From assembly GCF_017309385.1 (NCBI RefSeq), contig NZ_JAFJMJ010000002.1, positions 2,790,001 to 2,854,000 of the forward strand: a DNA stretch of 64,000 nt. Direction: 5' to 3'. Numbering within the stretch: the stretch's first letter is position 1; the number at the start of each line of letters is the position of its first letter. This document shows, one piece after another, positions 1 to 64,000 of the stretch. The DNA is from Amycolatopsis sp. 195334CR (GTDB lineage Bacteria > Actinomycetota > Actinomycetes > Mycobacteriales > Pseudonocardiaceae). Position numbers and translations under genes: made by a program. A model generated the notes under the pieces. That model saw nothing but the letters and a program-made list of their open reading frames with translations, was not told where the DNA came from and ran no database searches.

Positions 1-1040
1 AGATCGGCGGCGAGGTGTTCGGCATCGCCGGACGGCTGCCCGACCCGGATGGCGCGGTCTGGGCGCTCCTGGGCGTCCTCGACGGCTCGCGAACGGTGGA
101 TCAGGTGGTCACCGACCTGATCCACCGCTTCCCCGATCGCTCGGTGCGGATGGTGCTCGACGGCATCGAGACGCTGGCCAAGGCCGGTTACCTCGAAGAC
201 GTCGACGAGCCCGAATGCGCCGCGCTGAGCACGTGGCAGCGGGAGCGCTACGGGCGCGGCCGGGCGCTGAACCAGTGGGTGGACCGGGAATGGCGGGATT
301 CGAGCTGGGAGTTCCAGGTCAAGCTCTCCCGCGCCAGGGTGGTCCTGATCGGGCTGGGCGGGGTGGGCAGCACCGCGGCGCTGGCACTGGCCATGTCCGG
401 TGTGGGCAAGTTGCACTGCGTCGAGCCGGACGTGATCACGTTGTCCAACCTCAACCGCCAGATCCTCTACTCCGAGCAGGACCTGGGGCGCCGGAAGGTC
501 GAGGTGGCGGTGGAACGGCTGCGGGCGGCGAACTCCACCATCACCGTCACCGGCGAACCCACCCGGGTCGACAGCCTGGAGGCCATCCGGGCGCTGGCCG
601 CGGACTGCGACGTGCTGGTGGTCGGCGCCGACCGGCCGAGGGCGATCAGGTCGTGGGCCAACCGGGCCTGCCTCGCCACGGGTACTCCGTGGGTGTTCGG
701 CGGTTACCACGGCCCCCAAGCCAGCCTGGGGCTGTACCGGCCCGGCACCGGGCCGTGCTTCGAGTGCGCGAACGCCGCCGACCGCGAGCGTGACGCGCTG
801 CGGCCGGCGACCGGGATGTGGTTGCCCGCCGAGGAAACTCCCCAGGTGCACGCGGCGAACGCGGCCACCGCGGGCATGGTGGGCAACCTGGTGGCGCACG
901 TGGTGATGAGCGTGCTGACCGGCGCTCCCCCGCTGCCGGTCAACTGCCAGTACGGCTACAGCCTGGCGACCATGGACCACAGCTTCATCACAAGCGTCGA
1001 GCGCCCGCACCCGCAGTGCTCGCTCTGCAACGCGGCCTGA
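1..1040 (+). CDS. ThiF/MoeB/HesA-family E1-like adenylyltransferase (5' end outside window)
   Basis: E1-like enzymes adenylate the C-terminal carboxylate of a ubiquitin-like carrier or of a peptide. The frame is open to the first base, so the true start lies upstream; the first in-window start would be GTG at 15. The nucleotide-binding loop GLGGVGS is followed by an acidic position (VEPD) and SNLNRQ, then an RRK lysine, all classical ThiF/MoeB positions. Two CxxC pairs (CFEC and, at the C-terminus, CSLC) form the usual structural zinc site. The first ~70 residues (WALLGVLDGSRTVDQVV and following) look like a small winged-helix or PqqD-like leader-binding domain, as in RiPP-tailoring ThiF proteins. 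That domain call is inference. No precursor peptide or partner enzyme is visible to the right; a modification cluster, if any, lies to the left. Confidence 0.85.
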   Translation, partial: IGGEVFGIAGRLPDPDGAVWALLGVLDGSRTVDQVVTDLIHRFPDRSVRMVLDGIETLAKAGYLEDVDEPECAALSTWQRERYGRGRALNQWVDREWRDSSWEFQVKLSRARVVLIGLGGVGSTAALALAMSGVGKLHCVEPDVITLSNLNRQILYSEQDLGRRKVEVAVERLRAANSTITVTGEPTRVDSLEAIRALAADCDVLVVGADRPRAIRSWANRACLATGTPWVFGGYHGPQASLGLYRPGTGPCFECANAADRERDALRPATGMWLPAEETPQVHAANAATAGMVGNLVAHVVMSVLTGAPPLPVNCQYGYSLATMDHSFITSVERPHPQCSLCNAA

Positions 1041-1043
1041 GCG

Positions 1044-1901
1044 TCATTCGCCCAACTGGCGCGAGACGCGCTGGATGAGTTGCGTCGCCTCGCGTCCAGC
1101 GAGCGCCGCGGTGTGCAGGTGGCCGAAGAGCCTCGCGTAGCTCGTCACCTCCTCGGGATCCGCGAGCGCCTGCGACCCGGTGATCATCTCGATGGTGACG
1201 GTCTCGTCGTCGTAGATGCTGAACCCGTGCAGCGGGCAGACCGGTGTCGCGGTGGTGAACGGCACGATCCGGAGGTCGACGCTGCCGAGCTCGGCGACGG
1301 CCTGCAGCCGGTCCAACTGCCCGCGTTGGGTGTCGAGGCCGCCGATCCGCGTCCACAGCGCCGCCTCCCCCAGCACGAACGCCAGGCTCCGGCCGCCCTC
1401 GTAGAGCACGGTCTGCCGCTCGATCCGCAGTGCCACCAGCCGATCGAGATCGGCGTCGGTCATCGCCCCGCCCAGGATGGCGGGTCCGGACGGCAGTGAA
1501 AGCAACTCCCGCGCGTAGGCCGGGGTCTGCATCAGGCCCGGGATCATCGCCGGGAGAAAGGTGCGGACCCGGGCCGCCCGCTGCTCACGGCTCCCGGCGA
1601 GTCGTTGCAGGGACCCCGCGCCGCCGGACTCCCTGACCACCTTCCGGAAGTTCACCTGCTCGATCCGGGCGTCGGCCAGCAGCGCCGCGACCGTGTCCCG
1701 CTGATCCAGCGCGCCCGCCGCCGTCAGCCAGTCCGTGACGTCCTGGTCGGTCGGCAACTGCGCACCGGTCTCGATCTTGGACACCCGCGATTGCGGCCAG
1801 CCCAGGTGCGCGGCGAACTGGTTGCCGGACCTCCCGGTCACCGCGCGGAGCTCACGCAGCTTCGCGGCGAGCCGGGCCCGGTCGCTTCGCGAGGCACTCA
1901 C
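1044..1901 (-). CDS. XRE-family helix-turn-helix regulator with DUF5753 domain
   Basis: DNA-binding regulator of the large actinobacterial XRE/DUF5753 family, often linked to development and antibiotic production. The N-terminal HTH (residues ~10-65) includes NQFAAHLGWPQSRVSKIETG. The rest is DUF5753, recognisable from PGLMQTPAYAREL and the AVAELGSVDLRIVPF stretch. I chose GTG at 1901 (285 aa) because GGAGGG sits 5-10 bases upstream of it; an ATG at 1925 would add eight residues without a Shine-Dalgarno. Such genes usually have a small DUF397 partner next door; none is visible here, so this one is an orphan. It runs convergently into the ThiF gene with 3 bp between stops. Confidence 0.88.
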   Translation of the reverse strand: MSASRSDRARLAAKLRELRAVTGRSGNQFAAHLGWPQSRVSKIETGAQLPTDQDVTDWLTAAGALDQRDTVAALLADARIEQVNFRKVVRESGGAGSLQRLAGSREQRAARVRTFLPAMIPGLMQTPAYARELLSLPSGPAILGGAMTDADLDRLVALRIERQTVLYEGGRSLAFVLGEAALWTRIGGLDTQRGQLDRLQAVAELGSVDLRIVPFTTATPVCPLHGFSIYDDETVTIEMITGSQALADPEEVTSYARLFGHLHTAALAGREATQLIQRVSRQLGE

Positions 1902-2325
1902 GGCAACCCTCCGCACCCTGCGCATTGCGCATAACTCGATGGTAGTACGCGAATAGAACCTGAATGGTCGATGGAACTGGCGAATAGTTTGAGAATATCC
2001 TATCAAGGTCAAGACCGCCAAGCCGGAACGAGGCCCCGATGTTCGCACCACGCGGCCGGGACCGCGCGTCGTTCCGGCACCCGACCTGAGGCGGCGCGGC
2101 GCCGCTCCTGGCCACGGGAACGCGTGCCGGTGTCCACGGCCAGCTCGGCAACAGGGTGCGCAGGAGCCGGCCGCGACACCGGTCGAGGGGAGTTCCCGCG
2201 GTGGCGACCGCGCGGCTCCGGCCGTTCCACGACCCCCGTCTGGAACGGCCGGGGCGACCCTGCCAGCTCCCGGCGGCCCGCCGGTCCGCCGCGGGAAGTC
2301 CGCGACGCAGCACGGGGTGACCCGG
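1902..2325. other. Gene-free divergent intergenic region
   Basis: About 420 bp between the divergent XRE regulator and the cyclase-like gene, with no convincing gene. The left 100 bp is AT-richer than its surroundings and carries the octamer GCGAATAG twice in direct orientation (1949-1956 and 1980-1987), plausibly an operator for the XRE protein. The remainder is GC-rich and contains a strong inverted repeat listed separately. A 16-codon frame starting at ATG 2039 is too short to support. Confidence 0.5.
2218..2252. repeat. Perfect 12-bp inverted repeat (hairpin) in leader region
   Basis: Arms CCGGCCGTTCCA (2218-2229) and TGGAACGGCCGG (2241-2252) pair perfectly around an 11-base loop. It lies about 75 bp upstream of the cyclase-like gene. 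No T-run follows, so it may be an attenuator, a processing site or a protein-binding site rather than a simple terminator. Confidence 0.6.
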
Positions 2326-3063
2326 ATGACGCTCATCGAGACCGCACGCGCGCTCCCCTCGGCGCGCGACCCGTTCCCCGCCCTGCCCCGCCACCGGACC
2401 GTGGTCGCGGTCGACGTCGAAGGCTCCACCCGGCGGACCAACCACCGCCGGCGCGACATGCGCGAGGCCCTCTACGACGTGGTCGAGTACGCGCTGCTGG
2501 CCGCGGGCATTCTCGAACGCCACCGGGATCCGCTGATCGACCGCGGCGACGGCATCCTCATCCTGATCCACCCCGCCGACTCCGTGCCCAAGGCGATCAT
2601 CCTGAGCCGGATGCTCCCCGCCCTGGCCGCGGCGCTCGCCTCCCACGCCCACCGCTTGCGGTTGCGTGCCGCGGTGCACACCGGCGAAGTGCACTACGAC
2701 CGCCACGGCTGCTACGGCGACGCCGTCGACCTCACCTTCCGGCTGCTCGAGGCACCGGATCTCAAGACCGCCCTCGCCGCCGCACCCGCCGAACTGGTGG
2801 TGGTGGCGTCCGAAGACGTCTACCGGGCGGTGATCCGGCACGAGTACGACGGCCTCGACAAGAGCACCTTCCGGCAAGCGATCGACGTCCGCATGGGTGG
2901 CGAGCGGCACCTCGGCTGGGTGCGGACGAGCTTTACCCGCTCACCCGCGCAGATTCGGCCGGGCGAGTGCGGTGCTCAGCATCGACACCTCCGGTGTTCC
3001 AGTGCTGGTGGACAAGCATTGGCCGGTCAGCGGTCCGACCGCGGTGGCGGGGGTGCTGGCTAG
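2326..3063 (+). CDS. Nucleotidyl-cyclase-homology-domain protein
   Basis: Protein of about 245 aa with a class III nucleotidyl-cyclase-like fold. VVAVDVEGST near the N-terminus resembles the first metal-binding aspartate strand, and the DRGDGILI segment resembles the second metal-binding Asp on the beta-hairpin. LRLRAAVHTGEVHYDRHGCYGDAVDLTFRLLEAP matches the G-(D/E)-V...G-x-AVN-x-A-x-RL region of bacterial cyclases. Actinobacterial proteins of this type are often stand-alone and of unknown activity. ATG 2326 is used; an in-frame GTG at 2317 is possible. The last ~45 residues are low-complexity and may be readthrough past a decayed end. I cannot say whether it makes cAMP or cGMP. Confidence 0.7.
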   Translation: MTLIETARALPSARDPFPALPRHRTVVAVDVEGSTRRTNHRRRDMREALYDVVEYALLAAGILERHRDPLIDRGDGILILIHPADSVPKAIILSRMLPALAAALASHAHRLRLRAAVHTGEVHYDRHGCYGDAVDLTFRLLEAPDLKTALAAAPAELVVVASEDVYRAVIRHEYDGLDKSTFRQAIDVRMGGERHLGWVRTSFTRSPAQIRPGECGAQHRHLRCSSAGGQALAGQRSDRGGGGAG

Positions 3064-3331
3064 GGTCGGCGGGGGCCCGCTGTCGGGGGACGAGCTGGAC
3101 GCGGCGCTCGGCGTGAGCCGGACGCCGGTGCGGGAAAGCTTGGTCTTGCGCCGAATTCTACGCAGGGTCGCGGGCGCCCGGTGCCGTCCGCCCGGCTCGC
3201 CCACGTCCGGTCACACTTGGGCCCGCAAAGAACCACTCCAGGTTTTTCGCCCGGCTGACGATCTTCGCCGACCGGGTGCCCGGGTACTTTCCGGCGGACC
3301 GCCCGGCGCGACCCCGAGGAGAGCACCCGCG

Positions 3332-4246
3332 TTGCCGACGATCCACGAAGAACTGACCGACGCGACCCTGCTGGACGCGGTGCGCGCGGGAAACCTGCTG
3401 GCGTACGGCGTGTTGTGCCAGCGGCACGCCGGGCCCGCAGAGGAGTTCGCCCTCCGTTTGGCGGGTGACCCCGGCGCCGCGCACGACCTCACCGCGCGGG
3501 CGCTGACCGGAACGGTGCGCGCCCTTCGCCGCGGTGACGGTCCGCGGTGGAGCCTGCGGCCGCACTTGCTGGGCACCATTCGCCGCCTGGCCACCGAAGA
3601 TCCCGCCGCAGGCGTGGCGGCCGGAGATCCCGCAGGCCTGGCAGCGGAAGATGCCGCCGCAGGCCTGGCGACCCGAGGTTGGGCCGAAGCCGCGTCGCAA
3701 GCGGCGGAAGCCACGGTCCGGCGGTGGCACGCCCAGCTCGCCGACCCGGCCTTCCGGCAGCTGCCCCCGCGCTGGCAACTCGTGCTCTGGCACCTCGAAG
3801 CCGGGCCCACAGCCACCACGGACCTCGCCGCCGTGCTGGGCACCTCGCCCGGTGGCGCCGCCGCGCTGATCCGGCGCGCCCGCGAAGACCTCAGCGAGCT
3901 CGACCGCCGCCCCACCCACAACCACCGCGAGCCCGACGGCCGCCACGCCCGCCAGCCCGACCGCCGCTCCACCCACCACGTCCACGAGCCCGGCAGCCGC
4001 CACATCCGCCAGCCCGACCGCCGCCCCACCCACCACGTCCACGAGCCCGACGGCCGCCACATCCGCCAGCCCGACCGCCACTCCACCCACCACGTCCACG
4101 AGTCCGGCTGCTGCTCCACCCACCATCAGTTGCGCACCTGGTTCGACGGCACCCCCTCCCACCGCCACCTCGACGAGCACGTGGCCGGCTGCGTCACCTG
4201 TCTGTCCACTTCGGTCCGTCTGCTCACCACCCGCCCACCCACCTAA
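3332..4246 (+). CDS. Sigma-70-like protein with His-rich repeats and C-terminal zinc anti-sigma motif
   Basis: Predicted 304 aa from TTG 3332, with GAGGAGAG eight bases upstream. Residues ~10-75 resemble sigma region 2 (LLDAVRAGNLLAYGVLCQRH, then LTARALTGTVRAL). Residues ~134-190 resemble region 4 (FRQLPPRWQLVLWHLE, then DLAAVLGTSPGGAAALIRRAREDL). Between residue ~195 and ~258 are three and a part copies of a 19-residue His/Arg/Asp-rich repeat. The C-terminus carries His283-x3-Cys287-x2-Cys290, the zinc-binding anti-sigma (zf-HC2/ZAS) signature. ECF-type proteins with a fused zinc finger are known in actinobacteria; the His-rich spacer is unusual. The sigma core is weak, so it may be an orphan regulator rather than a working sigma factor. 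Confidence 0.65.
   Translation: MPTIHEELTDATLLDAVRAGNLLAYGVLCQRHAGPAEEFALRLAGDPGAAHDLTARALTGTVRALRRGDGPRWSLRPHLLGTIRRLATEDPAAGVAAGDPAGLAAEDAAAGLATRGWAEAASQAAEATVRRWHAQLADPAFRQLPPRWQLVLWHLEAGPTATTDLAAVLGTSPGGAAALIRRAREDLSELDRRPTHNHREPDGRHARQPDRRSTHHVHEPGSRHIRQPDRRPTHHVHEPDGRHIRQPDRHSTHHVHESGCCSTHHQLRTWFDGTPSHRHLDEHVAGCVTCLSTSVRLLTTRPPT
3914..4105 (+). repeat. 57-bp coding tandem repeat, three full copies plus a partial one
   Basis: Units begin at 3914, 3971, 4028 and, partially, 4085. Each encodes 19 residues of the type THHVHEPDGRHIRQPDRR. The second and third copies are nearly identical at the DNA level, so the array expanded recently by duplication. It keeps frame inside the sigma-like gene. 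Confidence 0.9.
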
Positions 4247-4247
4247 G

Positions 4248-5393
4248 TCAGGGCAAGCCGCGGGCGATGAGCTGCCGGGCGATCACGTTCTGCTGGATCT
4301 CGTTCGTGCCCTCACCGACGATCATCAGCGGGGCGTCCCGGAAGTACCGTTCCACGTCGAACTCGGTGGAGTAGCCGTAACCCCCGTGCACGCGGATCGC
4401 GTCGAGCGCCACTTCCATCGCGGTTTCCGAGCAGAACAGCTTCGCCATCCCGGCCTCCAGATCGGCGCGCTCGCCCGAGTCGTACCGGCGGGCGGCGTGC
4501 AGGAGCAGCTGCCGGGCGGCGGTGAGCTTGGTGCCCATGGTCGCGAGACGGTGACCGATCGCCTGGTGCTGCCAGATCGGCTTCCCGAACGACTCCCGCT
4601 CCTGCGCGTACCGCAGCGCGTCGTCGAAGGCGGCGCGGGCGACACCGGTGGCGCGGGCGGCGACCTGGATCCGCCCGATCTCCAGCCCGCGCATCATCTG
4701 CGCGAACCCCTCGCCCTCGGTTTCACCGAGCAACGCGCTCCGCGGCACACGGCAGTCCGCGAAGCTGATCTCGCAGCTTTCGACACCCTTGTACCCGAGC
4801 TTCGGCAGGTCCTTCGACACGGTGAAAACCTTCTCCACCAACAGGATGCTGATCCCGCGGTGGGCGGGCTCGGCCCCCGGATCGGTCTTGCACAGCAACG
4901 CCACCAAGCCCGCCCGGCGGGCGTTGCTGATCCACGTCTTGGTTCCGTTGACGACGTACTCACCGTCGGCCTTGACAGCGGTCGTGCGCAACGCCTGCAG
5001 ATCCGACCCGCCGCCGGGTTCGGTCAGCGCCATGGTCGCGCGCAGTTCCCCGGTCGCCATCCGCGGCAGGTACCGCCGCTTCTGCTCCTCGGTACCGAAG
5101 GCGAGGAGCAACTCGGCCACCACCGTGTGCCCGCCCATCGCACCGGCCAGGCTCATCCAGCCGCGCGCCAGTTCTTCGGTGACCATCGCGTAGCACCGGG
5201 CCGAGACCCGCAGATCGCCGTACGGTTCCGGGATGACCAGCCCGAAGACGCCGAGCCGCTTCATCTGCTCGATCAGCTCCCCGGGATAGGTGTTCGCGTG
5301 TTCGAGCTCGCGCACGACCGGCCGCACGTCGCGGTCGACGAACGCGCGCACGGTGTCCACGATGGCCTGCTCGACATCCTCCAGCTGGTCCAT
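4248..5393 (-). CDS. Acyl-CoA dehydrogenase
   Basis: FAD-dependent alpha,beta-dehydrogenation of an acyl-CoA; 381 aa, typical for the family. The three domains are in order: N-terminal helical (AIVDTVRAFVDRDVRPV), middle beta (MALTEPGGGSDLQALRT, ISILLVEK) and C-terminal helical (ARATGVARAAFDDALRYAQER). The catalytic-base region VGEGTNEIQQ places Glu361 where short- and medium-chain enzymes have theirs. ATG 5393 lies 19 bp downstream of the cyclase-family gene on the same strand, so the two are probably one operon. The physiological substrate is not evident. Its stop lies 1 bp from that of the convergent sigma-like gene. Confidence 0.93.
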   Translation of the reverse strand: MDQLEDVEQAIVDTVRAFVDRDVRPVVRELEHANTYPGELIEQMKRLGVFGLVIPEPYGDLRVSARCYAMVTEELARGWMSLAGAMGGHTVVAELLLAFGTEEQKRRYLPRMATGELRATMALTEPGGGSDLQALRTTAVKADGEYVVNGTKTWISNARRAGLVALLCKTDPGAEPAHRGISILLVEKVFTVSKDLPKLGYKGVESCEISFADCRVPRSALLGETEGEGFAQMMRGLEIGRIQVAARATGVARAAFDDALRYAQERESFGKPIWQHQAIGHRLATMGTKLTAARQLLLHAARRYDSGERADLEAGMAKLFCSETAMEVALDAIRVHGGYGYSTEFDVERYFRDAPLMIVGEGTNEIQQNVIARQLIARGLP

Positions 5394-5412
5394 GCCCCTC
5401 CTCGGCGGTGCG

Positions 5413-6663
5413 TCAGTGGCGCCGCGGCTGCCCCATCGCGAGCGGCGGCGTGTTGCCCGCCGTCGCCCCTTCGGTGAACTGCGGCGTCACCGCGAAGACG
5501 AACTCGTACACCCGGTCGTCGGCGGGCCCGTCGAGCACATAGGACTCCCCGATCCGGATCCCGTTGCGCATCAGCAGTTCCTGGTGCACCGGGAAGGCCG
5601 CGCCGTTGTCGTTGACCGGATTGCCCACCACCTCCAGCGCCCAGGTGTCGCTGCCGACCACGGCGGGCCGGAACTGGGCCAGCCAGCGGGCCTCCCGCAG
5701 GTAGATCCCGGGCAGCCCGGCCGGCCCCTCCCACCGGAGGACGTCCGCCGGGTCGCGGCGGGCGAGGAGCTGGTTCCAGCCGGTGCGGAACAGCACGACG
5801 TCACCGGGTGTGATCCGCTTGATCCCGCCGAAGTCCATCGCCTTCTTGATGTCCTCGACGGTGATCCGGTAGTTCTCCCGCAGCAGCGGCTTGCCGTTGC
5901 TCGCCGGTTCGGCGAGGTCGCCGGAGGCGCCTTCAGCAAGCTTCACCCCGAGAATGTCCAGTAGGACCCCGCGGGTGACGATCGGGCCCATGTGCTCGTT
6001 GCCGAGCTTGGTGGCGCCGTGGGCGGCGGCGAACTCGGGGCCGCGGAACCCGTTGTAGTAGTACTCGGCCGCACCGACGTGGCAGAGGTTGTCGAGCTGC
6101 GAGGCGATCTGGTAGGTGGTGGCCAGCGGTACCGGGTGCTGGGGCGACAGCTCCGCGGCGAACCGCTCCTCGTGGTAGCTGAGCTTGTTCGCCCCGAGCG
6201 GTTCGGTGGTCATCAGCACGCCGCCGGCGTCCAGGAACCCCGGCGGCGGCTCGTACCCGGCGATGGTGAGCCGCAGTTCGTGGATGCGGCGGGGATTGGT
6301 CTTGAACGCGGGGAAGCCGTTCCACATGAGTTCCCCGAGGTTGTAGGTCCGCACCGGTCTGCCCGGCTTGAGCACGCTCAGCGCCGACGCGGTCTTGCCG
6401 GGGGTCACCTCGTTGAACGCGCCTCGCTGGTCCCCCGCGCCGTACCGGCTCGGCGCCCAGTCGGCCAGGTTCGCCGGATCGGCGTAATCGAACGGCGTGT
6501 CGTCGAACCCGTCCGAGGCGGCGGGCGCGGCGGGGGCGCTCGCCGACGCCACTCCCGCGGACGAGGCGACCGCGACGGCCCCGGCGGCCCCGGCCAGCCG
6601 GAGCGTGGTCCGGCGGCTGGTGCTGTGCCGGGAAAGGTAGTTACGCAGAAGGTCGGGGTTCAT
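5413..6663 (-). CDS. Tat-exported cyclase-family (PF04199, kynurenine-formamidase-like) hydrolase
   Basis: Predicted 416 aa from ATG 6663, preceded by AAAGGAGT. The N-terminus has a twin-arginine signal (SRRTTLRLAG) with an Ala-rich hydrophobic stretch ending near ASASAPAA, so export is expected. The body matches the cyclase family, whose members hydrolyse amides or lactones with a metal bound by an H-x-G-T-H-x-D-like motif. Here the corresponding region is ASQLDNLCHVG, the S/T-Q-x-D-x-L-x-H variant seen in actinobacterial members. FGGIKRITPGDVVLFRTGW is the second family signature. It precedes the acyl-CoA dehydrogenase in a probable two-gene operon. The substrate is unknown. Confidence 0.85.
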   Translation of the reverse strand: MNPDLLRNYLSRHSTSRRTTLRLAGAAGAVAVASSAGVASASAPAAPAASDGFDDTPFDYADPANLADWAPSRYGAGDQRGAFNEVTPGKTASALSVLKPGRPVRTYNLGELMWNGFPAFKTNPRRIHELRLTIAGYEPPPGFLDAGGVLMTTEPLGANKLSYHEERFAAELSPQHPVPLATTYQIASQLDNLCHVGAAEYYYNGFRGPEFAAAHGATKLGNEHMGPIVTRGVLLDILGVKLAEGASGDLAEPASNGKPLLRENYRITVEDIKKAMDFGGIKRITPGDVVLFRTGWNQLLARRDPADVLRWEGPAGLPGIYLREARWLAQFRPAVVGSDTWALEVVGNPVNDNGAAFPVHQELLMRNGIRIGESYVLDGPADDRVYEFVFAVTPQFTEGATAGNTPPLAMGQPRRH

Positions 6664-6762
6664 CCGTGACTCCTTTGTCGTCTCCACTCCAGATAGCACA
6701 CCGGCGGAAGATCGGACCAGGTGGCGGTTCCACTCGATCAGGTCGAGTCGCTAGGCTCCCGA

Positions 6763-6774
6763 GAAAGCGCTTTC
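6763..6774. promoter_or_regulatory. LacI-type operator palindrome
   Basis: GAAAGCGCTTTC is a perfect 12-bp palindrome with the central CG step typical of LacI/GalR-family operators. It lies 23 bp upstream of the BNR protein and within the divergent promoter region. A weaker ACTCGA/TCGAGT dyad lies just to the left (6731-6748). No LacI gene is in the window. Confidence 0.6.
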
Positions 6775-6796
6775 CACCTGGGCGAAGGGGTTGATC

Positions 6797-8191
6797 ATGC
6801 GCCGCGCGGTGATCCTGTTGGCCGGCTTGCTCGCCCTGGTCACCCCCGCCCACGCCGAGGTCCGCGGCCCCGGGGTGACCCTGCTGCGGGACACCCAGCT
6901 CGACGCGTCGGCGCTGTACTTCGTCTCCTACGACGGGCTGGTGAACAACCAGTCCTACCAATCGGAGGCGATCCTCAGCCACGCCGGCTACCAGTACGCC
7001 GCCTGGTACACCGCGAACCGCGCCGCCGTGGTCGCGCGTCGCAAGCTGCCCGCCGGCACGTGGGAGAAGGCGGTCCTGCCGCACGCGCTGACCGTCAACG
7101 ACTCCCACAACGTCATCTCGCTCGGCATCTCCCCCGCCGACGGGCGCCTGCACGTGGCCATGGACGTGCACGACACCCCGGTGTTCTACGCCCGCTCCGA
7201 GGCGGGCCTGGTCTCCGCGCCCGCGTCGCGCACCTGGTCGGCGGACCGGTTCGGCCCGGTGCAGCGCACGCTCGACGGGGTGGACCTCGGCGGGATCAGC
7301 TACCCGCAGTTCGTCGTCACGCCCGAGAAGCGGCTCCAGCTGAGCTACCGCACCGGCCGTTCCGGCAACGGCACCAACGAACTCGCCGAGTACGACGGCA
7401 CGACCTGGCGCAAGCTCGGCAAGTGGTCGTCGGCCACCGGCCCGTGGACCGCGCCGAACGGCGTCACCAGCACGACCCGCAACATGTACCTGCACGGCCT
7501 GACCTACGGCCAGGGCGGCAGGCTGCACGCCGCGTTCACCTGGCGCGAGGGGAATTCCGGGGTGCTGTGCCACCCGGGCGGACTGACCAACCACGACACC
7601 GGCTACGTCTACAGCGACGACCGGGGCCGCACCTGGCGCCGGAACACCGGGCAGGTCGCGGGAACCACCGGCGGCACGCCCGTCTCGGTGTCACCGGACC
7701 TCGTGGTGGACCCGCTCGACCCCGACCACGGCCTGATGAACCAGGAAAGCCAGGCCGTCGACCGGACCGGCGCCCCGCACGCGGTGATCAGCTACGTGCC
7801 CGGCCGGTTCACCCAGTGCGTCACCGGTTACGCGGCCGACCGCACCCGGTGGGGCCGCACCTTTCACGTGTTCCGCACCCCGGACGGGTCGTGGACCAAA
7901 CGCGAGGTCCCCATCCAGCCGAACGCCACCGGGCGCACCCGCGCCGTGTTCGACCGCGACGACAACCTCTACCTGATCATGCCGTTCGCCCGGATCGTCA
8001 CCGCCTCGAAGGCCAGCGGCTGGACCGATTGGACGCTGGTCTTCGACCGCCCCGGCATGAACGTCTTCGGCGAGGTCACCGTCGACCATTCCCGGGTGAC
8101 TTCCGAGGGCGTGCTGTCGGTGCTCTACCAGCAGCGTTCCACCGGAACCACCCCGTCCCCGATCCGCGTCGCGGATTTCCAGCTGGGTTAG
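6797..8191 (+). CDS. Secreted BNR-repeat (BNR_4-like) protein
   Basis: Predicted 464 aa from ATG 6797, with GAAGGGG six bases upstream. A Sec signal peptide (RRAVILLAGLLALVTPAHA) ends at an AHA cleavage site. The mature protein has repeated beta-propeller features: YQYAAWYTANRAAVVARR, NVISLGISPADGRLHVAMD, SDDRGRTWRR (a clear BNR Asp-box) and RAVFDRDDNLYLIMP. Proteins of this BNR_4 type include polysaccharide lyases such as ulvan-lyase relatives, and other extracellular carbohydrate-active propellers. The activity here is not assignable. It sits 26 bp upstream of a secreted esterase and behind a LacI-type palindrome, which suggests sugar-controlled polymer breakdown. Confidence 0.8.
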   Translation: MRRAVILLAGLLALVTPAHAEVRGPGVTLLRDTQLDASALYFVSYDGLVNNQSYQSEAILSHAGYQYAAWYTANRAAVVARRKLPAGTWEKAVLPHALTVNDSHNVISLGISPADGRLHVAMDVHDTPVFYARSEAGLVSAPASRTWSADRFGPVQRTLDGVDLGGISYPQFVVTPEKRLQLSYRTGRSGNGTNELAEYDGTTWRKLGKWSSATGPWTAPNGVTSTTRNMYLHGLTYGQGGRLHAAFTWREGNSGVLCHPGGLTNHDTGYVYSDDRGRTWRRNTGQVAGTTGGTPVSVSPDLVVDPLDPDHGLMNQESQAVDRTGAPHAVISYVPGRFTQCVTGYAADRTRWGRTFHVFRTPDGSWTKREVPIQPNATGRTRAVFDRDDNLYLIMPFARIVTASKASGWTDWTLVFDRPGMNVFGEVTVDHSRVTSEGVLSVLYQQRSTGTTPSPIRVADFQLG

Positions 8192-8217
8192 CCGTCACCG
8201 ATTCGAAGGAGTACCGC

Positions 8218-9462
8218 ATGGACAAGGTGTTCAGCCGCCGGGCCGCCCTGGTCGCCGGCGCGGGGGTCACCGCCGGTCTCGCGCTGCCGGTCACCGCGCA
8301 CGCCGCCCCGCCCGGCAGCGGCACCCGGTTCGTGCTCGACGCGGACACGCTCGACGGCGGTGAGCAGGTCACGTCGCTGACCCTCGACACCTCGCGGCTC
8401 GGGCCGATCGACCCGGCGAGCCTGACCCCCGGCACGTTCGGCGTGCACGCGAAGGCCACCAGCCCGATCGACACCGGCGGCCAGAACGTGGGCTACGACC
8501 TCGACCGGGCGGTGACCGCGGCGCGGCTCGACCGGCGCGGGAACATCGTGCTCGAACTGAGCCACGCCGAGGGCCAGCCCGGCGGCGGCACCCTCGGTTA
8601 CGTCGGCAGCAAGGGCCGCAACGTCCGGCTGGACCTCGTCTACACCATCACCCAGCACAGCCCGTTCCGCCTGCGGCACGGCAAGCCGGTCACGCTCACC
8701 CGGTTCACCCAGGGCAAGCTGGCCAATCCCGAGGTCGACGCCTTCACCCACCACGCCTCGCGGTCCGGCATGAAGTACCGGCTGTACTCCCCCGGGTCGC
8801 ACCACGGCAGGCGGCCCTTGATCGTCTGGCTCCACGGCGGTGGTGAAGGCGCCTCCCTGCCCGACGGGTACTACGACAACGAGACCACGTTGCGCGCCAA
8901 CCGGGGTGCGCTCGGCTTCGCCACCGAGGAAGCGCAGGAGATCTTCGGCGGCGCCTACGTCGTCGCGCCGCAGAGCACGTCCGCCTGGATGGACGACGGC
9001 CCCCGGTTCGCCCCGCTCATCCACGAGATCATCCGCGACGTGCTCCGCACGCGTCCCGTCGACCCGAACCGCGTGTACGTCGCCGGGTGCAGCAACGGCG
9101 GTTACATGAGCCTGAAGATGACCACGGTCTACCCGGCCGCCTTCGCCGCGTCGGTCCCGATCTGCGGGGTCGTCACCGCGCGGCGGGCGGGCGACCCGCC
9201 GCTGATCCCGGACCCCGAGCTCACCGCGATCAGCACGCCAACTTGGCTGGTCACCTCCCTCGACGACACCACGGTGGACCCGCGGGCCAACACCGTCCAT
9301 GCGCACGAACTGATCCCCGGTTCCCTCGCCACCCTCTACGACCACGTCGTCTGGGACGGCCACCAGTTCCCCGGCCACTGGTCGTGGATCTACGTGGCCC
9401 ACAACGACCCGAGCGCGAACGGCACCCGCCTGTGGCAGTGGATGGCGAAGCAACGCCGGTGA
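8218..9462 (+). CDS. Tat-exported esterase/depolymerase of the alpha/beta-hydrolase fold
   Basis: Predicted 414 aa from ATG 8218 (GAAGGAG seven bases upstream). It has a Tat signal (SRRAALVAGAG) and cleavage near AHAAPP. Residues ~30-180 form an N-terminal beta-rich domain. The catalytic part contains PLIVWLHGGGEG (oxyanion region), VAGCSNGGYMS with nucleophile Ser292, the acid region TSLDDTTVDP, and DGHQFPGHWSW with the catalytic His. The layout resembles peptidase/esterase proteins annotated as PHB-depolymerase-like or CE1-like. It is probably co-transcribed with the BNR protein and may remove esters from the same polymer. It ends against the convergent P450 gene with no gap. Confidence 0.85.
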   Translation: MDKVFSRRAALVAGAGVTAGLALPVTAHAAPPGSGTRFVLDADTLDGGEQVTSLTLDTSRLGPIDPASLTPGTFGVHAKATSPIDTGGQNVGYDLDRAVTAARLDRRGNIVLELSHAEGQPGGGTLGYVGSKGRNVRLDLVYTITQHSPFRLRHGKPVTLTRFTQGKLANPEVDAFTHHASRSGMKYRLYSPGSHHGRRPLIVWLHGGGEGASLPDGYYDNETTLRANRGALGFATEEAQEIFGGAYVVAPQSTSAWMDDGPRFAPLIHEIIRDVLRTRPVDPNRVYVAGCSNGGYMSLKMTTVYPAAFAASVPICGVVTARRAGDPPLIPDPELTAISTPTWLVTSLDDTTVDPRANTVHAHELIPGSLATLYDHVVWDGHQFPGHWSWIYVAHNDPSANGTRLWQWMAKQRR

Positions 9463-10647
9463 TCACGCCGCGTGGACGGTCATCGGCAGCGAACGCCACG
9501 CCCGCAGGGTGTTGTTCAGGTGCGGGCGTGGCGGGCCGGTGAGTTCGAACCGCGCCACGCGGCGGGCCAGCGCGGTCAGCAGCGCCTCGGCTTCCAGGCG
9601 CGCCACGTGCTGGCCGACGCAGTGGTGAAGGCCCATGCCGAAGCCGACGTGCCCGGACGGGTCGCGGGTCAGGTCGAAGGTGTCCGGGTCCGGCCACCGG
9701 CGCGGATCCCGGTTCGCGGCGGCGAGGAACATCAGCACCTTGCGCCCGGCGGGGATCGGCACGCCGCCGACGGTCCGCTCGCTCGTCGTGGTGCGGAAGA
9801 ACGTCTGCACCGGGGACTGCCACCGCACGGCCTCGTCGAACGCGATGCGGGCGAGCCCCGGCTGCTCGCGCACACGTTGCCACTGCTCGGGATTCGTGGC
9901 GAACGCGTACAGGACGGCGGCGAGCCCGTGGACCGTGGTGTCCACGCCCGCGGTGAGCAGTGAGCGGACCACCAGCGGTGCCTGCTCCGGGGTGATGTCG
10001 CCGTGGTCGGCCGCGGCCCAGATCCGCGCCCCGAAACCGTCCGGCGCGAGGGCTTCCCTGGCGCACTGCGCCGCGACCCAGCCCGACAGTTCCGGGACAC
10101 GCGGTTCGCCCTTGGCGACGAGCGCGTTGCGCGGGCCGAACGCGTTGAAAGCGTGATCGCCGTAGGGCAACAGGTTCTCCCGGCCGTCCCGGCCGATTCC
10201 GACCGCGTCGGGGAACACCCGCAACGGGAACGCCTCGGCCAGCGCGGGCACCGCGTCCAGTTCGACTTGGGTGCCCGTGCCGGGCAGCAACTCCCCCACC
10301 AGCCGTTCGGCCTCGGCGAACCAGGATTCGCGCAGCCGCCCGAGCGCCCGCGGCCCGACGACCGAGGAGAGCACCGCGCGCGGGGCGTCGTGGTGGGGCG
10401 GGTCGGCTTCGAGCAGCAGGCTCGGTGGCCGCCAGGGTTCTTCGTCGCGGAAGTTCGCCAGGCCGACCCCGGAAGAGGACTCGAAGTGCTGCCAGTCGGC
10501 CAGCACCTCGCGCACCTCGGCGTACCGGGCCAGCGCGAACACGTCGTACTTCGGCAGGTGCACCACGGGTCCGGCGTCACGCAGCGCGGTGTGGACGCGG
10601 TGCGGGTCGGCGAGCACTTCCGGGGAGAACGGGTCGAGGAGGTTCAC
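9463..10647 (-). CDS. Cytochrome P450 monooxygenase
   Basis: Predicted 394 aa. The heme loop FGMGLHHCVGQ has Cys343 as thiolate ligand. The I-helix motif GVDTTVHG and the K-helix ExxR (EAVRW) are also present, so all key P450 elements are intact. GTG 10647 is used because it overlaps the stop of the upstream reductase in a GTGA junction, implying translational coupling. The partner is a phthalate-dioxygenase-type FMN/2Fe-2S reductase, the combination fused in CYP116B enzymes; here the two are separate polypeptides. Within an aromatic catabolic island the likely job is O-demethylation or hydroxylation of an aromatic substrate. That role is inferred from context. Confidence 0.93.
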   Translation of the reverse strand: MNLLDPFSPEVLADPHRVHTALRDAGPVVHLPKYDVFALARYAEVREVLADWQHFESSSGVGLANFRDEEPWRPPSLLLEADPPHHDAPRAVLSSVVGPRALGRLRESWFAEAERLVGELLPGTGTQVELDAVPALAEAFPLRVFPDAVGIGRDGRENLLPYGDHAFNAFGPRNALVAKGEPRVPELSGWVAAQCAREALAPDGFGARIWAAADHGDITPEQAPLVVRSLLTAGVDTTVHGLAAVLYAFATNPEQWQRVREQPGLARIAFDEAVRWQSPVQTFFRTTTSERTVGGVPIPAGRKVLMFLAAANRDPRRWPDPDTFDLTRDPSGHVGFGMGLHHCVGQHVARLEAEALLTALARRVARFELTGPPRPHLNNTLRAWRSLPMTVHAA

Positions 10648-11582
10648 AGGTCCAGCACCAGCCGATCGGTGAGGGAACGCGAGACACACGGGAACATGCG
10701 ATCACCGCGGCCGCGGTCGTCGGTGATCGAGTCGCGGTGGTCGGGCGCGCCCGCGAGCACCGCGGTCTCGCAGGTGCCGCAGGTTCCCGTACGACAGGAG
10801 GACAGCACGGGAACGCCCGCCGAGCGGACCGCGTCCAGCACCGACTGTCCTCTTGCGACGGTCACGCATCGTCCCGAGCGGCGCAGTTCGACGTCGAAGG
10901 GTTCGTTCCGCACCGGTTCGGGCAGGACGGCGGGCACGAAGCGCTCGGTGCGCAGCAGACCGGGCGGCCAGTCCGCGCACCGGGCCTCGACGGCGGCCAG
11001 CAGTGGTGCCGGACCACAGCAGTAGACCTTCACGTCGGCAGCGGGTTCCGGTAGCCAGGCGGCCAGGTCGAGCAGTCCGCGCTCGTCCTGCGGCACCACC
11101 GTGACCCGGTCGCCGTGGCAGGCCAGTTCGCCGGTGAAGGCCATCGACGCCCGGGTGCGCCCGCCGTACAGCAGGTGCCAGTCGGCGCCGACGAGCACGG
11201 CCTGGCGCACCATGGGCAGCATCGGGGTGATGCCGATCCCGCCGGCGATGAACAGGTACCGGCGGGCGGGCACCATCGGGAAGTTGTTCCGCGGCCCGCC
11301 GATCGCCACCCGGTCGCCGACCGCGAGGTGGTCGTGCACATAGGCCGATCCACCGCTGCCGGACGGCTCGCGCAGCACCCCGATCCGGTAGTGGTGGGCG
11401 TCCCAGCGGTCCCCGCAGAGCGAGTACTGGCGCGACAGTCCATTCGCGAGGACCACGTCGATGTGCGCGCCCGGGGTCCAGTCCGGCAGCCGGACGCCGT
11501 CCGGGTGGGCCAGCGTCACGGCCACGACGCCGTCGGACACGACGTCCTTCGCGCGGACCTGGAGTTCGAGCCGTTCCGCCAT
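10644..11582 (-). CDS. Phthalate-dioxygenase-reductase-type FMN/2Fe-2S oxidoreductase
   Basis: Predicted 312 aa; supplies electrons from NAD(P)H to the adjacent P450. Domain order is FMN-binding (LSRQYSLCG, the R-x-Y-S motif), NAD-binding (RRYLFIAGGIGITPMLPM, YCCGPAPLL) and a C-terminal plant-type ferredoxin with cysteines in SSCRTGTCGTC and a later MFPC. This order is that of phthalate dioxygenase reductase and VanB-type reductases. ATG 11582 is preceded by GAGGAGC. It overlaps the P450 start by 4 bp and lies 70 bp downstream of the IclR gene. Confidence 0.93.
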   Translation of the reverse strand: MAERLELQVRAKDVVSDGVVAVTLAHPDGVRLPDWTPGAHIDVVLANGLSRQYSLCGDRWDAHHYRIGVLREPSGSGGSAYVHDHLAVGDRVAIGGPRNNFPMVPARRYLFIAGGIGITPMLPMVRQAVLVGADWHLLYGGRTRASMAFTGELACHGDRVTVVPQDERGLLDLAAWLPEPAADVKVYCCGPAPLLAAVEARCADWPPGLLRTERFVPAVLPEPVRNEPFDVELRRSGRCVTVARGQSVLDAVRSAGVPVLSSCRTGTCGTCETAVLAGAPDHRDSITDDRGRGDRMFPCVSRSLTDRLVLDL

Positions 11583-11652
11583 GGGCGCTCCTCGTTCCGG
11601 GAATCCCGTGAGGATCGGCGACCCGCGGCGGCGGCCACCACCCGATTCTCGC

Positions 11653-12405
11653 TCAGCGAGAAAGCGCGGCCCGGATCCGCTGGATGCCCAGCGCGGCGGT
11701 CGACAACGCGGGCACGGCCCGGCGCGCCGCGCCGTCGTTCGGCACCACCACGCCGAGCGCGGCGTCCACCACCCCGTCGGCGTCGCGCACCGGGACCGCC
11801 ACGCCGGTCGCGTCGGGGTGGATGTGCCCGGGGCAGACGACCGCGCCCGTGCGCCGGATCTCGGCCAGCACGCGCCGCAGCCGCCGGGGTTCGGTGATCG
11901 TGTGTTCGGTGTAGGGCCGCAGCCGTCCGCCGAGCACCTCGTCCTGGACCTCGGCCGGGGAGAAAGCCAGCAGCACCAACCCGGCCGACGAGGCGTGCAG
12001 CGGCAGCCGCCCGGCCACCCGCGTCACGTTCACCACGGCTCCCGGCGCGGACAACCGCTCCACGAAAAGAACTTCCCTGCCCTCGCGCAAACCCAGCTGG
12101 ACGTGGTGGCCGACGACACCGTGCACGTCCTCCATGAACGGCATCGCCGCCTGCCGCAACCCCAGTGTCGGCGCCGCCCGCGACGCGACCTCCCACAGGC
12201 GGACGCCCACGCGGACCCGGCGATCCTCCTGCCGTTCCAGCCAGCCTGACCGCACCAGCTGCTCGACCAGCCGGGAGACCGTCGGCACGGGCAACCCCGT
12301 CCGCCGCGCGATCTCCGAGACGCCGAGCGCCCGCTCCTCCGGCGCGAACGCCTCGACGATCCGCGTCACCCGTGACACCAGCGATTCGCCGGCTCCGTCC
12401 CCCAT
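11653..12405 (-). CDS. IclR-family transcriptional regulator
   Basis: Predicted 250 aa with an N-terminal winged HTH (LGVSEIARRTGLPVPTVSRLVEQLVRSGWLER) and the C-terminal IclR effector domain ([57 protein letters not shown]). IclR proteins often control aromatic-acid catabolism. ATG 12405 lies 3 bp after the LysR stop, so both regulators are in one transcript leading into the reductase/P450 pair. The most likely targets are that pair and the divergent ring-cleavage operon. Confidence 0.93.
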   Translation of the reverse strand: MGDGAGESLVSRVTRIVEAFAPEERALGVSEIARRTGLPVPTVSRLVEQLVRSGWLERQEDRRVRVGVRLWEVASRAAPTLGLRQAAMPFMEDVHGVVGHHVQLGLREGREVLFVERLSAPGAVVNVTRVAGRLPLHASSAGLVLLAFSPAEVQDEVLGGRLRPYTEHTITEPRRLRRVLAEIRRTGAVVCPGHIHPDATGVAVPVRDADGVVDAALGVVVPNDGAARRAVPALSTAALGIQRIRAALSR

Positions 12406-12408
12406 GGG

Positions 12409-13329
12409 TCAGCCGTCGGCCGCGGTGAGTGCCGCGGCCGCCCGGACCACCAGGTCCCGGAAGTACCGGTGTTCGGGATCGTTGTCGTACATGGGATGCC
12501 ACCACAGCGCTTCCACCAGCGGCCCGGCCTCGAACGGGCAAGGCAGCGCCCGCACGCCGAGTTCGGCGGGAATCCGCGCGGCGAGCCGACGTTGCAGCAG
12601 CGCCACCCGGTTCGAACCGCTGACGAGGGCGGGAACGCCGAGAAAGGTCTCGGTGACGACCTGCACGCGGGGTTCGATGCCGAGCATGCGCATCTGCCGC
12701 GCGGCCGGGGTCGACGCGGTCGGGCCGTGGTAGGTGACCACCCACGGCAACGTCTCCAGCTGCCGGACGGTCAGCTCGGCGCCGACCTCCTCGTTGTCCG
12801 CCGAGACCAGGCAGACCCAGTCGTCGAGGTAGAGGTCCTGGTGCGGCAGGTCGGTGACGAACCCGTGCGGGAGCAGCAAAAGGTCGATGTTCGTCAGCAC
12901 CTGCGCACCCGCGTCTACCACCTCGGGCACGCTGGCGATGAACTTCAGCCGCGCGCCCGGCGCTTCCGCGGCGAGCAGTTCGACGATGGCCGGGGCGAGC
13001 ACGGCCACGCCGTAGTCACTGATCACCATGGAGAACTCGCGTGCCGACGTGGCGGGCGTGAAGTCGGGTTCGGCGGCGAAAACCCGTTCCACGCCGGTGA
13101 TCGCCACGCGCACGCGTTCCTTGAGCTGGGCGGCGAGCGGGGTCAGCCGGTAGGAGTTGCCGACCCGGACCAGCAGCTCGTCGCCGAAGTAGCGGCGCAA
13201 CTTGGCCAGGTGGGCCGACACCGCGGGCTGGCTCAGGCCCATCTGCTCGGCGGCCCGGCTGACGCTGCGCTGCGCCAGCAACGCGTCGAGCGCCACGAGC
13301 AGGTTGAGGTCGAGGCGGGCGAGTTTCAC
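12409..13329 (-). CDS. LysR-family transcriptional regulator
   Basis: Predicted 306 aa from GTG 13329. The N-terminal HTH RSVSRAAEQMGLSQPAVSAHLAKLRRYFGD is of the NodD/PcpR subgroup (LDLNLLVALDALL start). A PBP2-type effector domain follows from about residue 90. It is divergent from the ring-cleavage operon. A TGATA-N5-TATCA LysR box lies in the 107-bp gap between them, a standard arrangement for autoregulation and inducer-dependent activation of the divergent operon. Confidence 0.93.
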   Translation of the reverse strand: MKLARLDLNLLVALDALLAQRSVSRAAEQMGLSQPAVSAHLAKLRRYFGDELLVRVGNSYRLTPLAAQLKERVRVAITGVERVFAAEPDFTPATSAREFSMVISDYGVAVLAPAIVELLAAEAPGARLKFIASVPEVVDAGAQVLTNIDLLLLPHGFVTDLPHQDLYLDDWVCLVSADNEEVGAELTVRQLETLPWVVTYHGPTASTPAARQMRMLGIEPRVQVVTETFLGVPALVSGSNRVALLQRRLAARIPAELGVRALPCPFEAGPLVEALWWHPMYDNDPEHRYFRDLVVRAAAALTAADG

Positions 13330-13353
13330 CCGGCGAGGCTACATCCACCGGAC

Positions 13354-13368
13354 TGATATCGCCTATCA
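13354..13368. promoter_or_regulatory. LysR box between regulator and ring-cleavage operon
   Basis: TGATA-TCGCC-TATCA is a perfect inverted repeat with the T-N11-A spacing of LysR binding sites. A further half-site TGATA occurs at 13385-13389, in the position of an activation site closer to the operon. Confidence 0.7.
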
Positions 13369-13436
13369 CCGAATTCGTCTTCCCTGATACCGCCGCGGTG
13401 CTCGAACCTGGTGGTGTCGCTCAAGGAGGTACGACC

Positions 13437-14402
13437 GTGCTGGACCGGACCGATCCCGAGGGAGCCATCGCCGCCGCGGCGAAGCGCTGTTCGAACTGGG
13501 GCCGCTGGGGTGCCGACGACGTGCTCGGCACGCTGAACTTCCTCGATGAAGCCAACCGGCGCGAGGGCGCCGCGCTGGTGCGCCGCGGTAGCAGTTTCTC
13601 GCTGGCGCAGTCGTTCGACATGAACGGCCCGCAGAAGGGCTGGCGGCGCCGGACGAACCCGGTGCACACGATGCTGGACACCGGAACCGACGCCGAGCGC
13701 GGCACCCAGGGCTTCCCGCACGGGCTCGGCGGTGCCGACGACGTCGTCTTCATGCCGTTGCAGGCTTCGACGCAGTGGGACGGGCTCGGGCACATCTTCG
13801 ATCACGGCCTGGCCTACAACGGCCGCCGCGCGGGCGAGGTCGTCACCAGCGAGGGCGACCAGGTGACCGGCATCGAGACGGCCGCCGCGGTGATCGCCGG
13901 TCGTGGCGTGCTGCTGGATGTGGGACGCGCGGTCGGCGACGACGGTGAGTTGCCGGACGGGTTCGCCATCACCGAGGAACACCTGGAACGCACCATCGCC
14001 GCGCAGGGCGAATCCGCCCGCGTGGGCCGCGGCGACCTGGTGTGTGTCCGAACCGGACGGTTGGCGCGGGCCCGCCGCGAAGGCTGGGGCGACTACGCGG
14101 GTGGTGCCTCGCCGGGCCTGTCGTTCACCACCGCGGACTGGCTGCACCGCACCGAAATCGCCGGGATCGCCACCGACACCTGGGGGTTCGAGGTGCGGCC
14201 CAACGAGTTCGAGCACGCGTTCCAGCCGCTGCACCAGGTCGTCATCCCGCACCTCGGGCTGTTCGTCGGCGAGATGTGGGACCTCGACGCGCTGGCCGCG
14301 GACTGCGTGGCGGACGGGGTGTGGGAGTTCTTCCTCGTCGCCGCCCCGCTGCCGGTCACCGGCGCGGTCGGCAGCCCGGTCAACCCCCTCGCGATCAAGT
14401 GA
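13437..14402 (+). CDS. Cyclase-family (PF04199) hydrolase
   Basis: Predicted 321 aa from GTG 13437 with AAGGAGG upstream. No signal peptide, so cytoplasmic. The metal-site region STQWDGLGHIFDHGLAYNG is the actinobacterial form of the cyclase motif. HLERTIAAQGESARVGRGDLVCVRTG and WLHRTEIAGIATDTWGFEVRPNE are the other conserved segments. It is first gene of a five-gene operon for oxidation and cleavage of an aromatic ring; members of this family in such operons hydrolyse lactones, amides or ring-fission products. It is related to, but clearly different from, the exported cyclase-family protein at 5.4-6.7 kb. Confidence 0.88.
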   Translation: MLDRTDPEGAIAAAAKRCSNWGRWGADDVLGTLNFLDEANRREGAALVRRGSSFSLAQSFDMNGPQKGWRRRTNPVHTMLDTGTDAERGTQGFPHGLGGADDVVFMPLQASTQWDGLGHIFDHGLAYNGRRAGEVVTSEGDQVTGIETAAAVIAGRGVLLDVGRAVGDDGELPDGFAITEEHLERTIAAQGESARVGRGDLVCVRTGRLARARREGWGDYAGGASPGLSFTTADWLHRTEIAGIATDTWGFEVRPNEFEHAFQPLHQVVIPHLGLFVGEMWDLDALAADCVADGVWEFFLVAAPLPVTGAVGSPVNPLAIK

Positions 14403-14422
14403 ACGTCCACAACGGAGGCCCC

Positions 14423-15544
14423 GTGCCCCTCGACAGCGTGCTGGTGACCGGTACCGGCCTGGCCGGTACCGCCACCGCCATCCTGCTCGCGTCGCGTGGC
14501 GTGGCGGTGGACCTGGTGGAGGTCGATCCCGGGGTGACCGCCCTCGGCTCCGGCATCACTCTGCAGGGCAACGCCTTGCGGGTGCTGCGCGACCTCGGCG
14601 TGTGGGACCGGGTGCGGGCCGAGGGCTTCGCCTTCGACGACCTGGGCCTGCGCGCACCGGACGGCACCCTGCTGGCGGAGATCCCGGACGCGCGCACCGG
14701 CGGCCCCGGCCTGCCCGCCACGCTCGGCATGCCGCGGCCCGCACTGGCACGGATCCTCACCTCCCGCGCGCGGGAGGCGGGCGCGAAGATCCGGTACGGC
14801 GTGGCCGCGACCGGGCTGCACCAGGACGGCACCGGCGCGGACGTGTCCTTTTCGGACGGTGGGACGAGCCGGTACGACCTGGTCGTCGGGGCGGACGGCA
14901 TCCGCTCGGCGACCCGCCGCCTGGTCGGCATCGAGGTGGAACCCCGGCCCACCGGCATGGGTATCTGGCGTGCGTTCGGGCCGCGACCGGCTTCGGTCAC
15001 CCGTACCGACCTGGTCTACGGCGGCCCGTGTCACATCGCCGGTTACTGCCCCACCGGGGAGGATTCGCTCTACGCCTACCTCGTGGAGGACGCGCGGGAC
15101 CGCGGTGGGCTCACTCCCGCGCAGCGGCTGGCGGTGATGCGGGAGCTGGCGTCGGGTTACCACGGGCCGTGGGACGAAATCCGCGAGACGCTCCTCGACC
15201 CGGACCGGGTGAACTACACGCGGTTCGAGACGCACGTGCTGCCACCGCCGTGGCACCGCGGCCGCGTTGTGCTCATCGGCGACGCCGCGCACTCGTGCCC
15301 GCCCACCCTCGCCCAGGGCGGCGCCCAGGCACTGGAGGATGCCGCCGTCCTCGCCGAGCTCCTGCTCGACACCGGCTCCGTCACCGAGGAACTGCTGAGC
15401 GCGTTCACCGCCCGCCGCTTCGACCGGGCCAGAACCGTCGTCGAAGCCTCCAACCAGCTCGGCCAGTGGCTGCTCGACCGTGAGCAGGGTGACGTACCCG
15501 GCCTCATGGGCCGCGTCGCCGCACTGGTCTCCCACCCCGCCTGA
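14423..15544 (+). CDS. FAD-dependent aromatic hydroxylase (PHBH/salicylate-hydroxylase type)
   Basis: Predicted 373 aa from GTG 14423 (CGGAGG upstream). Group A flavin monooxygenase: TGTGLAGTATAILLASRG is the FAD-binding Rossmann loop, DLVVGADGIRSATRR the DG motif, and VVLIGDAAHSCPPTLAQGG the ribityl-binding GD motif. Such enzymes ortho-hydroxylate phenolic acids with NAD(P)H and O2, producing the catechol-type substrate needed by the extradiol dioxygenase immediately downstream (17 bp). The exact substrate is unknown. Confidence 0.92.
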   Translation: MPLDSVLVTGTGLAGTATAILLASRGVAVDLVEVDPGVTALGSGITLQGNALRVLRDLGVWDRVRAEGFAFDDLGLRAPDGTLLAEIPDARTGGPGLPATLGMPRPALARILTSRAREAGAKIRYGVAATGLHQDGTGADVSFSDGGTSRYDLVVGADGIRSATRRLVGIEVEPRPTGMGIWRAFGPRPASVTRTDLVYGGPCHIAGYCPTGEDSLYAYLVEDARDRGGLTPAQRLAVMRELASGYHGPWDEIRETLLDPDRVNYTRFETHVLPPPWHRGRVVLIGDAAHSCPPTLAQGGAQALEDAAVLAELLLDTGSVTEELLSAFTARRFDRARTVVEASNQLGQWLLDREQGDVPGLMGRVAALVSHPA

Positions 15545-15561
15545 TCACGAAGGGCAAGCTG

Positions 15562-16500
15562 ATGACCGATCGGTTGATCACCCATCTGCGGCACGTCGAC
15601 CTGGCCGTGCCCGACCACCGCAAGCAGCTCGAGTTCTACACCGGCACCTGGGGCCTGCAGACCGAGCACACCGACGGCGGGCTGTCCTTCCTGGCCGCCG
15701 AGGGCTCGCCCGAGCAGTACGTGGTCCGGCTGCGCCAGGCCGAGGACAAGCGCATCGACCTGATCGCCTTCGGCGCCGCCACGCCGTCCGATGTGGACAC
15801 ACTGGCCGGACGGCTGGCGACCGGCGGCGTGCGGCTGGTCAGCGAACCCGGCACGCTGGCGACGCCGGGTGGTGGTTACGGCTTCCGGTTCTTCGACAAC
15901 GAGGGCCGCACGATCGAGATCAGCGCGGACGTGGCCACCCGCGACCACCGCAGGATCGAGGCGGGCGAATCGATCCCGGTGCGCCTGTCCCACGTGGTGG
16001 TCAACTCCGCCGAGCCCGAGCAGACGCGCGCGTTCTACGAGCGGCACCTCGGGTTCCGGCTGTCGGACACGCTGATGCACCCGCACCGGGGCGAGATGAT
16101 GTACTTCCTGCGGATCAACGCCTGGCACCACAGCCTGGCCATCGCCCGCTGCCCGCACCCGTCGCTGCACCACGTGTCGTTCGAACTGCGCGGCCTGGAC
16201 GAGTACCTGCGCGGCACCGGCAGGCTGCTGCGCGCCGGGGTGGAGAAGATCTGGGGTCCCGGCAGGCACCTGGCGGGGAACAACACCTTCAGCTACTTCC
16301 TCGACCCGCACGGGAACACCCTCGAATACACCACCGAACTCGAACTGGTCGACGAGGACACCTGGCACCCGAACCTGCACGACTTCACCCGGCCCGAGGT
16401 GTCCGACCAGTGGGGCACGGCGAACGCGATGAACGAGTTCGTCGCCTCCCGGTCGTTCAACGATCCCGACCGGGGCCTCTTCGTGCCCCCGCCGGTGTGA
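15562..16500 (+). CDS. Type I extradiol ring-cleavage dioxygenase (two VOC domains)
   Basis: Predicted 312 aa, the usual length for two-domain extradiol enzymes. The N-terminal VOC module (HLRHVDLAVPDHRKQLEFY) is followed by the catalytic module. The expected Fe(II) ligands are His144 (LSHVVVNS), His203/His204 (PSLHHVSFEL) and a Glu in HGNTLEYTTELE (Glu255 or Glu259). ATG 15562 follows GGGCAAGCTG. It would open the ring made by the upstream hydroxylase. The GTGTGA end overlaps a possible GTG start of the next gene, consistent with translational coupling. Confidence 0.92.
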   Translation: MTDRLITHLRHVDLAVPDHRKQLEFYTGTWGLQTEHTDGGLSFLAAEGSPEQYVVRLRQAEDKRIDLIAFGAATPSDVDTLAGRLATGGVRLVSEPGTLATPGGGYGFRFFDNEGRTIEISADVATRDHRRIEAGESIPVRLSHVVVNSAEPEQTRAFYERHLGFRLSDTLMHPHRGEMMYFLRINAWHHSLAIARCPHPSLHHVSFELRGLDEYLRGTGRLLRAGVEKIWGPGRHLAGNNTFSYFLDPHGNTLEYTTELELVDEDTWHPNLHDFTRPEVSDQWGTANAMNEFVASRSFNDPDRGLFVPPPV

Positions 16501-16505
16501 TCGCC

Positions 16506-17474
16506 ATGCGGTTCGCCACCTACGAACACCACGGCACCACCGGCGCGGGCGTCGCGACCGACGACGGGATCCACCCGCTTCCCGCGCGCACCACCGTGCT
16601 CGACCTCGTCCGTGCCGGGCTTCCCGCCGCCCTCGACGCGGGTAGAGCCGTCCTCAATGGACAAGCGGTACCACTGGCCGAGGTCCGGCTGCTGCCGCCG
16701 TTGGATCCGCCGTCCGTGCGGGACTTCGTCGCCTTCGAGGAACACGTCGAGGGGGTCGTCGCCAGCGTCGGTGACGGCGGCGATGTCGTGCCGGAGTGGT
16801 ACGAGGCGCCGACGTTCTACTTCACCAGCCCGCACGCGCTGATCGGCGCCCACGACGACGTCCCGATCCCGCCGGGTTCGCGGTTGTTCGACTTCGAACT
16901 GGAGGTCGCCGCGGTGGTGGGCCGCGACGGTTCCTCGCTGACGCCGGAGCAGGCCCGAGACGCCCTCTTCGGGTACACGATCTTCAACGACTGGTCCGCC
17001 CGTGACCTCCAGCGGCGCGAGATGAAGGTCCAGCTCGGTCCGGCCAAGGGCAAGGACTCCGCCACGACGCTCGGCCCGTGGCTGGTCACGGCCGACGAGT
17101 TGGAGCCCTTCCGCGACGACGACGGCTTCCTCGCCCTCGATCTGCGCGTCCTCGTCAACGGCGAACTCGTGGGCCAGGACCTGCTGTCCAACATGGGCTG
17201 GCCGTTCGAGGAACTCCTCGCCTACGCCAGCCGCGGCACCCGGGTCCGCGCCGGGGACGTGCTCGGTTCCGGCACCTGCGGCAACGGCGGCTGCCTCGCC
17301 GAACTCTGGGGCAGACGCGGGGCGCAGGACCCGCCACCGCTGCGGCCCGGCGACGTCGTGGAGATGACCGTCGAAGGGATCGGCACCCTCCGCAACACCG
17401 TCGTCGCCGGTCCCGAACTGCCCCCGGTCCGCCCAGCCCGCGCCCGCTCCCGCGTGCGCGTCAGGAAAGGATGA
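16506..17474 (+). CDS. Fumarylacetoacetate-hydrolase-family enzyme
   Basis: Predicted 322 aa. The FAH fold is shown by DFVAFEEHVEG, LFDFELEVAAVVGRDG (metal-binding Glu residues), FNDWSARDLQRREM, GPAKGKDSATTLGPWLVT and VLGSGTCGNGGCLAELWG. Family members cleave or decarboxylate acylpyruvate-type ring-fission products, matching a position right after an extradiol dioxygenase. ATG 16506 is used; GTG 16497 overlapping the previous stop is an alternative. It lies 3 bp upstream of the alpha/beta hydrolase. Confidence 0.92.
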   Translation: MRFATYEHHGTTGAGVATDDGIHPLPARTTVLDLVRAGLPAALDAGRAVLNGQAVPLAEVRLLPPLDPPSVRDFVAFEEHVEGVVASVGDGGDVVPEWYEAPTFYFTSPHALIGAHDDVPIPPGSRLFDFELEVAAVVGRDGSSLTPEQARDALFGYTIFNDWSARDLQRREMKVQLGPAKGKDSATTLGPWLVTADELEPFRDDDGFLALDLRVLVNGELVGQDLLSNMGWPFEELLAYASRGTRVRAGDVLGSGTCGNGGCLAELWGRRGAQDPPPLRPGDVVEMTVEGIGTLRNTVVAGPELPPVRPARARSRVRVRKG

Positions 17475-17477
17475 TCC

Positions 17478-18641
17478 GTGTTCGAGTACTTCCCCGGCAA
17501 CTACGTCTGGAACCTGGGCGTGGTCGCGACCCTCAACAGCGGCGGGCTCATCGACGAGGTGGACCGCGCGTGCCGTCCCATCCGCGAGATCGCCGCGCGT
17601 GGTGAGGACGCGGGCACCCCGGACTTCCTGCGGGCCTGGACCGCGCTGACCGACCAGCTCGCCGCGCGGGCCGAAGAAGCCGAGCGGGCCGGGCACCACC
17701 GTACGGCCGGGAAGTTGTACCAGCGCGCGACCAACTACCTCTGCCAGGCCGAGCGTTTGCAGAGCGCCTCGCACCCGGACCGCCTCGCCACCTATCGCCG
17801 GGTGCTCGAACTGCAGCAGAAGTCCTTCGACAACGGCGATCCGCACACCACCCGGGTCGCGATCCCTTTCGAGGGCACGAGTTTGCCCGCGTACTTCACC
17901 CGGAGCCCGGCCGCCGGGCCGGTGCTGATCATGTGGAACGGCCTGGACTCCACCAAGGAGCACATCTACGCCTCGGGGGTGGGCGAGGAACTCGCCGCGC
18001 GCGGGATCTCCACCCTCATGGTCGACACCCCGGGCAGCGGTGAGGCCCTGCGGCTCGGTGGTTTGACCGCGCGCATCGAGACCGAGGGCTGGGCCGCCGC
18101 CTGCGTGGACTACCTGGAGACCCGCGACGACGTCGACCCCGCCCGGATCGGTTTGGCCGGATGGTCGCTGGGTGGCTATTACGCGCCGCGTGCCGCCGCG
18201 TTCGAGAAGCGCCTCGCGCTCGTGGTCGCGTGGGGCGCGAACCACAACTGGGGCGCGGTGCAGCGCCGCCGCGTCGAGCGTGAGGGCGAACGCCCCGTGC
18301 CGCACTACTGGGAACACGTCCGGTGGGTCTGGGGGTTCGACGACCTCGACGCCTTCCTCGACTACGCCGACGGCGTCCACCTCGACGGCGTCGTCGAGAA
18401 GATCACCGTCCCCTTCCTCATCTGCCACGGCGAAGGCGACCGCCAGATCCCGCTGGAGTACGCGCACCGCTCCTACGACCAGGCCGTCCACAGCCCGGCT
18501 CGCGAACTGCGGATCTTCACCGCCGAGGAGGGCGGCACCGAGCACATCGGCCTGGACCACTTCCCGTACGTCCGCGACTTCATCACCGACTGGGTTGCGG
18601 ACACCTTCCACGCGCTCGCCGGGTCGTCCAGCTCAAGGTGA
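17478..18641 (+). CDS. Alpha/beta hydrolase, FrsA/2,6-dihydroxypseudooxynicotine-hydrolase-like
   Basis: Predicted 387 aa from GTG 17478 with GGAAAGGA upstream. An N-terminal helical cap of about 130 residues (AGKLYQRATNYLCQAERL) precedes the hydrolase core. The nucleophile elbow is GLAGWSLGG with Ser230; the acid is in CHGEGDRQIPLE and the His in EEGGTEHIGLDHF. The cap-plus-core layout is that of the C-C-bond hydrolase DHPON hydrolase and related esterases. As last gene of the operon it probably hydrolyses a ring-fission or side-chain intermediate. Its true substrate is not inferable. Confidence 0.88.
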   Translation: MFEYFPGNYVWNLGVVATLNSGGLIDEVDRACRPIREIAARGEDAGTPDFLRAWTALTDQLAARAEEAERAGHHRTAGKLYQRATNYLCQAERLQSASHPDRLATYRRVLELQQKSFDNGDPHTTRVAIPFEGTSLPAYFTRSPAAGPVLIMWNGLDSTKEHIYASGVGEELAARGISTLMVDTPGSGEALRLGGLTARIETEGWAAACVDYLETRDDVDPARIGLAGWSLGGYYAPRAAAFEKRLALVVAWGANHNWGAVQRRRVEREGERPVPHYWEHVRWVWGFDDLDAFLDYADGVHLDGVVEKITVPFLICHGEGDRQIPLEYAHRSYDQAVHSPARELRIFTAEEGGTEHIGLDHFPYVRDFITDWVADTFHALAGSSSSR

Positions 18642-18676
18642 ACGTGGCCGTCCCTGCGCCGTCAGTTCGGTGACCG

Positions 18677-19552
18677 CTACGGCGGGCTGATCGCGGTGAG
18701 CAGGCGGGCGAGCTTCCACGGCCGTGGCCCCCAGGCGGCGAGTTTCCCGGCGAGCAACGGTTTCCCGATGCTCTGCCGTCCGATGAACACCAGCATGAGC
18801 GCGGCGGGATCGGCGGAAAGGCAGGCGTCGACGGCACCGGAGTAGTTCTCGTCGAGCGTGAGCGAACCGCGGTCGAAGACCATGGTGGTGCGGCCGCCGC
18901 CGCGCAGGCGCACGTCGAAGCGGGCGCGGAAGGACCCGGCCTTTTCCTGGTCCACGAACGCGGTGGGCGGCAGGGCCGTGATCAGCGGGAGCACCCCGCC
19001 TTCGACGGCGAGCAGCGCGTGGTCCCGCCGGATCGGCCACGGGCGGCCGGTGGCACTGGCGAGGTCGTGGCCGTGGATGAGGCATTCCTCGAGCAGGTGC
19101 GCGGCGACCACCGACGACGGCAGGCGCAGACCTTGCAGCCACTCGACGGTGTCCGCTCGCGAGGGCGACGCGACGTCGTCGAACTCAGCGGTGCCCGCTC
19201 GCGACGCGACATCGTCGAACTCAGCGGTGCCCGCTCGCGACGCGACATCGTCGAACTCGGTGGCGAGCGCGCTCAGGCGATCCGCGAGTGCGGCCGGGTC
19301 CCGTTCCCCGTCGTCGGCCAGGAGTTTGGCGTTGACCTCGGCCATGCCCGCCGCAGTCACCGTGGCGTCCGGCACCGGATTCCCGGCGATGGCGTCGATG
19401 TCGAAGCGGAAGACGTGGGACAGGTGGGCCGCGACCTCGCTCGTCGTCCACGTGCCGACCGAAACCGGGTCGGCCTCTCCCAGGTTCCGCACGAGTGCGA
19501 CGAGGCCGGGCACGACCTCCCGCAACGCCGTCCGGACCGGAGTCAGGTGCAC
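18677..19552 (-). CDS. MDMPI/DinB-like protein (mycothiol-dependent isomerase superfamily) with SCP2-like C-terminus
   Basis: Predicted 291 aa from GTG 19552, chosen because GAGGAGGA lies just upstream; ATG 19579 is less supported. The N-terminal DinB-like four-helix domain contains VGTWTTSEVAAHLSHVFRFD and, after an insertion, VVAAHLLEECLIHGHDLA, whose His residues are the usual metal ligands. The C-terminal part (FDVRLRGGGRTTMVFDRGSL) resembles the SCP2-type domain of the TIGR03083/MDMPI group. In-frame 12-residue repeats (EFDDVASRAGTA) interrupt the DinB domain. Divergent from an HxlR regulator, which has a similar C-terminal sterol-carrier-like region. Confidence 0.82.
   Translation of the reverse strand: MHLTPVRTALREVVPGLVALVRNLGEADPVSVGTWTTSEVAAHLSHVFRFDIDAIAGNPVPDATVTAAGMAEVNAKLLADDGERDPAALADRLSALATEFDDVASRAGTAEFDDVASRAGTAEFDDVASPSRADTVEWLQGLRLPSSVVAAHLLEECLIHGHDLASATGRPWPIRRDHALLAVEGGVLPLITALPPTAFVDQEKAGSFRARFDVRLRGGGRTTMVFDRGSLTLDENYSGAVDACLSADPAALMLVFIGRQSIGKPLLAGKLAAWGPRPWKLARLLTAISPP
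19165..19259. repeat. 36-bp coding tandem repeat inside the MDMPI-like gene
   Basis: Two full 36-bp copies (19165-19200 and 19201-19236) and about two-thirds of a third (19237-19259), differing at one or two bases. They encode EFDDVASRAGTA on the minus strand and keep frame. The near-identity points to recent slippage or unequal exchange. Confidence 0.9.
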
Positions 19553-19618
19553 TGCGTCCTCCTCTCGGCTGCGGGGCATGACATTGTCAGGTTCGCTTGA
19601 GATTGTAAAGTGGACGGT

Positions 19619-20266
19619 ATGAGTCGAAGCTACGGCCAGTACTGCGGGCTCGCCCGCGCCCTCGACGTGGTGGGCGACCGGTGGAACCTGCTCATCGTGC
19701 GTCAGCTCCTCATCGCGCCCGCCCGCTACCGCGAACTGCACGACGGGCTCCCCGGCATGGCCACCAACCTGCTCGCCGACCGGCTCCGCGACCTCGAAGC
19801 CGCCGGGGTGGTCGAACGACGCCTGGCCGAGGAGGGCAACGCCGTCGTCTACGCGCTCACGCCGTGGGGCGCCGGACTGCGGGAGCCGATCGAGGGCCTC
19901 GTCCGCTGGTCCACCCCGCTCATGGTCAGCGGGCCCGGCGGTGACCGCTTCCAGGCGGGCTGGCTCGTCGTCGCCCTCCGGGCCCTGCTGACCGGCAAGC
20001 CGGGCACACGCCGGTCGTCGACGGTGGGGATCGAGGTGGACGGCCAGCTGTTCCAGCTCCGGGCGACGCGTTCGGGCATCGAGGTGAGCCCGCGGGACGG
20101 GCGCGACCTCGACGCCGTCGTACGCGCCGACGCCGCGATCGTGCTCGGCCTCGCCGCGGGCGCGCTAGCCCTGGACGACGCGCGCGCCCTCGTCGAGATC
20201 GAGGGCGACGAGGCCGTCGTACGAGCCGTCTTCGCCGCGCGCGACCCCCAGCTCACCGGCCGATGA
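19619..20266 (+). CDS. HxlR-family winged-helix regulator with SCP2-like C-terminal domain
   Basis: Predicted 215 aa from ATG 19619; GTG 19610 is possible. The HxlR domain is clear: SYGQYCGLARALDVVGDRWNLLIVRQLL, then ARYRELHDGLPGMATNLLADRLRDLEAAGVVERR. The C-terminal ~100 residues (GIEVDGQLFQLRATRSGIEVSPRDGRDLDAVVRAD) look like a sterol-carrier-type ligand pocket, a known actinobacterial fusion. The upstream sequence has TTGTCA-N16-TAAAGT, which would give a nearly leaderless transcript. It ends by overlapping the convergent HAD gene by 14 bp. Confidence 0.87.
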   Translation: MSRSYGQYCGLARALDVVGDRWNLLIVRQLLIAPARYRELHDGLPGMATNLLADRLRDLEAAGVVERRLAEEGNAVVYALTPWGAGLREPIEGLVRWSTPLMVSGPGGDRFQAGWLVVALRALLTGKPGTRRSSTVGIEVDGQLFQLRATRSGIEVSPRDGRDLDAVVRADAAIVLGLAAGALALDDARALVEIEGDEAVVRAVFAARDPQLTGR

Positions 20267-20924
20267 GCTGGGTGGCGACGTCGTCGATGTCCACCGCGGT
20301 CAGACCGGGCGCGTCGGCGGCGGGCAGCGGGAAGCGCTGGTCCCGCGACACAAACGCCGTGCCGAGACCGGCGGCCGCGGCTCCGGTGATGTCCCAGCCG
20401 TGGGCGGCGATCAGGACGGCGTCGGCCGGGGCGACCTGCTCGGTCCGCAGCACCAGCCGGTAGGGCTCCGGGGCCGGCTTGAGCCGCCCGGCCTCATCGG
20501 CGGAGTAGACGGCGTCGAACAGCGGGCGCAGGCCGGCGTTGCGCAGTTGCGCCTCGGCCACCTCGGACACGGAGTTCGTCAAGGCGACCACCCCGAAGCC
20601 GGCGGCACGCAGGCGGGTGATCGCGTCGCCCACCTCGGGGTGGGCCGGGAGGGTGCGCAGGCGTTCCCCGAGTTCGCGCTGGTGCTCGGGCGTGGCCGTG
20701 CGACCACGGGCCGCGGCGATCGGCGGCAGGCACGCGGCGGCGATCTGGCCGAACGGGCGGTAACCACCGGCGGCGGTGAGCGTCAGCGCGTTGTGGATCA
20801 TCAGGTCGAACCAGTCCCGGCGAGCCGCCGGGTCGCCGGTGACACCGTCGAAGAACTCGTCGAGCGCGGCCAGGTCGAGCAGCGTCTCGTTGACGTCGAA
20901 CACGCACAGCACGGAAGCCTCCAT
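20253..20924 (-). CDS. Haloacid dehalogenase type II-like HAD hydrolase
   Basis: Predicted 223 aa. FDVNETLLD near the N-terminus gives the nucleophile Asp10. VVALTNSVSEVA supplies the motif II Ser/Thr, GRLKPAPEPYR the motif III Lys, and VLIAAHGWDITGA is the signature of type II haloacid dehalogenases (AAHxWDxxGA). The family hydrolyses short 2-haloalkanoates, but many HAD-II paralogues act on other substrates. ATG 20924 has no Shine-Dalgarno and sits at the edge of the operator pair, so the message may be leaderless. Divergent ArsR regulator. Confidence 0.88.
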   Translation of the reverse strand: MEASVLCVFDVNETLLDLAALDEFFDGVTGDPAARRDWFDLMIHNALTLTAAGGYRPFGQIAAACLPPIAAARGRTATPEHQRELGERLRTLPAHPEVGDAITRLRAAGFGVVALTNSVSEVAEAQLRNAGLRPLFDAVYSADEAGRLKPAPEPYRLVLRTEQVAPADAVLIAAHGWDITGAAAAGLGTAFVSRDQRFPLPAADAPGLTAVDIDDVATQLIGR

Positions 20925-20925
20925 A

Positions 20926-20970
20926 GGTACGATGAATGTCGTACCAGCAAGGTACGATAGTCGTCGTACC
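20926..20970. promoter_or_regulatory. Tandem ArsR-type operators between HAD and arsR-like genes
   Basis: Two 20-bp inverted repeats, GGTACGA-N6-TCGTACC, at 20926-20945 and 20951-20970. Arms are identical in both, the 6-bp spacers differ, and centres are 25 bp apart. They fill the divergent promoter, so one regulator probably controls both directions. Confidence 0.85.
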
Positions 20971-20988
20971 CTTGTCGAGGAGGCTCTG

Positions 20989-21324
20989 GTGGAGATGGCC
21001 GTACCGCCGATCGACGAGGTCGAGCTCGGGCAGGTGCTCCGCACGCTGGCCGATCCGCTGCGCCGCGCGGTGATCACCGAACTCGCCGCCGACCCGGCCG
21101 ACGGCGAGCGCGCGTGCTCCTCGTTCCCCATGCCGGTGACCAAGTCGACGAAGACCCACCACTGGCGGGCCCTGCGCGAAGCCGGCCTCATCACCCAGCG
21201 CGACGCGGGCAACGGCACCTTCGTCCGCCTGCGCCGAACCGCCTTCGAGCGGCGGTTCCCCGGGCTGCTCACCACGCTGACCGCCCTCTCCCGCGCCGAG
21301 GAAACACGCCGATCCCCAGGCTGA
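20989..21324 (+). CDS. ArsR-family winged-helix repressor
   Basis: Predicted 111 aa. ELGQVLRTLADPLRRAVITELAAD and KSTKTHHWRALREAGLITQRDAGNG form the ArsR winged helix. There is no obvious metal-binding cysteine motif; a lone Cys (ACSSF) precedes the recognition region, so the effector may be organic. GTG 20989 is chosen because GAGGAGG ends five bases before it; ATG 20995 is too far from the Shine-Dalgarno. It most likely represses itself and the HAD gene through the paired palindromes. Confidence 0.9.
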   Translation: MEMAVPPIDEVELGQVLRTLADPLRRAVITELAADPADGERACSSFPMPVTKSTKTHHWRALREAGLITQRDAGNGTFVRLRRTAFERRFPGLLTTLTALSRAEETRRSPG

Positions 21325-21380
21325 CCGGCCGTGTACCGGGAATGTACGGCCGGTGGACCGCCCGCGCGTAGACCGGCACC

Positions 21381-22247
21381 ATGCGGAACGACCTGCGGCT
21401 CGGTGCCGCTTCCCTGATCCTGTGCGGTCTTGCCGCCTGCGGCGCGCCCGCCGAACCCGCGGCACCACCGGCCGCACCGCCCCCGCCCCCGCCGCCGCCC
21501 ACCTCGGAACAGGTGGACTGGCTGAACCGCTTCTGCCAGGCGGCGAAGGTGTTCCTGCTGCCCCCGGAACCGCCGGAGGACCTGCACGACGAGTTCACCG
21601 CGATGGACCTCAGCTCCTACCTGAGCACGGTCAGCACCTCGCTGAGCAACATGGAATACCAGGCCACCTCGCTCGCCCCGGAGGCGTTCCCGCGTGGCAA
21701 GGAACTGGTCGACGCCTACACCACGGCGGCGAAACCGTTGAGCGACAAGGTCGACGAGTACTCGCGCCAGTACACCGCCGGTGAAGAAGTGTTGCGCGGG
21801 TACGTCACCGAGACCACCGAGGCGCTCAAGACGGTGAAGCCACAGGGACTCGACCTCACCGCGTTGGTGGCCGCGGACGGCACCGTCGCGCAGGCGTACG
21901 AGCGAGCCGAAAGCTGCCGTCCGGTGCAAGACGAGGGCAAGCCGTCCACCGCGCCCGTCGAACTGCCCGCGGCGAAGGACGGCGAAAACCTGTCCGCCTG
22001 CTCGGACGGCCGGTGCGAGGTGCTGGTCACCGCCGGGGACGTGGTGCCCGCGCCGAAACGGTTCGGCTTCGACCTCATCCGGGTGCGCGCCATCTCCGAC
22101 GGCGTCCTGCAACTGGGCGCCAAGAGCGGCGGCGGTTCGCTGACCTCGCCGCTGGACACCGGCCGCGCCACGGTCATGAACGGGCTCGAACTGAAAGCCG
22201 TGGCCGTCGGTGAGGGGAAGGCCGTGGTGAGCCTGGCCCCCGCGTGA
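21381..22247 (+). CDS. Putative lipoprotein of unknown function
   Basis: Predicted 288 aa. A lipoprotein signal peptide (LILCGLAACG, lipobox LAAC with Cys20) is followed by a Pro/Ala-rich linker with a run of eight prolines. The body is about 240 residues and contains Cys in FCQAAK, SCRP and a CSDGRC motif, possibly disulphide-bonded. I recognise no family. It probably sits on the outer face of the cell membrane. ATG 21381 has only a weak ribosome binding site. No operon partner. Confidence 0.75.
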   Translation: MRNDLRLGAASLILCGLAACGAPAEPAAPPAAPPPPPPPPTSEQVDWLNRFCQAAKVFLLPPEPPEDLHDEFTAMDLSSYLSTVSTSLSNMEYQATSLAPEAFPRGKELVDAYTTAAKPLSDKVDEYSRQYTAGEEVLRGYVTETTEALKTVKPQGLDLTALVAADGTVAQAYERAESCRPVQDEGKPSTAPVELPAAKDGENLSACSDGRCEVLVTAGDVVPAPKRFGFDLIRVRAISDGVLQLGAKSGGGSLTSPLDTGRATVMNGLELKAVAVGEGKAVVSLAPA

Positions 22248-22450
22248 CGCGGTCACTGACCGGAGGTGTCAGTGGGCCCGGCCTAGCGTGGTGATCATGA
22301 CTTCCTGACCTTCGCCACTGTGTCCACTATGGACACTGTCGCGGCATCACCCGGTGGTGGTACTGCGGTCACGCGTTCAGCGGCACCCCCGCGCCCGGGT
22401 TCTCGGCAAGGTGGGCCGTGGACCGCTGGAACCGACCCCGGGGAGACGTC

Positions 22451-23017
22451 ATGACGGACCTGGTGACCGCCAAGATCAGCCACGGTTTCGACCACCTGGA
22501 CGTCGACGGCGACGGCCTGCTCACCGAGCACGACCACGTGCTCTACGGCCGGCGCGCGGCCGCCTCGCTCGGGCACGAGCCCGGTTCGCCCGCCGAGCAG
22601 AAGATCATCGACGCCTACCTGACGATCTGGCGGGACCTGCACCTGCCGCACATCCCGGACGGCGGCACGTCGATCGCCAAGGAGCAGTTCGTCACCTCGA
22701 CCCGCGGCCTCGCCGACGACCCCGCCGCCGCGTCGGCGACCGTCGGGGCGCTGGCACAGGCGTTCCTCGCCATCGCCGACACGGACGCCGACGGCGGCGT
22801 CGGCCCGGCGGAGTTCGCCGCGTTCCAGCGCGGCCACTTCCCCCACCTGACCGACGCCGACCTCGCCGAGGCGTTCACCCACCTCGACACCGACGGCGAC
22901 GGGCACCTGTCCGGCGAGGAGTTCACCCGGGCGGTCGTCGAGTACTGGACCAGCGCCGACCCGGACGCCCCCGGCAACTGGTGGATGGGGAAGCCGCGAT
23001 TCCTCGCCGGGGGCTGA
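22451..23017 (+). CDS. EF-hand calcium-binding protein (calerythrin-like)
   Basis: Predicted 188 aa, the size of actinobacterial calerythrin/SCP-type proteins. Canonical EF loops: DVDGDGLLTEHD (residues 17-28, last position Asp rather than Glu), DTDADGGVGPAE and DTDGDGHLSGEE. A degenerate fourth loop lies around HIPDGGTSIAKEQ. It is soluble and presumably a Ca2+ buffer or sensor. ATG 22451 follows GGGGAGACGTC. The 200-bp gap upstream contains GTGTCC-N5-GGACAC (about 22319-22335), a possible operator. Confidence 0.9.
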   Translation: MTDLVTAKISHGFDHLDVDGDGLLTEHDHVLYGRRAAASLGHEPGSPAEQKIIDAYLTIWRDLHLPHIPDGGTSIAKEQFVTSTRGLADDPAAASATVGALAQAFLAIADTDADGGVGPAEFAAFQRGHFPHLTDADLAEAFTHLDTDGDGHLSGEEFTRAVVEYWTSADPDAPGNWWMGKPRFLAGG

Positions 23018-23020
23018 CCG

Positions 23021-23467
23021 TCAGCGAGGGGACACGTCCTTGCCGGGGAACCAGTTCCGCGCGAAGTCGGTGATGCGCCAGCCCGTGACCGCCAGCCGCA
23101 CGGCGGCGACCGGAGCCTGCAGGAACGGTTCGCACTCGGGCACCTTGGCCAGCAGCCGCTCCCGGACCTCGCGCTCGTCGTCGCCCTCGACGATCTGCGC
23201 GGTGGCCTTCCCCTGGAGGAACGGCCGCATCGGCGAAGCGTCTCTCAGCACCACGGCCACCGCCGGGTTCTGCCGGATCGCGGCCAGCGTGCGCCCGCTC
23301 CGCTCCAGCACGAGAACGAGGGTGAACGGGTCCAGTTCGGCGAAGTACACCCCGCCCGCCCAGGGACCGTCGGTCCCCGCGGTGGCCAGGGTCATCGACG
23401 CGTGCGCGGCCAGTACTTCCGCCACGGCCGCTTCCCGTTCGGTCGCGTGCTGCTCGATGGTGGTCAT
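23021..23467 (-). CDS. Pyridoxamine 5'-phosphate oxidase-like flavin-binding protein
   Basis: Predicted 148 aa split-barrel protein from ATG 23467 (AGGAGG seven bases upstream). ASMTLATAGTDGPWAGGVYFAELDPFTLVLVLE and NPAVAVVLRDASPMRPFLQGKATAQIVEG are typical of the PPOX superfamily, which binds FMN, F420 or heme. It is too short for true PdxH. Its cofactor and substrate cannot be read from sequence. It ends 3 bp from the convergent EF-hand gene. Confidence 0.83.
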   Translation of the reverse strand: MTTIEQHATEREAAVAEVLAAHASMTLATAGTDGPWAGGVYFAELDPFTLVLVLERSGRTLAAIRQNPAVAVVLRDASPMRPFLQGKATAQIVEGDDEREVRERLLAKVPECEPFLQAPVAAVRLAVTGWRITDFARNWFPGKDVSPR

Positions 23468-23637
23468 GTCAGCTCCTCCTGTTCCGGCGACGGCCGGTCT
23501 TCCGGCGTCGATCGGCGGGGAGCCAACCACGGTGGCGGGCCGCGAAGCCGCCCGCGGCGGACCGGCACACCGGCAGTGCATCCGTTCGGGTCAAGGGGAT
23601 CGCCGCATCGCGTGACGGGGCACGCACTCGCGCGGGC

Positions 23638-23668
23638 TTGACCTTGTCACTGTGACAAGGTCTTGACT
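23638..23668 (+). promoter_or_regulatory. MerR-type promoter with palindromic operator in a 19-bp spacer
   Basis: TTGACC (-35, 23638-23643) and TTGACT (-10-like, 23663-23668) are separated by 19 bp. A perfect dyad, ACCTTGTCAC and GTGACAAGGT around a single T (23641-23661), overlaps the -35 and spacer. Over-long spacers with a centred dyad are the hallmark of MerR-activated promoters. It drives the HEAT/MerR pair just downstream. Confidence 0.8.
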
Positions 23669-23687
23669 CTCCCTCGGAGGTGGTCCC

Positions 23688-24350
23688 ATGAACTCGCCAC
23701 ACACGCGGCTGCTCGAAGCGCTGGCCGCGGGGAACTCGTCGACGCGGCTGAAGGCGGCGCTGGCGATCGGCACGCGTCCCGAGCCCGGTTTCCTCGACCC
23801 GCTCGTGGCACGGTGCGCGGTCGAGCCCGACTTCTTCGTGCGCGACATGCTCACGTGGGCGCTGACCCGCCTGCCGCCGGAGCTCACGGTCCCCCGCCTG
23901 CGCGCGGAGCTCCGGTCCGGCGGCGGGCAGGCCCGCAGCCAGGCACTGCACACCCTGTCCAAGATCGGGGACGCCGGTGCCTGGCCGGAGATCACGCCGT
24001 CGCTGCTGCGCGACCCGGACGACGAGGTCGCGCGCAGCGCCTGGCGTGCCGCCGTCGTTCTCGTGCCCGACGGGGAGAAGGCAGCGCTGGCGGCGGAGCT
24101 GGCCACGCAACTCGGCCGCGGTGACCGGGAGGTGCGGCTGAGCCTGAGCCGGGCCCTGGTCGCACTCGGTGAGGTGGTCGAGCCCGTCCTGCGCACGGCG
24201 ATGTCCCATCAGGACCCGGTGGTGCGTGCGCACGCCGGCGCCACCGAGCGGCTCCTGCGCGACCCGGACGCCGGTTTCGACCTCGCCGTCGACGCGGCGA
24301 AACGGGTCAACGCGCTCGGCCCCGACCGGGCGGAGGCCGCCGCGTGCTGA
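23688..24350 (+). CDS. HEAT-repeat protein
   Basis: Predicted 220 aa, all-alpha. Successive HEAT-like helix pairs are visible: SSTRLKAALAIGTRPEPGFLDPLVARC, DFFVRDMLTWALTRLP, GQARSQALHTLSKIGDAGAWPEITPSLL, DDEVARSAWRAAVVL and DREVRLSLSRALVALGEV. There is no catalytic motif; it is presumably a protein-binding scaffold. It overlaps the next gene by 7 bp, and that MerR protein has its own HEAT repeats, suggesting the two interact. Strong ribosome binding site TCGGAGG upstream of ATG 23688. Confidence 0.87.
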   Translation: MNSPHTRLLEALAAGNSSTRLKAALAIGTRPEPGFLDPLVARCAVEPDFFVRDMLTWALTRLPPELTVPRLRAELRSGGGQARSQALHTLSKIGDAGAWPEITPSLLRDPDDEVARSAWRAAVVLVPDGEKAALAAELATQLGRGDREVRLSLSRALVALGEVVEPVLRTAMSHQDPVVRAHAGATERLLRDPDAGFDLAVDAAKRVNALGPDRAEAAAC

Positions 24351-25336
24351 TCGGTGAGGTGGCGCGCCGCTCGGGGGTGAGTGCCCGGATGCTCCGGCAC
24401 TACGACACCCTCGGGCTGGTGCGGCCGACCGGCCGCACCGTCGGTGGCTACCGCGAGTACACCCCCGAGGACGTCCGGCGGATCCTGCACGTGGAGGGCC
24501 TGCGGTCACTGGGGTTGTCGCTGCGTCAGATCGCCCGCACGCTCGACGATCCGGGGTTCAGCCCGGCCGCGCTGGTCGGTGACCTCATCCGGAAGACCGA
24601 GGAGCGGCTGACCCGGGAGCGCGAGCTGCTCGACCGCCTGCACGCGGTCGACGCGGCCGCGCCCACCGGCTGGGAGGACGTCGCGCGCATCATCGAACTC
24701 CTGCACGGGTTGGGTTCACCGCACGCCGCGCGGCGGCAGCAGGCGGTCCTGGCCCCGGCCGAGCCGGTGCCCGCCGAGTTGCTGGCCGAAGCGGTTCTCA
24801 CCGAAGCCGATCCGAACGTCGCCGGGGCCCTGCGGTGGGCTCTGGCGCGGACCGGTGCCGACGGCGTGGCGAGCCTGGCCTCCGGCATGGCTTCCGAGGA
24901 CGTCGACATCCGGCGGCGCACGGTGCTGGCGATCGCCGAGCTGCCCGGCGAGGAGGCCACCGCGGCACTCACGGACGCGCTCGGTGACAGCGATCCGGCG
25001 ATCCGCAGGCAGGCCGCGCTCGCACTCGGCGCGCGCGGCGTGACCGAGGCCGTGCCCACGCTCCTCACCACCGTGGCCGAAGGACCGAACGACGTCGAAG
25101 CGGCCGAACTGCTCGGAACGCTGGCGCGAGACGCGGACTGGACGGACCGCATCCTGGACGCGCTGGTCGACCGGCTCGGCGCGCCCGCCGCGGACCCGGC
25201 GGCACGGCGGCGGCTGACCCAGGCACTCGGCGAGATGCCAGGCGCCGCCGCACTCCCCGTGCTGCGGCGCCTGGCCCACGACGACGACCGGCCGGTGGCC
25301 CTCATCGCCTCGGCGCTGGTGCGGAAGCTCAGCTAG
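24344..25336 (+). CDS. MerR-family regulator fused to HEAT repeats
   Basis: Predicted 330 aa from GTG 24344. The N-terminal MerR domain is canonical (LIGEVARRSGVSARMLRHYDTLGLVRP, VGGYREYTPEDV) with the dimerisation helix around residues 75-110. The remainder is HEAT repeats (EDVDIRRRTVLAIAELPGEEATAALTDALGDSDPAIRRQAALALGARG) instead of a small-ligand pocket. Effector sensing may therefore be through a protein, the neighbouring HEAT protein being the obvious candidate. It probably autoregulates from the dyad at 23641-23661. Confidence 0.92.
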   Translation: MLIGEVARRSGVSARMLRHYDTLGLVRPTGRTVGGYREYTPEDVRRILHVEGLRSLGLSLRQIARTLDDPGFSPAALVGDLIRKTEERLTRERELLDRLHAVDAAAPTGWEDVARIIELLHGLGSPHAARRQQAVLAPAEPVPAELLAEAVLTEADPNVAGALRWALARTGADGVASLASGMASEDVDIRRRTVLAIAELPGEEATAALTDALGDSDPAIRRQAALALGARGVTEAVPTLLTTVAEGPNDVEAAELLGTLARDADWTDRILDALVDRLGAPAADPAARRRLTQALGEMPGAAALPVLRRLAHDDDRPVALIASALVRKLS

Positions 25337-26531
25337 CCGGTGGCACCCGCTCGAACCGGACCTTGTTCAGCCAGCCGGGGAGGTCGCTGAGCACGTACAG
25401 CTCACCGTGCACGTCGGTGCCGATCGCGGTGGGCTGGGTCGGGAAGTTGCCGATGACGGCGTTCTCGTAGCCGCCGCCCTGGGGCCGCACGGCGAACACC
25501 CGGGTCGAGCAGTAGTCGCTCGCGACGTAGGTGCCCCGTGCCTCCGGGGTCTTGGACCCGCGGTACACCACGCCGCCGGTCACCGAGCAGTTGTCGTTGT
25601 AGTGGTCGTATTCGAAGACGGGGTCGGTGTACTTCCCGCCCGGGGTGCACTGCTCCGGGTCGAACACCGGGGTGCCCTCCCGGCAGGACCAGCCGAGGTT
25701 GGCCCCGCCCTGCCACGGGCGGATGTGGTTGATCTCCTCGACCAGGCCCTGCCCGACGTCCCCGATCCACAGCGAGCCGTCGACCGGGTCGACGGAGAAC
25801 CGCCACGGGTTGCGCAGGCCGTAGAGCCAGATCTCGGGGCGGGCGCCCGGGACGCCGACGAACGGGTTGCTGCCGGGAACGCAGTAGGGCTTGGCCCCGC
25901 AGGCGCGCTTGACGTCGATCCGGACGATCTTGCCGAGCAGGGTGCCGAGGTTCTGCCCGGCCTTGAACGGGTCGAAGGCGTGGCCGCCGTCGCCGAGGGA
26001 CCAGTAGAGGTAGCCGTCGCGGCCGAACGCCACCTGGCCGCCGTTGTGGTTGCCGTATTCGGCGTGTTCCTGGGTGAGCAGGACCTGCAGCTTGTCGGGG
26101 GCGTGGAGCGGGAGGCGGGCCAGGGTCAGCTCGCCCGCGGGCAGGCTCGTGTAGGCGACGTAGAGCATCCCGGTCCAGGCGAAGTCCGGCGCGGGGGTGA
26201 TGCCGAGCAGGCCGCGTTCGTTGTCCGACGGGTCGATGCGGGCGGTCAGGTCGAGCACCGGTTCGGGCGCCAGGCCGGTGTCGGGGTGGTAGGCGCGGAC
26301 GGTGCCGTTCTTCTCGGCGATCAGCATCCGGCCGTCGGGGAGGCCGGTGATCGCGATCGGTCTTTTCAGGCCGAAGGCGACCTGTTCGGTTTTCACGGTC
26401 AGCTCGGTGAGCGGGACCGGGGGTGGCGGGGGTGCGCCGCCCGCGGCGAGCGGGGGCAGCAGCAACGCGGACAGGGCCAGCACGAACAGGCCGGCCAGCA
26501 GGGTGACCGGGCGACAACGCCGTCGCGACAT
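25329..26531 (-). CDS. Secreted PQQ-dependent sugar (glucose/sorbosone-type) dehydrogenase
   Basis: Predicted 400 aa from ATG 26531. A Sec signal with a long hydrophobic core (LLAGLFVLALSALLLPPLAAGG) is followed by a Pro-rich linker. The six-bladed propeller has the GSDH/Hhip signatures: FGLKRPIAITGLPDGRMLIAEKNGTV, NERGLLGITPAPDF, NHNGGQVAFGRDGYLYWSLGDGG (catalytic His and Ca/PQQ region), YGLRNPWRFSVDP and GDVGQGLVEEIN. It oxidises an extracellular aldose with PQQ. A perfect CebR-type palindrome sits 36 bp upstream of the start, linking it to cello-oligosaccharide availability. It overlaps the convergent MerR gene by 8 bp. Confidence 0.9.
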   Translation of the reverse strand: MSRRRCRPVTLLAGLFVLALSALLLPPLAAGGAPPPPPVPLTELTVKTEQVAFGLKRPIAITGLPDGRMLIAEKNGTVRAYHPDTGLAPEPVLDLTARIDPSDNERGLLGITPAPDFAWTGMLYVAYTSLPAGELTLARLPLHAPDKLQVLLTQEHAEYGNHNGGQVAFGRDGYLYWSLGDGGHAFDPFKAGQNLGTLLGKIVRIDVKRACGAKPYCVPGSNPFVGVPGARPEIWLYGLRNPWRFSVDPVDGSLWIGDVGQGLVEEINHIRPWQGGANLGWSCREGTPVFDPEQCTPGGKYTDPVFEYDHYNDNCSVTGGVVYRGSKTPEARGTYVASDYCSTRVFAVRPQGGGYENAVIGNFPTQPTAIGTDVHGELYVLSDLPGWLNKVRFERVPPAS

Positions 26532-26566
26532 GGTTGAGCTCCTCGAGCAGGGTGGGGGACGCGATC

Positions 26567-26580
26567 TGGGAGCGCTCCCA
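26567..26580. promoter_or_regulatory. CebR-type operator
   Basis: TGGGAGCGCTCCCA is a perfect 14-bp palindrome identical to the operator of CebR, the LacI-family cellulose-utilisation repressor of streptomycetes. It lies 36 bp upstream of the sugar dehydrogenase start, where a repressor would block transcription. The cebR gene itself is not in the window. Confidence 0.85.
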
Positions 26581-26732
26581 ATCCTATCGTGACTCCCTGG
26601 CGAGGTCCAACAGTCGCTTGTGGACAGTTGTCAAGGGGCGGGTGGAGGCGGCCGCCACCCCAGTCCGCGAGCAGGCACGGGGGCGGGTGCGTCCGGTACG
26701 GCCATCTGCCGCGGTTCGTGAGCCCACAGCCG

Positions 26733-27713
26733 TCATGCCGGTTCGCCGAGGTCGAGGTCGAAGCCACCGGCCGCGAGGTCGTCCAGGAAGCGGACTGGAT
26801 CCACGAGTTGCTCGACGTGGTGCGCCCCGGACGGCAGCTCGGGCAGTTCGCGGATGAGCAACGCCGCCATGTGACCCGTGGCGCGGCTTTGCCGCCGTCC
26901 CGCGAATGACGCCTGGACCGCGCCGGCGCGCACCACCACGGCGAAACCATCCCCGCCGACGTGCACCGCACCGAGCGCGGAGAGCAGCAGGCGCCGAATC
27001 CGCGGGCGGCGCAGCAGCCGCGCGACGGCCGGGCGTCCCGCGAGCGACATCAGCCGGGTGACCAGGCGGGAATCCAGGCACAGCCCGGTACGAACGCCGA
27101 CTCCGAGGGTCTCGGGCAGCGTGTACTGGTCGGAGAACGGGAAGCGGTGCACCACGCGCTCGCCGTACGGGGCGGGAAACCTCAGGGGCCACGAACCCGC
27201 CAGCTGCCCCAGCCCGTCGAACGTCCAGGCGAGCGCCGCGGGCCCGTGCACCTCCCCCGAACCCAGCAGCGCGCCGATCACCAGATCCTCCGACGGCGCG
27301 CGTTCGGAACACACGCGTGCCAGCAGATTCGACACGCCGGGAACCAGCCCGACACTGAGCACGACCGTGGCGCCGTGTGCCCTGGCCGCGCCGTCGAGCC
27401 GCGCCAACTCGGCGAGCACCGAATGCGAAGCCGTCACGTCCAGGTAGTGGATACCGCGCTCGACACACGCCCTGGCGACGTCGACATTGCCGGTCTCCGC
27501 GCACATGAGCACCGCGTCGACGCCGTCCAGCGCCCGGGCGAGACCGGCGGGATCGGTGGCGTCGACCCGCATCGCCGTGGTGCCGGGAACGGGCTGGGCC
27601 GCAGCCGGATTCCGCCCGGCGACCACGACTTTCGTACCGGGACGGCTGGTGAGCGCGTGCGCGGCCTCGCGGCCGACCGCACCGTAGCCACCCACGATGA
27701 GGACAGTTTTCAT
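26733..27713 (-). CDS. Saccharopine-dehydrogenase-like NAD(P)-binding oxidoreductase
   Basis: Predicted 326 aa from ATG 27713. The N-terminal Rossmann fold is VLIVGGYGAVGREAAHAL, followed by VVVAGRNPAAAQ and the beta-4/5 strands (DAVLMCAETGNVDVARACVERGIHYLDVTAS). GATVVLSVGLVPGVSNLLAR matches the saccharopine-dehydrogenase/trans-enoyl-reductase-like group. The C-terminal half is divergent and the substrate is unknown. Its start codon overlaps a palindromic operator and a TetR gene is divergent, so it is the likely target of that repressor. Confidence 0.82.
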   Translation of the reverse strand: MKTVLIVGGYGAVGREAAHALTSRPGTKVVVAGRNPAAAQPVPGTTAMRVDATDPAGLARALDGVDAVLMCAETGNVDVARACVERGIHYLDVTASHSVLAELARLDGAARAHGATVVLSVGLVPGVSNLLARVCSERAPSEDLVIGALLGSGEVHGPAALAWTFDGLGQLAGSWPLRFPAPYGERVVHRFPFSDQYTLPETLGVGVRTGLCLDSRLVTRLMSLAGRPAVARLLRRPRIRRLLLSALGAVHVGGDGFAVVVRAGAVQASFAGRRQSRATGHMAALLIRELPELPSGAHHVEQLVDPVRFLDDLAAGGFDLDLGEPA

Positions 27714-27749
27714 AGTGTCACTATAAGAATGTTTCCATAGTGGCGCTAT
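27712..27749. promoter_or_regulatory. Paired TetR-type operators
   Basis: ATAGTG-T-CACTAT at 27712-27724 is a perfect palindrome. A near-copy, ATAGTG-G-CGCTAT, lies at 27737-27749, with centres 25 bp apart. The first covers the start codon of the oxidoreductase and the second abuts the tetR-like gene, so both directions should be repressed. Confidence 0.8.
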
Positions 27750-27758
27750 AGTGATCTC

Positions 27759-28409
27759 GTGAGCGAGAAAACACCACCGGTGAAGGAAGACGGACGGTCG
27801 GCACGGGCCAGGGCCACCCGCGCCCGCATCGTCGGCGCGGCCACCGAGCTGTTCACCACGGCGGGCTACACCACCACGAGCGTCACCACGATCGCGGCGA
27901 AGGCCGGGGTGAGCGAGCCGACCGTCTACTACTCCTTCGGCACCAAACGAGCCATCCTCACCACCGCGCTGGACCTGGCCATCGCCGGTGACGACGAACC
28001 CGTGCCCACCCTCGACCGGCCGTGGGTGCGCGACGCGCTCGCCGACCCCGACCCGCTCGGCCAGCTGCGCCGTCAGGTCGCCGGTGCCGGGGAGATCTAC
28101 CTGCGCGCCGCGCCGCTGCTGGACGTCGTGCGCAGCGCCGCCGCCACCGACCCCGACCTCGCCGAGGTCTGGACCACCAACATCCAGCAGCGGCTCACCG
28201 TCCAGCGCGCCTTCACCGGCGCGCTGGCCCGCAAGACCACCTTGCGCGGCGGCCTGACCGCCGAGACCGCCGCCGACGTCGCGCTCGCGCTGCTCTCGCC
28301 GGAGACCTACAACCTGCTGGTCGGCGCACGCGGCTGGCCACACGAGCAGTGGCGGGACTGGGCCGCGGGTGCCCTCGCCGGCCTCCTCTTGGCGGACACC
28401 GACGGGTGA
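27759..28409 (+). CDS. TetR-family repressor
   Basis: Predicted 216 aa from GTG 27759. The N-terminal HTH (RARIVGAATELFTTAGYTTTSVTTIAAKAGVSEPTVYYSFGTKRAIL) is canonical. The C-terminal ligand-binding domain is all-helical (GQLRRQVAGAGEIYLRAAPLLDVVRSAAATDPDLAEVW), like other actinobacterial TetR proteins that contain LRRQV and LDVVRSAA segments. It likely controls itself and the divergent dehydrogenase. Confidence 0.92.
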   Translation: MSEKTPPVKEDGRSARARATRARIVGAATELFTTAGYTTTSVTTIAAKAGVSEPTVYYSFGTKRAILTTALDLAIAGDDEPVPTLDRPWVRDALADPDPLGQLRRQVAGAGEIYLRAAPLLDVVRSAAATDPDLAEVWTTNIQQRLTVQRAFTGALARKTTLRGGLTAETAADVALALLSPETYNLLVGARGWPHEQWRDWAAGALAGLLLADTDG

Positions 28410-28460
28410 AACCCCGAGTTGGCTAAACTTCCCCACACTAGCGACGGTGGTGGAGGCGAG

Positions 28461-29585
28461 GTGCCGGTCGATCGACCCACGTCGGGCGGCCCGGCCGAGC
28501 GCGAGATCGAACGCACCGGGCGGCGGTACGCGGTGCTCGTGCGGACCGTGGTGCTGCTGCTGGCCGCCTCGCTGACGGTGTTCGTCGCCCCCTTCGAACG
28601 ATCCGCGCCGGTGGTCGCCGTGCTCGCGGTGTGGAGCGCGTTCTACTGGCCGCGCGCGACACGGGTGCTGGCCGCCGACACCGCCGTCATCGCCGCGGTC
28701 TGCCTCGGCGCGCGGTGGATCGACCCGGCGGTCCTGGCCCACGACAGCACCAGCTGGGTGGTCGTCGCGGTGTCGATCACCGTGGTGTGCCACCAGTGGT
28801 TGTGCGCCCCGGTGCCGGGCGCGGTGCTCACCGTCGTGCTGGTCGCCGCCTACCTGACCGGCACGGCCATCGCGGACCCGGCACGCTGGCCCGACCTGCT
28901 CCCGTTGTGCCTGTGGATCCTGGCCGAAGCCGCGTTGTCCCGTGGGCTGCGCGTACTGGTGGTGCGGGCGGGGCGCGCGGTGGACCTCGCCTCGGCGGGA
29001 GCTGCCAGCACCCGCCGCGCCACCGAGATCGCCGCGGCCCGGCGGGCCGACGAACGGGAGCACCTGGCCGCCATGCACGACACCGTGGCGGCCACCATGC
29101 TGGCCATCGGCACCGGCATGGTCACCGGCCGCGAGCCGTGGCTGGCCGACCGCGCCGCCAGGGACCTGCGTGTGCTCTCCGGTCGGCTCGACGTCCCGGA
29201 CGGCCGCCTCGACCTGACCGAGCTCGTCGGCGAACTGGCCCGGCAGAGCCGGGTCAGCGTGGACTTCGACTCCCCCGGCCCGGTCCCGGTGCCCGCCGTC
29301 CCGGCGATCGCCCTGTGCCGGTCGGCGGGTGAAGCACTGGAGAACGTCGCCCGCCACGCCGGGGTGACCACCGCACGAATCTCGCTGTCCCACACGGACG
29401 ACGTCGTCCGCCTCGAAGTCGCCGACACCGGCCGGGGCTTCGACCCGGCGGCGGTTCACCCGCACCGCCGCGGCCTGTCGGAGTCCATTGTGGACCGCAT
29501 GGCGCGGGCGGGCGGGTCCGCCGCGGTGGTCGCGGCGCCCGGCCGGGGCACCCGCGTCCAGCTGGAGTGGCGGGCGCATGGCTGA
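28461..29585 (+). CDS. Membrane sensor histidine kinase (LuxR-class two-component type)
   Basis: Predicted 374 aa from GTG 28461 (GGAGG upstream). Four to five membrane segments occupy residues ~25-175. The phosphoacceptor region is EREHLAAMHDTVAATMLAIG, with His followed by Asp as in HisKA_3 kinases. The HATPase domain has an N-box (GEALENVARHAG), G1 box (VADTGRGFD) and G2 region (PGRGTRVQLEW). It overlaps the next gene by 8 bp. No LuxR-type response regulator is adjacent, so its cognate regulator is elsewhere or lost. Confidence 0.87.
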   Translation: MPVDRPTSGGPAEREIERTGRRYAVLVRTVVLLLAASLTVFVAPFERSAPVVAVLAVWSAFYWPRATRVLAADTAVIAAVCLGARWIDPAVLAHDSTSWVVVAVSITVVCHQWLCAPVPGAVLTVVLVAAYLTGTAIADPARWPDLLPLCLWILAEAALSRGLRVLVVRAGRAVDLASAGAASTRRATEIAAARRADEREHLAAMHDTVAATMLAIGTGMVTGREPWLADRAARDLRVLSGRLDVPDGRLDLTELVGELARQSRVSVDFDSPGPVPVPAVPAIALCRSAGEALENVARHAGVTTARISLSHTDDVVRLEVADTGRGFDPAAVHPHRRGLSESIVDRMARAGGSAAVVAAPGRGTRVQLEWRAHG

Positions 29586-30675
29586 AGCCACGGTGGCCCG
29601 GTTGTTCCGCGTGCTCCGGCTGGCCACCCTGCTGATCACCCTGGTCTTCCTCTTCGCGCTCGACCTGCCGCTACTGCTGGCGAACGCGGACGCCTACCAC
29701 TCCTTCGCGGCCGAGGTGACGGCGTTCGCGGTGCTCGTGCTCGTCACCGGGTTCGCCGGGGTCCGGCTGTGGGGCGATCGCCCGCTGAGGTGGTGGCGGT
29801 GGCCCGCGCTCGCCGCGGTGTTCGGCGCCTCGGCGGCCGCGGTCTTCGCCGTGCCAACGGAATACGTGGGCACGGCGACGGAGTGGTCCAACGGCACGAT
29901 CGGCTGGTTGTGCCTGTTGCTGCTGGCCGACCGCAGCCTGGTCTCGGTGCTCGCCGCCCTCGCCGCGCACCAGGTGTTCAGCTTCGGCCAGCTCGTGCTC
30001 ACCGGCGGGGGCGACCGCGCGACACTGGTGGACCTGGCGATGATCACCGTGCTGGTGCTGGGTTGCCAGCTCACCGTCGCGGCGGCGACCGCCGCGGTGC
30101 GCCGGATGGCACAGGAGGCCGCGGCGACCGCCGCGCAGGAGGACCGGGTGCGCACCGCCGAGGCGGTGGCGGAACAACTACACCGCGATCGGCGGCTGCG
30201 CCTGGCGAACCTCACCACCACCACGGTCCCGCTGCTGGCCGGGCTGGCGGCGGGCGCGCCGGTGGCCGACCGGGTGGCCTACGCGGTCGAAGCCGCCCGG
30301 ATGCGGCGGCTGTTCGCCGAGAACGACGACGTCGAAGACCCGCTGCTGCACGAACTGCGTGCCTGCGCGGACGTGGCCGAGCGCAAGGGGGTCCGGGTGT
30401 TCCTCGGCACCTGGGGTGAGCGGCCCGAACTGCCGGTGGCGATCCGCCGGGCGCTGACCGAGCCGGTGATGGCGTGCCTCGCCACCACCGTCGGGGAGGC
30501 CAGGGTGACCCTGCTGGGCGCGGCCGGATCCGTGACGGTCAGCGTGGTCACCGACGCCCCGCCGCCCGAGTCCGTCCGCGCCCCGGCCGAGGTCACCGTC
30601 ACCCGGCGCGAATCCGGCGGCCGGTACTGGGTGGAAGCCCACTACCGGCCACCGGCCGAATCCCGTGACCACTAA
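29578..30675 (+). CDS. Membrane protein resembling a degenerate histidine kinase
   Basis: Predicted 365 aa. Five or so membrane helices fill residues ~10-175 (LLITLVFLFALDLPLLLA, VLVLVTGFAGVRLW, WLCLLLLADRSLVSVLAAL, LVDLAMITVLVLGCQLTVAAAT). A charged coiled-coil segment follows (EAAATAAQEDRVRTAEAVAEQLHRDRRLRL) and then a cytoplasmic domain without a clear phosphoacceptor His-Asp pair or ATP-binding G boxes. It is translationally coupled to the kinase (ATG inside the kinase 3' end) and probably a sensory partner. Function inferred from pairing only. Confidence 0.75.
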   Translation: MAEATVARLFRVLRLATLLITLVFLFALDLPLLLANADAYHSFAAEVTAFAVLVLVTGFAGVRLWGDRPLRWWRWPALAAVFGASAAAVFAVPTEYVGTATEWSNGTIGWLCLLLLADRSLVSVLAALAAHQVFSFGQLVLTGGGDRATLVDLAMITVLVLGCQLTVAAATAAVRRMAQEAAATAAQEDRVRTAEAVAEQLHRDRRLRLANLTTTTVPLLAGLAAGAPVADRVAYAVEAARMRRLFAENDDVEDPLLHELRACADVAERKGVRVFLGTWGERPELPVAIRRALTEPVMACLATTVGEARVTLLGAAGSVTVSVVTDAPPPESVRAPAEVTVTRRESGGRYWVEAHYRPPAESRDH

Positions 30676-30990
30676 GGACAGAACCTTTGCCCGATTCGTT
30701 TTTTGCGGTAGCATTCGCGGCCGCCCCAAGATGAGAGCGACCGTTTCACCCGATCGTGTTATGTGCGCGGCGGACCGTCTCACGATCTGGTCATTTTACC
30801 TGAGATTTACCCGGTTTCCGGTTTGTTGATCATGGAGCTGGCAGTGGTCAGCGGGCAAAGTCGCCGATCCGCCGGGCATATCCTGGCTTTCACGCAGAGT
30901 TAACTGCGGAGTCGGAGCCGTACTCATTTCGCCTGTTAGCCTTGATCAACGGCGGAAAAAGCAGCGGCACAACCACGGGAAAGGGGGCGA
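30676..30990. other. Gene-free region, relatively AT-rich
   Basis: About 315 bp with no supportable gene and lower GC than its flanks. It contains CGCAG-AGTTAA-CTGCG (30893-30908), an inverted repeat that could be an operator. It is presumably the promoter region of the small secreted protein and carbonic anhydrase genes. I see no tRNA, riboswitch or IS remnant. Confidence 0.5.
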
Positions 30991-31389
30991 ATGGTGCTGG
31001 GCACGGTCAAATTCCGGTTGCTGGTACTGGCGGGGCTGCTCGCTCTGCAGTTCCTCGCCCCCGCGCTCGCCCCGGGCACCCCGGCGGCCGCGCTCGACGG
31101 CCTCGGCGGCATCGCCGAAGCCGCCGCGCATCCGGAACGAGAGCGGCCCGGACCCGAGCAGGCCGGGTGCGACTCGCCCGATCCCGCCGCTCCCAACGGT
31201 CTTCCCCGCGCCCGCGACCGCTACCGCGCCGCGGCCGACCTGACTCCCCAGCCGCTCGCGCGACCCGCGCTGACCTGCACCGCCGCGGCCGAACGCCCGC
31301 CAACAGCGGACCTCGCGCTCGCCCGGCCGCCACACCTCGGCGCGTCCGCGGCGCAGTCCGCCGCGGTGCTCCAGGTCTACCTTCGCTGA
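30991..31389 (+). CDS. Small secreted or membrane-anchored hypothetical protein
   Basis: Predicted 132 aa from ATG 30991 (GGAAAGGGGG three bases upstream). The N-terminal hydrophobic segment FRLLVLAGLLALQFLAPALA is a signal peptide or anchor with a likely AxA site (PAAA). The rest is Pro/Ala/Arg-rich, lacks a recognisable domain and has two Cys (AGCDS, LTCTA) that could pair. It sits 135 bp upstream of the carbonic anhydrase on the same strand. No function assigned. Confidence 0.6.
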   Translation: MVLGTVKFRLLVLAGLLALQFLAPALAPGTPAAALDGLGGIAEAAAHPERERPGPEQAGCDSPDPAAPNGLPRARDRYRAAADLTPQPLARPALTCTAAAERPPTADLALARPPHLGASAAQSAAVLQVYLR

Positions 31390-31524
31390 TCCGGTCACCA
31401 CGACCGATCCCCCGCCACGCCCGTCACCGACGCCGGCGTGGGGGCACGCCGCTGTGCCCTTTTCGCAGTTCCGTTGTCCATCACCGACGCGCCACCGGAT
31501 GGCGCGCCAGGAGGAAACCCGAAA

Positions 31525-32112
31525 ATGCAGTCGCTGATCGAGCACGCCCGTTCCTTCCGACGGCAGTGTGAAGACCGCGCCGAATTCGCCCGGCTGGCCG
31601 AGGGCCAGTCACCGCAGGTCCTGTTCATCACCTGCTCCGATTCCCGGGTCGTCCCGGCCCTGATCACCGGCGCCCGGCCCGGTGAGCTCTTCGAACTGCG
31701 CACCGCGGGCAACATCGTGCCGCCGTACGCCTCCGGCCACCCCAGCGGCGAGGTGGCCACCATCGAATACGCGGTCGAGGTGCTCGGGGTGACCGACATC
31801 GTCGTCTGCGGCCACTCGCACTGCGGTGCCGTCGGCGCGCTGGTGCGCCAGGAGGACCTGGACGCCGTGCCCGCCGTGCGCGACTGGCTCGTGCACGCCA
31901 CCCCGCGTCCGGAAGGCACGGTCGAAGACCCGGCCGTCGCCGACGCGGTGCGGAACCACGTCCTGACCCAGGTGCTGCGGCTGCGCTCGTACCCCGGCAT
32001 CGACCGGCGCCTGAGCGAGGGCGCGGTCCGGCTGCACGGCTGGTTCTACGAGGTGCACACGGGCACCGTGCTGACCCACCACGCCGACTCCGACACCTTC
32101 CAGGCGCTGTGA
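31525..32112 (+). CDS. Beta-class carbonic anhydrase
   Basis: Predicted 195 aa from ATG 31525 (AGGAGGAAA upstream). Zinc ligands are Cys37 (in the CSDSR signature, with the Asp39-Arg41 dyad), His97 and Cys100 (CGHSHCGA). ELRTAGNIVPPY and ATIEYAVEVLGV are also conserved. It interconverts CO2 and bicarbonate in the cytoplasm. Its stop overlaps the start of a SulP-type transporter, so the pair likely handles bicarbonate supply or pH. Confidence 0.96.
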   Translation: MQSLIEHARSFRRQCEDRAEFARLAEGQSPQVLFITCSDSRVVPALITGARPGELFELRTAGNIVPPYASGHPSGEVATIEYAVEVLGVTDIVVCGHSHCGAVGALVRQEDLDAVPAVRDWLVHATPRPEGTVEDPAVADAVRNHVLTQVLRLRSYPGIDRRLSEGAVRLHGWFYEVHTGTVLTHHADSDTFQAL

Positions 32113-33605
32113 GGACCACTGTGGACGTTCGAACGAAATTCCCCTATCTGCGCCAGGACTTCACCGCCTCCCTGGTGGTGTTCCTGGTCGCCGTGCCGCT
32201 GTGCGTCGGGGTCGCCGTCGCCTCCGGCGTCCCGGCCGAACTCGGCCTGATCACCGGCATCGTCGGCGGGCTCGTCACCGGCTTCCTGCGCGGCAGCAGC
32301 CTGCAGGTCTCCGGGCCGGCCGCCGGGCTCACCGTGCTGGTCTTCGAAGCCGTCCAGGAATTCGGCGTGCCCGCGCTCGGGGTGATCGTGCTGGCCGCCG
32401 GGCTGCTCCAGCTCGCCATGGGCGCGCTGAAGCTGGGCCGCTGGTTCCGGGCCATCTCGGTGTCGGTGGTCGAGGGCATGCTGGCGGGCATCGGGCTCGT
32501 GCTGATCGCGGGCCAGCTCTACACCGTTGCCGGGCTGACCGCCCCCGCCTCCGGGCTCGGCAAGCTGGCCGGGCTTCCCGGCGCGGTCACCGAGGTCATC
32601 GGGAACACCACCGCGCTCGCCTCGATCGCACTGGGCGCCGGGACCATCGCCGTGCTGGTGCTGTGGAAGTGGATGCCGAAGCGGGTGCGCACCGTGCCGG
32701 GCCCGCTCGCCGCGATCGGGCTGGCGGCGGCCGTCTCGGCGGTGTTCGGCCTGCCGGTCGCCACCGTCCAGGTGCAGGGCCTGCTCGATTCCATCCAGCT
32801 GCCCGATCTGGCCGCCTTCGGTGAACTGGCGAGCCTCAGCCTGCTCGGCACCATCCTGGCGTTCACGCTGATCGCCTCGGCCGAAAGCCTGTTCAGCGCG
32901 GCCGCGGTGGACCGGCTGCACGACGGCCCGCGCACCGAGTACGACAAGGAACTGATGGCGCAGGGCACCGGCAACACCGTGTGCGGGCTGCTCGGCGCGC
33001 TGCCGATGACCGCGGTCATCGTGCGCAGTTCGGCGAACGTCCAGGCCGGGGCGAAAACGAAGGCCTCCCGGGTCCTGCACGGGGTGTGGCTGCTGCTGTT
33101 CGCCGCGCTGCTGCCCGGCACGCTGGCGCTCATCCCGCTGCCCGCGCTCGCCGGGCTGCTCGTCCACGCGGGCTGGAAGCTCATCCCGCTGCGTTCGATC
33201 GCCACGCTGTGGCGCGAACACCGCGGCGAGGCGCTGATCCTGGTGGTCACCGCGCTGTCGATCGTCGCGGTGAACATGTTCGAAGGCGTGCTGATCGGGC
33301 TGGCGCTGTCGGTGATCAAAACGGCTTGGGAGGCCTCGCACATCAAGCTGGAGGTGGTCGACAAGGGCGCCGGTCCGGTGCAGGCGCACCTGTCGGGCAA
33401 CGCGACCTTCCTGCGCCTGCCCAAGATCCTCGACGACCTGGAGGCGCTTCCCCGCGACCGCCCGATCGAGCTGGACCTGTCCGGCCTGCACCACCTCGAC
33501 CACGCCTGCCGCACCGCGCTGGAGAACTGGGCGGCCCGGCACAGCGCCGGTCCCGACCCGGTGAAGGTCACCGAACCGGTCGCCGCGGGCGCCCCGGCCG
33601 GGTGA
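32109..33605 (+). CDS. SulP-family anion (bicarbonate/sulfate) transporter
   Basis: Predicted 498 aa. The membrane domain (residues ~15-400) has SulP features: QDFTASLVVFLVAVPLCVGVAVASGVP, GLITGIVGGLVTGFLRGSSLQVSGPAAGLTVLV and LLGTILAFTLIASAESLFSAAAVDRL. A short cytoplasmic STAS-like tail includes RPIELDLSGLHHLDHACRTALENW. The GTG at 32109 overlaps the carbonic anhydrase stop (GTGA); GTG 32121 is an alternative. Fusion or pairing of SulP proteins with beta-carbonic anhydrase is a known sign of bicarbonate transport. Confidence 0.92.
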   Translation: MRTTVDVRTKFPYLRQDFTASLVVFLVAVPLCVGVAVASGVPAELGLITGIVGGLVTGFLRGSSLQVSGPAAGLTVLVFEAVQEFGVPALGVIVLAAGLLQLAMGALKLGRWFRAISVSVVEGMLAGIGLVLIAGQLYTVAGLTAPASGLGKLAGLPGAVTEVIGNTTALASIALGAGTIAVLVLWKWMPKRVRTVPGPLAAIGLAAAVSAVFGLPVATVQVQGLLDSIQLPDLAAFGELASLSLLGTILAFTLIASAESLFSAAAVDRLHDGPRTEYDKELMAQGTGNTVCGLLGALPMTAVIVRSSANVQAGAKTKASRVLHGVWLLLFAALLPGTLALIPLPALAGLLVHAGWKLIPLRSIATLWREHRGEALILVVTALSIVAVNMFEGVLIGLALSVIKTAWEASHIKLEVVDKGAGPVQAHLSGNATFLRLPKILDDLEALPRDRPIELDLSGLHHLDHACRTALENWAARHSAGPDPVKVTEPVAAGAPAG

Positions 33606-33610
33606 CGAAC

Positions 33611-33647
33611 GCGGGCTGGGCGGCGCCGATGGCACCGCCCAGCCCGC
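33611..33647. terminator. Bidirectional terminator hairpin between convergent genes
   Basis: GCGGGCTGGGCGG (33611-33623) pairs perfectly with CCGCCCAGCCCGC (33635-33647) across an 11-base loop. It fills the 45-bp gap between the stops of the SulP and CoA-transferase genes. No T-run, as is common in high-GC actinobacteria. Confidence 0.8.
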
Positions 33648-33650
33648 GCG

Positions 33651-34304
33651 CTACCGTGCCGCGCTCGTCCAGGCGGACGCGTCCACCTCGGCGTCCGTCT
33701 TGGCCAGCACCTCGTCGAGCGTGACCTCCGGGGCGAGTTCCACCAGCCGCAGCCCGGCCGGCGTGACGTCGAGAACGGCGAGGTCGGTGATGACGCGGTC
33801 GACCACCTCGGTGCCGGTGAGCGGCAGCGTGCAGCGGCCGACGATCTTCGGGGTGCCGTCCTTGGCCACGTGGTCGGTCAGCACCACGATCCGCTTCGCC
33901 CCGGCCACCAGGTCCATCGCGCCGCCCATGCCCTTGACCATGGTGCCGGGCACGGTCCAGTTGGCCAGGTCGCCGGTGGCCGACACCTGGAGCGCGCCGA
34001 GCACGGCGAGGTCGATGTGCCCGCCGCGGATCATCGCGAACGAGGTGGCCGCGTCGAAGAAGCTCCCGCCGGGCAACACGGTGACGGTCTGCTTGCCCGC
34101 GTTGATCAGGTCGGCGTCCTCGTCACCGGCGAAGGGGAACGGGCCGAGCCCGAGAATGCCGTTTTCGCTGTGCAGGGTCACTTCGATGCCGGGCGGCACG
34201 TGGTTGGCCACCAGCGTCGGAATGCCGATCCCGAGGTTGACGTGGTCGCCGTCGGACAGTTCCGTGGCGGCCCGTGCCGCCATCTGCTCGCGGGTCCAAG
34301 CCAT
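33651..34304 (-). CDS. scoB: 3-oxoacid CoA-transferase, subunit B
   Basis: Predicted 217 aa from ATG 34304; a GTG at 34310 overlapping the subunit A stop is an alternative. [19 protein letters not shown] and [14 protein letters not shown] contain the family's catalytic Glu in [34 protein letters not shown] and [18 protein letters not shown] follow. With subunit A it transfers CoA from succinyl-CoA to acetoacetate or 3-oxoadipate. The divergent IclR regulator favours a PcaIJ-like role in aromatic catabolism, but an acetoacetate-specific ScoAB is equally compatible. Confidence 0.95.
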
Positions 34305-34306
34305 GG

Positions 34307-35008
34307 TCACGCCTCCACTTCGCGCACGGTCAGCTTCTCGATCTCCTTCACCCGGGGCCGGGCCACGATCAGCCGGTCGACGAAGATGCCCGGGGTGGTG
34401 ACCGCGTCCGGGTCGAGGTACCCGTCGGCGAGGTGCTCGGTCTCGGCGACGCAGACCCGTGCGCAGGTCGCCGCGAGCGGGTTGAAGTTGCGCGCCGCCT
34501 TGCGGTAGGCCAGGTTCCCGGCGCGGTCGGCGGTGTGCGCGTGCACCAGTGCCACGTCCGCGGTGATGGCGCGTTCCTGGACGTAGGTGCGGCCGTCGAA
34601 CCGCGCGTGCGGCTTGCCCTCGGCGACCTCGGTCCCGACGCCGGTCGCGGTGTAGAACGCCGGAATGCCCGCGCCACCGGCCCGCATCCGCTCGGCCAGG
34701 GTGCCCTGCGGGGTGAACTCGATCTCCAGTTCGCCGTCGAGGTACTGCTGGGCGAACAGCTTGTTCTCGCCCACGTAGGAGGCGATCACCTTGCGCACCT
34801 GGCGGTTGTCCAGCAACACGCCCAGGCCCTTGCCGTCGACGCCCATGTTGTTGGACACGATGGTCAGCTCGCGCACCCCGGAGTCCCGCACGGCCTCGAT
34901 CAGGTCGTAGGGAACTCCGCTCAGCCCGAACCCGCCGACCACGATGGTGCTGCCGTCGGCGAGCAAGCCGCCCAGCGCCTCCGCCGCGTCCGCATAGCGT
35001 TTCGCCAC
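34307..35008 (-). CDS. scoA: 3-oxoacid CoA-transferase, subunit A
   Basis: Predicted 233 aa from GTG 35008, with GGAGGG upstream. [21 protein letters not shown] and [19 protein letters not shown] are subunit A signatures, as are [23 protein letters not shown] and [20 protein letters not shown]. Overlapping stop and start (GTGA) ensure equal synthesis with subunit B. Divergent from an IclR-family regulator 134 bp away. Confidence 0.95.
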
Positions 35009-35142
35009 TCCGCGCCCTCCACGTCGTCCGTTGGGTGAACGAGCGCGAGTCCAGCGGAAACCCCGTGTTCTGGTCAAACAACTGCTCGGTTGATGGACCC
35101 CGGGTGCAGGTCGCGTTCACTGAGTGGACGTAGGCTGCGGGC

Positions 35143-35910
35143 ATGAGCACGCCGGCTTCCCACGTCATCGGACGGGTCAGCGCGGTCCTGCGCGCCCTGT
35201 CGACCGCGCGGGACGACGGGGCGTCGACCACCTGGCTCGCCCAGCAGACCGGCCTCGCGCGGCCCACCGTGCACCGGCTGCTGGTGGCCTTGGCCGAAGA
35301 AGGCCAGGTCGACCGAGACCAGCGCAGCGGCCGCTGGTTCCTGGGCCCGGAGCTGTACCTGCTCGGTGAGGTGGCGGCACGGCGGTTCGACGCCACCCGG
35401 TACGCGCGCGCCAGCGTGCACCGCCTGGCCACCGCGACCGGCGAGAGCGCGTTCTTCTCCGCACGCCGGGACGAGGAAACCGTGTGCCTGCTGCGCGAGG
35501 ACGGCGATTTCCCCATCAGGTCGTTCGTCCTGTACGAGGGCGCGCGCTTCCCGCTCGGCGTGGTCTCCGCGGGCTTGGTGCTGCTCGCAATGCGGTCCGA
35601 CCGCGAGATCAGCGAGTACCTCGGCCGCGTCGACCTCACCACGCGCTGGGGAGACACCCACTCCCCCGACGCCGTGTGGGAACGCATCGGCCGGACGCGG
35701 GAAACCGGCTACTCGGTGAACCCCGGCTTGATCGTCGAGGGCAGCTGGGGCATGGCCGCCGCGGTGTTCGGGCCGTCCGGCAGTCCCGACTGGGCATTGA
35801 CGCTCACCGGCGTCGAAACCCGCTTCCGCCCCGATCGGCGCGCCGAACTGGGCACCCTGCTGCTGCACGAGGCACACCAGCTGACCCAGCGAATCCGGAC
35901 GCGCTCCTGA
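35143..35910 (+). CDS. IclR-family regulator next to the CoA-transferase
   Basis: Predicted 255 aa. The winged HTH is [32 protein letters not shown]; the effector domain has [38 protein letters not shown] and [25 protein letters not shown]. It resembles PcaR/KdgR-type regulators. Divergence from scoAB suggests direct control. The intergenic region has CAAC-N6-GTTG (about 35081-35094), a possible operator. Confidence 0.92.
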
Positions 35911-35919
35911 CAGAGGTCG

Positions 35920-38589
35920 TCAAGCCGGTGCGACCGTGCCGAGTTCGGCCAGTGCCAGCGCGGCCCTGCTCTCCCCGCGCGCATAGGAGCGTTCGGCCGC
36001 GATGGACCGCGCGCGCTCGTAGAACTCCTTGGCCCGCAAGGGGTTTCCACCGGCCACGGCGGCTTCGCCCAGCCAGGTCAGGATTTCCACCGCCTCGGTC
36101 CAGAAGCCGAGTTCCTCGGCCACCGGCAGGCTCTCCCGGTGCAGCCGCTCGGCGCGCGCGGGATCGCCGTCGCGTTCGGCGATCAGCGCCCGCGACCGGG
36201 CCGCCCGCAGCCGGCCCCAGCGATCGCCGAGGTCGTCGAACAACGCGGCGCCGAGTTCCGCGTCGGCCGTCGACGGGTGCACCCGTTCGACCAGTGCCGC
36301 GGCCTCGGCCCAGCGGTCCCCCGCCGCCCGCGCCCCGGCCAGGCTCTCCTCGACCATCCGCCGTCCCTCGTCCGGCCTGCCCGCACTGTGCAATCCGGTC
36401 CCGACGAACCACCGCAACCGCGCGCGCAGCACCGGATCACCGACGCCTTCGGCCGGATCGCCACCGGCGGACACGGCGGGCAGCGAGCGCAGTTCCATCC
36501 CGGCCAGCCACGCCCGCGCGACCACCGAGTGCGGTGACGCGCCGGTGGACAGCGCGGCGTGCAGCGACCGGCGCGCCTCGGTCAGCTTGCTGCGCAGGAA
36601 CCAGTACCACGCCAGCGCGTTCACCAGGCGCAGCGCGTGCTCGCTGTCGTCATCGGCCACCGCGAGTTCGAGCGCGCGCCGGAGGTTGACCGTCTCGGTG
36701 TCGAGTCGTTCCAGGTACCGCCGCTGGTCCGGCCCGCGCAGCCGGTCGTCGGCCTGCTCGGCGGACTCGGTGTGGTAACGCACGAACGCCGCGCGGGTGG
36801 TGGCCAGCTCCCCGGCCTCGGCGAGGCGTTCGAGGCTGTAGGCCGCCACCGACTCCAGCAGCCGGAACCGCTCCCCGTCGCGGACCACCAGCGAGCGGTC
36901 GACCAGGCGGGACAACAGGTCGAGCACGTCGGCGGCGGGCAGGCCCCGGCCCGCGCAGACCGCCTCGGCCCCGGCCGTCGTGCAGCCGTCCGCGTGCACG
37001 GCCAGCCGCCGCAGCAGGGTTTGTTCCTCCGCGGTCAGCAGTTCCCAGCTCCAGTCGAGCATCGCCCGCAGCGTCCGCTGCCGGGCGGGCAGCCCGCGGC
37101 CACGCACGGCGGGCAGGGTGAACCGGTCGGCCAGCGCGTCGGCGAGCTGCGCCGGGCTCAGCGCCCGCAGCCGTGACGCCACCAGCTCCAGCGCCAGCGG
37201 GATCCCGTCCAACCGCCGGCAGATGGCAGCCACGGCTTCGGCATTGCCCGCGTCGAGCTTGAACCCGGGTGCCGCGGCGGAGGCCCGCGCCACGAACAAC
37301 TCGACCGCGCTCGACCGCATGGGGTCGGTGTCCTCGGGCAGGTCCAGCGGCGGCACGTGGTGCACGACTTCACCGGGAATGTCGAGCGCCTCCTGGCTGG
37401 TGGCCAGCAACCGCGCCCCCGGCACCGCGGCCAGCACCGCGCCCGCCAGCGCGGCGACCGGTTCGACCAGGTGCTCGCAGTTGTCCAGCAGGAGCAGGAA
37501 CCGCTTGTCCGCCACCGCCTGGCACAGCCAGGCCACCAGATCGGCCAGGTCCGGCTCGGTGGCCGCGGTGTCGCAGAGGCCGAGCGTGGTGATCACCCGT
37601 TCGGCGATCTCGTCCACGGTCGACGCCGCCCCGAGTCCCGCCAGCTCGACCAGCCACACGCCGTCGGGGAACCGCGCGGTCATCTCCCGCGCCGCGGCGA
37701 TCGCCAGCCGCGTCTTGCCGACGCCACCGAGTCCGGTCAGCGTCACCAGCCGCGTGTCCGGATCGGCGCTCAGCGGTTCGCGCACCCGGCCGACCGCTTC
37801 CCGCCTGCCGATCAGCGGGGTCAGCGGGGTGGGCAGGTTGGTGCGCCGGGGTGGCGGGGCCAGCCGGGACTCCTGCCGCAGGATCGCCTCGTGCAGCGCG
37901 GTCACCGCCGGGCCCGGCGGCACGCCGAGTTCGTCGTCCAGCCGCTGCCTCAGGTCGTGGAAGCTCCGCATCGCCTCGCCCTGGCGTCCGGCCTGGTACA
38001 GCGCGCGCAGGTGGATCGTCCGCAGCCGTTCGCGCAGCGGGTGCCGGGTCACCACCTCGCCCAGTTCGGCCGCGAGCGCGGCGTACTCCCCCAGTTCCAG
38101 GCGCACCTCGGCCTGGTCCTCGAACACGGTCAGCCGCAGTTCCTCCAGCCGGGTGATCTCGGCCCGGGCGAACAGCGCCTCGGTCACCCCGCCGTAGGCC
38201 GGGCCCCGCCACAACGCCAGCGCGTCGGCGAACAACCCGCACCTCACCGCCGGATCCCCGACCGCTCGCGCGCCCTCGACGAGTTCCTCGAAGCGCAGCG
38301 CGTCGATCCGGTCCCCGGTGACCAGCAGCCGGTACCCCGCCGGTTCACGGACCACCTGCTCGCGGCCGAGCACGCGGCGCAGCTGGGAAACCTTGGTCTG
38401 CAGGGCGTTCGCCGATCCGCCCGGCGGACGGCCCGCCCACAGGTCCTCGATCAGCCGGTCGGCGCTCACCGGCCCGCCGCGGTGCACGAGGAGGTTCGCC
38501 AGCAGGGCGCGCACCTTCACCTCGGGCACCTTGACCGGCTGCCCGCACGCGTCCCAGACGGCCAGCGGGCCGAGCACGCCATAGCGCAT
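35920..38589 (-). CDS. AfsR/SARP-family transcriptional regulator (DNA-binding, BTAD, NTPase, TPR-like)
   Basis: Predicted 889 aa. Residues 1-95: OmpR-type winged helix (MRYGVLGPLAVWDACGQPV, RVLGREQVVREPAGYRL). ~100-245: BTAD (LYQAGRQGEAMRSFHDLRQRLDDELGVPPGPAV). ~260-520: STAND/NB-ARC-like ATPase with Walker A GLGGVGKTRLA and Walker B KRFLLLLDNCEHL. C-terminal half: helical repeats (RRALELAVADDDSEHALRLVNALAWYWF). Large SARPs activate secondary-metabolite genes. It is divergent from an MFS exporter 91 bp away, an obvious target. Confidence 0.94.
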   Translation of the reverse strand: MRYGVLGPLAVWDACGQPVKVPEVKVRALLANLLVHRGGPVSADRLIEDLWAGRPPGGSANALQTKVSQLRRVLGREQVVREPAGYRLLVTGDRIDALRFEELVEGARAVGDPAVRCGLFADALALWRGPAYGGVTEALFARAEITRLEELRLTVFEDQAEVRLELGEYAALAAELGEVVTRHPLRERLRTIHLRALYQAGRQGEAMRSFHDLRQRLDDELGVPPGPAVTALHEAILRQESRLAPPPRRTNLPTPLTPLIGRREAVGRVREPLSADPDTRLVTLTGLGGVGKTRLAIAAAREMTARFPDGVWLVELAGLGAASTVDEIAERVITTLGLCDTAATEPDLADLVAWLCQAVADKRFLLLLDNCEHLVEPVAALAGAVLAAVPGARLLATSQEALDIPGEVVHHVPPLDLPEDTDPMRSSAVELFVARASAAAPGFKLDAGNAEAVAAICRRLDGIPLALELVASRLRALSPAQLADALADRFTLPAVRGRGLPARQRTLRAMLDWSWELLTAEEQTLLRRLAVHADGCTTAGAEAVCAGRGLPAADVLDLLSRLVDRSLVVRDGERFRLLESVAAYSLERLAEAGELATTRAAFVRYHTESAEQADDRLRGPDQRRYLERLDTETVNLRRALELAVADDDSEHALRLVNALAWYWFLRSKLTEARRSLHAALSTGASPHSVVARAWLAGMELRSLPAVSAGGDPAEGVGDPVLRARLRWFVGTGLHSAGRPDEGRRMVEESLAGARAAGDRWAEAAALVERVHPSTADAELGAALFDDLGDRWGRLRAARSRALIAERDGDPARAERLHRESLPVAEELGFWTEAVEILTWLGEAAVAGGNPLRAKEFYERARSIAAERSYARGESRAALALAELGTVAPA

Positions 38590-38680
38590 GGACGCAGCCT
38601 ATCGCCAGGCGATCATCAGGAAACCGTGCGCGCCGCCGGTCAGCGTGGCTCCCGTCCGTTCTCGTCAACCAGGGAGTTCC

Positions 38681-40195
38681 ATGAGCACATCGACCGCACG
38701 GCGCGCCGGGCCGAGGCAGTGGGCGGGGCTCGCCGTCCTGTCACTGCCCACCGTGCTGCTCGGCCTGGACGTCACCGTGCTGTACCTCGCCCTGCCCTCG
38801 CTGGCCGAAGACCTGCGCCCCAGCAGCACCGAAACGCTGTGGATCATGGACGCCTACGGCTTCCTGATCGCCGGTTGCCTGATCACCATGGGCACGCTCG
38901 GGGACCGCGTCGGGCGGCGGAAGCTGCTGATGATCGGCGCGGCCGCGTTCGGCGTGGTCTCGGTGGTCGCCGCGTACTCGACCAGCGCCGAACTGCTCAT
39001 CGCCGCGCGCGCGTTGCTCGGCGTCGCCGGTGCCACGCTGATGCCGTCCACGCTGGCGCTGATCAGCACCATGTTCACCGACGCCCGTCAGCGCGCGCTG
39101 GCGATCGGGGTGTGGGCGACCAGCTTCGCGCTCGGCATGGCCGCCGGTCCGCTGGTCGGCGGCGCGCTGCTGTCGGTGTTCTGGTGGGGTTCGGCGTTCC
39201 TGGTGGCGGTGCCGATCGTGGTGGTGCTGCTGGTCGCCGCGCCGTTCCTCGTCCCCGAGTACCGCGCGCCGCGTAGTGGCCGCTTCGACCTGGTCAGCGT
39301 GGTGCTCTCGCTGCTGGCCATCCTGCCGGTGGTCTACGCGGTGAAGCGGGTCGCCAAGGAGGGCTTCGACCTGCCCGCGCTCGTGGCGACCGGGCTCGGC
39401 GTGGGGTTCGCGGTGCTGTTCGTCCGGCGGCAGCGCGGGCTGGCCAGCCCGCTGCTGGACGTGCGGTTGTTCGCCGGTCGCACGTTCAGCGCCGCGCTGA
39501 GCATCCTGCTGGTCGGGCTGGTCGGCGTCGGTGGGGTGATGCTGCTGGTCACGCAGCAACTGCAGTTCGTCGAGGGGTTGTCCCCGATGGCGGCCGGCGC
39601 GTGGCTGGGGCCGCCGGCGCTGATGATGTTCGTGGCCGCGATCGGTTCGCCGCTGGTGGCGCGCCGGGTGCCGCCGGGCATCGTCGTCGCCGTCACGCTG
39701 GGGTTGTCCACGATCGGGTACCTGTCGCTGGCGGTGGTGGGCCCGACCGGTGGTGTCGCGCTGGTCGTGGTCGGGTTCGGCCTGGTCTACCTCGGGCTCG
39801 GGGCGATCGCCGCGCTGGGCACGGACCTGGTGGTCGGCGCGGCGCCGCCGGAGAAGGCGGGTTCGGCTTCGGCGCTGTCGGAAACCGTGCAGGAGCTGGG
39901 TTTGGCGCTGGGCGTGGCGGTCCTGGGCAGCCTCGCCACGGCGGTCTACCGCGGGGAAATCGGCGACCAGGTGACTCCGGGCACCCCCGCCGCGGTGGCC
40001 GACAGCATCGCGGGCGCGTCGTCGGTGGCGGACCAGATCAGCCCGGAACTGCTCGGACACGCCCGGGAGGCCGCGACAGCAGGGCTGAATACCGCCACGC
40101 TGGTCGCGGGCGTGGCCATCCTGGTGCTGGCGGTCGTGTCCGCCGTGGCGCTGCGCCACATCGGAACCATCGGCAGCAACGAGGGGAAGTCCTGA
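38681..40195 (+). CDS. MFS drug/metabolite exporter, DHA2 (14-TMS, EmrB/QacA) type
   Basis: Predicted 504 aa from ATG 38681 (AGGGAG upstream). Fourteen membrane helices are expected. Motif A is GTLGDRVGRRKLLMIGAA and the helix 1 motif is LDVTVLYLALPSLAEDL, typical of QacA-type exporters; RALLGVAGATLMPSTLALIS and GPLVGGALLSVFWWGSAFLV are motif C-like segments. Likely exports an antibiotic or toxic cation. It may be switched by the divergent AfsR-type regulator. Confidence 0.94.
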   Translation: MSTSTARRAGPRQWAGLAVLSLPTVLLGLDVTVLYLALPSLAEDLRPSSTETLWIMDAYGFLIAGCLITMGTLGDRVGRRKLLMIGAAAFGVVSVVAAYSTSAELLIAARALLGVAGATLMPSTLALISTMFTDARQRALAIGVWATSFALGMAAGPLVGGALLSVFWWGSAFLVAVPIVVVLLVAAPFLVPEYRAPRSGRFDLVSVVLSLLAILPVVYAVKRVAKEGFDLPALVATGLGVGFAVLFVRRQRGLASPLLDVRLFAGRTFSAALSILLVGLVGVGGVMLLVTQQLQFVEGLSPMAAGAWLGPPALMMFVAAIGSPLVARRVPPGIVVAVTLGLSTIGYLSLAVVGPTGGVALVVVGFGLVYLGLGAIAALGTDLVVGAAPPEKAGSASALSETVQELGLALGVAVLGSLATAVYRGEIGDQVTPGTPAAVADSIAGASSVADQISPELLGHAREAATAGLNTATLVAGVAILVLAVVSAVALRHIGTIGSNEGKS

Positions 40196-40196
40196 A

Positions 40197-40574
40197 ATGC
40201 ACGCATCAGACGCCGTGGGCGAACAGCTCAGGGGGCACGAGCCCCTCTTCCACCGCGCCGAGCTCGGCACGAGCCGGGAAGACTTCGAGCAGATGATGGC
40301 CCCGGACTACTGGGAGGTCGGCGCGTCCGGCGCGAAGTACGGCCGTGACCGCATCCTGAGCGAGCTCGACCAGCGCTATTCGACCGACGGTTACGCCGAA
40401 TCCGACACCTGGGAGGTCCACGACTTCGCTTGCCGCGCCCTCGGAGAGGCGACGTTCCTGGTCACCTACGAACTCCTGCATCGAGGCCGACGAACCAGAC
40501 GGGCGACCGTGTGGGCTCGCCGACCCTCCGGCTGGCAGGCTCAATACCACCAAGGGACGGTCATCCCCGACTGA
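40197..40574 (+). CDS. SnoaL/DUF4440-like small protein
   Basis: Predicted 125 aa, NTF2-like fold: EPLFHRAELGTSREDFEQMMAPDYWEVGASGAKYGRDRILSEL, then FLVTYELLHRGRRTRRATVWARRPSGWQAQYHQGTVI. DUF4440-type proteins of this kind are common in actinobacteria, mostly with unassigned activity. It begins 1 bp after the exporter stop, so it is co-transcribed and may act on or bind the exported compound. Confidence 0.8.
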   Translation: MHASDAVGEQLRGHEPLFHRAELGTSREDFEQMMAPDYWEVGASGAKYGRDRILSELDQRYSTDGYAESDTWEVHDFACRALGEATFLVTYELLHRGRRTRRATVWARRPSGWQAQYHQGTVIPD

Positions 40575-40577
40575 AAG

Positions 40578-41549
40578 CTACGGCGCGATCAGGTCGATCA
40601 AGTACTCCTGATCGGCCTGACCGGTGCAAGGACCATGCCGCGCCTCCCGGTCCGCGACGGCCTGTTTGCCCGCGATCCCGATGCACAGCTCGCTGTGCAC
40701 GGGCTGCAGCCGGTACCGCCGCGAGTCGGGGGCACCGACCGGGTTCAGGCGGAACACCTGCGCGGACCGGCTCTCGCTGCAGTCGTCCCATGGTTCGACC
40801 AGGTCCTTGCCGGCCCCATCGGTCCGCACGACGAGGCACCCCACGCCGTGCTCCGGGTGGTGCCACTGGATCTGCACCAGGCCCGTGCCGACCGGCCGCA
40901 AGTACGTCCGGGGCGGCACGGCCTGGTCGCACGGCCTCAGCGCCGCCACGGCGTGCTCGTAGCCACCGGTGGAATCGCGCCCCTCGCTGAGGCAGAGATC
41001 GGCGGCGGCCGCTGCCCGGATCGTCGCCCAGCTCCCGACCGTGCCCATGGTCAGCCCGGGGATCGGCAGTCCGGCCCCGGCGGCCGGAGCCTGCTCGTGG
41101 GCCTGGTCGGAGAACACCGCGTACCCGCCGACCCCCAGCGCGGCCAGCACGACCACCAGCACCACCCCCACCCGCGCGGCGCCCGGCCATCGCCGCGGTG
41201 GCGCCGCCGCGGGCACGGGCTCGGTCCAGACCGGGGGGTTCCCCATCGCGACCCGACGGCGAGCCGAGAGCCAGTCCTGCACCACGGCCTCGTCCAGCCC
41301 GCAGGCCCGCACCAGCGCGGTCACGATCTGCTCGCGCGGCAGCGTCGGCCGGCCGAGCGCGGCGGCGATGGTGCTCGACGGGAGCACGTCCCCGTTCGCC
41401 GTGGCCTTTCCCTCCAGCTCGCGGAAGGTCAGCCCGGACCACACGCGCAGCGCCCGCAACGCCGCCACGAATTCGGTCGCCGTGCCCGCTTCCCGGGGCT
41501 GCGGGGGCTGGTCAGCGGGCACCACGCTCTGTTTCCGCTCGGCAGTCAC
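40578..41549 (-). CDS. HTH protein with one membrane helix and a ricin-like extracellular domain
   Basis: Predicted 323 aa from GTG 41549 (AGGAGGGGG upstream). Residues ~20-95 are an XRE-like helical domain (EFVAALRALRVWSGLTFRELEGKATANGDVLPSSTIAAALG). A single transmembrane helix (VGVVLVVVLAALGVGGYAVF) follows at about 125-145. The remaining ~165 residues have a Cys-rich beta-trefoil look (LCLSEGRDSTGGYEHAVAALRPC, SELCIGIAGKQAVADREARHGPC), as in ricin-type lectins. The layout, cytoplasmic HTH plus external lectin-like domain, suggests a one-protein surface sensor. Confidence 0.78.
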   Translation of the reverse strand: MTAERKQSVVPADQPPQPREAGTATEFVAALRALRVWSGLTFRELEGKATANGDVLPSSTIAAALGRPTLPREQIVTALVRACGLDEAVVQDWLSARRRVAMGNPPVWTEPVPAAAPPRRWPGAARVGVVLVVVLAALGVGGYAVFSDQAHEQAPAAGAGLPIPGLTMGTVGSWATIRAAAAADLCLSEGRDSTGGYEHAVAALRPCDQAVPPRTYLRPVGTGLVQIQWHHPEHGVGCLVVRTDGAGKDLVEPWDDCSESRSAQVFRLNPVGAPDSRRYRLQPVHSELCIGIAGKQAVADREARHGPCTGQADQEYLIDLIAP

Positions 41550-41639
41550 GGGACCCCCTCCTGATCGTGGACCCCGCCCACGATGCCGTCCCCGCGCACA
41601 ACGCCCGCACAATCCGCGTTGAATCCGCAGGTAGGAGCC

Positions 41640-44363
41640 TCACCGCGCGGCACCGAGCTTCGCCTCTACCCGCGACACCTGCTCGCCCCGGTTGTGCTGC
41701 CGGTAGCGGGTGATCGCCTCATCCCACGCCCGGCGTGCCTCGGCGAGCTCGCCGAGTTCCCGGTACGCGTCACCGATCCGGTCGAAGGTGTCGGCCTCGT
41801 CGGCGGTGTACCCGAGTTCGCGGTACACCACGAGCGCCGCCTGGAAGTACCCGACCGCGTCCCGGTGCGCGCCGGAGGTCGCGGCGATGTGCCCCAGTGT
41901 GTCCAAAGTGGCGCCTTCACCGCCACGACTGCCGTGCGCACGCAGCAAAACCAGGGCCTGCTCGCCGCACACGCGCGCCCGTTCCGGATCGAGCCCGGTC
42001 AGGTACCACGCCATCATGTTGAGCGCATTGGCTTCCCAGTCCGGATTCCCCAGTTCGCGGAACAACGCGAGCGCGTGCTCGGCGTGTTCCACCGCCGCGG
42101 TGTTGTCCCCCTGCTGACCCGTCACCCACGCCAGCGAGTGCTGGGTGTGGGCCTTCTCCTCGGTGGTGCGGGCGTACTCCCACGCGAGCCGCGAGTTCGC
42201 CAGTCCTTCTTCCAGCAGACCGGCCCGCACGTACGCACGAGAGGCGAGCCGATGGCACAGGTTGCGGACCTCCGGCTCGTGCTCCGCCGCGGCGAGCCCG
42301 AGTTCCCACGCGGCCACGTGGTCGTGCGGATCGGCCCGCATCCAGGAGTACGTGGCCTGCGCCCACGCCAGCTGCCAGGTATGGGCATACCAGCCCCGGT
42401 CGAACGCGAGCCGCTGCACCGCGGGCAGATTGGCGCGTTCGGCGGCGAACCAGGCTTGCGCGGCGGCGGCATCGGCCGGATTCCACGGTGGAACGGCCGG
42501 TGGTGGCAACTCGATCGGCGGACGGTTCGGCTCCAGCACGCGCTCGCAGGCGAAGGCCGTGTGCAGGTAGAACTCGGTCAGGCGCAACGCGGCGCCGTCC
42601 TCGGCGGGGAGTTCGGCGGCATAGTGACGGGCCAGGTCGTGCAGGGTGAACCGGCCGGGGCGAGGTTGCCGGACCAGGCTGGCGGCGGCCAGCTCGCGCA
42701 GGGAAGCCCGCGCCACCACCAGGGACTGATCCCCGATCGCGGCGGCGGCTTCCCCGCTGATCTCCGGCACGACCGCCTGGCCGAGCAGGGCGAACATCCG
42801 GCGCGCGGCCGGGGACAACCCCGCCAGCGACGCGGCGAAGGCGGCCCGCACACCGGAAGTCAGCTCGCCGGTTTCGAGCGCGTCGAGGGGCGCGGCCACC
42901 AGGTCGTCGGCGGTCGCCTGGAGCGGGAACTCGGGGTTGTTCGCCGCGAGCGCGGCCACGACGCCCAGTGCCAGCGGCAATCCCGCACACCGATCGAGGA
43001 TGACCGACACCGCCTCCGGTTCCGCGCCGACGCGCTCCTCGCCGAGCCTGCTGGCGAGCAGTCGGTGCTCATCCTGCGGCGAGAGCGTGTCCAGCGTCAT
43101 CCGCCCGGCGCTGTGCTCGGCCGCGAGCGCGGTCAACTGGCTGCGGCTGGTGACGAGCGTCGTGCACCAGCCGGAACCAGGAAGCAAAGGACGGACGTGG
43201 TCGCTGTCGCGGGCGTTGTCCAGCACGACCAGCAGCCGCTTGTCCGCGACGCGGCTGCGGAACAACGCCGTTTGCGCGTCGAGACCGGACGGGACGGCGT
43301 CGGCGGCGACGCCCAGCGCTTCCAGGAACCCGCGCACCGCGACCTCCGGGCGGAGCGGCCCGGACGTGGTGTACCCGCGCAGGTCGACGTAGAGCTGGCC
43401 GTCGGGGAACAGGTGCAGGTTCTGGTGGGCCCAGCGCAGCGCGAGCCAGGTCTTCCCGACGCCGCCCATGCCGGTCACGGCCACCAGCCTGGTCGTCCCG
43501 GAGTTCTGGGCCGCCTTGTCCAGCTCCGCCAGATCGGCCTCGCGCCCGATGAACAACGACGGCGACGCGGGGAGTTGCCGGGGTGCCGAGTCGGGTCTCG
43601 GCGTCAAAGCAGGGTCCGCCACGAGGATGCGCTGGTGCAGTTCCTGAAGCGGCGGCGCCGGTTCGGTACCCAGCTCGTCGACGAGGGCCTGCCGGGTCCG
43701 CCGGTAGTGCGCCAGCGCGGCGGCCTGCTGGTCACCGCGGTACAACGCGAGCATGAGCTGCGCGGCGGCGCGCTCGTCCAGTGGGCGGTCGTGGGACCGG
43801 GTGGTCAGTTCGGGGAGCAGTTCCTGATGCCTGCCGCACTCCAGCGCCCAGTCGACGCGGTCGGCATCGGCGGTGGCCTTTTCGAGTTCCAGGCGCTCCC
43901 GGACGCTGTCTGCCCAAGGCGTGGCCAACTCCGCGAGCGGCTTGCCACGCCAGAGCGCCAGTGCCTCGTCGACCAGTTGGAGTGAGCGGTGCGGGTCCTC
44001 CTGTTCCCGGGCCAAGGCGAGCAACCGGTGGAAGCGGTGCACGTCGACGCGGTCGCTCTCGATGACCAGCACATACCCGGTGTCGCGGCGCTCGATCGCC
44101 GCCCCGGCCTCGGCAACCGCCCGGCGAAGGTGGGTCAGGTAGGTGCGCAACACCGGCCGCACCCGGCTCGGCGCTTCGTCACCCCAGACGCGGTCGATGA
44201 GGCTGTCCACCGTCACCACGCGGTTGGCCTCGACCGCCAGCACCACCAGCACCGCCCGCCTGCGGCTGTGCCCGGCCGGTACCGGCTCACCCGCCGAACG
44301 CACCTCCAGTTCCCCGAGAACACCCACATCCGGCTGCCCGCCGATACCGCCCGCTTGTTGCAC
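41640..44363 (-). CDS. AfsR/SARP-family regulator with NTPase and TPR domains
   Basis: Predicted 907 aa from GTG 44363; GTG 44327 is an alternative that fits the family N-terminus (VGVLGELEVRS). OmpR-type DNA-binding domain to ~100, BTAD ~105-255 (ALYRGDQQAAALAHYRRTRQALVDELGTEP), NB-ARC ~280-540 with Walker A GMGGVGKTWLA and Walker B KRLLVVLDNARD, then TPRs (AHTQHSLAWVTGQQGDNTAAVEHAEHALALFRELG). Second large SARP of the window, only distantly related to the one at 35.9-38.6 kb. It lies next to the isonitrile-type genes, which it may activate. Confidence 0.93.
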   Translation of the reverse strand: MQQAGGIGGQPDVGVLGELEVRSAGEPVPAGHSRRRAVLVVLAVEANRVVTVDSLIDRVWGDEAPSRVRPVLRTYLTHLRRAVAEAGAAIERRDTGYVLVIESDRVDVHRFHRLLALAREQEDPHRSLQLVDEALALWRGKPLAELATPWADSVRERLELEKATADADRVDWALECGRHQELLPELTTRSHDRPLDERAAAQLMLALYRGDQQAAALAHYRRTRQALVDELGTEPAPPLQELHQRILVADPALTPRPDSAPRQLPASPSLFIGREADLAELDKAAQNSGTTRLVAVTGMGGVGKTWLALRWAHQNLHLFPDGQLYVDLRGYTTSGPLRPEVAVRGFLEALGVAADAVPSGLDAQTALFRSRVADKRLLVVLDNARDSDHVRPLLPGSGWCTTLVTSRSQLTALAAEHSAGRMTLDTLSPQDEHRLLASRLGEERVGAEPEAVSVILDRCAGLPLALGVVAALAANNPEFPLQATADDLVAAPLDALETGELTSGVRAAFAASLAGLSPAARRMFALLGQAVVPEISGEAAAAIGDQSLVVARASLRELAAASLVRQPRPGRFTLHDLARHYAAELPAEDGAALRLTEFYLHTAFACERVLEPNRPPIELPPPAVPPWNPADAAAAQAWFAAERANLPAVQRLAFDRGWYAHTWQLAWAQATYSWMRADPHDHVAAWELGLAAAEHEPEVRNLCHRLASRAYVRAGLLEEGLANSRLAWEYARTTEEKAHTQHSLAWVTGQQGDNTAAVEHAEHALALFRELGNPDWEANALNMMAWYLTGLDPERARVCGEQALVLLRAHGSRGGEGATLDTLGHIAATSGAHRDAVGYFQAALVVYRELGYTADEADTFDRIGDAYRELGELAEARRAWDEAITRYRQHNRGEQVSRVEAKLGAAR

Positions 44364-44571
44364 CCCTCTTGAATACCGGCAGTCCCTTCAACGGCCAAGC
44401 GCAATGCCGGAAACGGCGGCCAGCTCTCCGGCGTCCGTTGTGGACACAGCAGGCGGCTTGACCCCCGAATCGGCTTGGCCGACTGGAGTGATTTCCCACG
44501 GATAGCCTGCCCGTTCGTGCCCTGGCACGGGCCGCACGCGGCGTCTGCCATCGGCGCCCTCACCCGGGCGC

Positions 44572-44586
44572 ATAACGCGATGTTAT
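44572..44586. promoter_or_regulatory. Inverted repeat upstream of the pvcB-like gene (candidate LysR site)
   Basis: ATAAC-GCGAT-GTTAT is a perfect 5-bp-arm dyad with a 5-bp spacer, 50 bp upstream of the pvcB-like start. Its right part, CGATGTTAT, recurs in the lysR/pvcA intergenic region, suggesting one LysR regulator controls both. Confidence 0.6.
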
Positions 44587-44635
44587 CCCCAGACGACAGT
44601 AGGTAAGGCCATCCCGCGCGGTCAGGATGGAAGCC

Positions 44636-45448
44636 ATGATCGTCGTCGAGAAGTTGAGTTCGTTCGGGGTGGTGGTGCGGCCCGGCCCCGGTGCCGCCCA
44701 GCTCGCCGAGCTGCCCGTCGACCACCTTCGTGAACTGGTCAGGACCCACCACCTCCTGCTGCTCAGGGACTTCCCGCCGTTCGGCACCCCCGCCGAACTC
44801 ACCGAGTGGAGCGGCACCTGGGGTGAGATCAGCATGTGGCCCTTCGGCGCGGTGCTCGAACTGGTCGAGCACGACAACCCCGGCGACCACATCTTCGACC
44901 ACAGCTACGTCCCCCTGCACTGGGACGGCATGTACCGGCCGCAGGTACCGGAGTTCCAGATCTTCCACTGCGTCACCGCCCCGGCCGAGCACCAGGGCGG
45001 CCGGACCACCTTCGCCAATTCCCGAACGGCGGTGGCCGACGCCGAGCCGGAAACAAGACGCCTCTGGGAACGCGTCACCGGCACCTACCGGCGCAAGATG
45101 GAGTTCTACGACAGCAAGGCCGTCTCCCCGGTGGTGACCACGCACCCCGTCGCCGGCTTCCCGGTGCTGCGCTACGGAGAACCCGCCATCGCCGGTGACC
45201 CCGACTTCATCAACCACCCCGACCTCGAGTTCACCGGCGCCGACGACCGCTTCCACGAGAGCATCCGCGCCGCCCTCTACTCCCCCGCGCACTTCTACGC
45301 GCACGCCTGGCAAGCCGGCGACGTCGTCGTGGCCGACAACTACACGCTGCTCCACGGACGCGAGGCCTTCACCAGCCGCGCCCCGCGGCACCTGCGCCGC
45401 GTGCACGTGCTCGGTGACCCGCCGCTGGACAACCCCGCGCTCCGATGA
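44636..45448 (+). CDS. pvcB: PvcB-type Fe(II)/2-oxoglutarate-dependent oxygenase (TauD/TfdA superfamily)
   Basis: Predicted 270 aa from ATG 44636 (GGATGG upstream; ATG 44627 is an in-frame alternative). Iron ligands are the HxD in PLHWDGMYRPQ and a distal His in NYTLLHGREAF, with the 2-oxoglutarate-binding Arg in the following SRAPRHLRRVHV. HIFDHSYVPLHWDGMY, FQIFHCVTAP and TGTYRRKMEFYDS are the segments I associate with PvcB rather than taurine dioxygenases. PvcB oxidatively desaturates the isonitrile made by PvcA from Tyr or Trp. A pvcA-type gene lies 2.4 kb downstream. It is coupled to the next gene by an ATGA overlap. Confidence 0.82.
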   Translation: MIVVEKLSSFGVVVRPGPGAAQLAELPVDHLRELVRTHHLLLLRDFPPFGTPAELTEWSGTWGEISMWPFGAVLELVEHDNPGDHIFDHSYVPLHWDGMYRPQVPEFQIFHCVTAPAEHQGGRTTFANSRTAVADAEPETRRLWERVTGTYRRKMEFYDSKAVSPVVTTHPVAGFPVLRYGEPAIAGDPDFINHPDLEFTGADDRFHESIRAALYSPAHFYAHAWQAGDVVVADNYTLLHGREAFTSRAPRHLRRVHVLGDPPLDNPALR

Positions 45449-46884
45449 CAGCGGAGACTCCCACGGAGGTCGACGTCCTCGTGGTCGGTGCCGGTCCGGT
45501 CGGCCTGCTGTGCGCCTTCCTCGGACGGCTGCACAACCTGCGCGTCCTGATCGCCGACAAGACACCGGGGCCGCTTCGCACCGGCCGGGCCGACGCGCTC
45601 AACGCACGCTCGTTGCAACTGCTGGAGATAGTCGGCCTCTTCGACGACCTCTACCCGCTCGGGAAAACCTGCGACACCAGCTCGGTCTGGTCCGGCGGCC
45701 GGTTCGTCTCCCGCCAGTCGACCTGGTGGGAGGAGCTGGAAGGCTGCTTCCACAAGCACTTCCTGATGCTCGGCCAGTCCCACGTCGAAGGCCTCCTGGA
45801 TCGGCGGGTGGGTGAGGTACGCCGCGGGACGTCGGTCGAGGCGGTGGACCTCGTCGACGGTGGCTGCCGGTCCACGCTGTCGTCCGGCGAGGTCGTCGAG
45901 TCGAAGTTCGTCATCGGCGCCGACGGCTCCCGTTCGTTCGTCCGGGAAGCCTTCGGCATCCCGTTCGCGCTCATCCGGCCGCAAATGATCTGGGCCGTGC
46001 TGGACGGTGTCATGGCCACCGACTTCCCCAAGGTTCCGGAGATCATCGTCTTCCAGGCCGAAACCTCCGACGTGGCGTGGATTCCGCGCGAGGGAGACCT
46101 CGATCGGTTCTACGTCCGGATGGATGTGGAGGAGTTCACCTTCGACCAGGTCGTCGCCAAGATCAACCGCGCCCTGCACCCGCACCGGCTGGCCGTCGAG
46201 CGGGTCGAGTGGTACTCCCGCTTCTCCGTCAAGGAATCCGTCGCGGAGCGGTTCTCGGTGGACGAGCGGGTCCACCTGGCCGGGGACGCCTGCCACGTCC
46301 ATTCGGTGAACGGCGGCCAGGGGTTGAACACCGGGCTGTCGGACGCGTTCAACCTCATGTGGAAGCTCGGCATGGTGGTCAACGCCGGTGCGCCACCGGA
46401 AATCCTGCGCTCGTACGAAGAGGAACGCAAGCCGGTCGCGCTGAGCGTGGTCGAGTCCTCCGGTGCACTGGTACGCGCGACCAAGTACTCCGACAACGGA
46501 ACTCACGCGGTCGACTACGTCAAGACCGTGGAACGGCGGGCAGGCAACATCACCGGCATGGGAATCCGTTACGGCGAAAGCGGCCTCGCCGGTACCCGCC
46601 TCTTCGACTTCCTCGTCGAGTCGGACGGTCCGCGGATCTACTCGCTGCTCGACTACCGGTTCTTCACGCTCCTCGTCTTCGGTGACCACCACCCGCCCAT
46701 CGACCTGCCCCCTTTCGTCAAAACGCTGCGGTTCCCAAGAGCCCCCGAATGCCCGTACTCGAACCAGTTGCTCCTCGTCCGCCCCGATTCCCACATCGCC
46801 GCCGCATCGTCCACTGAGGACACCTCGGCGATCACCGGCTACCTGCGTTCGCTCTCGCCCATCGCCGCCAGCCAGTCGAGATAG
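45445..46884 (+). CDS. FAD-dependent phenol-hydroxylase-like monooxygenase
   Basis: Predicted 479 aa. VDVLVVGAGPVGLLCAFLGRLHN is the FAD loop, SKFVIGADGSRSFVRE the DG motif and RVHLAGDACHVHSVNGGQGLNTGLSDAFNLMWKL the GD motif characteristic of phenol 2-monooxygenase relatives. The C-terminal thioredoxin-like domain is only partly present. It overlaps the pvcB-like gene by 4 bp, so it acts in the same pathway, plausibly ring-hydroxylating an aromatic isonitrile as PvcC does in pseudomonads with an unrelated flavoenzyme. Its 3' end overlaps the convergent lysR gene by 46 bp. Confidence 0.88.
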   Translation: MTAETPTEVDVLVVGAGPVGLLCAFLGRLHNLRVLIADKTPGPLRTGRADALNARSLQLLEIVGLFDDLYPLGKTCDTSSVWSGGRFVSRQSTWWEELEGCFHKHFLMLGQSHVEGLLDRRVGEVRRGTSVEAVDLVDGGCRSTLSSGEVVESKFVIGADGSRSFVREAFGIPFALIRPQMIWAVLDGVMATDFPKVPEIIVFQAETSDVAWIPREGDLDRFYVRMDVEEFTFDQVVAKINRALHPHRLAVERVEWYSRFSVKESVAERFSVDERVHLAGDACHVHSVNGGQGLNTGLSDAFNLMWKLGMVVNAGAPPEILRSYEEERKPVALSVVESSGALVRATKYSDNGTHAVDYVKTVERRAGNITGMGIRYGESGLAGTRLFDFLVESDGPRIYSLLDYRFFTLLVFGDHHPPIDLPPFVKTLRFPRAPECPYSNQLLLVRPDSHIAAASSTEDTSAITGYLRSLSPIAASQSR

Positions 46885-47792
46885 ACCGGACTCCGGTCGA
46901 CCGCGGTCCGGTACACCCGCTCCGCCGCCGCGACCAGCTCCCCCGCCACCGCGGCCAGCGGCCCGTGGTTCTGCCACACCAGCACGTGGCTGGCCCACAT
47001 CGGATCGCCCGCCAGCGGCCGCACCACCACCCCGGCGTGGCGGCGGAACGTGGCCTGGCCCAGCCCGATCGCCTGGCCGCTGCTGATCAGGTCGGTGTAA
47101 CTCCCGGCCTCCGCCTCGTAACCGACCTTCGGAGGGAAGCCCGCATCGTGGCACGCCAGCGTGAAGTACTCCCGGAACCGGTTGTCGTCCGGCGGTTCCA
47201 GCGCCCACTCCTCGTCGGCCAGTTCGGCCAGCGGCACCGCTTCCAGCCCGACCGCGGGATGGGTTTCCGGCAGCAGCACGAACACCGGCTCGGTGGCCAC
47301 CACGTGCCGCAGCACCCCGGCGCGGAGTTCCGTTTCGTAGCCAGGGAACTCCAGCAGGGCGGCCAGTTCCAGCCGCCGTCCCGCCAGCAGGTCGACCAAA
47401 AGCGCGTTGGACTGCTCGGTGCGGAACCGGATCTCGGCGTCCGGGCGCAGTTCCCGCAGCGCGGGGAGCAGTCCGGCGGCGAGCGGGCCGAGCACCGCTC
47501 CGTAGTGGAGCCGGGCGGGGGTGCCGGACGCGTGGTGCGCGGCGCCGCTGTTCAGCTCGTCCATCGCCGGGAGCACGGCCCGCGCCCGGGACAGCACGTA
47601 GGAACCCAGCGCGGTCAGCGTGGTCCCGTTGCCGTCCCTGGTGAACAGCGGTCCGCCCAGCGCCCGTTCCAGCCGCTGCACCTGCCTGGTCAGCGCGGGC
47701 TGCGAAATGCCCAGCGCGGCCGCGGCCCGGTTGAGGCTGCCGTGGTCGGCGACCGCGCACACCACCCGCAGGTGTCGGACTTCCAGTTCCAT
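46839..47792 (-). CDS. LysR-family regulator of the isonitrile locus
   Basis: Predicted 317 aa from ATG 47792. HTH: GSLNRAAAALGISQPALTRQVQRLERALGGPLFTRD. The PBP-like effector domain follows (RLHYGAVLGPLAAGLLPALREL). It is divergent from the pvcA-like gene, 51 bp apart, and convergent with the hydroxylase. In Pseudomonas a LysR protein, PtxR, is encoded beside pvcABCD, a parallel arrangement. The intergenic CGATGTTAT also occurs upstream of pvcB. Confidence 0.92.
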   Translation of the reverse strand: MELEVRHLRVVCAVADHGSLNRAAAALGISQPALTRQVQRLERALGGPLFTRDGNGTTLTALGSYVLSRARAVLPAMDELNSGAAHHASGTPARLHYGAVLGPLAAGLLPALRELRPDAEIRFRTEQSNALLVDLLAGRRLELAALLEFPGYETELRAGVLRHVVATEPVFVLLPETHPAVGLEAVPLAELADEEWALEPPDDNRFREYFTLACHDAGFPPKVGYEAEAGSYTDLISSGQAIGLGQATFRRHAGVVVRPLAGDPMWASHVLVWQNHGPLAAVAGELVAAAERVYRTAVDRSPVYLDWLAAMGESERR

Positions 47793-47797
47793 CCCCC

Positions 47798-47806
47798 GAT
47801 GTTATG
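47798..47806. promoter_or_regulatory. Shared CGATGTTAT element between lysR and pvcA
   Basis: The 9-mer CGATGTTAT is identical to 44578-44586 upstream of pvcB. It lies in the 51-bp divergent promoter, close to the lysR start. Candidate half-site for the local LysR protein. Confidence 0.45.
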
Positions 47807-47843
47807 AGCCGCTGTTCCTTCCCGACGAGATCCAGGACGGACG

Positions 47844-48800
47844 ATGATCGAACAGGATTCGGTGCCCGCGGTCGACCGGCGGGCCGCCTCGGTGCTGCGC
47901 CTCGTACTGGCCCACCAGCGCAGAACCCGGGACGCCGCGTGCACCGGCGCGGTGTGCGCCCGGTGCCTCGACCACCACCTCGGCACCGTCCGGGCGCTGG
48001 TGGCCGCGGGCCGCCGGATCGACCTCGTGCTCCCGGCGTTCCCGGTGAAGTCGCCCAATCCCGCCAAGGTGCTGGGCGTCCTGCCCGACCTCGCCGAGGA
48101 GCACGCGCTGCGCTTCCTGCGGTCGCTGGCCGACCGGATCGGCGAGCTCCACCCGGCCGGCGCGCGGGTGCTGATCTGCTCGGACGGACGGGTGTTCAGC
48201 GATCTCATCGGGGTCTCCGACGAGGTCGTGTCGGCCTACCGCGCGGAGCTCGACCGGATGATCGCGCGGGTCGGCGGCGGGCGGCTGGGCCAGTTCTGCC
48301 TGGACGACGCGGCCGCGGGCCGCTCACCGGAACAGATGCGCGCGGACCTGGTGCGCCGCCACGGCCAGCCGGTCGAGCGGATTCGCGCCGAGGTCCGGGC
48401 CGGTGGGCCGCTGCTCGGGATGTACCGGGGCATCACCCGGTTCCTGGTCGAGGACCAGTCGGTTCCCGGCCGCACCGAGAGCCGGGCGGCGCTGCAACGC
48501 CGTTGCCGTGAACGCGCGTACGGCGTGATCTCGCGCAGCAACGCCTGGTCGAACCTCCTGGCCGAGCACTTCCCCGACGCGGTCCGGCTGTCGATCCACC
48601 CGCAGCCGTGCGGCTCGGCGAAGCTCGGCGTACTCCTGGCCGACACCCCGGACACGTGGCTGACCCCGTGGCACAGCGTGGCCGTCCAGGACGGCGCCCG
48701 CATCCGGCTGATGAAACGAGCCGATGCCGAGGCCGCCGGCGCCACCCCGGTCCTGGTCGACGGCCGACCTACGCACTACCGGCTGCCTGCTCGGCGGTGA
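47844..48800 (+). CDS. pvcA: Isonitrile (isocyanide) synthase of the PvcA/DIT1 family
   Basis: Predicted 318 aa, the family's usual length. Conserved blocks are intact: LVLPAFPVKSPNPAKVLGVLPDLAEE, VLICSDGRVFSDLIGV, YGVISRSNAWSNLL, VRLSIHPQPCGSAKLGVLL and TWLTPWHSVAVQDGARIRLMKR. PvcA/IsnA enzymes convert the amino group of Tyr or Trp to an isonitrile using ribulose-5-phosphate as carbon donor. With the PvcB-type oxygenase upstream this is a two-enzyme core for a vinyl isonitrile. ATG 47844 is used. Its 3' end overlaps the convergent monooxygenase by 25 bp. Confidence 0.9.
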   Translation: MIEQDSVPAVDRRAASVLRLVLAHQRRTRDAACTGAVCARCLDHHLGTVRALVAAGRRIDLVLPAFPVKSPNPAKVLGVLPDLAEEHALRFLRSLADRIGELHPAGARVLICSDGRVFSDLIGVSDEVVSAYRAELDRMIARVGGGRLGQFCLDDAAAGRSPEQMRADLVRRHGQPVERIRAEVRAGGPLLGMYRGITRFLVEDQSVPGRTESRAALQRRCRERAYGVISRSNAWSNLLAEHFPDAVRLSIHPQPCGSAKLGVLLADTPDTWLTPWHSVAVQDGARIRLMKRADAEAAGATPVLVDGRPTHYRLPARR

Positions 48801-50032
48801 GCCCCTACCAGCCGTCCCGCGAGAGAACGGAACGCGTTCTGGGTCCCGGTGACCGCCTTCAAGCCGAACTTGCCGAGCCGGAAGGCCACCGGCCCCTCGA
48901 GGCGTTGGGCCCACCGCAAGTTCGACGTGCTGGCCGCCACGGCCTTCCGGCCACGGCTGAGCATGCGCGACTCGTAGCCGCCCAGCGCGCGCGTGGGGTC
49001 GGCGAGCCCGCGGTCGATCAGCGCGATCACGTCGGCCAGGTCGACCGCGTCGCACAACGCCGTGCTCGCCCCGATCCCGCCGGTCGGCGGCATGACGTGG
49101 ATCGCGTCCCCGAGCAGGGTGACCGAGGGCGAGGTCGGCCAGGCCGGGGTCTTCGGCGCTGCCCAGAACGTCAGGGGCACCATCGACGCGGCATCCGCGT
49201 GCGCGACGAGTTCGGCGGCGGCAGGGTCCCAGGCGTCGAGCAGTCCCAGCACCGGCGCTCGCAGGGGTTCCCCGGGACCCAGCTCCCGGGGATCGGCCTG
49301 CCACCGGTCCGGTGGTGCCGCCACCGCCCACAGCACGTACGGCTCCTCCGGGTCGCTCGGCTGGTGGTACGAGAAGAACAGGTTTCCACCCCCTGGGCCG
49401 AGCACGAACCCCGTCCCCCGCAGGAAAGGCGGCGGCAGGGACAACGTCCGCGCGATGTCGAGGCTGGTCGTGCCGGCCACACAGCGGGTGGGCCACGCCG
49501 ACGGTTCCGATCCGGGCAGCAACTGCGCGCGAACCGCGGAGGCCCGGCCGTCGGCGCCGACGAGCAGCGTGCCTTCCACTTCGTCCCCATCAGCGAGTCG
49601 CACGCTCACGCCGTTGTCGGGCAGCGCCCGGTACCCGGTCACTTCACGTCCCCAGTGGACCTCCGCGTCCAACCCGGTCAGCAGCATCGAGCGCAGGGCA
49701 CGGCGGCTGACCATCACGTCGTCGTCGACCAGAGTTTCCGAGCCACCCAACGGAATGGCGGCCAGCTCGGTCAGCGATTCGTCGAGCAGGTGGAACGCGT
49801 CCAGTGGTACCGACGCGGCGGCGAGCACCCCGAGGTAGTTCCGCAGCGGCAGGCAGTCGTACAACGCGCGGTTGGCTTCCCCGGTCAGGTGCAGCCGATA
49901 GCCACTCCACTGCGCGTCGAAGCCGCTGTCCCGTTCGAACACCGCGACGTCCACGCCCCGGCGCCGAAGTCCCTGCGCCAGGCAGAGACCACCGATACCG
50001 GCACCCGCGATGATCACCCGTGTGCTTGCCAA
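48776..50032 (-). CDS. FAD-dependent monooxygenase co-transcribed with the LitR-like regulator
   Basis: Predicted 418 aa from TTG 50032, supported by GGGAGG six bases upstream. VIIAGAGIGGLCLAQGLRRRG is the FAD loop, GTLLVGADGRASAVRAQLL the DG motif and VTLLGDAIHVMPPTGGIGASTALCDAVDLA the GD motif. It belongs to the group A hydroxylase/oxidoreductase class found in polyketide and carotenoid tailoring. It follows the MerR/B12-like gene by 18 bp on the same strand and overlaps the pvcA 3' end, so it could serve either the carotenoid or the isonitrile pathway. Confidence 0.87.
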   Translation of the reverse strand: MASTRVIIAGAGIGGLCLAQGLRRRGVDVAVFERDSGFDAQWSGYRLHLTGEANRALYDCLPLRNYLGVLAAASVPLDAFHLLDESLTELAAIPLGGSETLVDDDVMVSRRALRSMLLTGLDAEVHWGREVTGYRALPDNGVSVRLADGDEVEGTLLVGADGRASAVRAQLLPGSEPSAWPTRCVAGTTSLDIARTLSLPPPFLRGTGFVLGPGGGNLFFSYHQPSDPEEPYVLWAVAAPPDRWQADPRELGPGEPLRAPVLGLLDAWDPAAAELVAHADAASMVPLTFWAAPKTPAWPTSPSVTLLGDAIHVMPPTGGIGASTALCDAVDLADVIALIDRGLADPTRALGGYESRMLSRGRKAVAASTSNLRWAQRLEGPVAFRLGKFGLKAVTGTQNAFRSLAGRLVGAHRRAGSR

Positions 50033-50050
50033 CCGGTCCCTCCCTGAGCG

Positions 50051-50938
50051 CTACTCGATCATCTCGGTGATCCGGGTCAACGCGCCGGGCAGGTCGTCGA
50101 CACGCGGGGTGCGCCGCCCGGTGAACTGGTTCCAGCCCGGTCCGGCCAGGCAGGGCCGTCCGCCCGCCCGCCGAATCCGGCGCAGCACACCGATGTCGGC
50201 GGTGCCCGGGGCCATCGACCACAGCACGACCACGGCCGGGGACAGGTGCTTCGTCAGCGCGACGATGGTGTCCGGCGGCACCATCGGGCCAAGGTACATC
50301 GCCGCGACGTTGAGCTCCGCCAGTGCGCCGCGGAGCACTTCGAGCGGCAGGGTGTGCCGCTCGGCCGGGCAGCACGCGAGCAGCAACGGCGCCCCGCCCA
50401 GCGCGGTGCTGCGGGGCCGGGCGTAGCGCTCCAGCGCCGCGGAGATCTCGCGCGCCAGCGCCCACTCCGCGGCGAAGCACGGCTCGCCCGCGGTCCAGCT
50501 TTCTTCGAGCCGAAGCAACAGCGGGACCAGGATCTCCTGCCACGTGGTGACCACACCGCCGGCCGCGAGAGCATCGTCGAGCAACGCGGCCATGGTGGCG
50601 TACCGGAGGCCGTCCGCGGCCTCGTGCAACGCTTGCATGGTGCGCTCGGCCTGCCCGGTCACCAGCGGATCGTCTCGTCCGGAGAGCACGAGCTGGGCGG
50701 CTTCCCGAGTCCGGACACCCCGGCTCATCAAGCTCTGCATCCGTTGCAGCCCGGCCACATCGGCCGTCGAATACCGGCGTTGCCGCCCCGACTCGCGCAC
50801 GGTCGGGCCGATCCCGTACCGGGCGTCCCAGCTGCGCAGTGTCACCGGTGACACGCCCAGGAGGTCCGCGACCTGCCCGGGCGTCCACACGTTGCGCGCC
50901 GAGACCTCGTCCCGGCCCGGTGCGGACTTCGTCGTCAT
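50051..50938 (-). CDS. litR: MerR-family regulator with cobalamin-binding-like domain (CarH/LitR type)
   Basis: Predicted 295 aa from ATG 50938. N-terminal MerR HTH: WTPGQVADLLGVSPVTLRSWDARYGIGPTVRE, RQRRYSTADVAGLQRM. A four-helix bundle and Rossmann-like B12-binding domain follow. LitR/CarH regulators bind adenosylcobalamin in the dark, repress carotenoid genes, and release on illumination. The diagnostic W-x9-E-H of the helix bundle appears here as W-x9-E-W (SWTAGEPCFAAEW), and the lower-ligand region as AERHTLPLEVL, retaining the His but with Pro for the usual Gly. Adjacent crt genes and a matching direct-repeat motif support the assignment. Confidence 0.82.
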   Translation of the reverse strand: MTTKSAPGRDEVSARNVWTPGQVADLLGVSPVTLRSWDARYGIGPTVRESGRQRRYSTADVAGLQRMQSLMSRGVRTREAAQLVLSGRDDPLVTGQAERTMQALHEAADGLRYATMAALLDDALAAGGVVTTWQEILVPLLLRLEESWTAGEPCFAAEWALAREISAALERYARPRSTALGGAPLLLACCPAERHTLPLEVLRGALAELNVAAMYLGPMVPPDTIVALTKHLSPAVVVLWSMAPGTADIGVLRRIRRAGGRPCLAGPGWNQFTGRRTPRVDDLPGALTRITEMIE

Positions 50939-50970
50939 GGTCAGGATGTTCCCACATCGCGCCCCGGTCG

Positions 50971-50986
50971 CATCGGTTTCGCAACG
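50971..50986 (+). promoter_or_regulatory. Candidate LitR operator upstream of litR
   Basis: CATCGGTTTCGCAACG: two YAWCG pentamers (50971-50975 and 50982-50986) exactly 11 bp apart, 32 bp from the litR start. Matches the sites at 55263-55278, 55780-55795 and 60135-60150; suggests autoregulation. Confidence 0.65.
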
Positions 50987-51028
50987 AATCGCCGGATTGA
51001 CCGGCTGCCGAATGGGTACCCCTCGGGC

Positions 51029-51187
51029 ATGCCTACCCCCGCCCGAGCAGGTGCCGCGGACCCTCGAGCCCACCTGAGCAGCCCACCCCAGCCGCGATTC
51101 GGCGAGGCGATCGCCCACCGGCAGCGACGCAAGGCACTGGGCGAAGACCTGCTGCGCGCAGTCGCCTCCAGCCGCGGCAGGCAGTGA
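51029..51187 (+). CDS. Possible small basic protein (52 aa)
   Basis: An ATG frame of 53 codons in the otherwise empty gap between litR and crtU. The C-terminal half (FGEAIAHRQRRKALGEDLLRAVASSRGRQ) is helical and basic. There is no clear Shine-Dalgarno. It may be chance coding in high-GC DNA. The rest of the 334-bp gap (50939-51272) holds only the candidate LitR site. Confidence 0.25.
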   Translation: MPTPARAGAADPRAHLSSPPQPRFGEAIAHRQRRKALGEDLLRAVASSRGRQ

Positions 51188-51272
51188 TCCCCAGCAACCG
51201 GTCAACGGCCGCGAAGCTCTCCCAGCGGCCGGTCGGCGATCCTCCACCAACCGGCCTGCCCGAAGCAGGCTG

Positions 51273-52793
51273 TCACCCGGCCCCAGCAGCCCGCCGCCGG
51301 GCGAGTGCCCGCACCAGCCCCAGCCGCCCCTGGTTCGGCACCGACCAGGTCGGGTGTCCCCGCAGCCCCCATCCCGCCAGCAGCCGGTTCGCCGCCTGCC
51401 AGCCGGTGGTCGCGGCCCGCTCCATCAACGCCACCGGCAGGTCCACCCGGATCCCGTCCCCGGCCAGCACCAGCCCCGGCACCGGGGTCTCCACCCCCGG
51501 CCGGCGCGCGAAGTCGCCCAGCCCGAAAAGCGGGCAGTCCTGCCGCCACTGGTCCAGCTCGCCCACGATGCGCGCCTGCCGGGTCTCCGGGTAGATCTCG
51601 TGCAACCGGTCGAGCAACCGGTCCGGCAGGTCGGCCGACCGTTCGGCCACGGCGTAGGCGTGCAGTTCGACCACCGCCCCGCCGGTGCGCGCGGCCCACT
51701 CCGCCGCCTGGGCCTCGAACCGGTCGAGCACGCTGATGTTGTCCAGCGGCGGCAAGCTCCCGGTACCGAGGAACGGCGCCCGTTCGACCCGCAACGGACG
51801 ATCGAGCCACAGCCGGCGCACGTAGAAAGCGGGCGCGGTCCGCAACCTCTCGATCCGCTCACGCCACGCGGGCGTGCCCAACTCCGGTGACGCCCCGACC
51901 ACCTCGCGCAGGCCAGGAACGTCCGAAGCCAGCACCACCCCGTCGACCGGAGCACCGCGTACCCGGAAGCCGCCGCGCTCGCCGGGCTCCACCGCGTCCA
52001 CCCGGACACCCCGGTGGATCCGCACGCCCAGGTCCGTGAGGTACGCGGTCAACGGATCCCACAAACTCGCCGGATAGGTGTCCTCGGGCACATCGAAGAT
52101 CAACCCCTCCGACGAGCCGAGGAAGTACAGGTGGAACATCGTCACCAGTTCCGCCGCCGAAAGTTCCGCCGGGGACGCGAAAAAGCTGCGCGAGAACACC
52201 TCGAACGCCAGATGCCGGGCGCTCGGCGGGAAGTTCAGCCGGTCCAAAAAGGACGCCGCGTCGATGTCGTCGAGCTGGTGGTACGTCTCCGGCACCGAAA
52301 CGGCGGCCAGCGGCAGCGCCCCGGCCGGATCGATCCGCACCAGATCACGCAGCCGGAAAGTGGGGCTGCGCAGGGCGAACACCATCGCGTTCCACGGCGG
52401 CCTGCGCGGCAGGCCGCGGAAGGTGTCGACCCGGCCGCGGTCGTCCAGCAGCGGGTAGTCGGGGACCGGTTTCAACCGGCGCAGCCCCGGATCCGTACGC
52501 CGCAGCAGCGACCGCAGGTTGTAGTACTGGCGGAAGAACGCGTGGAAACCCCGGCTCATCGTCACCGGCGTGCCGTCGCCGAGCGTGGTGTCCCAGCCGC
52601 CCGCCCGGCCGCCGAGGTAGGACTCGCGTTCGTACAGGTCGACCTCGACACCGCGTTCGGCCAGCCCGGTCGCCGCGGTGAGTCCGGCGATCCCGCCACC
52701 GACCACCGCCACCCGCGGGCGCCACCGCAGTTCACCGGCGTGCGCGAGCCCGGGAGCGGGCGGGTACTCGACCCGCCGCGGATCCGCGCTCAC
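51273..52793 (-). CDS. crtU: Carotene desaturase/methyltransferase CrtU (isorenieratene-type)
   Basis: Predicted 506 aa from GTG 52793, overlapping the crtB stop (GTGA). FAD-binding loop [87 protein letters not shown] and [31 protein letters not shown] match CrtU-type enzymes, which convert the beta-ionone rings of beta-carotene to aromatic phi-rings. Its place after crtI and crtB and the presence of crtYcd support this over related hydroxysqualene dehydroxylases (HpnE). Confidence 0.85.
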
Positions 52794-53734
52794 GCGATAC
52801 GCCCCGGTACCGCCCGCGAAGCCAGGACCCGGGCGGCCGCGACGCCGGCGACGGCCGCCCGGCGCCGCATCGGGACCGTGGCTCGCCGCGCGAAGACGTT
52901 GTGGTCGGCGGCTTCGATCCGATCGAGAATGCGGGAGTACAGCTCGAAAGCGGTGTGGATGCAGGGACGCGCGGCCGGGTGCAGCATCGCCACCCCGGGG
53001 CGAGCGCGGCGGTAGACGGCGCGGGTGAAGGCGATCTGGTCCGCGAGCGCCCGCCGCACCGGTGGATCGATCCGCCGGTGTTCCCGGCACCAGCGCAGCC
53101 GATCCCGGTCCACGCCGAAGGCGGCGAGCTCGTCGGCGGGCAGGTACACCCGGCCGCGGTCGAGGTCCTCCCCCACGTCACGCAGGAAGTTGGTGAGCTG
53201 GAACGCCGTGCCCAGCGCTGCGGCGGGCCCGGCCGCGGCCTCGCGGTCGGTCACCGTGCCCAGCACCGGCAGCATCTGCAGGCCGATCACCTCCGCCGAA
53301 CCGTGCACGTACTCGGTCAGTTCCGGGCGCGTGGCGTACCCGGTGGTGGTCAGGTCCATGCGCATCGAGCGCAGGAAGGCCTCGAACAGCGCGTGGTCCA
53401 GCGCATAGCGGCGGGCCGTGTCGGCCACCGCGAGCAGTACCGGCTCGTCGACCGCCGCACCGGCCAACGCGGCCGCGAGATCCTTGTCCACCCTGGCCAG
53501 CCGCTCGTCGAGGGCGGCCGTGGTGGTGCCGGATTCGGGTTCGTCGACCAGGTCGTCGACCCAGCGCGCGAAGCCGTAGAGCGCGTGGACCGCCGGTCGG
53601 CGGGACGGGCTCAGCAGGCGCGTGGCCAGGAAGTAGGTGCGCCCGTGCCGGGCGTTGAGTTCGCGGCAGCGGGCGTAGGCGGCGCGCAGTTCGGCCCCGG
53701 TGATGCCCGCCGCGTCGAGTTCGGCCCGGGTCAT
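52790..53734 (-). CDS. crtB: Phytoene synthase
   Basis: Predicted 314 aa. Condenses two GGPP to phytoene. First Asp-rich motif in [15 protein letters not shown], second in [21 protein letters not shown], both typical of squalene/phytoene synthases. [22 protein letters not shown] is the N-terminal signature. ATG 53734 overlaps the crtI stop by 4 bp (ATGA), so crtI-crtB-crtU is one translationally coupled operon. Confidence 0.95.
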
Positions 53735-55215
53735 CGCCCGCTCCCGGTGATCCGGTCGGCGGCCAGGCGGCCGGACAGCAACACCGTCGGCACGCCGACC
53801 CCGGGCACCGTGCCCGCGCCGGCGAGCACCGCGTTGTCCACCCCGCGCACCAGGTTCGCCGGCCGGAACGGCCCGGTCTGGGCGAAGGTGTGCGCGTAGC
53901 TGAACGGGGTGCCCGCGACCATGCCCCTGGCCGCCCAGTCCTCCGGGGTGAGCAGGAACGTGCGGTCGATCTCGGTGGTGAACCCGGGGGCCAGCCGCCG
54001 CTGCACGTGCCGGGCGAGTTCTTCGGCGTAACGCGGTCCCAGCGCGGCCCACCGCTGGCCGCCGCGGTCGAGATTGGGCACCGGCGCCAGGATCGAGTAG
54101 AGGTCGTGCCCCGGTGGCGCCAGCGTGGGGTCGGTGGCGGTCGGCCGGGTGACCAGCAGCGACGGATCGCTCATCAGCGACCCCTTCGTGATGATCTCGT
54201 CGAAGGTGCGGTGCCACGCCTGACCGAACACGATGCTGTGGTGGGCCACCTCGGGCCGCGCGCGCACGGTGCCGGCGTGCAGCACCACCGCCGAGGGCGC
54301 GGGCCGCAGCCGCACCGGACGGCGGGGTGCCCGGCCGAGCAGCCGGTAGCTGTGCTCGGGTTCGGTGGTGAGCACGACGGCGTCGCAGGGCACCCGCTGC
54401 CCGGCCGCGGTCACCACCGCGCGGACCCGGCCGCCGCGGATGTCCAGCGAAGTGACCGGATCGCCGTGGTGGATGGTGGCCCCGGCCTTGGTGATCGCCC
54501 CCGCGAGCGCGGCGGGCACCGCGCCCATCCCGCCGCGGGGGAAGAACACCCCGCCCACGGTGTCCATGTAGGAGATCACCGCGTACAGCGCCAGAGCGCG
54601 CCGGGGCGACTGACCCGCGTACAGCGATTGGAAGCTGAACACCCGCTTCAGGCGTTCGTCGCGGAGGAACCGCCCGACCGCGCCGTCGAGGCTGCGGAAC
54701 CCGCCCATCGCGACCAGCCTGGCCAGCTGCGGCGACACCAGCGACAGCGGCGAGTCGAAGTTGGCCGCGATGAACCGGTCGAACTCCACCGAGTACAGCT
54801 CGCTCAGCCACTCGCGCAGGCGGAGGTAACCGCGGGCTTCCGCCGGTCCGGCGAACGCCCGGACCGCCTCGGCCATCGCCTCACCGTCCGCGTGCACGTC
54901 CAAAGTGGAACCATCGGCGAACGACGCCCGGTAGGCCGGGTCGAGGCGCACGAGGTCGAGCCAGTCCCCCAGTTCCTCGCCGAGCGCCCCGAAGACGCCG
55001 GCCAGGATGTCGGGCATGGTCAGCACCGTGGGCCCGGTGACCATCGAGTACTCCCCCAGCGGGCGCGCGCTCGCCCGGCCACCGGGGCCCTCGCGGTCGT
55101 CCAGCACGGTCACCGTCCGGCCGCGGCCGGCCAGGTGGGCTGCCGCGGACAGCCCGGCCAGCCCGGCACCGACGACCACCACCCGTTCGGTGGGGCCCGG
55201 GATCGTTCGAAGCAC
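53731..55215 (-). CDS. crtI: Phytoene desaturase
   Basis: Predicted 494 aa from GTG 55215; GTG 55218 is an alternative, both served by [43 protein letters not shown] is the CrtI FAD-binding loop; [28 protein letters not shown] and the C-terminal [23 protein letters not shown] are characteristic. It converts phytoene to lycopene in four steps. First gene of the crtI-B-U operon, with a candidate LitR site about 50 bp upstream. Confidence 0.94.
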
Positions 55216-55262
55216 CACAGTTCCTCCGCGAGCGGGTGGAGCACGGACCCGGCACCGGATTC

Positions 55263-55278
55263 CGATGCACAAGCGTTG
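55263..55278 (-). promoter_or_regulatory. Candidate LitR operator upstream of crtI
   Basis: On the minus strand, CAACGCTTGTGCATCG: two YAWCG pentamers exactly 11 bp apart. Sixteen bases, 14 of which match the site at 60135-60150. Confidence 0.7.
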
Positions 55279-55318
55279 CACCGGTCAGCGTAGGGCCAGT
55301 GGCCCGGGCGCGCAGCGC

Positions 55319-55678
55319 TTACCGTTGCAGTGCGGACGCCGCGCACAACGCCGCCCAGCCCGCGGCGAAGCCCGCGACTTTCTTGCGCGCGGAGCGGTCC
55401 GGCAGCGCGAGCCCGAAGATCAGCGCGTCCGCCGCGTCCGCGGCCACGCGTGCCGACAGCGCCACCCGCAGCGCGAGACCTTCGGGGGCGAACACCATCG
55501 CCAGCCCGATCGCGGTGTCCCGCGCGCCGATCGCGGCGATCAGCGTCCGCACCGCCGGGACCACCTCACCGGCCGGCGTGGTCAGGCCGCAGGGCCGGGC
55601 CAGCACCTTCGGCGCGGCGATGATGGTGGCGCTGTAGGCGGCGGTCACCGCGCCGAGCACCCGGGTCACGGCAGGCAT
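55319..55678 (-). CDS. Small membrane protein, DUF4267-like
   Basis: Predicted 119 aa from ATG 55678 (GGGAG upstream). Three or four hydrophobic segments (VLGAVTAAYSATIIAAP, VRTLIAAIGARDTAIGLAMVF, VAADAADALIFGLAL, VAGFAAGWAALCAA) with AARDTAIG-type spacing as in DUF4267 family proteins. It lies between the two crt operons and is transcribed towards crtI, so it may share the light-responsive control. Function unknown. Confidence 0.75.
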   Translation of the reverse strand: MPAVTRVLGAVTAAYSATIIAAPKVLARPCGLTTPAGEVVPAVRTLIAAIGARDTAIGLAMVFAPEGLALRVALSARVAADAADALIFGLALPDRSARKKVAGFAAGWAALCAASALQR

Positions 55679-55779
55679 GGGAACTCCCTCGGTTCGTGGA
55701 CGTTCCGCCCGGCATACCCGATGAGGCGGCGGGAAAACCCAGACCCTGCGAAGGCATCGGAGCGCGGTTACGCTCCCCG

Positions 55780-55795
55780 TATCGATTGCGCATCG
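55780..55795 (+). promoter_or_regulatory. Candidate LitR operator upstream of crtYc
   Basis: TATCGATTGCGCATCG: YAWCG pentamers at 55780-55784 and 55791-55795, 11 bp apart, 26 bp upstream of crtYc. Same architecture as the other three sites; the first pentamer is TATCG. Confidence 0.65.
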
Positions 55796-55821
55796 AAGCA
55801 ACCGGCTGACGGAGGTGGTGG

Positions 55822-56142
55822 GTGAACCAGTTCGCCTACCTGGCCGTGCTCGCGGTCTGCCTGCTGATCACCGCACCGCTGGAGTGGCTCGGCGCACCGG
55901 TGTACCGCCGGCCGCGGCGGCTGGCCAGAGCGGTGCTGCCGGCCGCCGCGGTGTTCCTGGTGTGGGACCTGATCGCGATCGCCGGCGGGGTCTGGGGCTT
56001 CAACCCGGAGTTGACCACCGGCGTGCTCCTGCCGTTCTCCCTCCCGGTCGAGGAAATGCTGTTCTTCCTGGTGATCCCGGTGTGCGGCCTGCTCACCTTC
56101 GAAGCGGTCACCGCCACGGTGAACCGCTGGAGGAACCGGTGA
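55822..56142 (+). CDS. crtYc: Lycopene beta-cyclase subunit CrtYc
   Basis: Predicted 106 aa membrane protein from GTG 55822 (GGAGG upstream). FAYLAVLAVCLLITAPLEWL, FLVWDLIAIAGGVWGFNPELTTGVLLPFSLPVEEMLFFLVIPVCGLLTFEAV is diagnostic of the lycopene cyclase domain (PxE(E/D) motif PVEE). With CrtYd it forms the heterodimeric cyclase known from actinobacteria, converting lycopene to beta-carotene. GTGA overlap with crtYd. Confidence 0.93.
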   Translation: MNQFAYLAVLAVCLLITAPLEWLGAPVYRRPRRLARAVLPAAAVFLVWDLIAIAGGVWGFNPELTTGVLLPFSLPVEEMLFFLVIPVCGLLTFEAVTATVNRWRNR

Positions 56143-56450
56143 TCGGCTACACCCTGCCCGCCGTGCTCTCCGTTCCGGCGGTGGTGGCGCTGGAACTGCT
56201 GGTGCTGCGCACGGGCCTGTTCCGGCAGCCCGCCTACTGGCTGACGATGGTGGTGGTGACCGCCTTCCAGATCCCGGTGGACGGCTGGCTGACCAAGCTC
56301 AGCGCGCCGATCGTGCTGTACGCGCCCGAGCACTTCAGCGGCGTGCGGTTCCCGTGGGACGTCCCGGTGGAGGACTTCCTCTTCGGCTTCTCGCTGGTGA
56401 CCGCCACACTCTTGCTCTGGGTCCGCCAGAAGCGGAAGGAGACGACGTGA
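56139..56450 (+). CDS. crtYd: Lycopene beta-cyclase subunit CrtYd
   Basis: Predicted 103 aa, partner of CrtYc. LLVLRTGLFRQPAYWLTMVVVTAFQIPVDGWLT and FSGVRFPWDVPVEDFLFGFSLVTATLLLWV contain the second PVED motif. Starts at GTG 56139 inside the crtYc stop and itself overlaps the methyltransferase start (GTGA), so the operon is tightly coupled. Confidence 0.93.
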   Translation: MIGYTLPAVLSVPAVVALELLVLRTGLFRQPAYWLTMVVVTAFQIPVDGWLTKLSAPIVLYAPEHFSGVRFPWDVPVEDFLFGFSLVTATLLLWVRQKRKETT

Positions 56451-57166
56451 AGCTCGGCCCGCGCGGCCTGCCCCGCGCCGACGTGCCCACCGCGTTCGAC
56501 GGCGGCGCGTCCGCCTATGACCGCCTCGTCGGCGCCAATCCCGGCTACCACGCGCACCTGCGGCTGTCCGCCGGGCGGCTGCGGTTGCCCGCCGGTGGCG
56601 CCGGGCTCACCCTGCTCGACGCGGGGTGCGGCACCGGCGCGTCCACCGCCGCCCTGCTCGCGGCCGCCCCGCGGGCGAACATCCTAGCGATCGACGCCTC
56701 GGCCGAAATGCTGCGGCAGGCGCGGGCGAAGTCCTGGCCCGACTCGGTCCGGTTCGCTCACACCCGCGTGGAGGACCTCCAGGACGGCCCGTTCGACGGA
56801 ATCCTGGCCGCCTACCTGGTGCGCAACCTGGAGGACCCGGACGCGCAGCTGCGCCGGTTCGCCGCCCTGCTGCGACCGGGCGCTCCCCTGGCGGTGCACG
56901 AGTACTCGGTCGCGGGCTCGCTGCGCGCTCGGCTGGTCTGGCACGCCGTGTGCTGGTCGATCATCATCCCGGCCGGACGCCTGGTCACCGGCGACGGCGC
57001 GCTGTACCGCCACCTCTGGCGCAGCGTGACCACCTTCGACAGCGCCGGCTCATTCGAGAATCGGTTGCGCGACAACGGTTTCACCGACGTGCACCGCGAA
57101 ACCGTGTCCGGCTGGCAACGCGGTGTGGTGCACACCTTCCTCGGTCGCGCACCAGAAGGGACCTGA
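56447..57166 (+). CDS. crtT: SAM-dependent methyltransferase of the carotenoid cluster
   Basis: Predicted 239 aa. SAM-binding motif I is LTLLDAGCGTGASTAALLA, followed by ILAIDASAEMLRQAR and post-motif FDGILAAYLVRNLEDPDAQLRRFAALLRPGAPLAVHEYSV. It matches the UbiE-like methyltransferase present at this place in actinobacterial isorenieratene clusters (crtT). Its precise methylation target is not established by sequence. Confidence 0.85.
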   Translation: MKLGPRGLPRADVPTAFDGGASAYDRLVGANPGYHAHLRLSAGRLRLPAGGAGLTLLDAGCGTGASTAALLAAAPRANILAIDASAEMLRQARAKSWPDSVRFAHTRVEDLQDGPFDGILAAYLVRNLEDPDAQLRRFAALLRPGAPLAVHEYSVAGSLRARLVWHAVCWSIIIPAGRLVTGDGALYRHLWRSVTTFDSAGSFENRLRDNGFTDVHRETVSGWQRGVVHTFLGRAPEGT

Positions 57167-57167
57167 C

Positions 57168-58163
57168 GTGATCCGCCCGACCTGGCCGAGCAAGTGGCCC
57201 ATCCAGCCGCTGGCCCGCGAGCGCTGGGCCGCCCAGCGCCCCACCTTCGCCGACGCCAAGGTGGGGGTGATCGAGGCAGCGCTGAGCCGCGCGCTGGACC
57301 GGCCCTCCGGCAACTGGTTCGTGTTCGCCGCCAGCCGGGACATCCGCCCGGACCGCCCCTACGGCACCACCGTCGCGGGGCGCGAACTGGTCGCCTGGCG
57401 CGACGCCACCGGTACCCTGCGGGTCGGCCCGGGCGCCTGCCCGCACCTCGGAGCGCCGCTCAGCGACGCCAGGGTGGCCGACGGGAATCTGGTCTGCCGC
57501 TGGCACGGCCTGGCACTGTCCGGGGCGGGCGGCCGCGGCTGGAGTCCGTTGCCCGCCTTCGACGACGGCGTGCTCACCTGGGTCCGGCTGGACGACGTCG
57601 GCGCCGAGCCGCCGCTCGACCGCCCGGTGGTGCCCACGCGCCCCGGCACCGCGGTGAGCCTGGCGGCGGTAGCGACCCTCGAAGGCACCTGCCACCCCGA
57701 GGACGTGGTGGCCAACCGCCTGGATCCCTGGCACGGCGCGTGGTTCCACCCCTACTCGTTCACCAGGCTCACCGTGGTCGAGGTCCCGAGTGAAAGCGAC
57801 GACCGGTTCGTCGTGGACGTGACGTTCCGCGTCGCCGGGCGGCTCGGCGTGCCGGTGCGCGCGGAGTTCACCTGCCCGGAACCCCGCACCGTCGTCATGC
57901 GCATCACCGACGGCGAGGGCGAAGGCAGCGTGGTCGAAACCCATGCCACGCCAAGGGGTCGCGGTCCGGACGGGCGGCCCCGGACCGCCGTGATCGAGGC
58001 GACCATCGCGAGTTCGTCACGGCCCGGCTTCGCCGTGGCCCGCAAGGCCGCCCCGCTCGTGCGCCCGCTGATGACGTGGACCGCCGCGCGGTTGTGGCGC
58101 GACGACCTGGCCTACGCCGAACGCCGCTACGCCCTGCGCACCAAGGACCTGCCCGAACCGTGA
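57168..58163 (+). CDS. Rieske 2Fe-2S protein (DUF5914-type) of the carotenoid cluster
   Basis: Predicted 331 aa from GTG 57168, 1 bp after the methyltransferase stop. Rieske ligands are in ACPHLGAPLS (CxH) and LVCRWHGLAL (CxxH). The C-terminal ~200 residues have CHPEDVVANRLDPWHGAWFHPYSF, a segment reminiscent of the mononuclear-iron region of Rieske oxygenases. Proteins of this type are common neighbours of crtY/crtT in actinobacteria. Possible role in ring modification of the carotenoid; not demonstrated. Confidence 0.85.
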   Translation: MIRPTWPSKWPIQPLARERWAAQRPTFADAKVGVIEAALSRALDRPSGNWFVFAASRDIRPDRPYGTTVAGRELVAWRDATGTLRVGPGACPHLGAPLSDARVADGNLVCRWHGLALSGAGGRGWSPLPAFDDGVLTWVRLDDVGAEPPLDRPVVPTRPGTAVSLAAVATLEGTCHPEDVVANRLDPWHGAWFHPYSFTRLTVVEVPSESDDRFVVDVTFRVAGRLGVPVRAEFTCPEPRTVVMRITDGEGEGSVVETHATPRGRGPDGRPRTAVIEATIASSSRPGFAVARKAAPLVRPLMTWTAARLWRDDLAYAERRYALRTKDLPEP

Positions 58164-58167
58164 CGGC

Positions 58168-58800
58168 TCAGACCGTGCTCGGTCCCCCGCGCATCACCGG
58201 ATAGGTGGCCAGCAGGGTGGACATGATCTCCTTCAGCGGGAGATCGGCGTGCACCCCGCGGTCCGCGACGTATTCCATGAACCTGCCGTCGGGGGAATAC
58301 TCGTGCAACAGCGCGTCCTGCTTGCCGTCGAAGGTGATCGGCGTGACCCCGTTGCGCGCGCAGACCCCGGAGTCGAACGTGGGCGCCGCTTTCACCCAAC
58401 GGCCGTCGAGGAACAGTTCGCTGTAACCGTGGTAGACGAACACGTCGGCGGCGTCGCCCATCCGGGCCCGCAACGCCGGGCTGGTGAGGTGGTTCCGCAC
58501 GTCGGCGAAGCCCAGCCTCGCGGGAATTCCCGCCGCGCGGGCCGCCGCGGTCAGCAGCACCGCCTTGGGCACGCACCAGGTGCTGCCCGAGCCGATCACG
58601 GCGCTCGCCCGGTAGTCGGCCGGGTCCGGGCTGATCGCGAACGGGCTGTACCGGATGCTCTCGCGCACCTGCTCGAACAGCAACGCGGCCCGGGTGGCCG
58701 GATCGGCCGTGGCGCCGACGACCCGCGCGGTGAAGGCGCGGACCTCGGCCGAATCGCTGTCGAGGAAGTACGTCGCTGATCGATAGGCATCGAGGTTCAC
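58168..58800 (-). CDS. Transglutaminase-like protein
   Basis: Predicted 210 aa from GTG 58800; no clear Shine-Dalgarno. Catalytic triad residues are visible: Cys in GSTWCVPKAVLLTAAARAAGIPAR, His in FVYHGYSELFLDGRWV and Asp in KAAPTFDSG. Bacterial proteins of this family act as proteases or amidases rather than true cross-linkers. Second gene after the FAD oxidoreductase on the minus strand, 85 bp apart; convergent with the Rieske gene (4-bp gap). Confidence 0.85.
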   Translation of the reverse strand: MNLDAYRSATYFLDSDSAEVRAFTARVVGATADPATRAALLFEQVRESIRYSPFAISPDPADYRASAVIGSGSTWCVPKAVLLTAAARAAGIPARLGFADVRNHLTSPALRARMGDAADVFVYHGYSELFLDGRWVKAAPTFDSGVCARNGVTPITFDGKQDALLHEYSPDGRFMEYVADRGVHADLPLKEIMSTLLATYPVMRGGPSTV

Positions 58801-58885
58801 GCTGGTGAGCGTGCCAGCGATTCGTCGATACGGCCCCTCGTGGCGGAAAACTCTGGTGGTTTCGCGTGACACCGCCACCCGCGGG

Positions 58886-60106
58886 TCAGCCCGCCACGCC
58901 GAGGTCGGCCAGCACGGCCCGCGCCGCACGGCGCCCGGACACCAGGGCGCCCTGCAGGGAACTGGTGTCGCGGTGATCACCGCAGACGTACAGACCCGCG
59001 CCGAACCGCACCGGCCGGGTCAGCGGGTGGCCGGGCCCCATGACTGGCAAAGCGCGCTCGATGACGTACTTCCTGATCAGCCGCCAGTCCCGAGTGGAGC
59101 TCCGGTAGAGGCGCGCCAACCGCTCGCGCACGTCGTGCTCGGTGGTGTCCGTGCGCTCCGGTACCGACGCGGCGACCAGCGCTTGCCCGGCCGGCGCGTA
59201 GCTGGGGCTGACCTCGCTCATCACCGCGGTGTTCAGCAGCAGGTCCGGTGAACCGTCGAGGACCAGCGTCGGTTCGGGCAGCGGCGAGGCCGCCGCGGTG
59301 AAGTAGTAGGTGGTCACCGAATGCCACCGCGGTTCGGGCAGCCCCGGGAGCAACTCCGCCGCCGTGCTCCCGTCAGTGGCGACGACCACCGCCCGCGCCC
59401 GCAGCCGCTGACCGTCCTCGAACTGGACCAGGCCCGGTTCGGCACGGGCCACCGGGCGTCCGAAGTGGACAGTTCCGGCGAGCAGCCCGGCCGCGAGTTG
59501 CCGGGGCAGTTCACCCATGCCAAGTTGTGGCACCGCTCCCCCGCCGAGCAGGAAGCACCGCCAGATCAGGTGCAGCAGGCGGGCGTCGGTGGTCAGGTCG
59601 CGATCGAGGAACACCCCGGCGAGGAACGGGCGCAGCACGCGCTCGCGCACCGCCCCGTACACGCGGAACCGGCTCAGTTCCGCGGCGGTGGACCTGGAAA
59701 GGGGTCGGCGCAGTCGCGCCGACGGCAGCGCCAGGTCGCGTGCGGACATCGCGACCACGCCTGCTGAAGCGAGCGGTCCGGTGATCCCGAGGCGGGCCAG
59801 TCCAGCGATCGCCGCGGCCCGCGACGGGGGTGCCAGCAGCTGCCGGTCGTCGGTGTACGCGCCCCGGGTGAAAGCACGCAACCGCAGCGCCGGCAGGTCG
59901 AATTTGGCCCGGACCTCCGGGTAGGCGGGCAACAGCACCTGGAAACCGCGGTCGAGGCGGAAGTTGTCGACGACATCGGTGCGGACCCGGCCGCCCACCT
60001 CGTCGGCGGCTTCGACCACCGTCACGTCCACCCCGCGGGCGGTGAGTTCGCCTGCCGCCGCGAGCCCGGCCAGTCCCGCGCCGATCACCACCACGTCGTG
60101 CTCCAC
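58886..60106 (-). CDS. FAD-dependent amine-oxidase/desaturase-like oxidoreductase
   Basis: Predicted 406 aa from GTG 60106, served by GGAGGAG; GTG 60112 lies too close to that sequence. HDVVVIGAGLAGLAAAGELTARGVDVTVVEAADEVGGRVRTD is the FAD loop, FRLDRGFQVLLPAYPE the substrate-lid region and GAGLYVCGDHRDTSSLQGALVSGRRAA the C-terminal FAD motif. It belongs to the protoporphyrinogen-oxidase/phytoene-desaturase superclass, like plant-type proteins linked to carotenoid loci. Divergent from the TspO-like gene with the triple-repeat site between them. Confidence 0.87.
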   Translation of the reverse strand: MEHDVVVIGAGLAGLAAAGELTARGVDVTVVEAADEVGGRVRTDVVDNFRLDRGFQVLLPAYPEVRAKFDLPALRLRAFTRGAYTDDRQLLAPPSRAAAIAGLARLGITGPLASAGVVAMSARDLALPSARLRRPLSRSTAAELSRFRVYGAVRERVLRPFLAGVFLDRDLTTDARLLHLIWRCFLLGGGAVPQLGMGELPRQLAAGLLAGTVHFGRPVARAEPGLVQFEDGQRLRARAVVVATDGSTAAELLPGLPEPRWHSVTTYYFTAAASPLPEPTLVLDGSPDLLLNTAVMSEVSPSYAPAGQALVAASVPERTDTTEHDVRERLARLYRSSTRDWRLIRKYVIERALPVMGPGHPLTRPVRFGAGLYVCGDHRDTSSLQGALVSGRRAARAVLADLGVAG

Positions 60107-60123
60107 GGCCACCTCCTCCACCC

Positions 60124-60150
60124 CAACGTAGTTGCAACGGTTCTGCATCG
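60124..60150 (+). promoter_or_regulatory. Candidate LitR operator, three 11-bp direct repeats
   Basis: CAACG (60124-60128), CAACG (60135-60139) and CATCG (60146-60150) are spaced exactly 11 bp apart; CATCG occurs again at 60151. This is the best copy of the motif. It lies between the FAD oxidoreductase and the TspO-like gene and may control both. Confidence 0.75.
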
Positions 60151-60194
60151 CATCGCGAGTTGCGAGCCGCGAAGACCGGGCTTACGGTTCGACT

Positions 60195-61001
60195 ATGGGA
60201 CTTTTCGATGGTCGAACTAACTCGCGACGGCACGTGGTCGTCCTGGTGCTGGCGCTGGGCCAGGTGCTCTCCCCCGTGCTGTCGACCGCGCTGGGCGGCG
60301 GCCAGTTCACCACCGCGGACCGCGCGGGTGAACCCCCGATCGTGCCGTCCGGCTACGCGTTCTCCATCTGGGGACTCGTCGAGGTGCTGTCGGTCGTCTA
60401 CGCGATCTGGGTCTTCTTCGCCCCCGAGGCCGCCCGTCCTCTGCTCGACCGGCTCGCGTACCCGCTGGCCGTGGTGTTCGCCGGGTTCAGCCTGTGGATC
60501 GTCGCCTCGGACATCGAGCCGGTGTGGACCACCTTGGCGGTGTTCCTGGTCATGGTCGCCGCGTTGCTGCGCGCACTCACCATCGCCCTGAGTGACCGGG
60601 AAGGCATCCGGACCTGGCCGACACCCGGTCGAGTGATCCTCTGGGCCCTGCTGGGGATCTACACCGGCTGGAGCAGCATCGCCATCTGGCTCAACCTGAC
60701 CACCGCGTTGACCGAGAGCGGCGCCCCGATCGCCGGTGCGGCCGGAATCGGCGGGCAGCTCGCCATCCTCGCCGGCGCCACCGCGACCGCGGTGTTCCTC
60801 CTGCGCTGGTCCGCGGGCCTGCTGTCCTACGCCGCGGCGGTGGTCTGGGCCTTCGCCGGGGTGGTGAGCGGGGCGTCAGCCGCCGGGGAAACCGTGCTCG
60901 CCCTCGCCGCGGGCGCCGGGCTGGTGATCACCCTCGGCGCGACCCTTGTGTTCAAGCAACCGGCCTTCTCCGGGCGACTGCGTCCCGCCGGACACCGCTG
61001 A
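60195..61001 (+). CDS. TspO/tryptophan-rich sensory-protein-like membrane protein
   Basis: Predicted 268 aa, seven or eight membrane segments. PSGYAFSIWGLVEVLSVVYAIW and LLGIYTGWSSIAIWLNLTTAL resemble the long TspO-related family of tetrapyrrole-linked sensors. Charged residues are few; a cytoplasmic N-terminus (GLFDGRTNSRRH) precedes the first helix. TspO proteins coordinate oxygen/light regulation of carotenoid and tetrapyrrole genes in other bacteria. No Shine-Dalgarno before ATG 60195, so the transcript may be leaderless. Confidence 0.78.
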   Translation: MGLFDGRTNSRRHVVVLVLALGQVLSPVLSTALGGGQFTTADRAGEPPIVPSGYAFSIWGLVEVLSVVYAIWVFFAPEAARPLLDRLAYPLAVVFAGFSLWIVASDIEPVWTTLAVFLVMVAALLRALTIALSDREGIRTWPTPGRVILWALLGIYTGWSSIAIWLNLTTALTESGAPIAGAAGIGGQLAILAGATATAVFLLRWSAGLLSYAAAVVWAFAGVVSGASAAGETVLALAAGAGLVITLGATLVFKQPAFSGRLRPAGHR

Positions 61002-61002
61002 G

Positions 61003-61026
61003 CGGCGGCCTCGACCGAGGCCGCCG
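61003..61026. terminator. Bidirectional terminator hairpin
   Basis: CGGCGGCCTCG pairs with CGAGGCCGCCG around a 2-base loop, in the 32-bp gap between the convergent TspO-like and M20 genes. Confidence 0.75.
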
Positions 61027-61033
61027 CCGCTGG

Positions 61034-62356
61034 TCAGGACGCCCGCAGGAAGCGGTCCAGCACCCGGGTGCCGAACTTCAGCGCCTCCACCGGCACGCGC
61101 TCGTCCACGCCGTGGAACAACGCCGAGAAGTCCAGGTCCGCGGGCAGTTGCAGGGGCGCGAAGCCGAAGTTGCGGATCCCCAGCTGCTGGAACGCCTTCG
61201 CGTCGGTGCCGCCGGAGAGCATGTACGGCAGGGTGCGCGCGCCGGGGTCCTCGGCGAGCACCGCGGCGGTCATGGCGTCGACCAGCGCGCCGTCGAAGGT
61301 GGTCTCGACCGGCGGGAGTTCCATCCACTCCTTCTCGATGTCCGGCCCGAGGATCTCGTCGAGTTCGCGGTTGAACGCCTCGATGCGGCCGGGCAGGATG
61401 CGGCAGTCGACCGCCGCCTCGGCCACCGACGGGATCACGTTCGACTTGTACCCGGCGGTGAGCATGGTCGGGTTCGCGGTGTCACGGAGGGTGGCGCCGA
61501 TCATCCGCGAGATGTTGCCGAGCTTGGCGACCGCGCCCTCGATGTCGTCGTCGGGGAAGTCCCAGCCGGTGATCTCGGTCACCCCGTCCAGGAACTCCCG
61601 CACCGAGGGGCTCATGACCAGCGGGAACCGGTGGTTGCCCAGCCGGGCGACGGCCTCGGAGAGCTTGGTGACGGCGTTGTCGCGGTGGATCATCGAGCCG
61701 TGGCCCGCGGTGCCGCGGACGCGCAGCTTCATCCAGCGGATGCCCTTCTCGGCGGTCTCGATGAGGTAGGCGCGGACGTTGTCCTTGAGGGTGATGGAGA
61801 AGCCGCCGACCTCGCTGATCGCCTCGGTGGCGCCCTCGAACAGGTCGGGGCGGTGGTCGACCAGCCACTGGGCGCCGAACTTGCCGCCCGCCTCCTCGTC
61901 GGCGACGAAGGCGAAGATCAGGTCGCGGGGCGGGACGATGCCGTTGCGCTTGTAGTGGCGGGCGAGGGCCAGCGTCATGCCGACCATGTCCTTCATGTCG
62001 ACCGCGCCGCGGCCCCAGACGTAGTCGTCCTGGATGGCGCCGGAGAAGGGGTGGACCGACCACTCGGAGGCATCGGCCGGGACGACGTCCAGGTGGCCGT
62101 GGACCAGCAGCGCCCCGCGGCTGGGGTCGGCCCCGGCCAGGCGCGTGATCACGTTGTGCCGGTTCTTGCCGCCGGACTCGACGTACTCGATCTCGTAGCC
62201 GACCTCGGTCAGCTTCTCGGCCACGTACTCCGCGGCCTCCCGCTCACCGACGAGCGTCTCGGGGTCTCCGGTGTTCGTGCTGTCAATCCGCAGGAGTTCG
62301 CTGGTCAGCGTCACTGCCTCAGCGGCGGCTGTATCGATCAGGCTCGGTTCGGTCAC
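61034..62356 (-). CDS. M20-family zinc metallopeptidase
   Basis: Predicted 440 aa from GTG 62356. Metal ligands and catalytic residues are in LLVHGHLDVVPA (His, Asp), WGRGAVDMKDMVG, FAFVADEEAGGKFGAQWL (catalytic Glu pair) and the C-terminal FSALFHGVDERVPVE (His). The dimerisation insert carries RGTAGHGSMIHRDNAV. It belongs to the M20 carboxypeptidase/acetylornithine-deacetylase-like group of cytoplasmic peptidases. This is a housekeeping-type gene at the border of the accessory region. No operon partner; convergent with the TspO-like gene. Confidence 0.93.
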   Translation of the reverse strand: MTEPSLIDTAAAEAVTLTSELLRIDSTNTGDPETLVGEREAAEYVAEKLTEVGYEIEYVESGGKNRHNVITRLAGADPSRGALLVHGHLDVVPADASEWSVHPFSGAIQDDYVWGRGAVDMKDMVGMTLALARHYKRNGIVPPRDLIFAFVADEEAGGKFGAQWLVDHRPDLFEGATEAISEVGGFSITLKDNVRAYLIETAEKGIRWMKLRVRGTAGHGSMIHRDNAVTKLSEAVARLGNHRFPLVMSPSVREFLDGVTEITGWDFPDDDIEGAVAKLGNISRMIGATLRDTANPTMLTAGYKSNVIPSVAEAAVDCRILPGRIEAFNRELDEILGPDIEKEWMELPPVETTFDGALVDAMTAAVLAEDPGARTLPYMLSGGTDAKAFQQLGIRNFGFAPLQLPADLDFSALFHGVDERVPVEALKFGTRVLDRFLRAS

Positions 62357-62428
62357 CCCGCGTTTCTACCACCCGCCGAGCCGGATGATCTTGCCACCAG
62401 CCCGCGGCAGCATGAACCGGCCCCCCGG

Positions 62429-62457
62429 TTAACGGCGGTCGGCGCATCGAGTAATCT
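62429..62457 (+). promoter_or_regulatory. Promoter of tRNA-Leu
   Basis: TTAACG (-35, 62429-62434), 17-bp spacer, TAATCT (-10, 62452-62457), giving a start a few bases before the mature tRNA at 62470. Confidence 0.65.
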
Positions 62458-62469
62458 GTTCCTCAGCAA

Positions 62470-62553
62470 GTCCGAGTGGCGGAATGGCAGACGCGCTAGC
62501 TTGAGGTGCTAGTGCCCTTAACGGGCGTGGGGGTTCAAGTCCCCCCTCGGACA
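62470..62553 (+). tRNA. tRNA-Leu(GAG)
   Basis: Class II tRNA. The acceptor stem GTCCGAG pairs with CTCGGAC, discriminator A at 62553, and CCA is not encoded. The anticodon stem CTAGC/GCTAG encloses the loop TTGAGGT, so the anticodon is GAG and reads CTC/CTT. A long variable arm and T-stem GGGGG/CCCCC with TTCAAGT loop are present. The 3' 19 bases are shared with the end of the recombinase frame. Confidence 0.97.
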
Positions 62554-64000
62554 CGCACATTATTCACCCGAGGAGAGACCGTCGCGCAGACGGTCTCTTT
62601 TTCGTTGTCGTACCGCAGGTCAAGCCGCAACTCCTGGTAGAGCCGCGACAGCCGCTCCACGCAGGCACCGGTCAACGCGGCACCGACGTCACCCAGCGAG
62701 TCGACCATGGCGTACACCTCGGCCTCGGTGATCGCTCCAGTCTCGTCCCGCTCTCCGAGATCAGCTCTGGCCGCAGCTCGCTCCGCCTGCGCCTGATTGA
62801 TCGCCTCCACCAACGCCGCCGGATCGATCCCGGCCACAATGGCCGCCTGGAAGCGCACCAGCTTCGCCTCCGCCTTGGCCAGCCGCTCAGCCGACAGCAC
62901 GCTGTCGCGGGTTCGCGTCGGTGTCTGCTGCGAACTCACGATCCGGTGAACCGTCCGGTCCACATGCTCCGGCCCGAACAGCTGTCCAACCCAACCGTTC
63001 ACCGCCTCCCGGAGCGGGTCCTCACGGACGTAGACCGTGGGCGGGTGATCGGCCAACACGTGTGAGCCGGGCGCCAGCGTCCTCGCCGGACAGCGGTAGT
63101 ACATCCCATGCGCCCGCGGGCTGGCCTCCATCTTCCGGCCGCAGATCTCGCACCTGAGCAGACCGCGGAACAGGTAAGCCCGCTGCGTCTTCCTACTCGC
63201 ACGCTCCGTCGTACGCGCGGACTTCAACCCGTTGGCCGCCTTCGCCTTCCGCTTCAACTGTGCGCGCGTGAAGTCCTCCACGCTCACGATCTCCGGATGC
63301 GCCGGCCGCCGAGACCGCACCACCCACTCCGCCGATGCTCGCCGGAACCGCACCACGTTCCCCGCTGCCACGTCATCCGGATCAAGCAACATCTCCTGCC
63401 GAGCCCACCGCCCGAATACCGCGAAGCCCGTGTACTTCGGATTCTCCAAAATGGACCGAACCGTACTGCCCTGCCACCCATCAGCCAACCGATGCCGATT
63501 CTGATCCGGCCGCCGAGCCGACGGGCACGGCACGCCATCCCGATTCAGCCCATTCGCAATCGCCCGGTCGCCGTTGCCGTCCAGGTACTCCGCGAAGATC
63601 CGCCGCACCACCTCGGCCGACTCGTCCTCCACCTCCAGAACCCTCAGCCGGAACCCCTCCGCCGCTTTCCGCGGATTCGGATGTGGCCCACCATCGACCA
63701 CGACATACCCATACGGAGCCCGGCCGCCCTGATGCCGCCCCTCGTTCACCACCTGCGCATCCATCGCCGCCCGCACCCGCGCCTGAACGTGCTGCCGCTC
63801 CGACTCGCTCATCCCACCGAGCACACTCATCAACATCTTGTGCGACGGATTCCGCGCGTCGAACTTCCCGCCCAGCTCCGGCACCCACAGATCCACCCCA
63901 TACGCAGCGAACCGCGGAGCGATCAACGAGAACTGGTTACCAAACCAGCAGCGCGTCCCCTCACCAACCACCACCGCATCCCACTCCCGCCGCGGGTCCT
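62535..64000 (-). CDS. Large serine recombinase, C-terminal part (N-terminus outside window)
   Basis: The frame is open to the window's right edge. Visible: the end of the resolvase catalytic domain (REWDAVVVGEGTRC, FAAYGVDLWVPELGG, LMSVLGGMSESERQHVQARVRAAMDAQ), then the recombinase domain (GGRAPYGYVVVDGG, RRIFAEYLDGNGDRAIANGLNRDGVPCPS, GWQGSTVRSILENPKYTG), a zinc ribbon (LLRCEICGRKME...YYRCPA) and a coiled-coil (LAKAEAKLVRFQAAIVAG). The catalytic Ser lies outside. Its stop falls inside the tRNA T-arm, 19 bp into the tRNA, which fits an integrase at the attachment end of an element that extends rightwards. Confidence 0.88.
   Translation of the reverse strand, partial: DPRREWDAVVVGEGTRCWFGNQFSLIAPRFAAYGVDLWVPELGGKFDARNPSHKMLMSVLGGMSESERQHVQARVRAAMDAQVVNEGRHQGGRAPYGYVVVDGGPHPNPRKAAEGFRLRVLEVEDESAEVVRRIFAEYLDGNGDRAIANGLNRDGVPCPSARRPDQNRHRLADGWQGSTVRSILENPKYTGFAVFGRWARQEMLLDPDDVAAGNVVRFRRASAEWVVRSRRPAHPEIVSVEDFTRAQLKRKAKAANGLKSARTTERASRKTQRAYLFRGLLRCEICGRKMEASPRAHGMYYRCPARTLAPGSHVLADHPPTVYVREDPLREAVNGWVGQLFGPEHVDRTVHRIVSSQQTPTRTRDSVLSAERLAKAEAKLVRFQAAIVAGIDPAALVEAINQAQAERAAARADLGERDETGAITEAEVYAMVDSLGDVGAALTGACVERLSRLYQELRLDLRYDNEKETVCATVSPRVNNVRVRGGT

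What the first reader, a model, noticed from the sequence alone, without database searches (positions are those of the whole stretch)
44636..48800. Compact PvcA/PvcB isonitrile gene cluster with a phenol-hydroxylase-like flavoenzyme and LysR regulator
The sequence shows a PvcA/DIT1-family isonitrile synthase with all conserved blocks and a TauD-type oxygenase with HxD...H ligands and PvcB-like segments. A flavin hydroxylase is translationally coupled to the latter, and a LysR regulator divides them. PvcA+PvcB are known to make vinyl isonitriles from Tyr or Trp. Here a group A flavin hydroxylase replaces the PvcC-type two-component hydroxylase, so the product may be a ring-hydroxylated isonitrile not described for this gene order. 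The order pvcB-FMO / lysR / pvcA also differs from the contiguous pvcABCD of pseudomonads.
Basis: partly seen in the sequence, partly recalled or inferred. Interest (0 to 1): 0.82.

Follow-up and report, generated by a model that had tools for sequence, protein, structure and literature searches.

The report
Rearranged isonitrile-type gene cluster
This stretch of an actinobacterial genome carries a small set of genes predicted to turn an aromatic amino acid, probably tyrosine, into a reactive, metal-binding isonitrile and then add a hydroxyl group to its ring; the same gene trio occurs in many distant bacteria, but here one gene lies in an unusual position and may have a different history.

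Summary
pvcB (44627-45448), a group A flavin hydroxylase (45445-46884, ATGA overlap), a reverse-strand lysR (46839-47792) and pvcA (47844-48800) are intact and all hit the expected families far above cut-off. The interpretation needs one large correction: pairing this flavin enzyme with pvcA/pvcB is not peculiar to this locus. A genome scan with the flavin enzyme alone gave 55 close relatives; 43 have pvcA, pvcB and FMO in that order, in seven phyla (Legionella, Bdellovibrionota, Burkholderia, Melainabacteria and others). What is unusual is the order pvcB-FMO / lysR / pvcA (0 of those 55). The window's pvcA also mismatches its pvcB: to the nearest locus PvcB is 81% but PvcA only 53% identical, the largest gap of 946 locus pairs, though a tree test does not reject a shared history (p 0.095). 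Three Crossiella-group genomes carry pvcB-FMO and lysR<->pvcA as separate loci; two have lost or gutted the first locus's own pvcA. Most likely pathway: Tyr -> Tyr-isonitrile -> vinyl isonitrile -> catechol vinyl isonitrile. The last step rests on retained phenol-hydroxylase residues and is inferred. My literature searches listed no product for this trio. New variant of a known kind.

The parts
44627..45448 (+). pvcB/isnB-type Fe(II)/2-oxoglutarate desaturase, 273 aa (alternative start 44636)
   Evidence: PF02668; PvcB 3EAT 6e-84, 7TCL 8e-78; HxD, H and R residues; Arg at K107 position, Gly at N188 position of PIsnB
45445..46884 (+). group A flavin monooxygenase, NCBIfam PRK07190 family, 479 aa; D50/R215/Y223 equal phenol hydroxylase D54/R281/Y289
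46839..47792 (-). LysR-type regulator, 317 aa, divergent from pvcA
   Evidence: PF00126, PF03466; LysRs 38.5-42% identical over about 312 aa beside pvc genes in G011 (L091), Crossiella (L105, L106, L129) and Kutzneria (L005) loci
47793..47843 (.). 51 bp lysR-pvcA intergenic region, probable shared promoter (inferred)
   Evidence: coordinates and sequence
47844..48800 (+). pvcA/isnA isonitrile synthase, 318 aa
   Evidence: PF05141 248.7 bits; PvcA 3E59 1.5e-77; 55 of 56 near-invariant columns kept
48776..50032 (-). second FAD monooxygenase converging on pvcA; judged NOT part of the cluster
   Evidence: PF01494; among the loci held no tblastn match at E<=1e-20 outside this locus; follows a MerR/CarH-like gene

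Best explanation
The four genes form a compact isonitrile pathway. PvcA converts L-Tyr (carbon from ribulose-5-phosphate) to tyrosine isonitrile. PvcB, an Fe/2OG enzyme of the PIsnB-like class, desaturates it with decarboxylation to a p-hydroxystyryl (vinyl) isonitrile. The flavin enzyme, encoded in a frame overlapping pvcB, hydroxylates the phenol ortho to its OH, giving a catechol vinyl isonitrile able to bind copper through the isonitrile and iron through the catechol. The divergent LysR controls pvcA. The locus looks like a mosaic: pvcB-FMO from a pvcA-pvcB-FMO operon beside a lysR<->pvcA pair of another isonitrile locus, with the operon's own pvcA lost. Shown here: genes, families, active-site residues, linkage, order and the identity mismatch. 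Inferred: substrate, each reaction, the product, metal binding, regulation and the route of assembly.
For: Family hits and structures. FMO with pvcA and pvcB in the same order in 43 of 55 close relatives found by FMO sequence alone, and within 3 kb downstream of pvcB in 50 of 55. PvcB K107 position is Arg in the window and in 47 of 50 FMO-linked PvcBs (1 Met, 1 Leu, 1 gap), the vinyl-isonitrile class by PMC9467999 section 12. FMO Asp/Arg/Tyr invariant (51 of 51, 52 of 52, 52 of 52 rows with a letter, window included); two of these are the phenol-binding residues of phenol hydroxylase (PMC3546652 passages). Mosaic: PvcB 81% vs PvcA 53% to L004, the largest gap in 946 pairs, while L004-L091 are 76% and 75%. 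PvcB tree puts the window with L004/L054/L091 (99/99); PvcA tree puts it with L006/L010/L105/L106 (99/85). Crossiella carries the two halves apart. GC is 66-69% for pvcB-FMO against 73-74% for lysR-pvcA.
Against: No product or activity is shown. The second PvcB selectivity residue is Gly, neither the Asn/His of the vinyl class nor the Cys of the acrylate class, and the source paper reports that single swaps did not change the product. VibO keeps D54 and Y289 yet makes an oxepinone, with a catechol as side product. PvcA scores 278.9 against the 600-bit cut-off of the Tyr isonitrile synthase equivalog, so Tyr over Trp is not proved by family. The AU test does not reject window PvcA grouping with L004/L091 (p 0.095), and the tree program flags window PvcA for odd residue make-up; its end branch is 0.84 against a median of 0.26, so fast change of pvcA in place is not excluded.
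Confidence: 0.52

Rival explanations
1. Isonitrile pathway as above, but the flavin enzyme does another oxidation: ring-expanding Baeyer-Villiger oxygenation of the phenol, oxidation of the vinyl group, or hydroxylation of an earlier intermediate.
Against: Phenol hydroxylase (1PN0, 1e-53) is the first sequence match among solved structures, though VibO (4e-53) is almost level; VibO also makes a catechol side product.
Confidence: 0.22
2. A paerucumarin-like route: PvcB keeps the carboxylate (isocyanoacrylate) and FMO stands in for PvcC on the way to a coumarin.
For: PvcB and PvcA score best against Pseudomonas PvcB and PvcA among the few solved relatives; Gly at the N188 position is uninformative.
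Against: Arg, not Leu, at the K107 position; no pvcC-type gene among the cluster's Pfam hits; the two HpaB-family genes found in the genome lie on contigs C1 and C3, the window on C2.
Confidence: 0.12
3. Not one pathway: pvcB-FMO is a leftover of a broken trio and the adjacent lysR-pvcA serves another product or the second PvcA-family locus of the genome.
For: Crossiella-group genomes show decay of the trio (118 aa pvcA remnant in L054, no pvcA match in L119); fragments of pvcA and FMO in L058; PvcA/PvcB identity mismatch.
Against: All four frames are intact with conserved catalytic residues, and the two halves lie side by side.
Confidence: 0.14

Closest known systems
pvcA-pvcB-FMO loci (Legionella isnAB cluster and many others)
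   Same: Same three enzymes; FMO 57-75% identical in best segments; a LysR match divergent from and upstream of pvcA in at least 17 of 43
   Different: There pvcA comes first; here pvcA lies beyond a reversed lysR and its identity does not follow that of pvcB. The Legionella paper names a P450 beside isnAB; one haem-motif pattern found none in 10 Legionella loci, which have the FMO
Pseudomonas aeruginosa pvcABCD / paerucumarin with PtxR
   Same: PvcA, PvcB and a LysR regulator; an aromatic hydroxylase (PvcC as HpaB type is recalled)
   Different: Order; no PvcC-type gene in the cluster; PvcB selectivity residues Arg/Gly against Leu/Cys
Rhabduscin isnA-isnB (Xenorhabdus, Photorhabdus)
   Same: Predicted vinyl isonitrile from Tyr; Lys/Arg at position 107 of PvcB/IsnB
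   Different: FMO here; rhabduscin is glycosylated (PMC13005658 passages)
Phenol hydroxylase PHHY (1FOH/1PN0) and VibO
   Same: Fold and Asp54/Tyr289 equivalents, in PHHY also Arg281
   Different: 479 against about 650 aa; below cut-off for the phenol 2-monooxygenase family

Membership tests
DIT1/PvcA isonitrile synthase (PF05141) | Pfam gathering score | tested here: met
   248.7 vs 26.4 bits
DIT1/PvcA isonitrile synthase (PF05141) | Conserved columns of FMO-linked PvcAs and 3E59 | tested here: met
   55 of 56 near-invariant columns of 43 rows kept; S310 is Thr
L-tyrosine isonitrile synthase equivalog NF045653 | Curated cut-off of 600 bits | tested here: not met
   278.9 bits
PvcA | Isonitrile formed from Tyr and ribulose-5-phosphate | not testable with these tools
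   needs in vitro assay
PvcB/IsnB desaturase | PF02668 with HxD...H iron ligands and substrate-carboxylate Arg | tested here: met
PIsnB-type (vinyl isonitrile) subclass | Lys/Arg at K107 position | tested here: met
   Arg; rule read in PMC9467999 section 12
PIsnB-type (vinyl isonitrile) subclass | Asn/His at N188 position | tested here: not met
   Gly in the window; Gly in 4 of 50 FMO-linked PvcBs, Asn in 41
PRK07190 FAD-binding protein (NF005531) | Curated cut-off of 530 bits | tested here: met
   756.8 bits, residues 7-462
Phenol 2-monooxygenase (NF006144) | Curated cut-off of 560 bits | tested here: not met
   190.7 bits
Group A flavin hydroxylase of the phenol-hydroxylase type | GxGxxG, DG and GD motifs (recalled); Asp54/Arg281/Tyr289 equivalents | tested here: met
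   G15-G20, D160-G161, G280-D281, D50, R215, Y223
Pseudomonas pvcABCD operon | Contiguous pvcA-B-C-D with HpaB-type PvcC | tested here: not met
   order differs; HpaB-family genes found only at C1 and C3 of the genome, window in C2

The most novel reading that the evidence does not exclude
The trio pvcA-pvcB-FMO encodes one conserved, so far uncharacterised metallophore-like product, a catechol vinyl isonitrile, spread across at least seven phyla. The window is a lineage in which two isonitrile loci have merged, each supplying half of the pathway after reciprocal loss, so that pvcA alone comes under a dedicated LysR switch.
Probability: 0.33. Interest if true: 0.62.

Novelty: new variant of a known kind. 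Interest (0 to 1): 0.42.

Why it matters
If right, a pathway present in actinobacteria, predatory bacteria and amoeba-living gammaproteobacteria makes one small molecule, not reported in what I could search, that joins an isonitrile and a catechol. It would be a candidate copper/iron ligand or inhibitor of copper enzymes such as tyrosinase, testable with three genes in a laboratory E. coli. The Crossiella/window series also suggests an operon being split and re-assembled with a different first gene.

Tried and rejected
FMO2 (48776-50032) as a fifth cluster gene: among the loci held no match at E<=1e-20 outside this locus; it follows a MerR/CarH-like gene. The AfsR-like SARP (41640-44363) as cluster regulator: at E<=1e-20 only the window's own genes and L059, which is no pvc locus. 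A leftover of the operon's own pvcA near the window's pvcB: in 44000-47843 the best pvcA match has E 0.055 (26% over 111 aa, reverse strand inside the pvcB/FMO genes), which is chance level. A second pvcB beside the window's lysR-pvcA, as in L129: only the known pvcB, next match E 0.46. Clade test of window PvcA with L004/L091: not rejected, p 0.095, so the displacement claim rests on the identity gap, the gene order and the separate loci. A P450 in the Legionella loci, as said by PMC5126622: none of 10 loci matched one haem-motif pattern, a crude test. PvcC in the pvcB-FMO gap of L017: instead AraC and DJ-1/PfpI genes, which reach no cut-off of a named DJ-1 family. Literature: searches listed no paper that I recognised as reporting a product of the trio; Brady 2007 on isnA clusters and two other papers are not held, so prior description is not excluded.

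Counts behind the 55 loci: (six peptide patterns) found 85 relatives and kept the best 80, 79 distinct loci. I counted L004-L058 (55; best FMO segment 57% identity or more, some matches partial) and left out L059-L082 (24 loci, 26-36%) as other flavin enzymes. Of the 55: 43 pvcA, pvcB, FMO in order on one strand (in L017 and L048 other genes lie between; in L049 pvcA matches in two pieces), 3 pvcB-FMO-distant pvcA, 4 pvcB-FMO without adjacent pvcA (L009 and L044 cut by the contig end), 5 FMO only (L050, L056, L057 cut; L053, L058 partial). Trees left out short, duplicate and, long-branch rows.
Full report
What is there. In 44627-48800 four intact genes stand in the order pvcB, FMO (both +), lysR (-), pvcA (+). 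pvcB and FMO overlap by ATGA; FMO and lysR converge with a 46 bp overlap; lysR and pvcA diverge from a 51 bp spacer. All four hit their Pfam families far over the cut-offs. PvcB and PvcA find PvcB 3EAT / 7TCL and PvcA 3E59 / 9DHM as nearest solved structures by sequence. The flavin enzyme is over the cut-off of NCBIfam PRK07190, an unnamed 'FAD-binding protein' family (756.8 bits, cut-off 530).

The trio is common, the order is not. I scanned one genome per species with the FMO alone, so pvc genes had no part in the choice. Of 79 kept loci (the best of 85 relatives), 55 hold close FMO relatives. 43 of 55 have pvcA, pvcB and FMO on one strand in that order; in two of these (L017, L048) other genes lie in between. 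Three have pvcB-FMO followed by a distant PvcA (Vibrio penaeicida twice, Marinomonas). Four have pvcB-FMO without adjacent pvcA (two cut by contig ends), and five show FMO only (three cut by contig ends, two partial). Hosts include Legionella, Bdellovibrionota, Burkholderia, Myxococcota, Planctomycetota, Melainabacteria, Chryseobacterium and Pseudonocardiaceae. A LysR match diverges from pvcA in at least 17 of the 43 (the search used the window's LysR, so others may be missed). None of the 55 has the window's order. In the window's own family 7 of 390 genomes (own included) carry the FMO at E<=1e-120; in its genus 0 of 59 others do at E<=1e-60.

Mosaic origin. Window PvcB is 81% identical to that of Crossiella L004, but PvcA only 53%. 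This gap (0.279) is the largest of 946 pairs of 44 loci (largest without the window 0.196), while L004 and same-genus L091 agree (76% and 75%) for the two proteins. The PvcB tree puts the window with L004, L054 and L091 (99/99). The PvcA tree puts it with L006, L010 and the Crossiella lysR<->pvcA copies L105/L106 (99/85). Against this, the AU test does not reject the PvcA grouping that would match PvcB (p 0.095), and window PvcA is flagged for odd residue make-up. Three genomes of the Crossiella group hold a lysR<->pvcA pair away from pvcB-FMO (L105, L106, L129); the third is placed there by its group code g39, which it shares with the two genomes whose loci match L004 and L054. In L054 the operon's pvcA has shrunk to a 118 aa frame with the middle missing, in L119 no pvcA match remains, and in L004 it is whole. 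pvcB-FMO has 66-69% GC against 73-74% for lysR-pvcA. I infer that the window joined a pvcB-FMO half to a lysR<->pvcA half.

Mechanism. PvcA: 55 of 56 near-invariant columns kept. PvcB: iron ligands and carboxylate Arg kept; Arg at the K107 position as in 47 of 50 FMO-linked PvcBs; the second position is Gly (Asn in 41 of 50, Gly in 4). By the rule in PMC9467999 (abstract and sections 4, 7 and 12 seen) Lys/Arg goes with vinyl isonitrile and Leu with isocyanoacrylate; the same text says single swaps did not change the product, so this is a forecast. FMO: D50, R215 and Y223 match phenol hydroxylase D54, R281 and Y289 (numbers computed on 1FOH) and do not vary among the family rows compared. PMC3546652 (passages) names D54 and Y289 as the two residues that hold the phenol for ortho attack. 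The AlphaFold model (pLDDT 82.9) is matched by Foldseek first to hydroquinone hydroxylase, VibO and phenol hydroxylase and by VIA-align first to OxyS, rifampicin monooxygenase and MtmOIV. VibO, with D54 and Y289 kept, makes an oxepinone and a catechol as side product (PMC10257657 passages), so ring hydroxylation is likely, not shown. A phenol-directed enzyme in the operon is also the main reason to prefer Tyr over Trp as substrate.

Known and new. Isonitrile synthase plus PvcB plus a LysR regulator is known (PtxR and pvcABCD: PMC3639982 passages). Legionella isnAB loci were listed in PMC5126622 (passages), with a 'cytochrome P450 oxidase' beside them; 10 Legionella loci here show the FMO and no match to one P450 motif pattern, so that label may be a slip (inference). 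The literature searches listed no paper that I recognised as reporting a product of the trio (listings seen, a few papers opened); Brady 2007 was not held. Hence: new variant of a known kind, with an open chemical question that three genes in E. coli could settle.

Noticed in passing
L003:9298-10716 (own genome C2:2971868-2972608), outside the window: A second PvcA-family gene about 134 kb away follows a 3235 aa PKS-NRPS (ketosynthase, acyltransferase, aminotransferase, luciferase-like monooxygenase, condensation, adenylation) and precedes DUF6875 and P450 genes; a related PvcA lies in same-genus G004 (L088/L095).
   Followed up: partly
L054:4587-4943, L119:6178-8482, L129:278-3452: Crossiella-group genomes: operon pvcA gutted or missing beside pvcB-FMO while a lysR<->pvcA locus elsewhere persists, in L129 with its own second pvcB.
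   Followed up: yes
L012:7795-9417, L013, L036:7556-8449: Vibrio penaeicida and Marinomonas carry pvcB-FMO followed by a distant PvcA-type protein (28-29% identity), in L012 also by a second TauD-type protein (21%); it is the only PF05141 match in the genomes of L012 and L036.
   Followed up: partly
L017:3773-5546: Pseudomonas haemolytica has an AraC/DJ-1 regulator and a DJ-1/PfpI protein between pvcB and FMO; isonitrile hydratase is, from memory, a DJ-1/PfpI protein, so a self-protection enzyme is conceivable.
   Followed up: partly
L058:5914-6411: An Allokutzneria genome with an intact trio (L006) also holds fragments of pvcA and FMO side by side, perhaps a decayed second copy.
   Followed up: no
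window 48776-55281: Reverse-strand FAD monooxygenase, MerR/CarH-like regulator and two amine-oxidase-type flavoproteins next to pvcA, possibly a light-controlled carotenoid-type cluster (the carotenoid reading is inference).
   Followed up: no
window 35920-44363: Two AfsR-like SARP regulators (35920-38589 and 41640-44363, both -) flank an MFS transporter and a DUF4440 gene.
   Followed up: no
L048:3137-7419: In Stenotrophomonas pennii a reverse-strand leucyl/phenylalanyl-tRNA transferase gene lies between pvcA and pvcB-FMO, another separation of pvcA from the other two genes.
   Followed up: no
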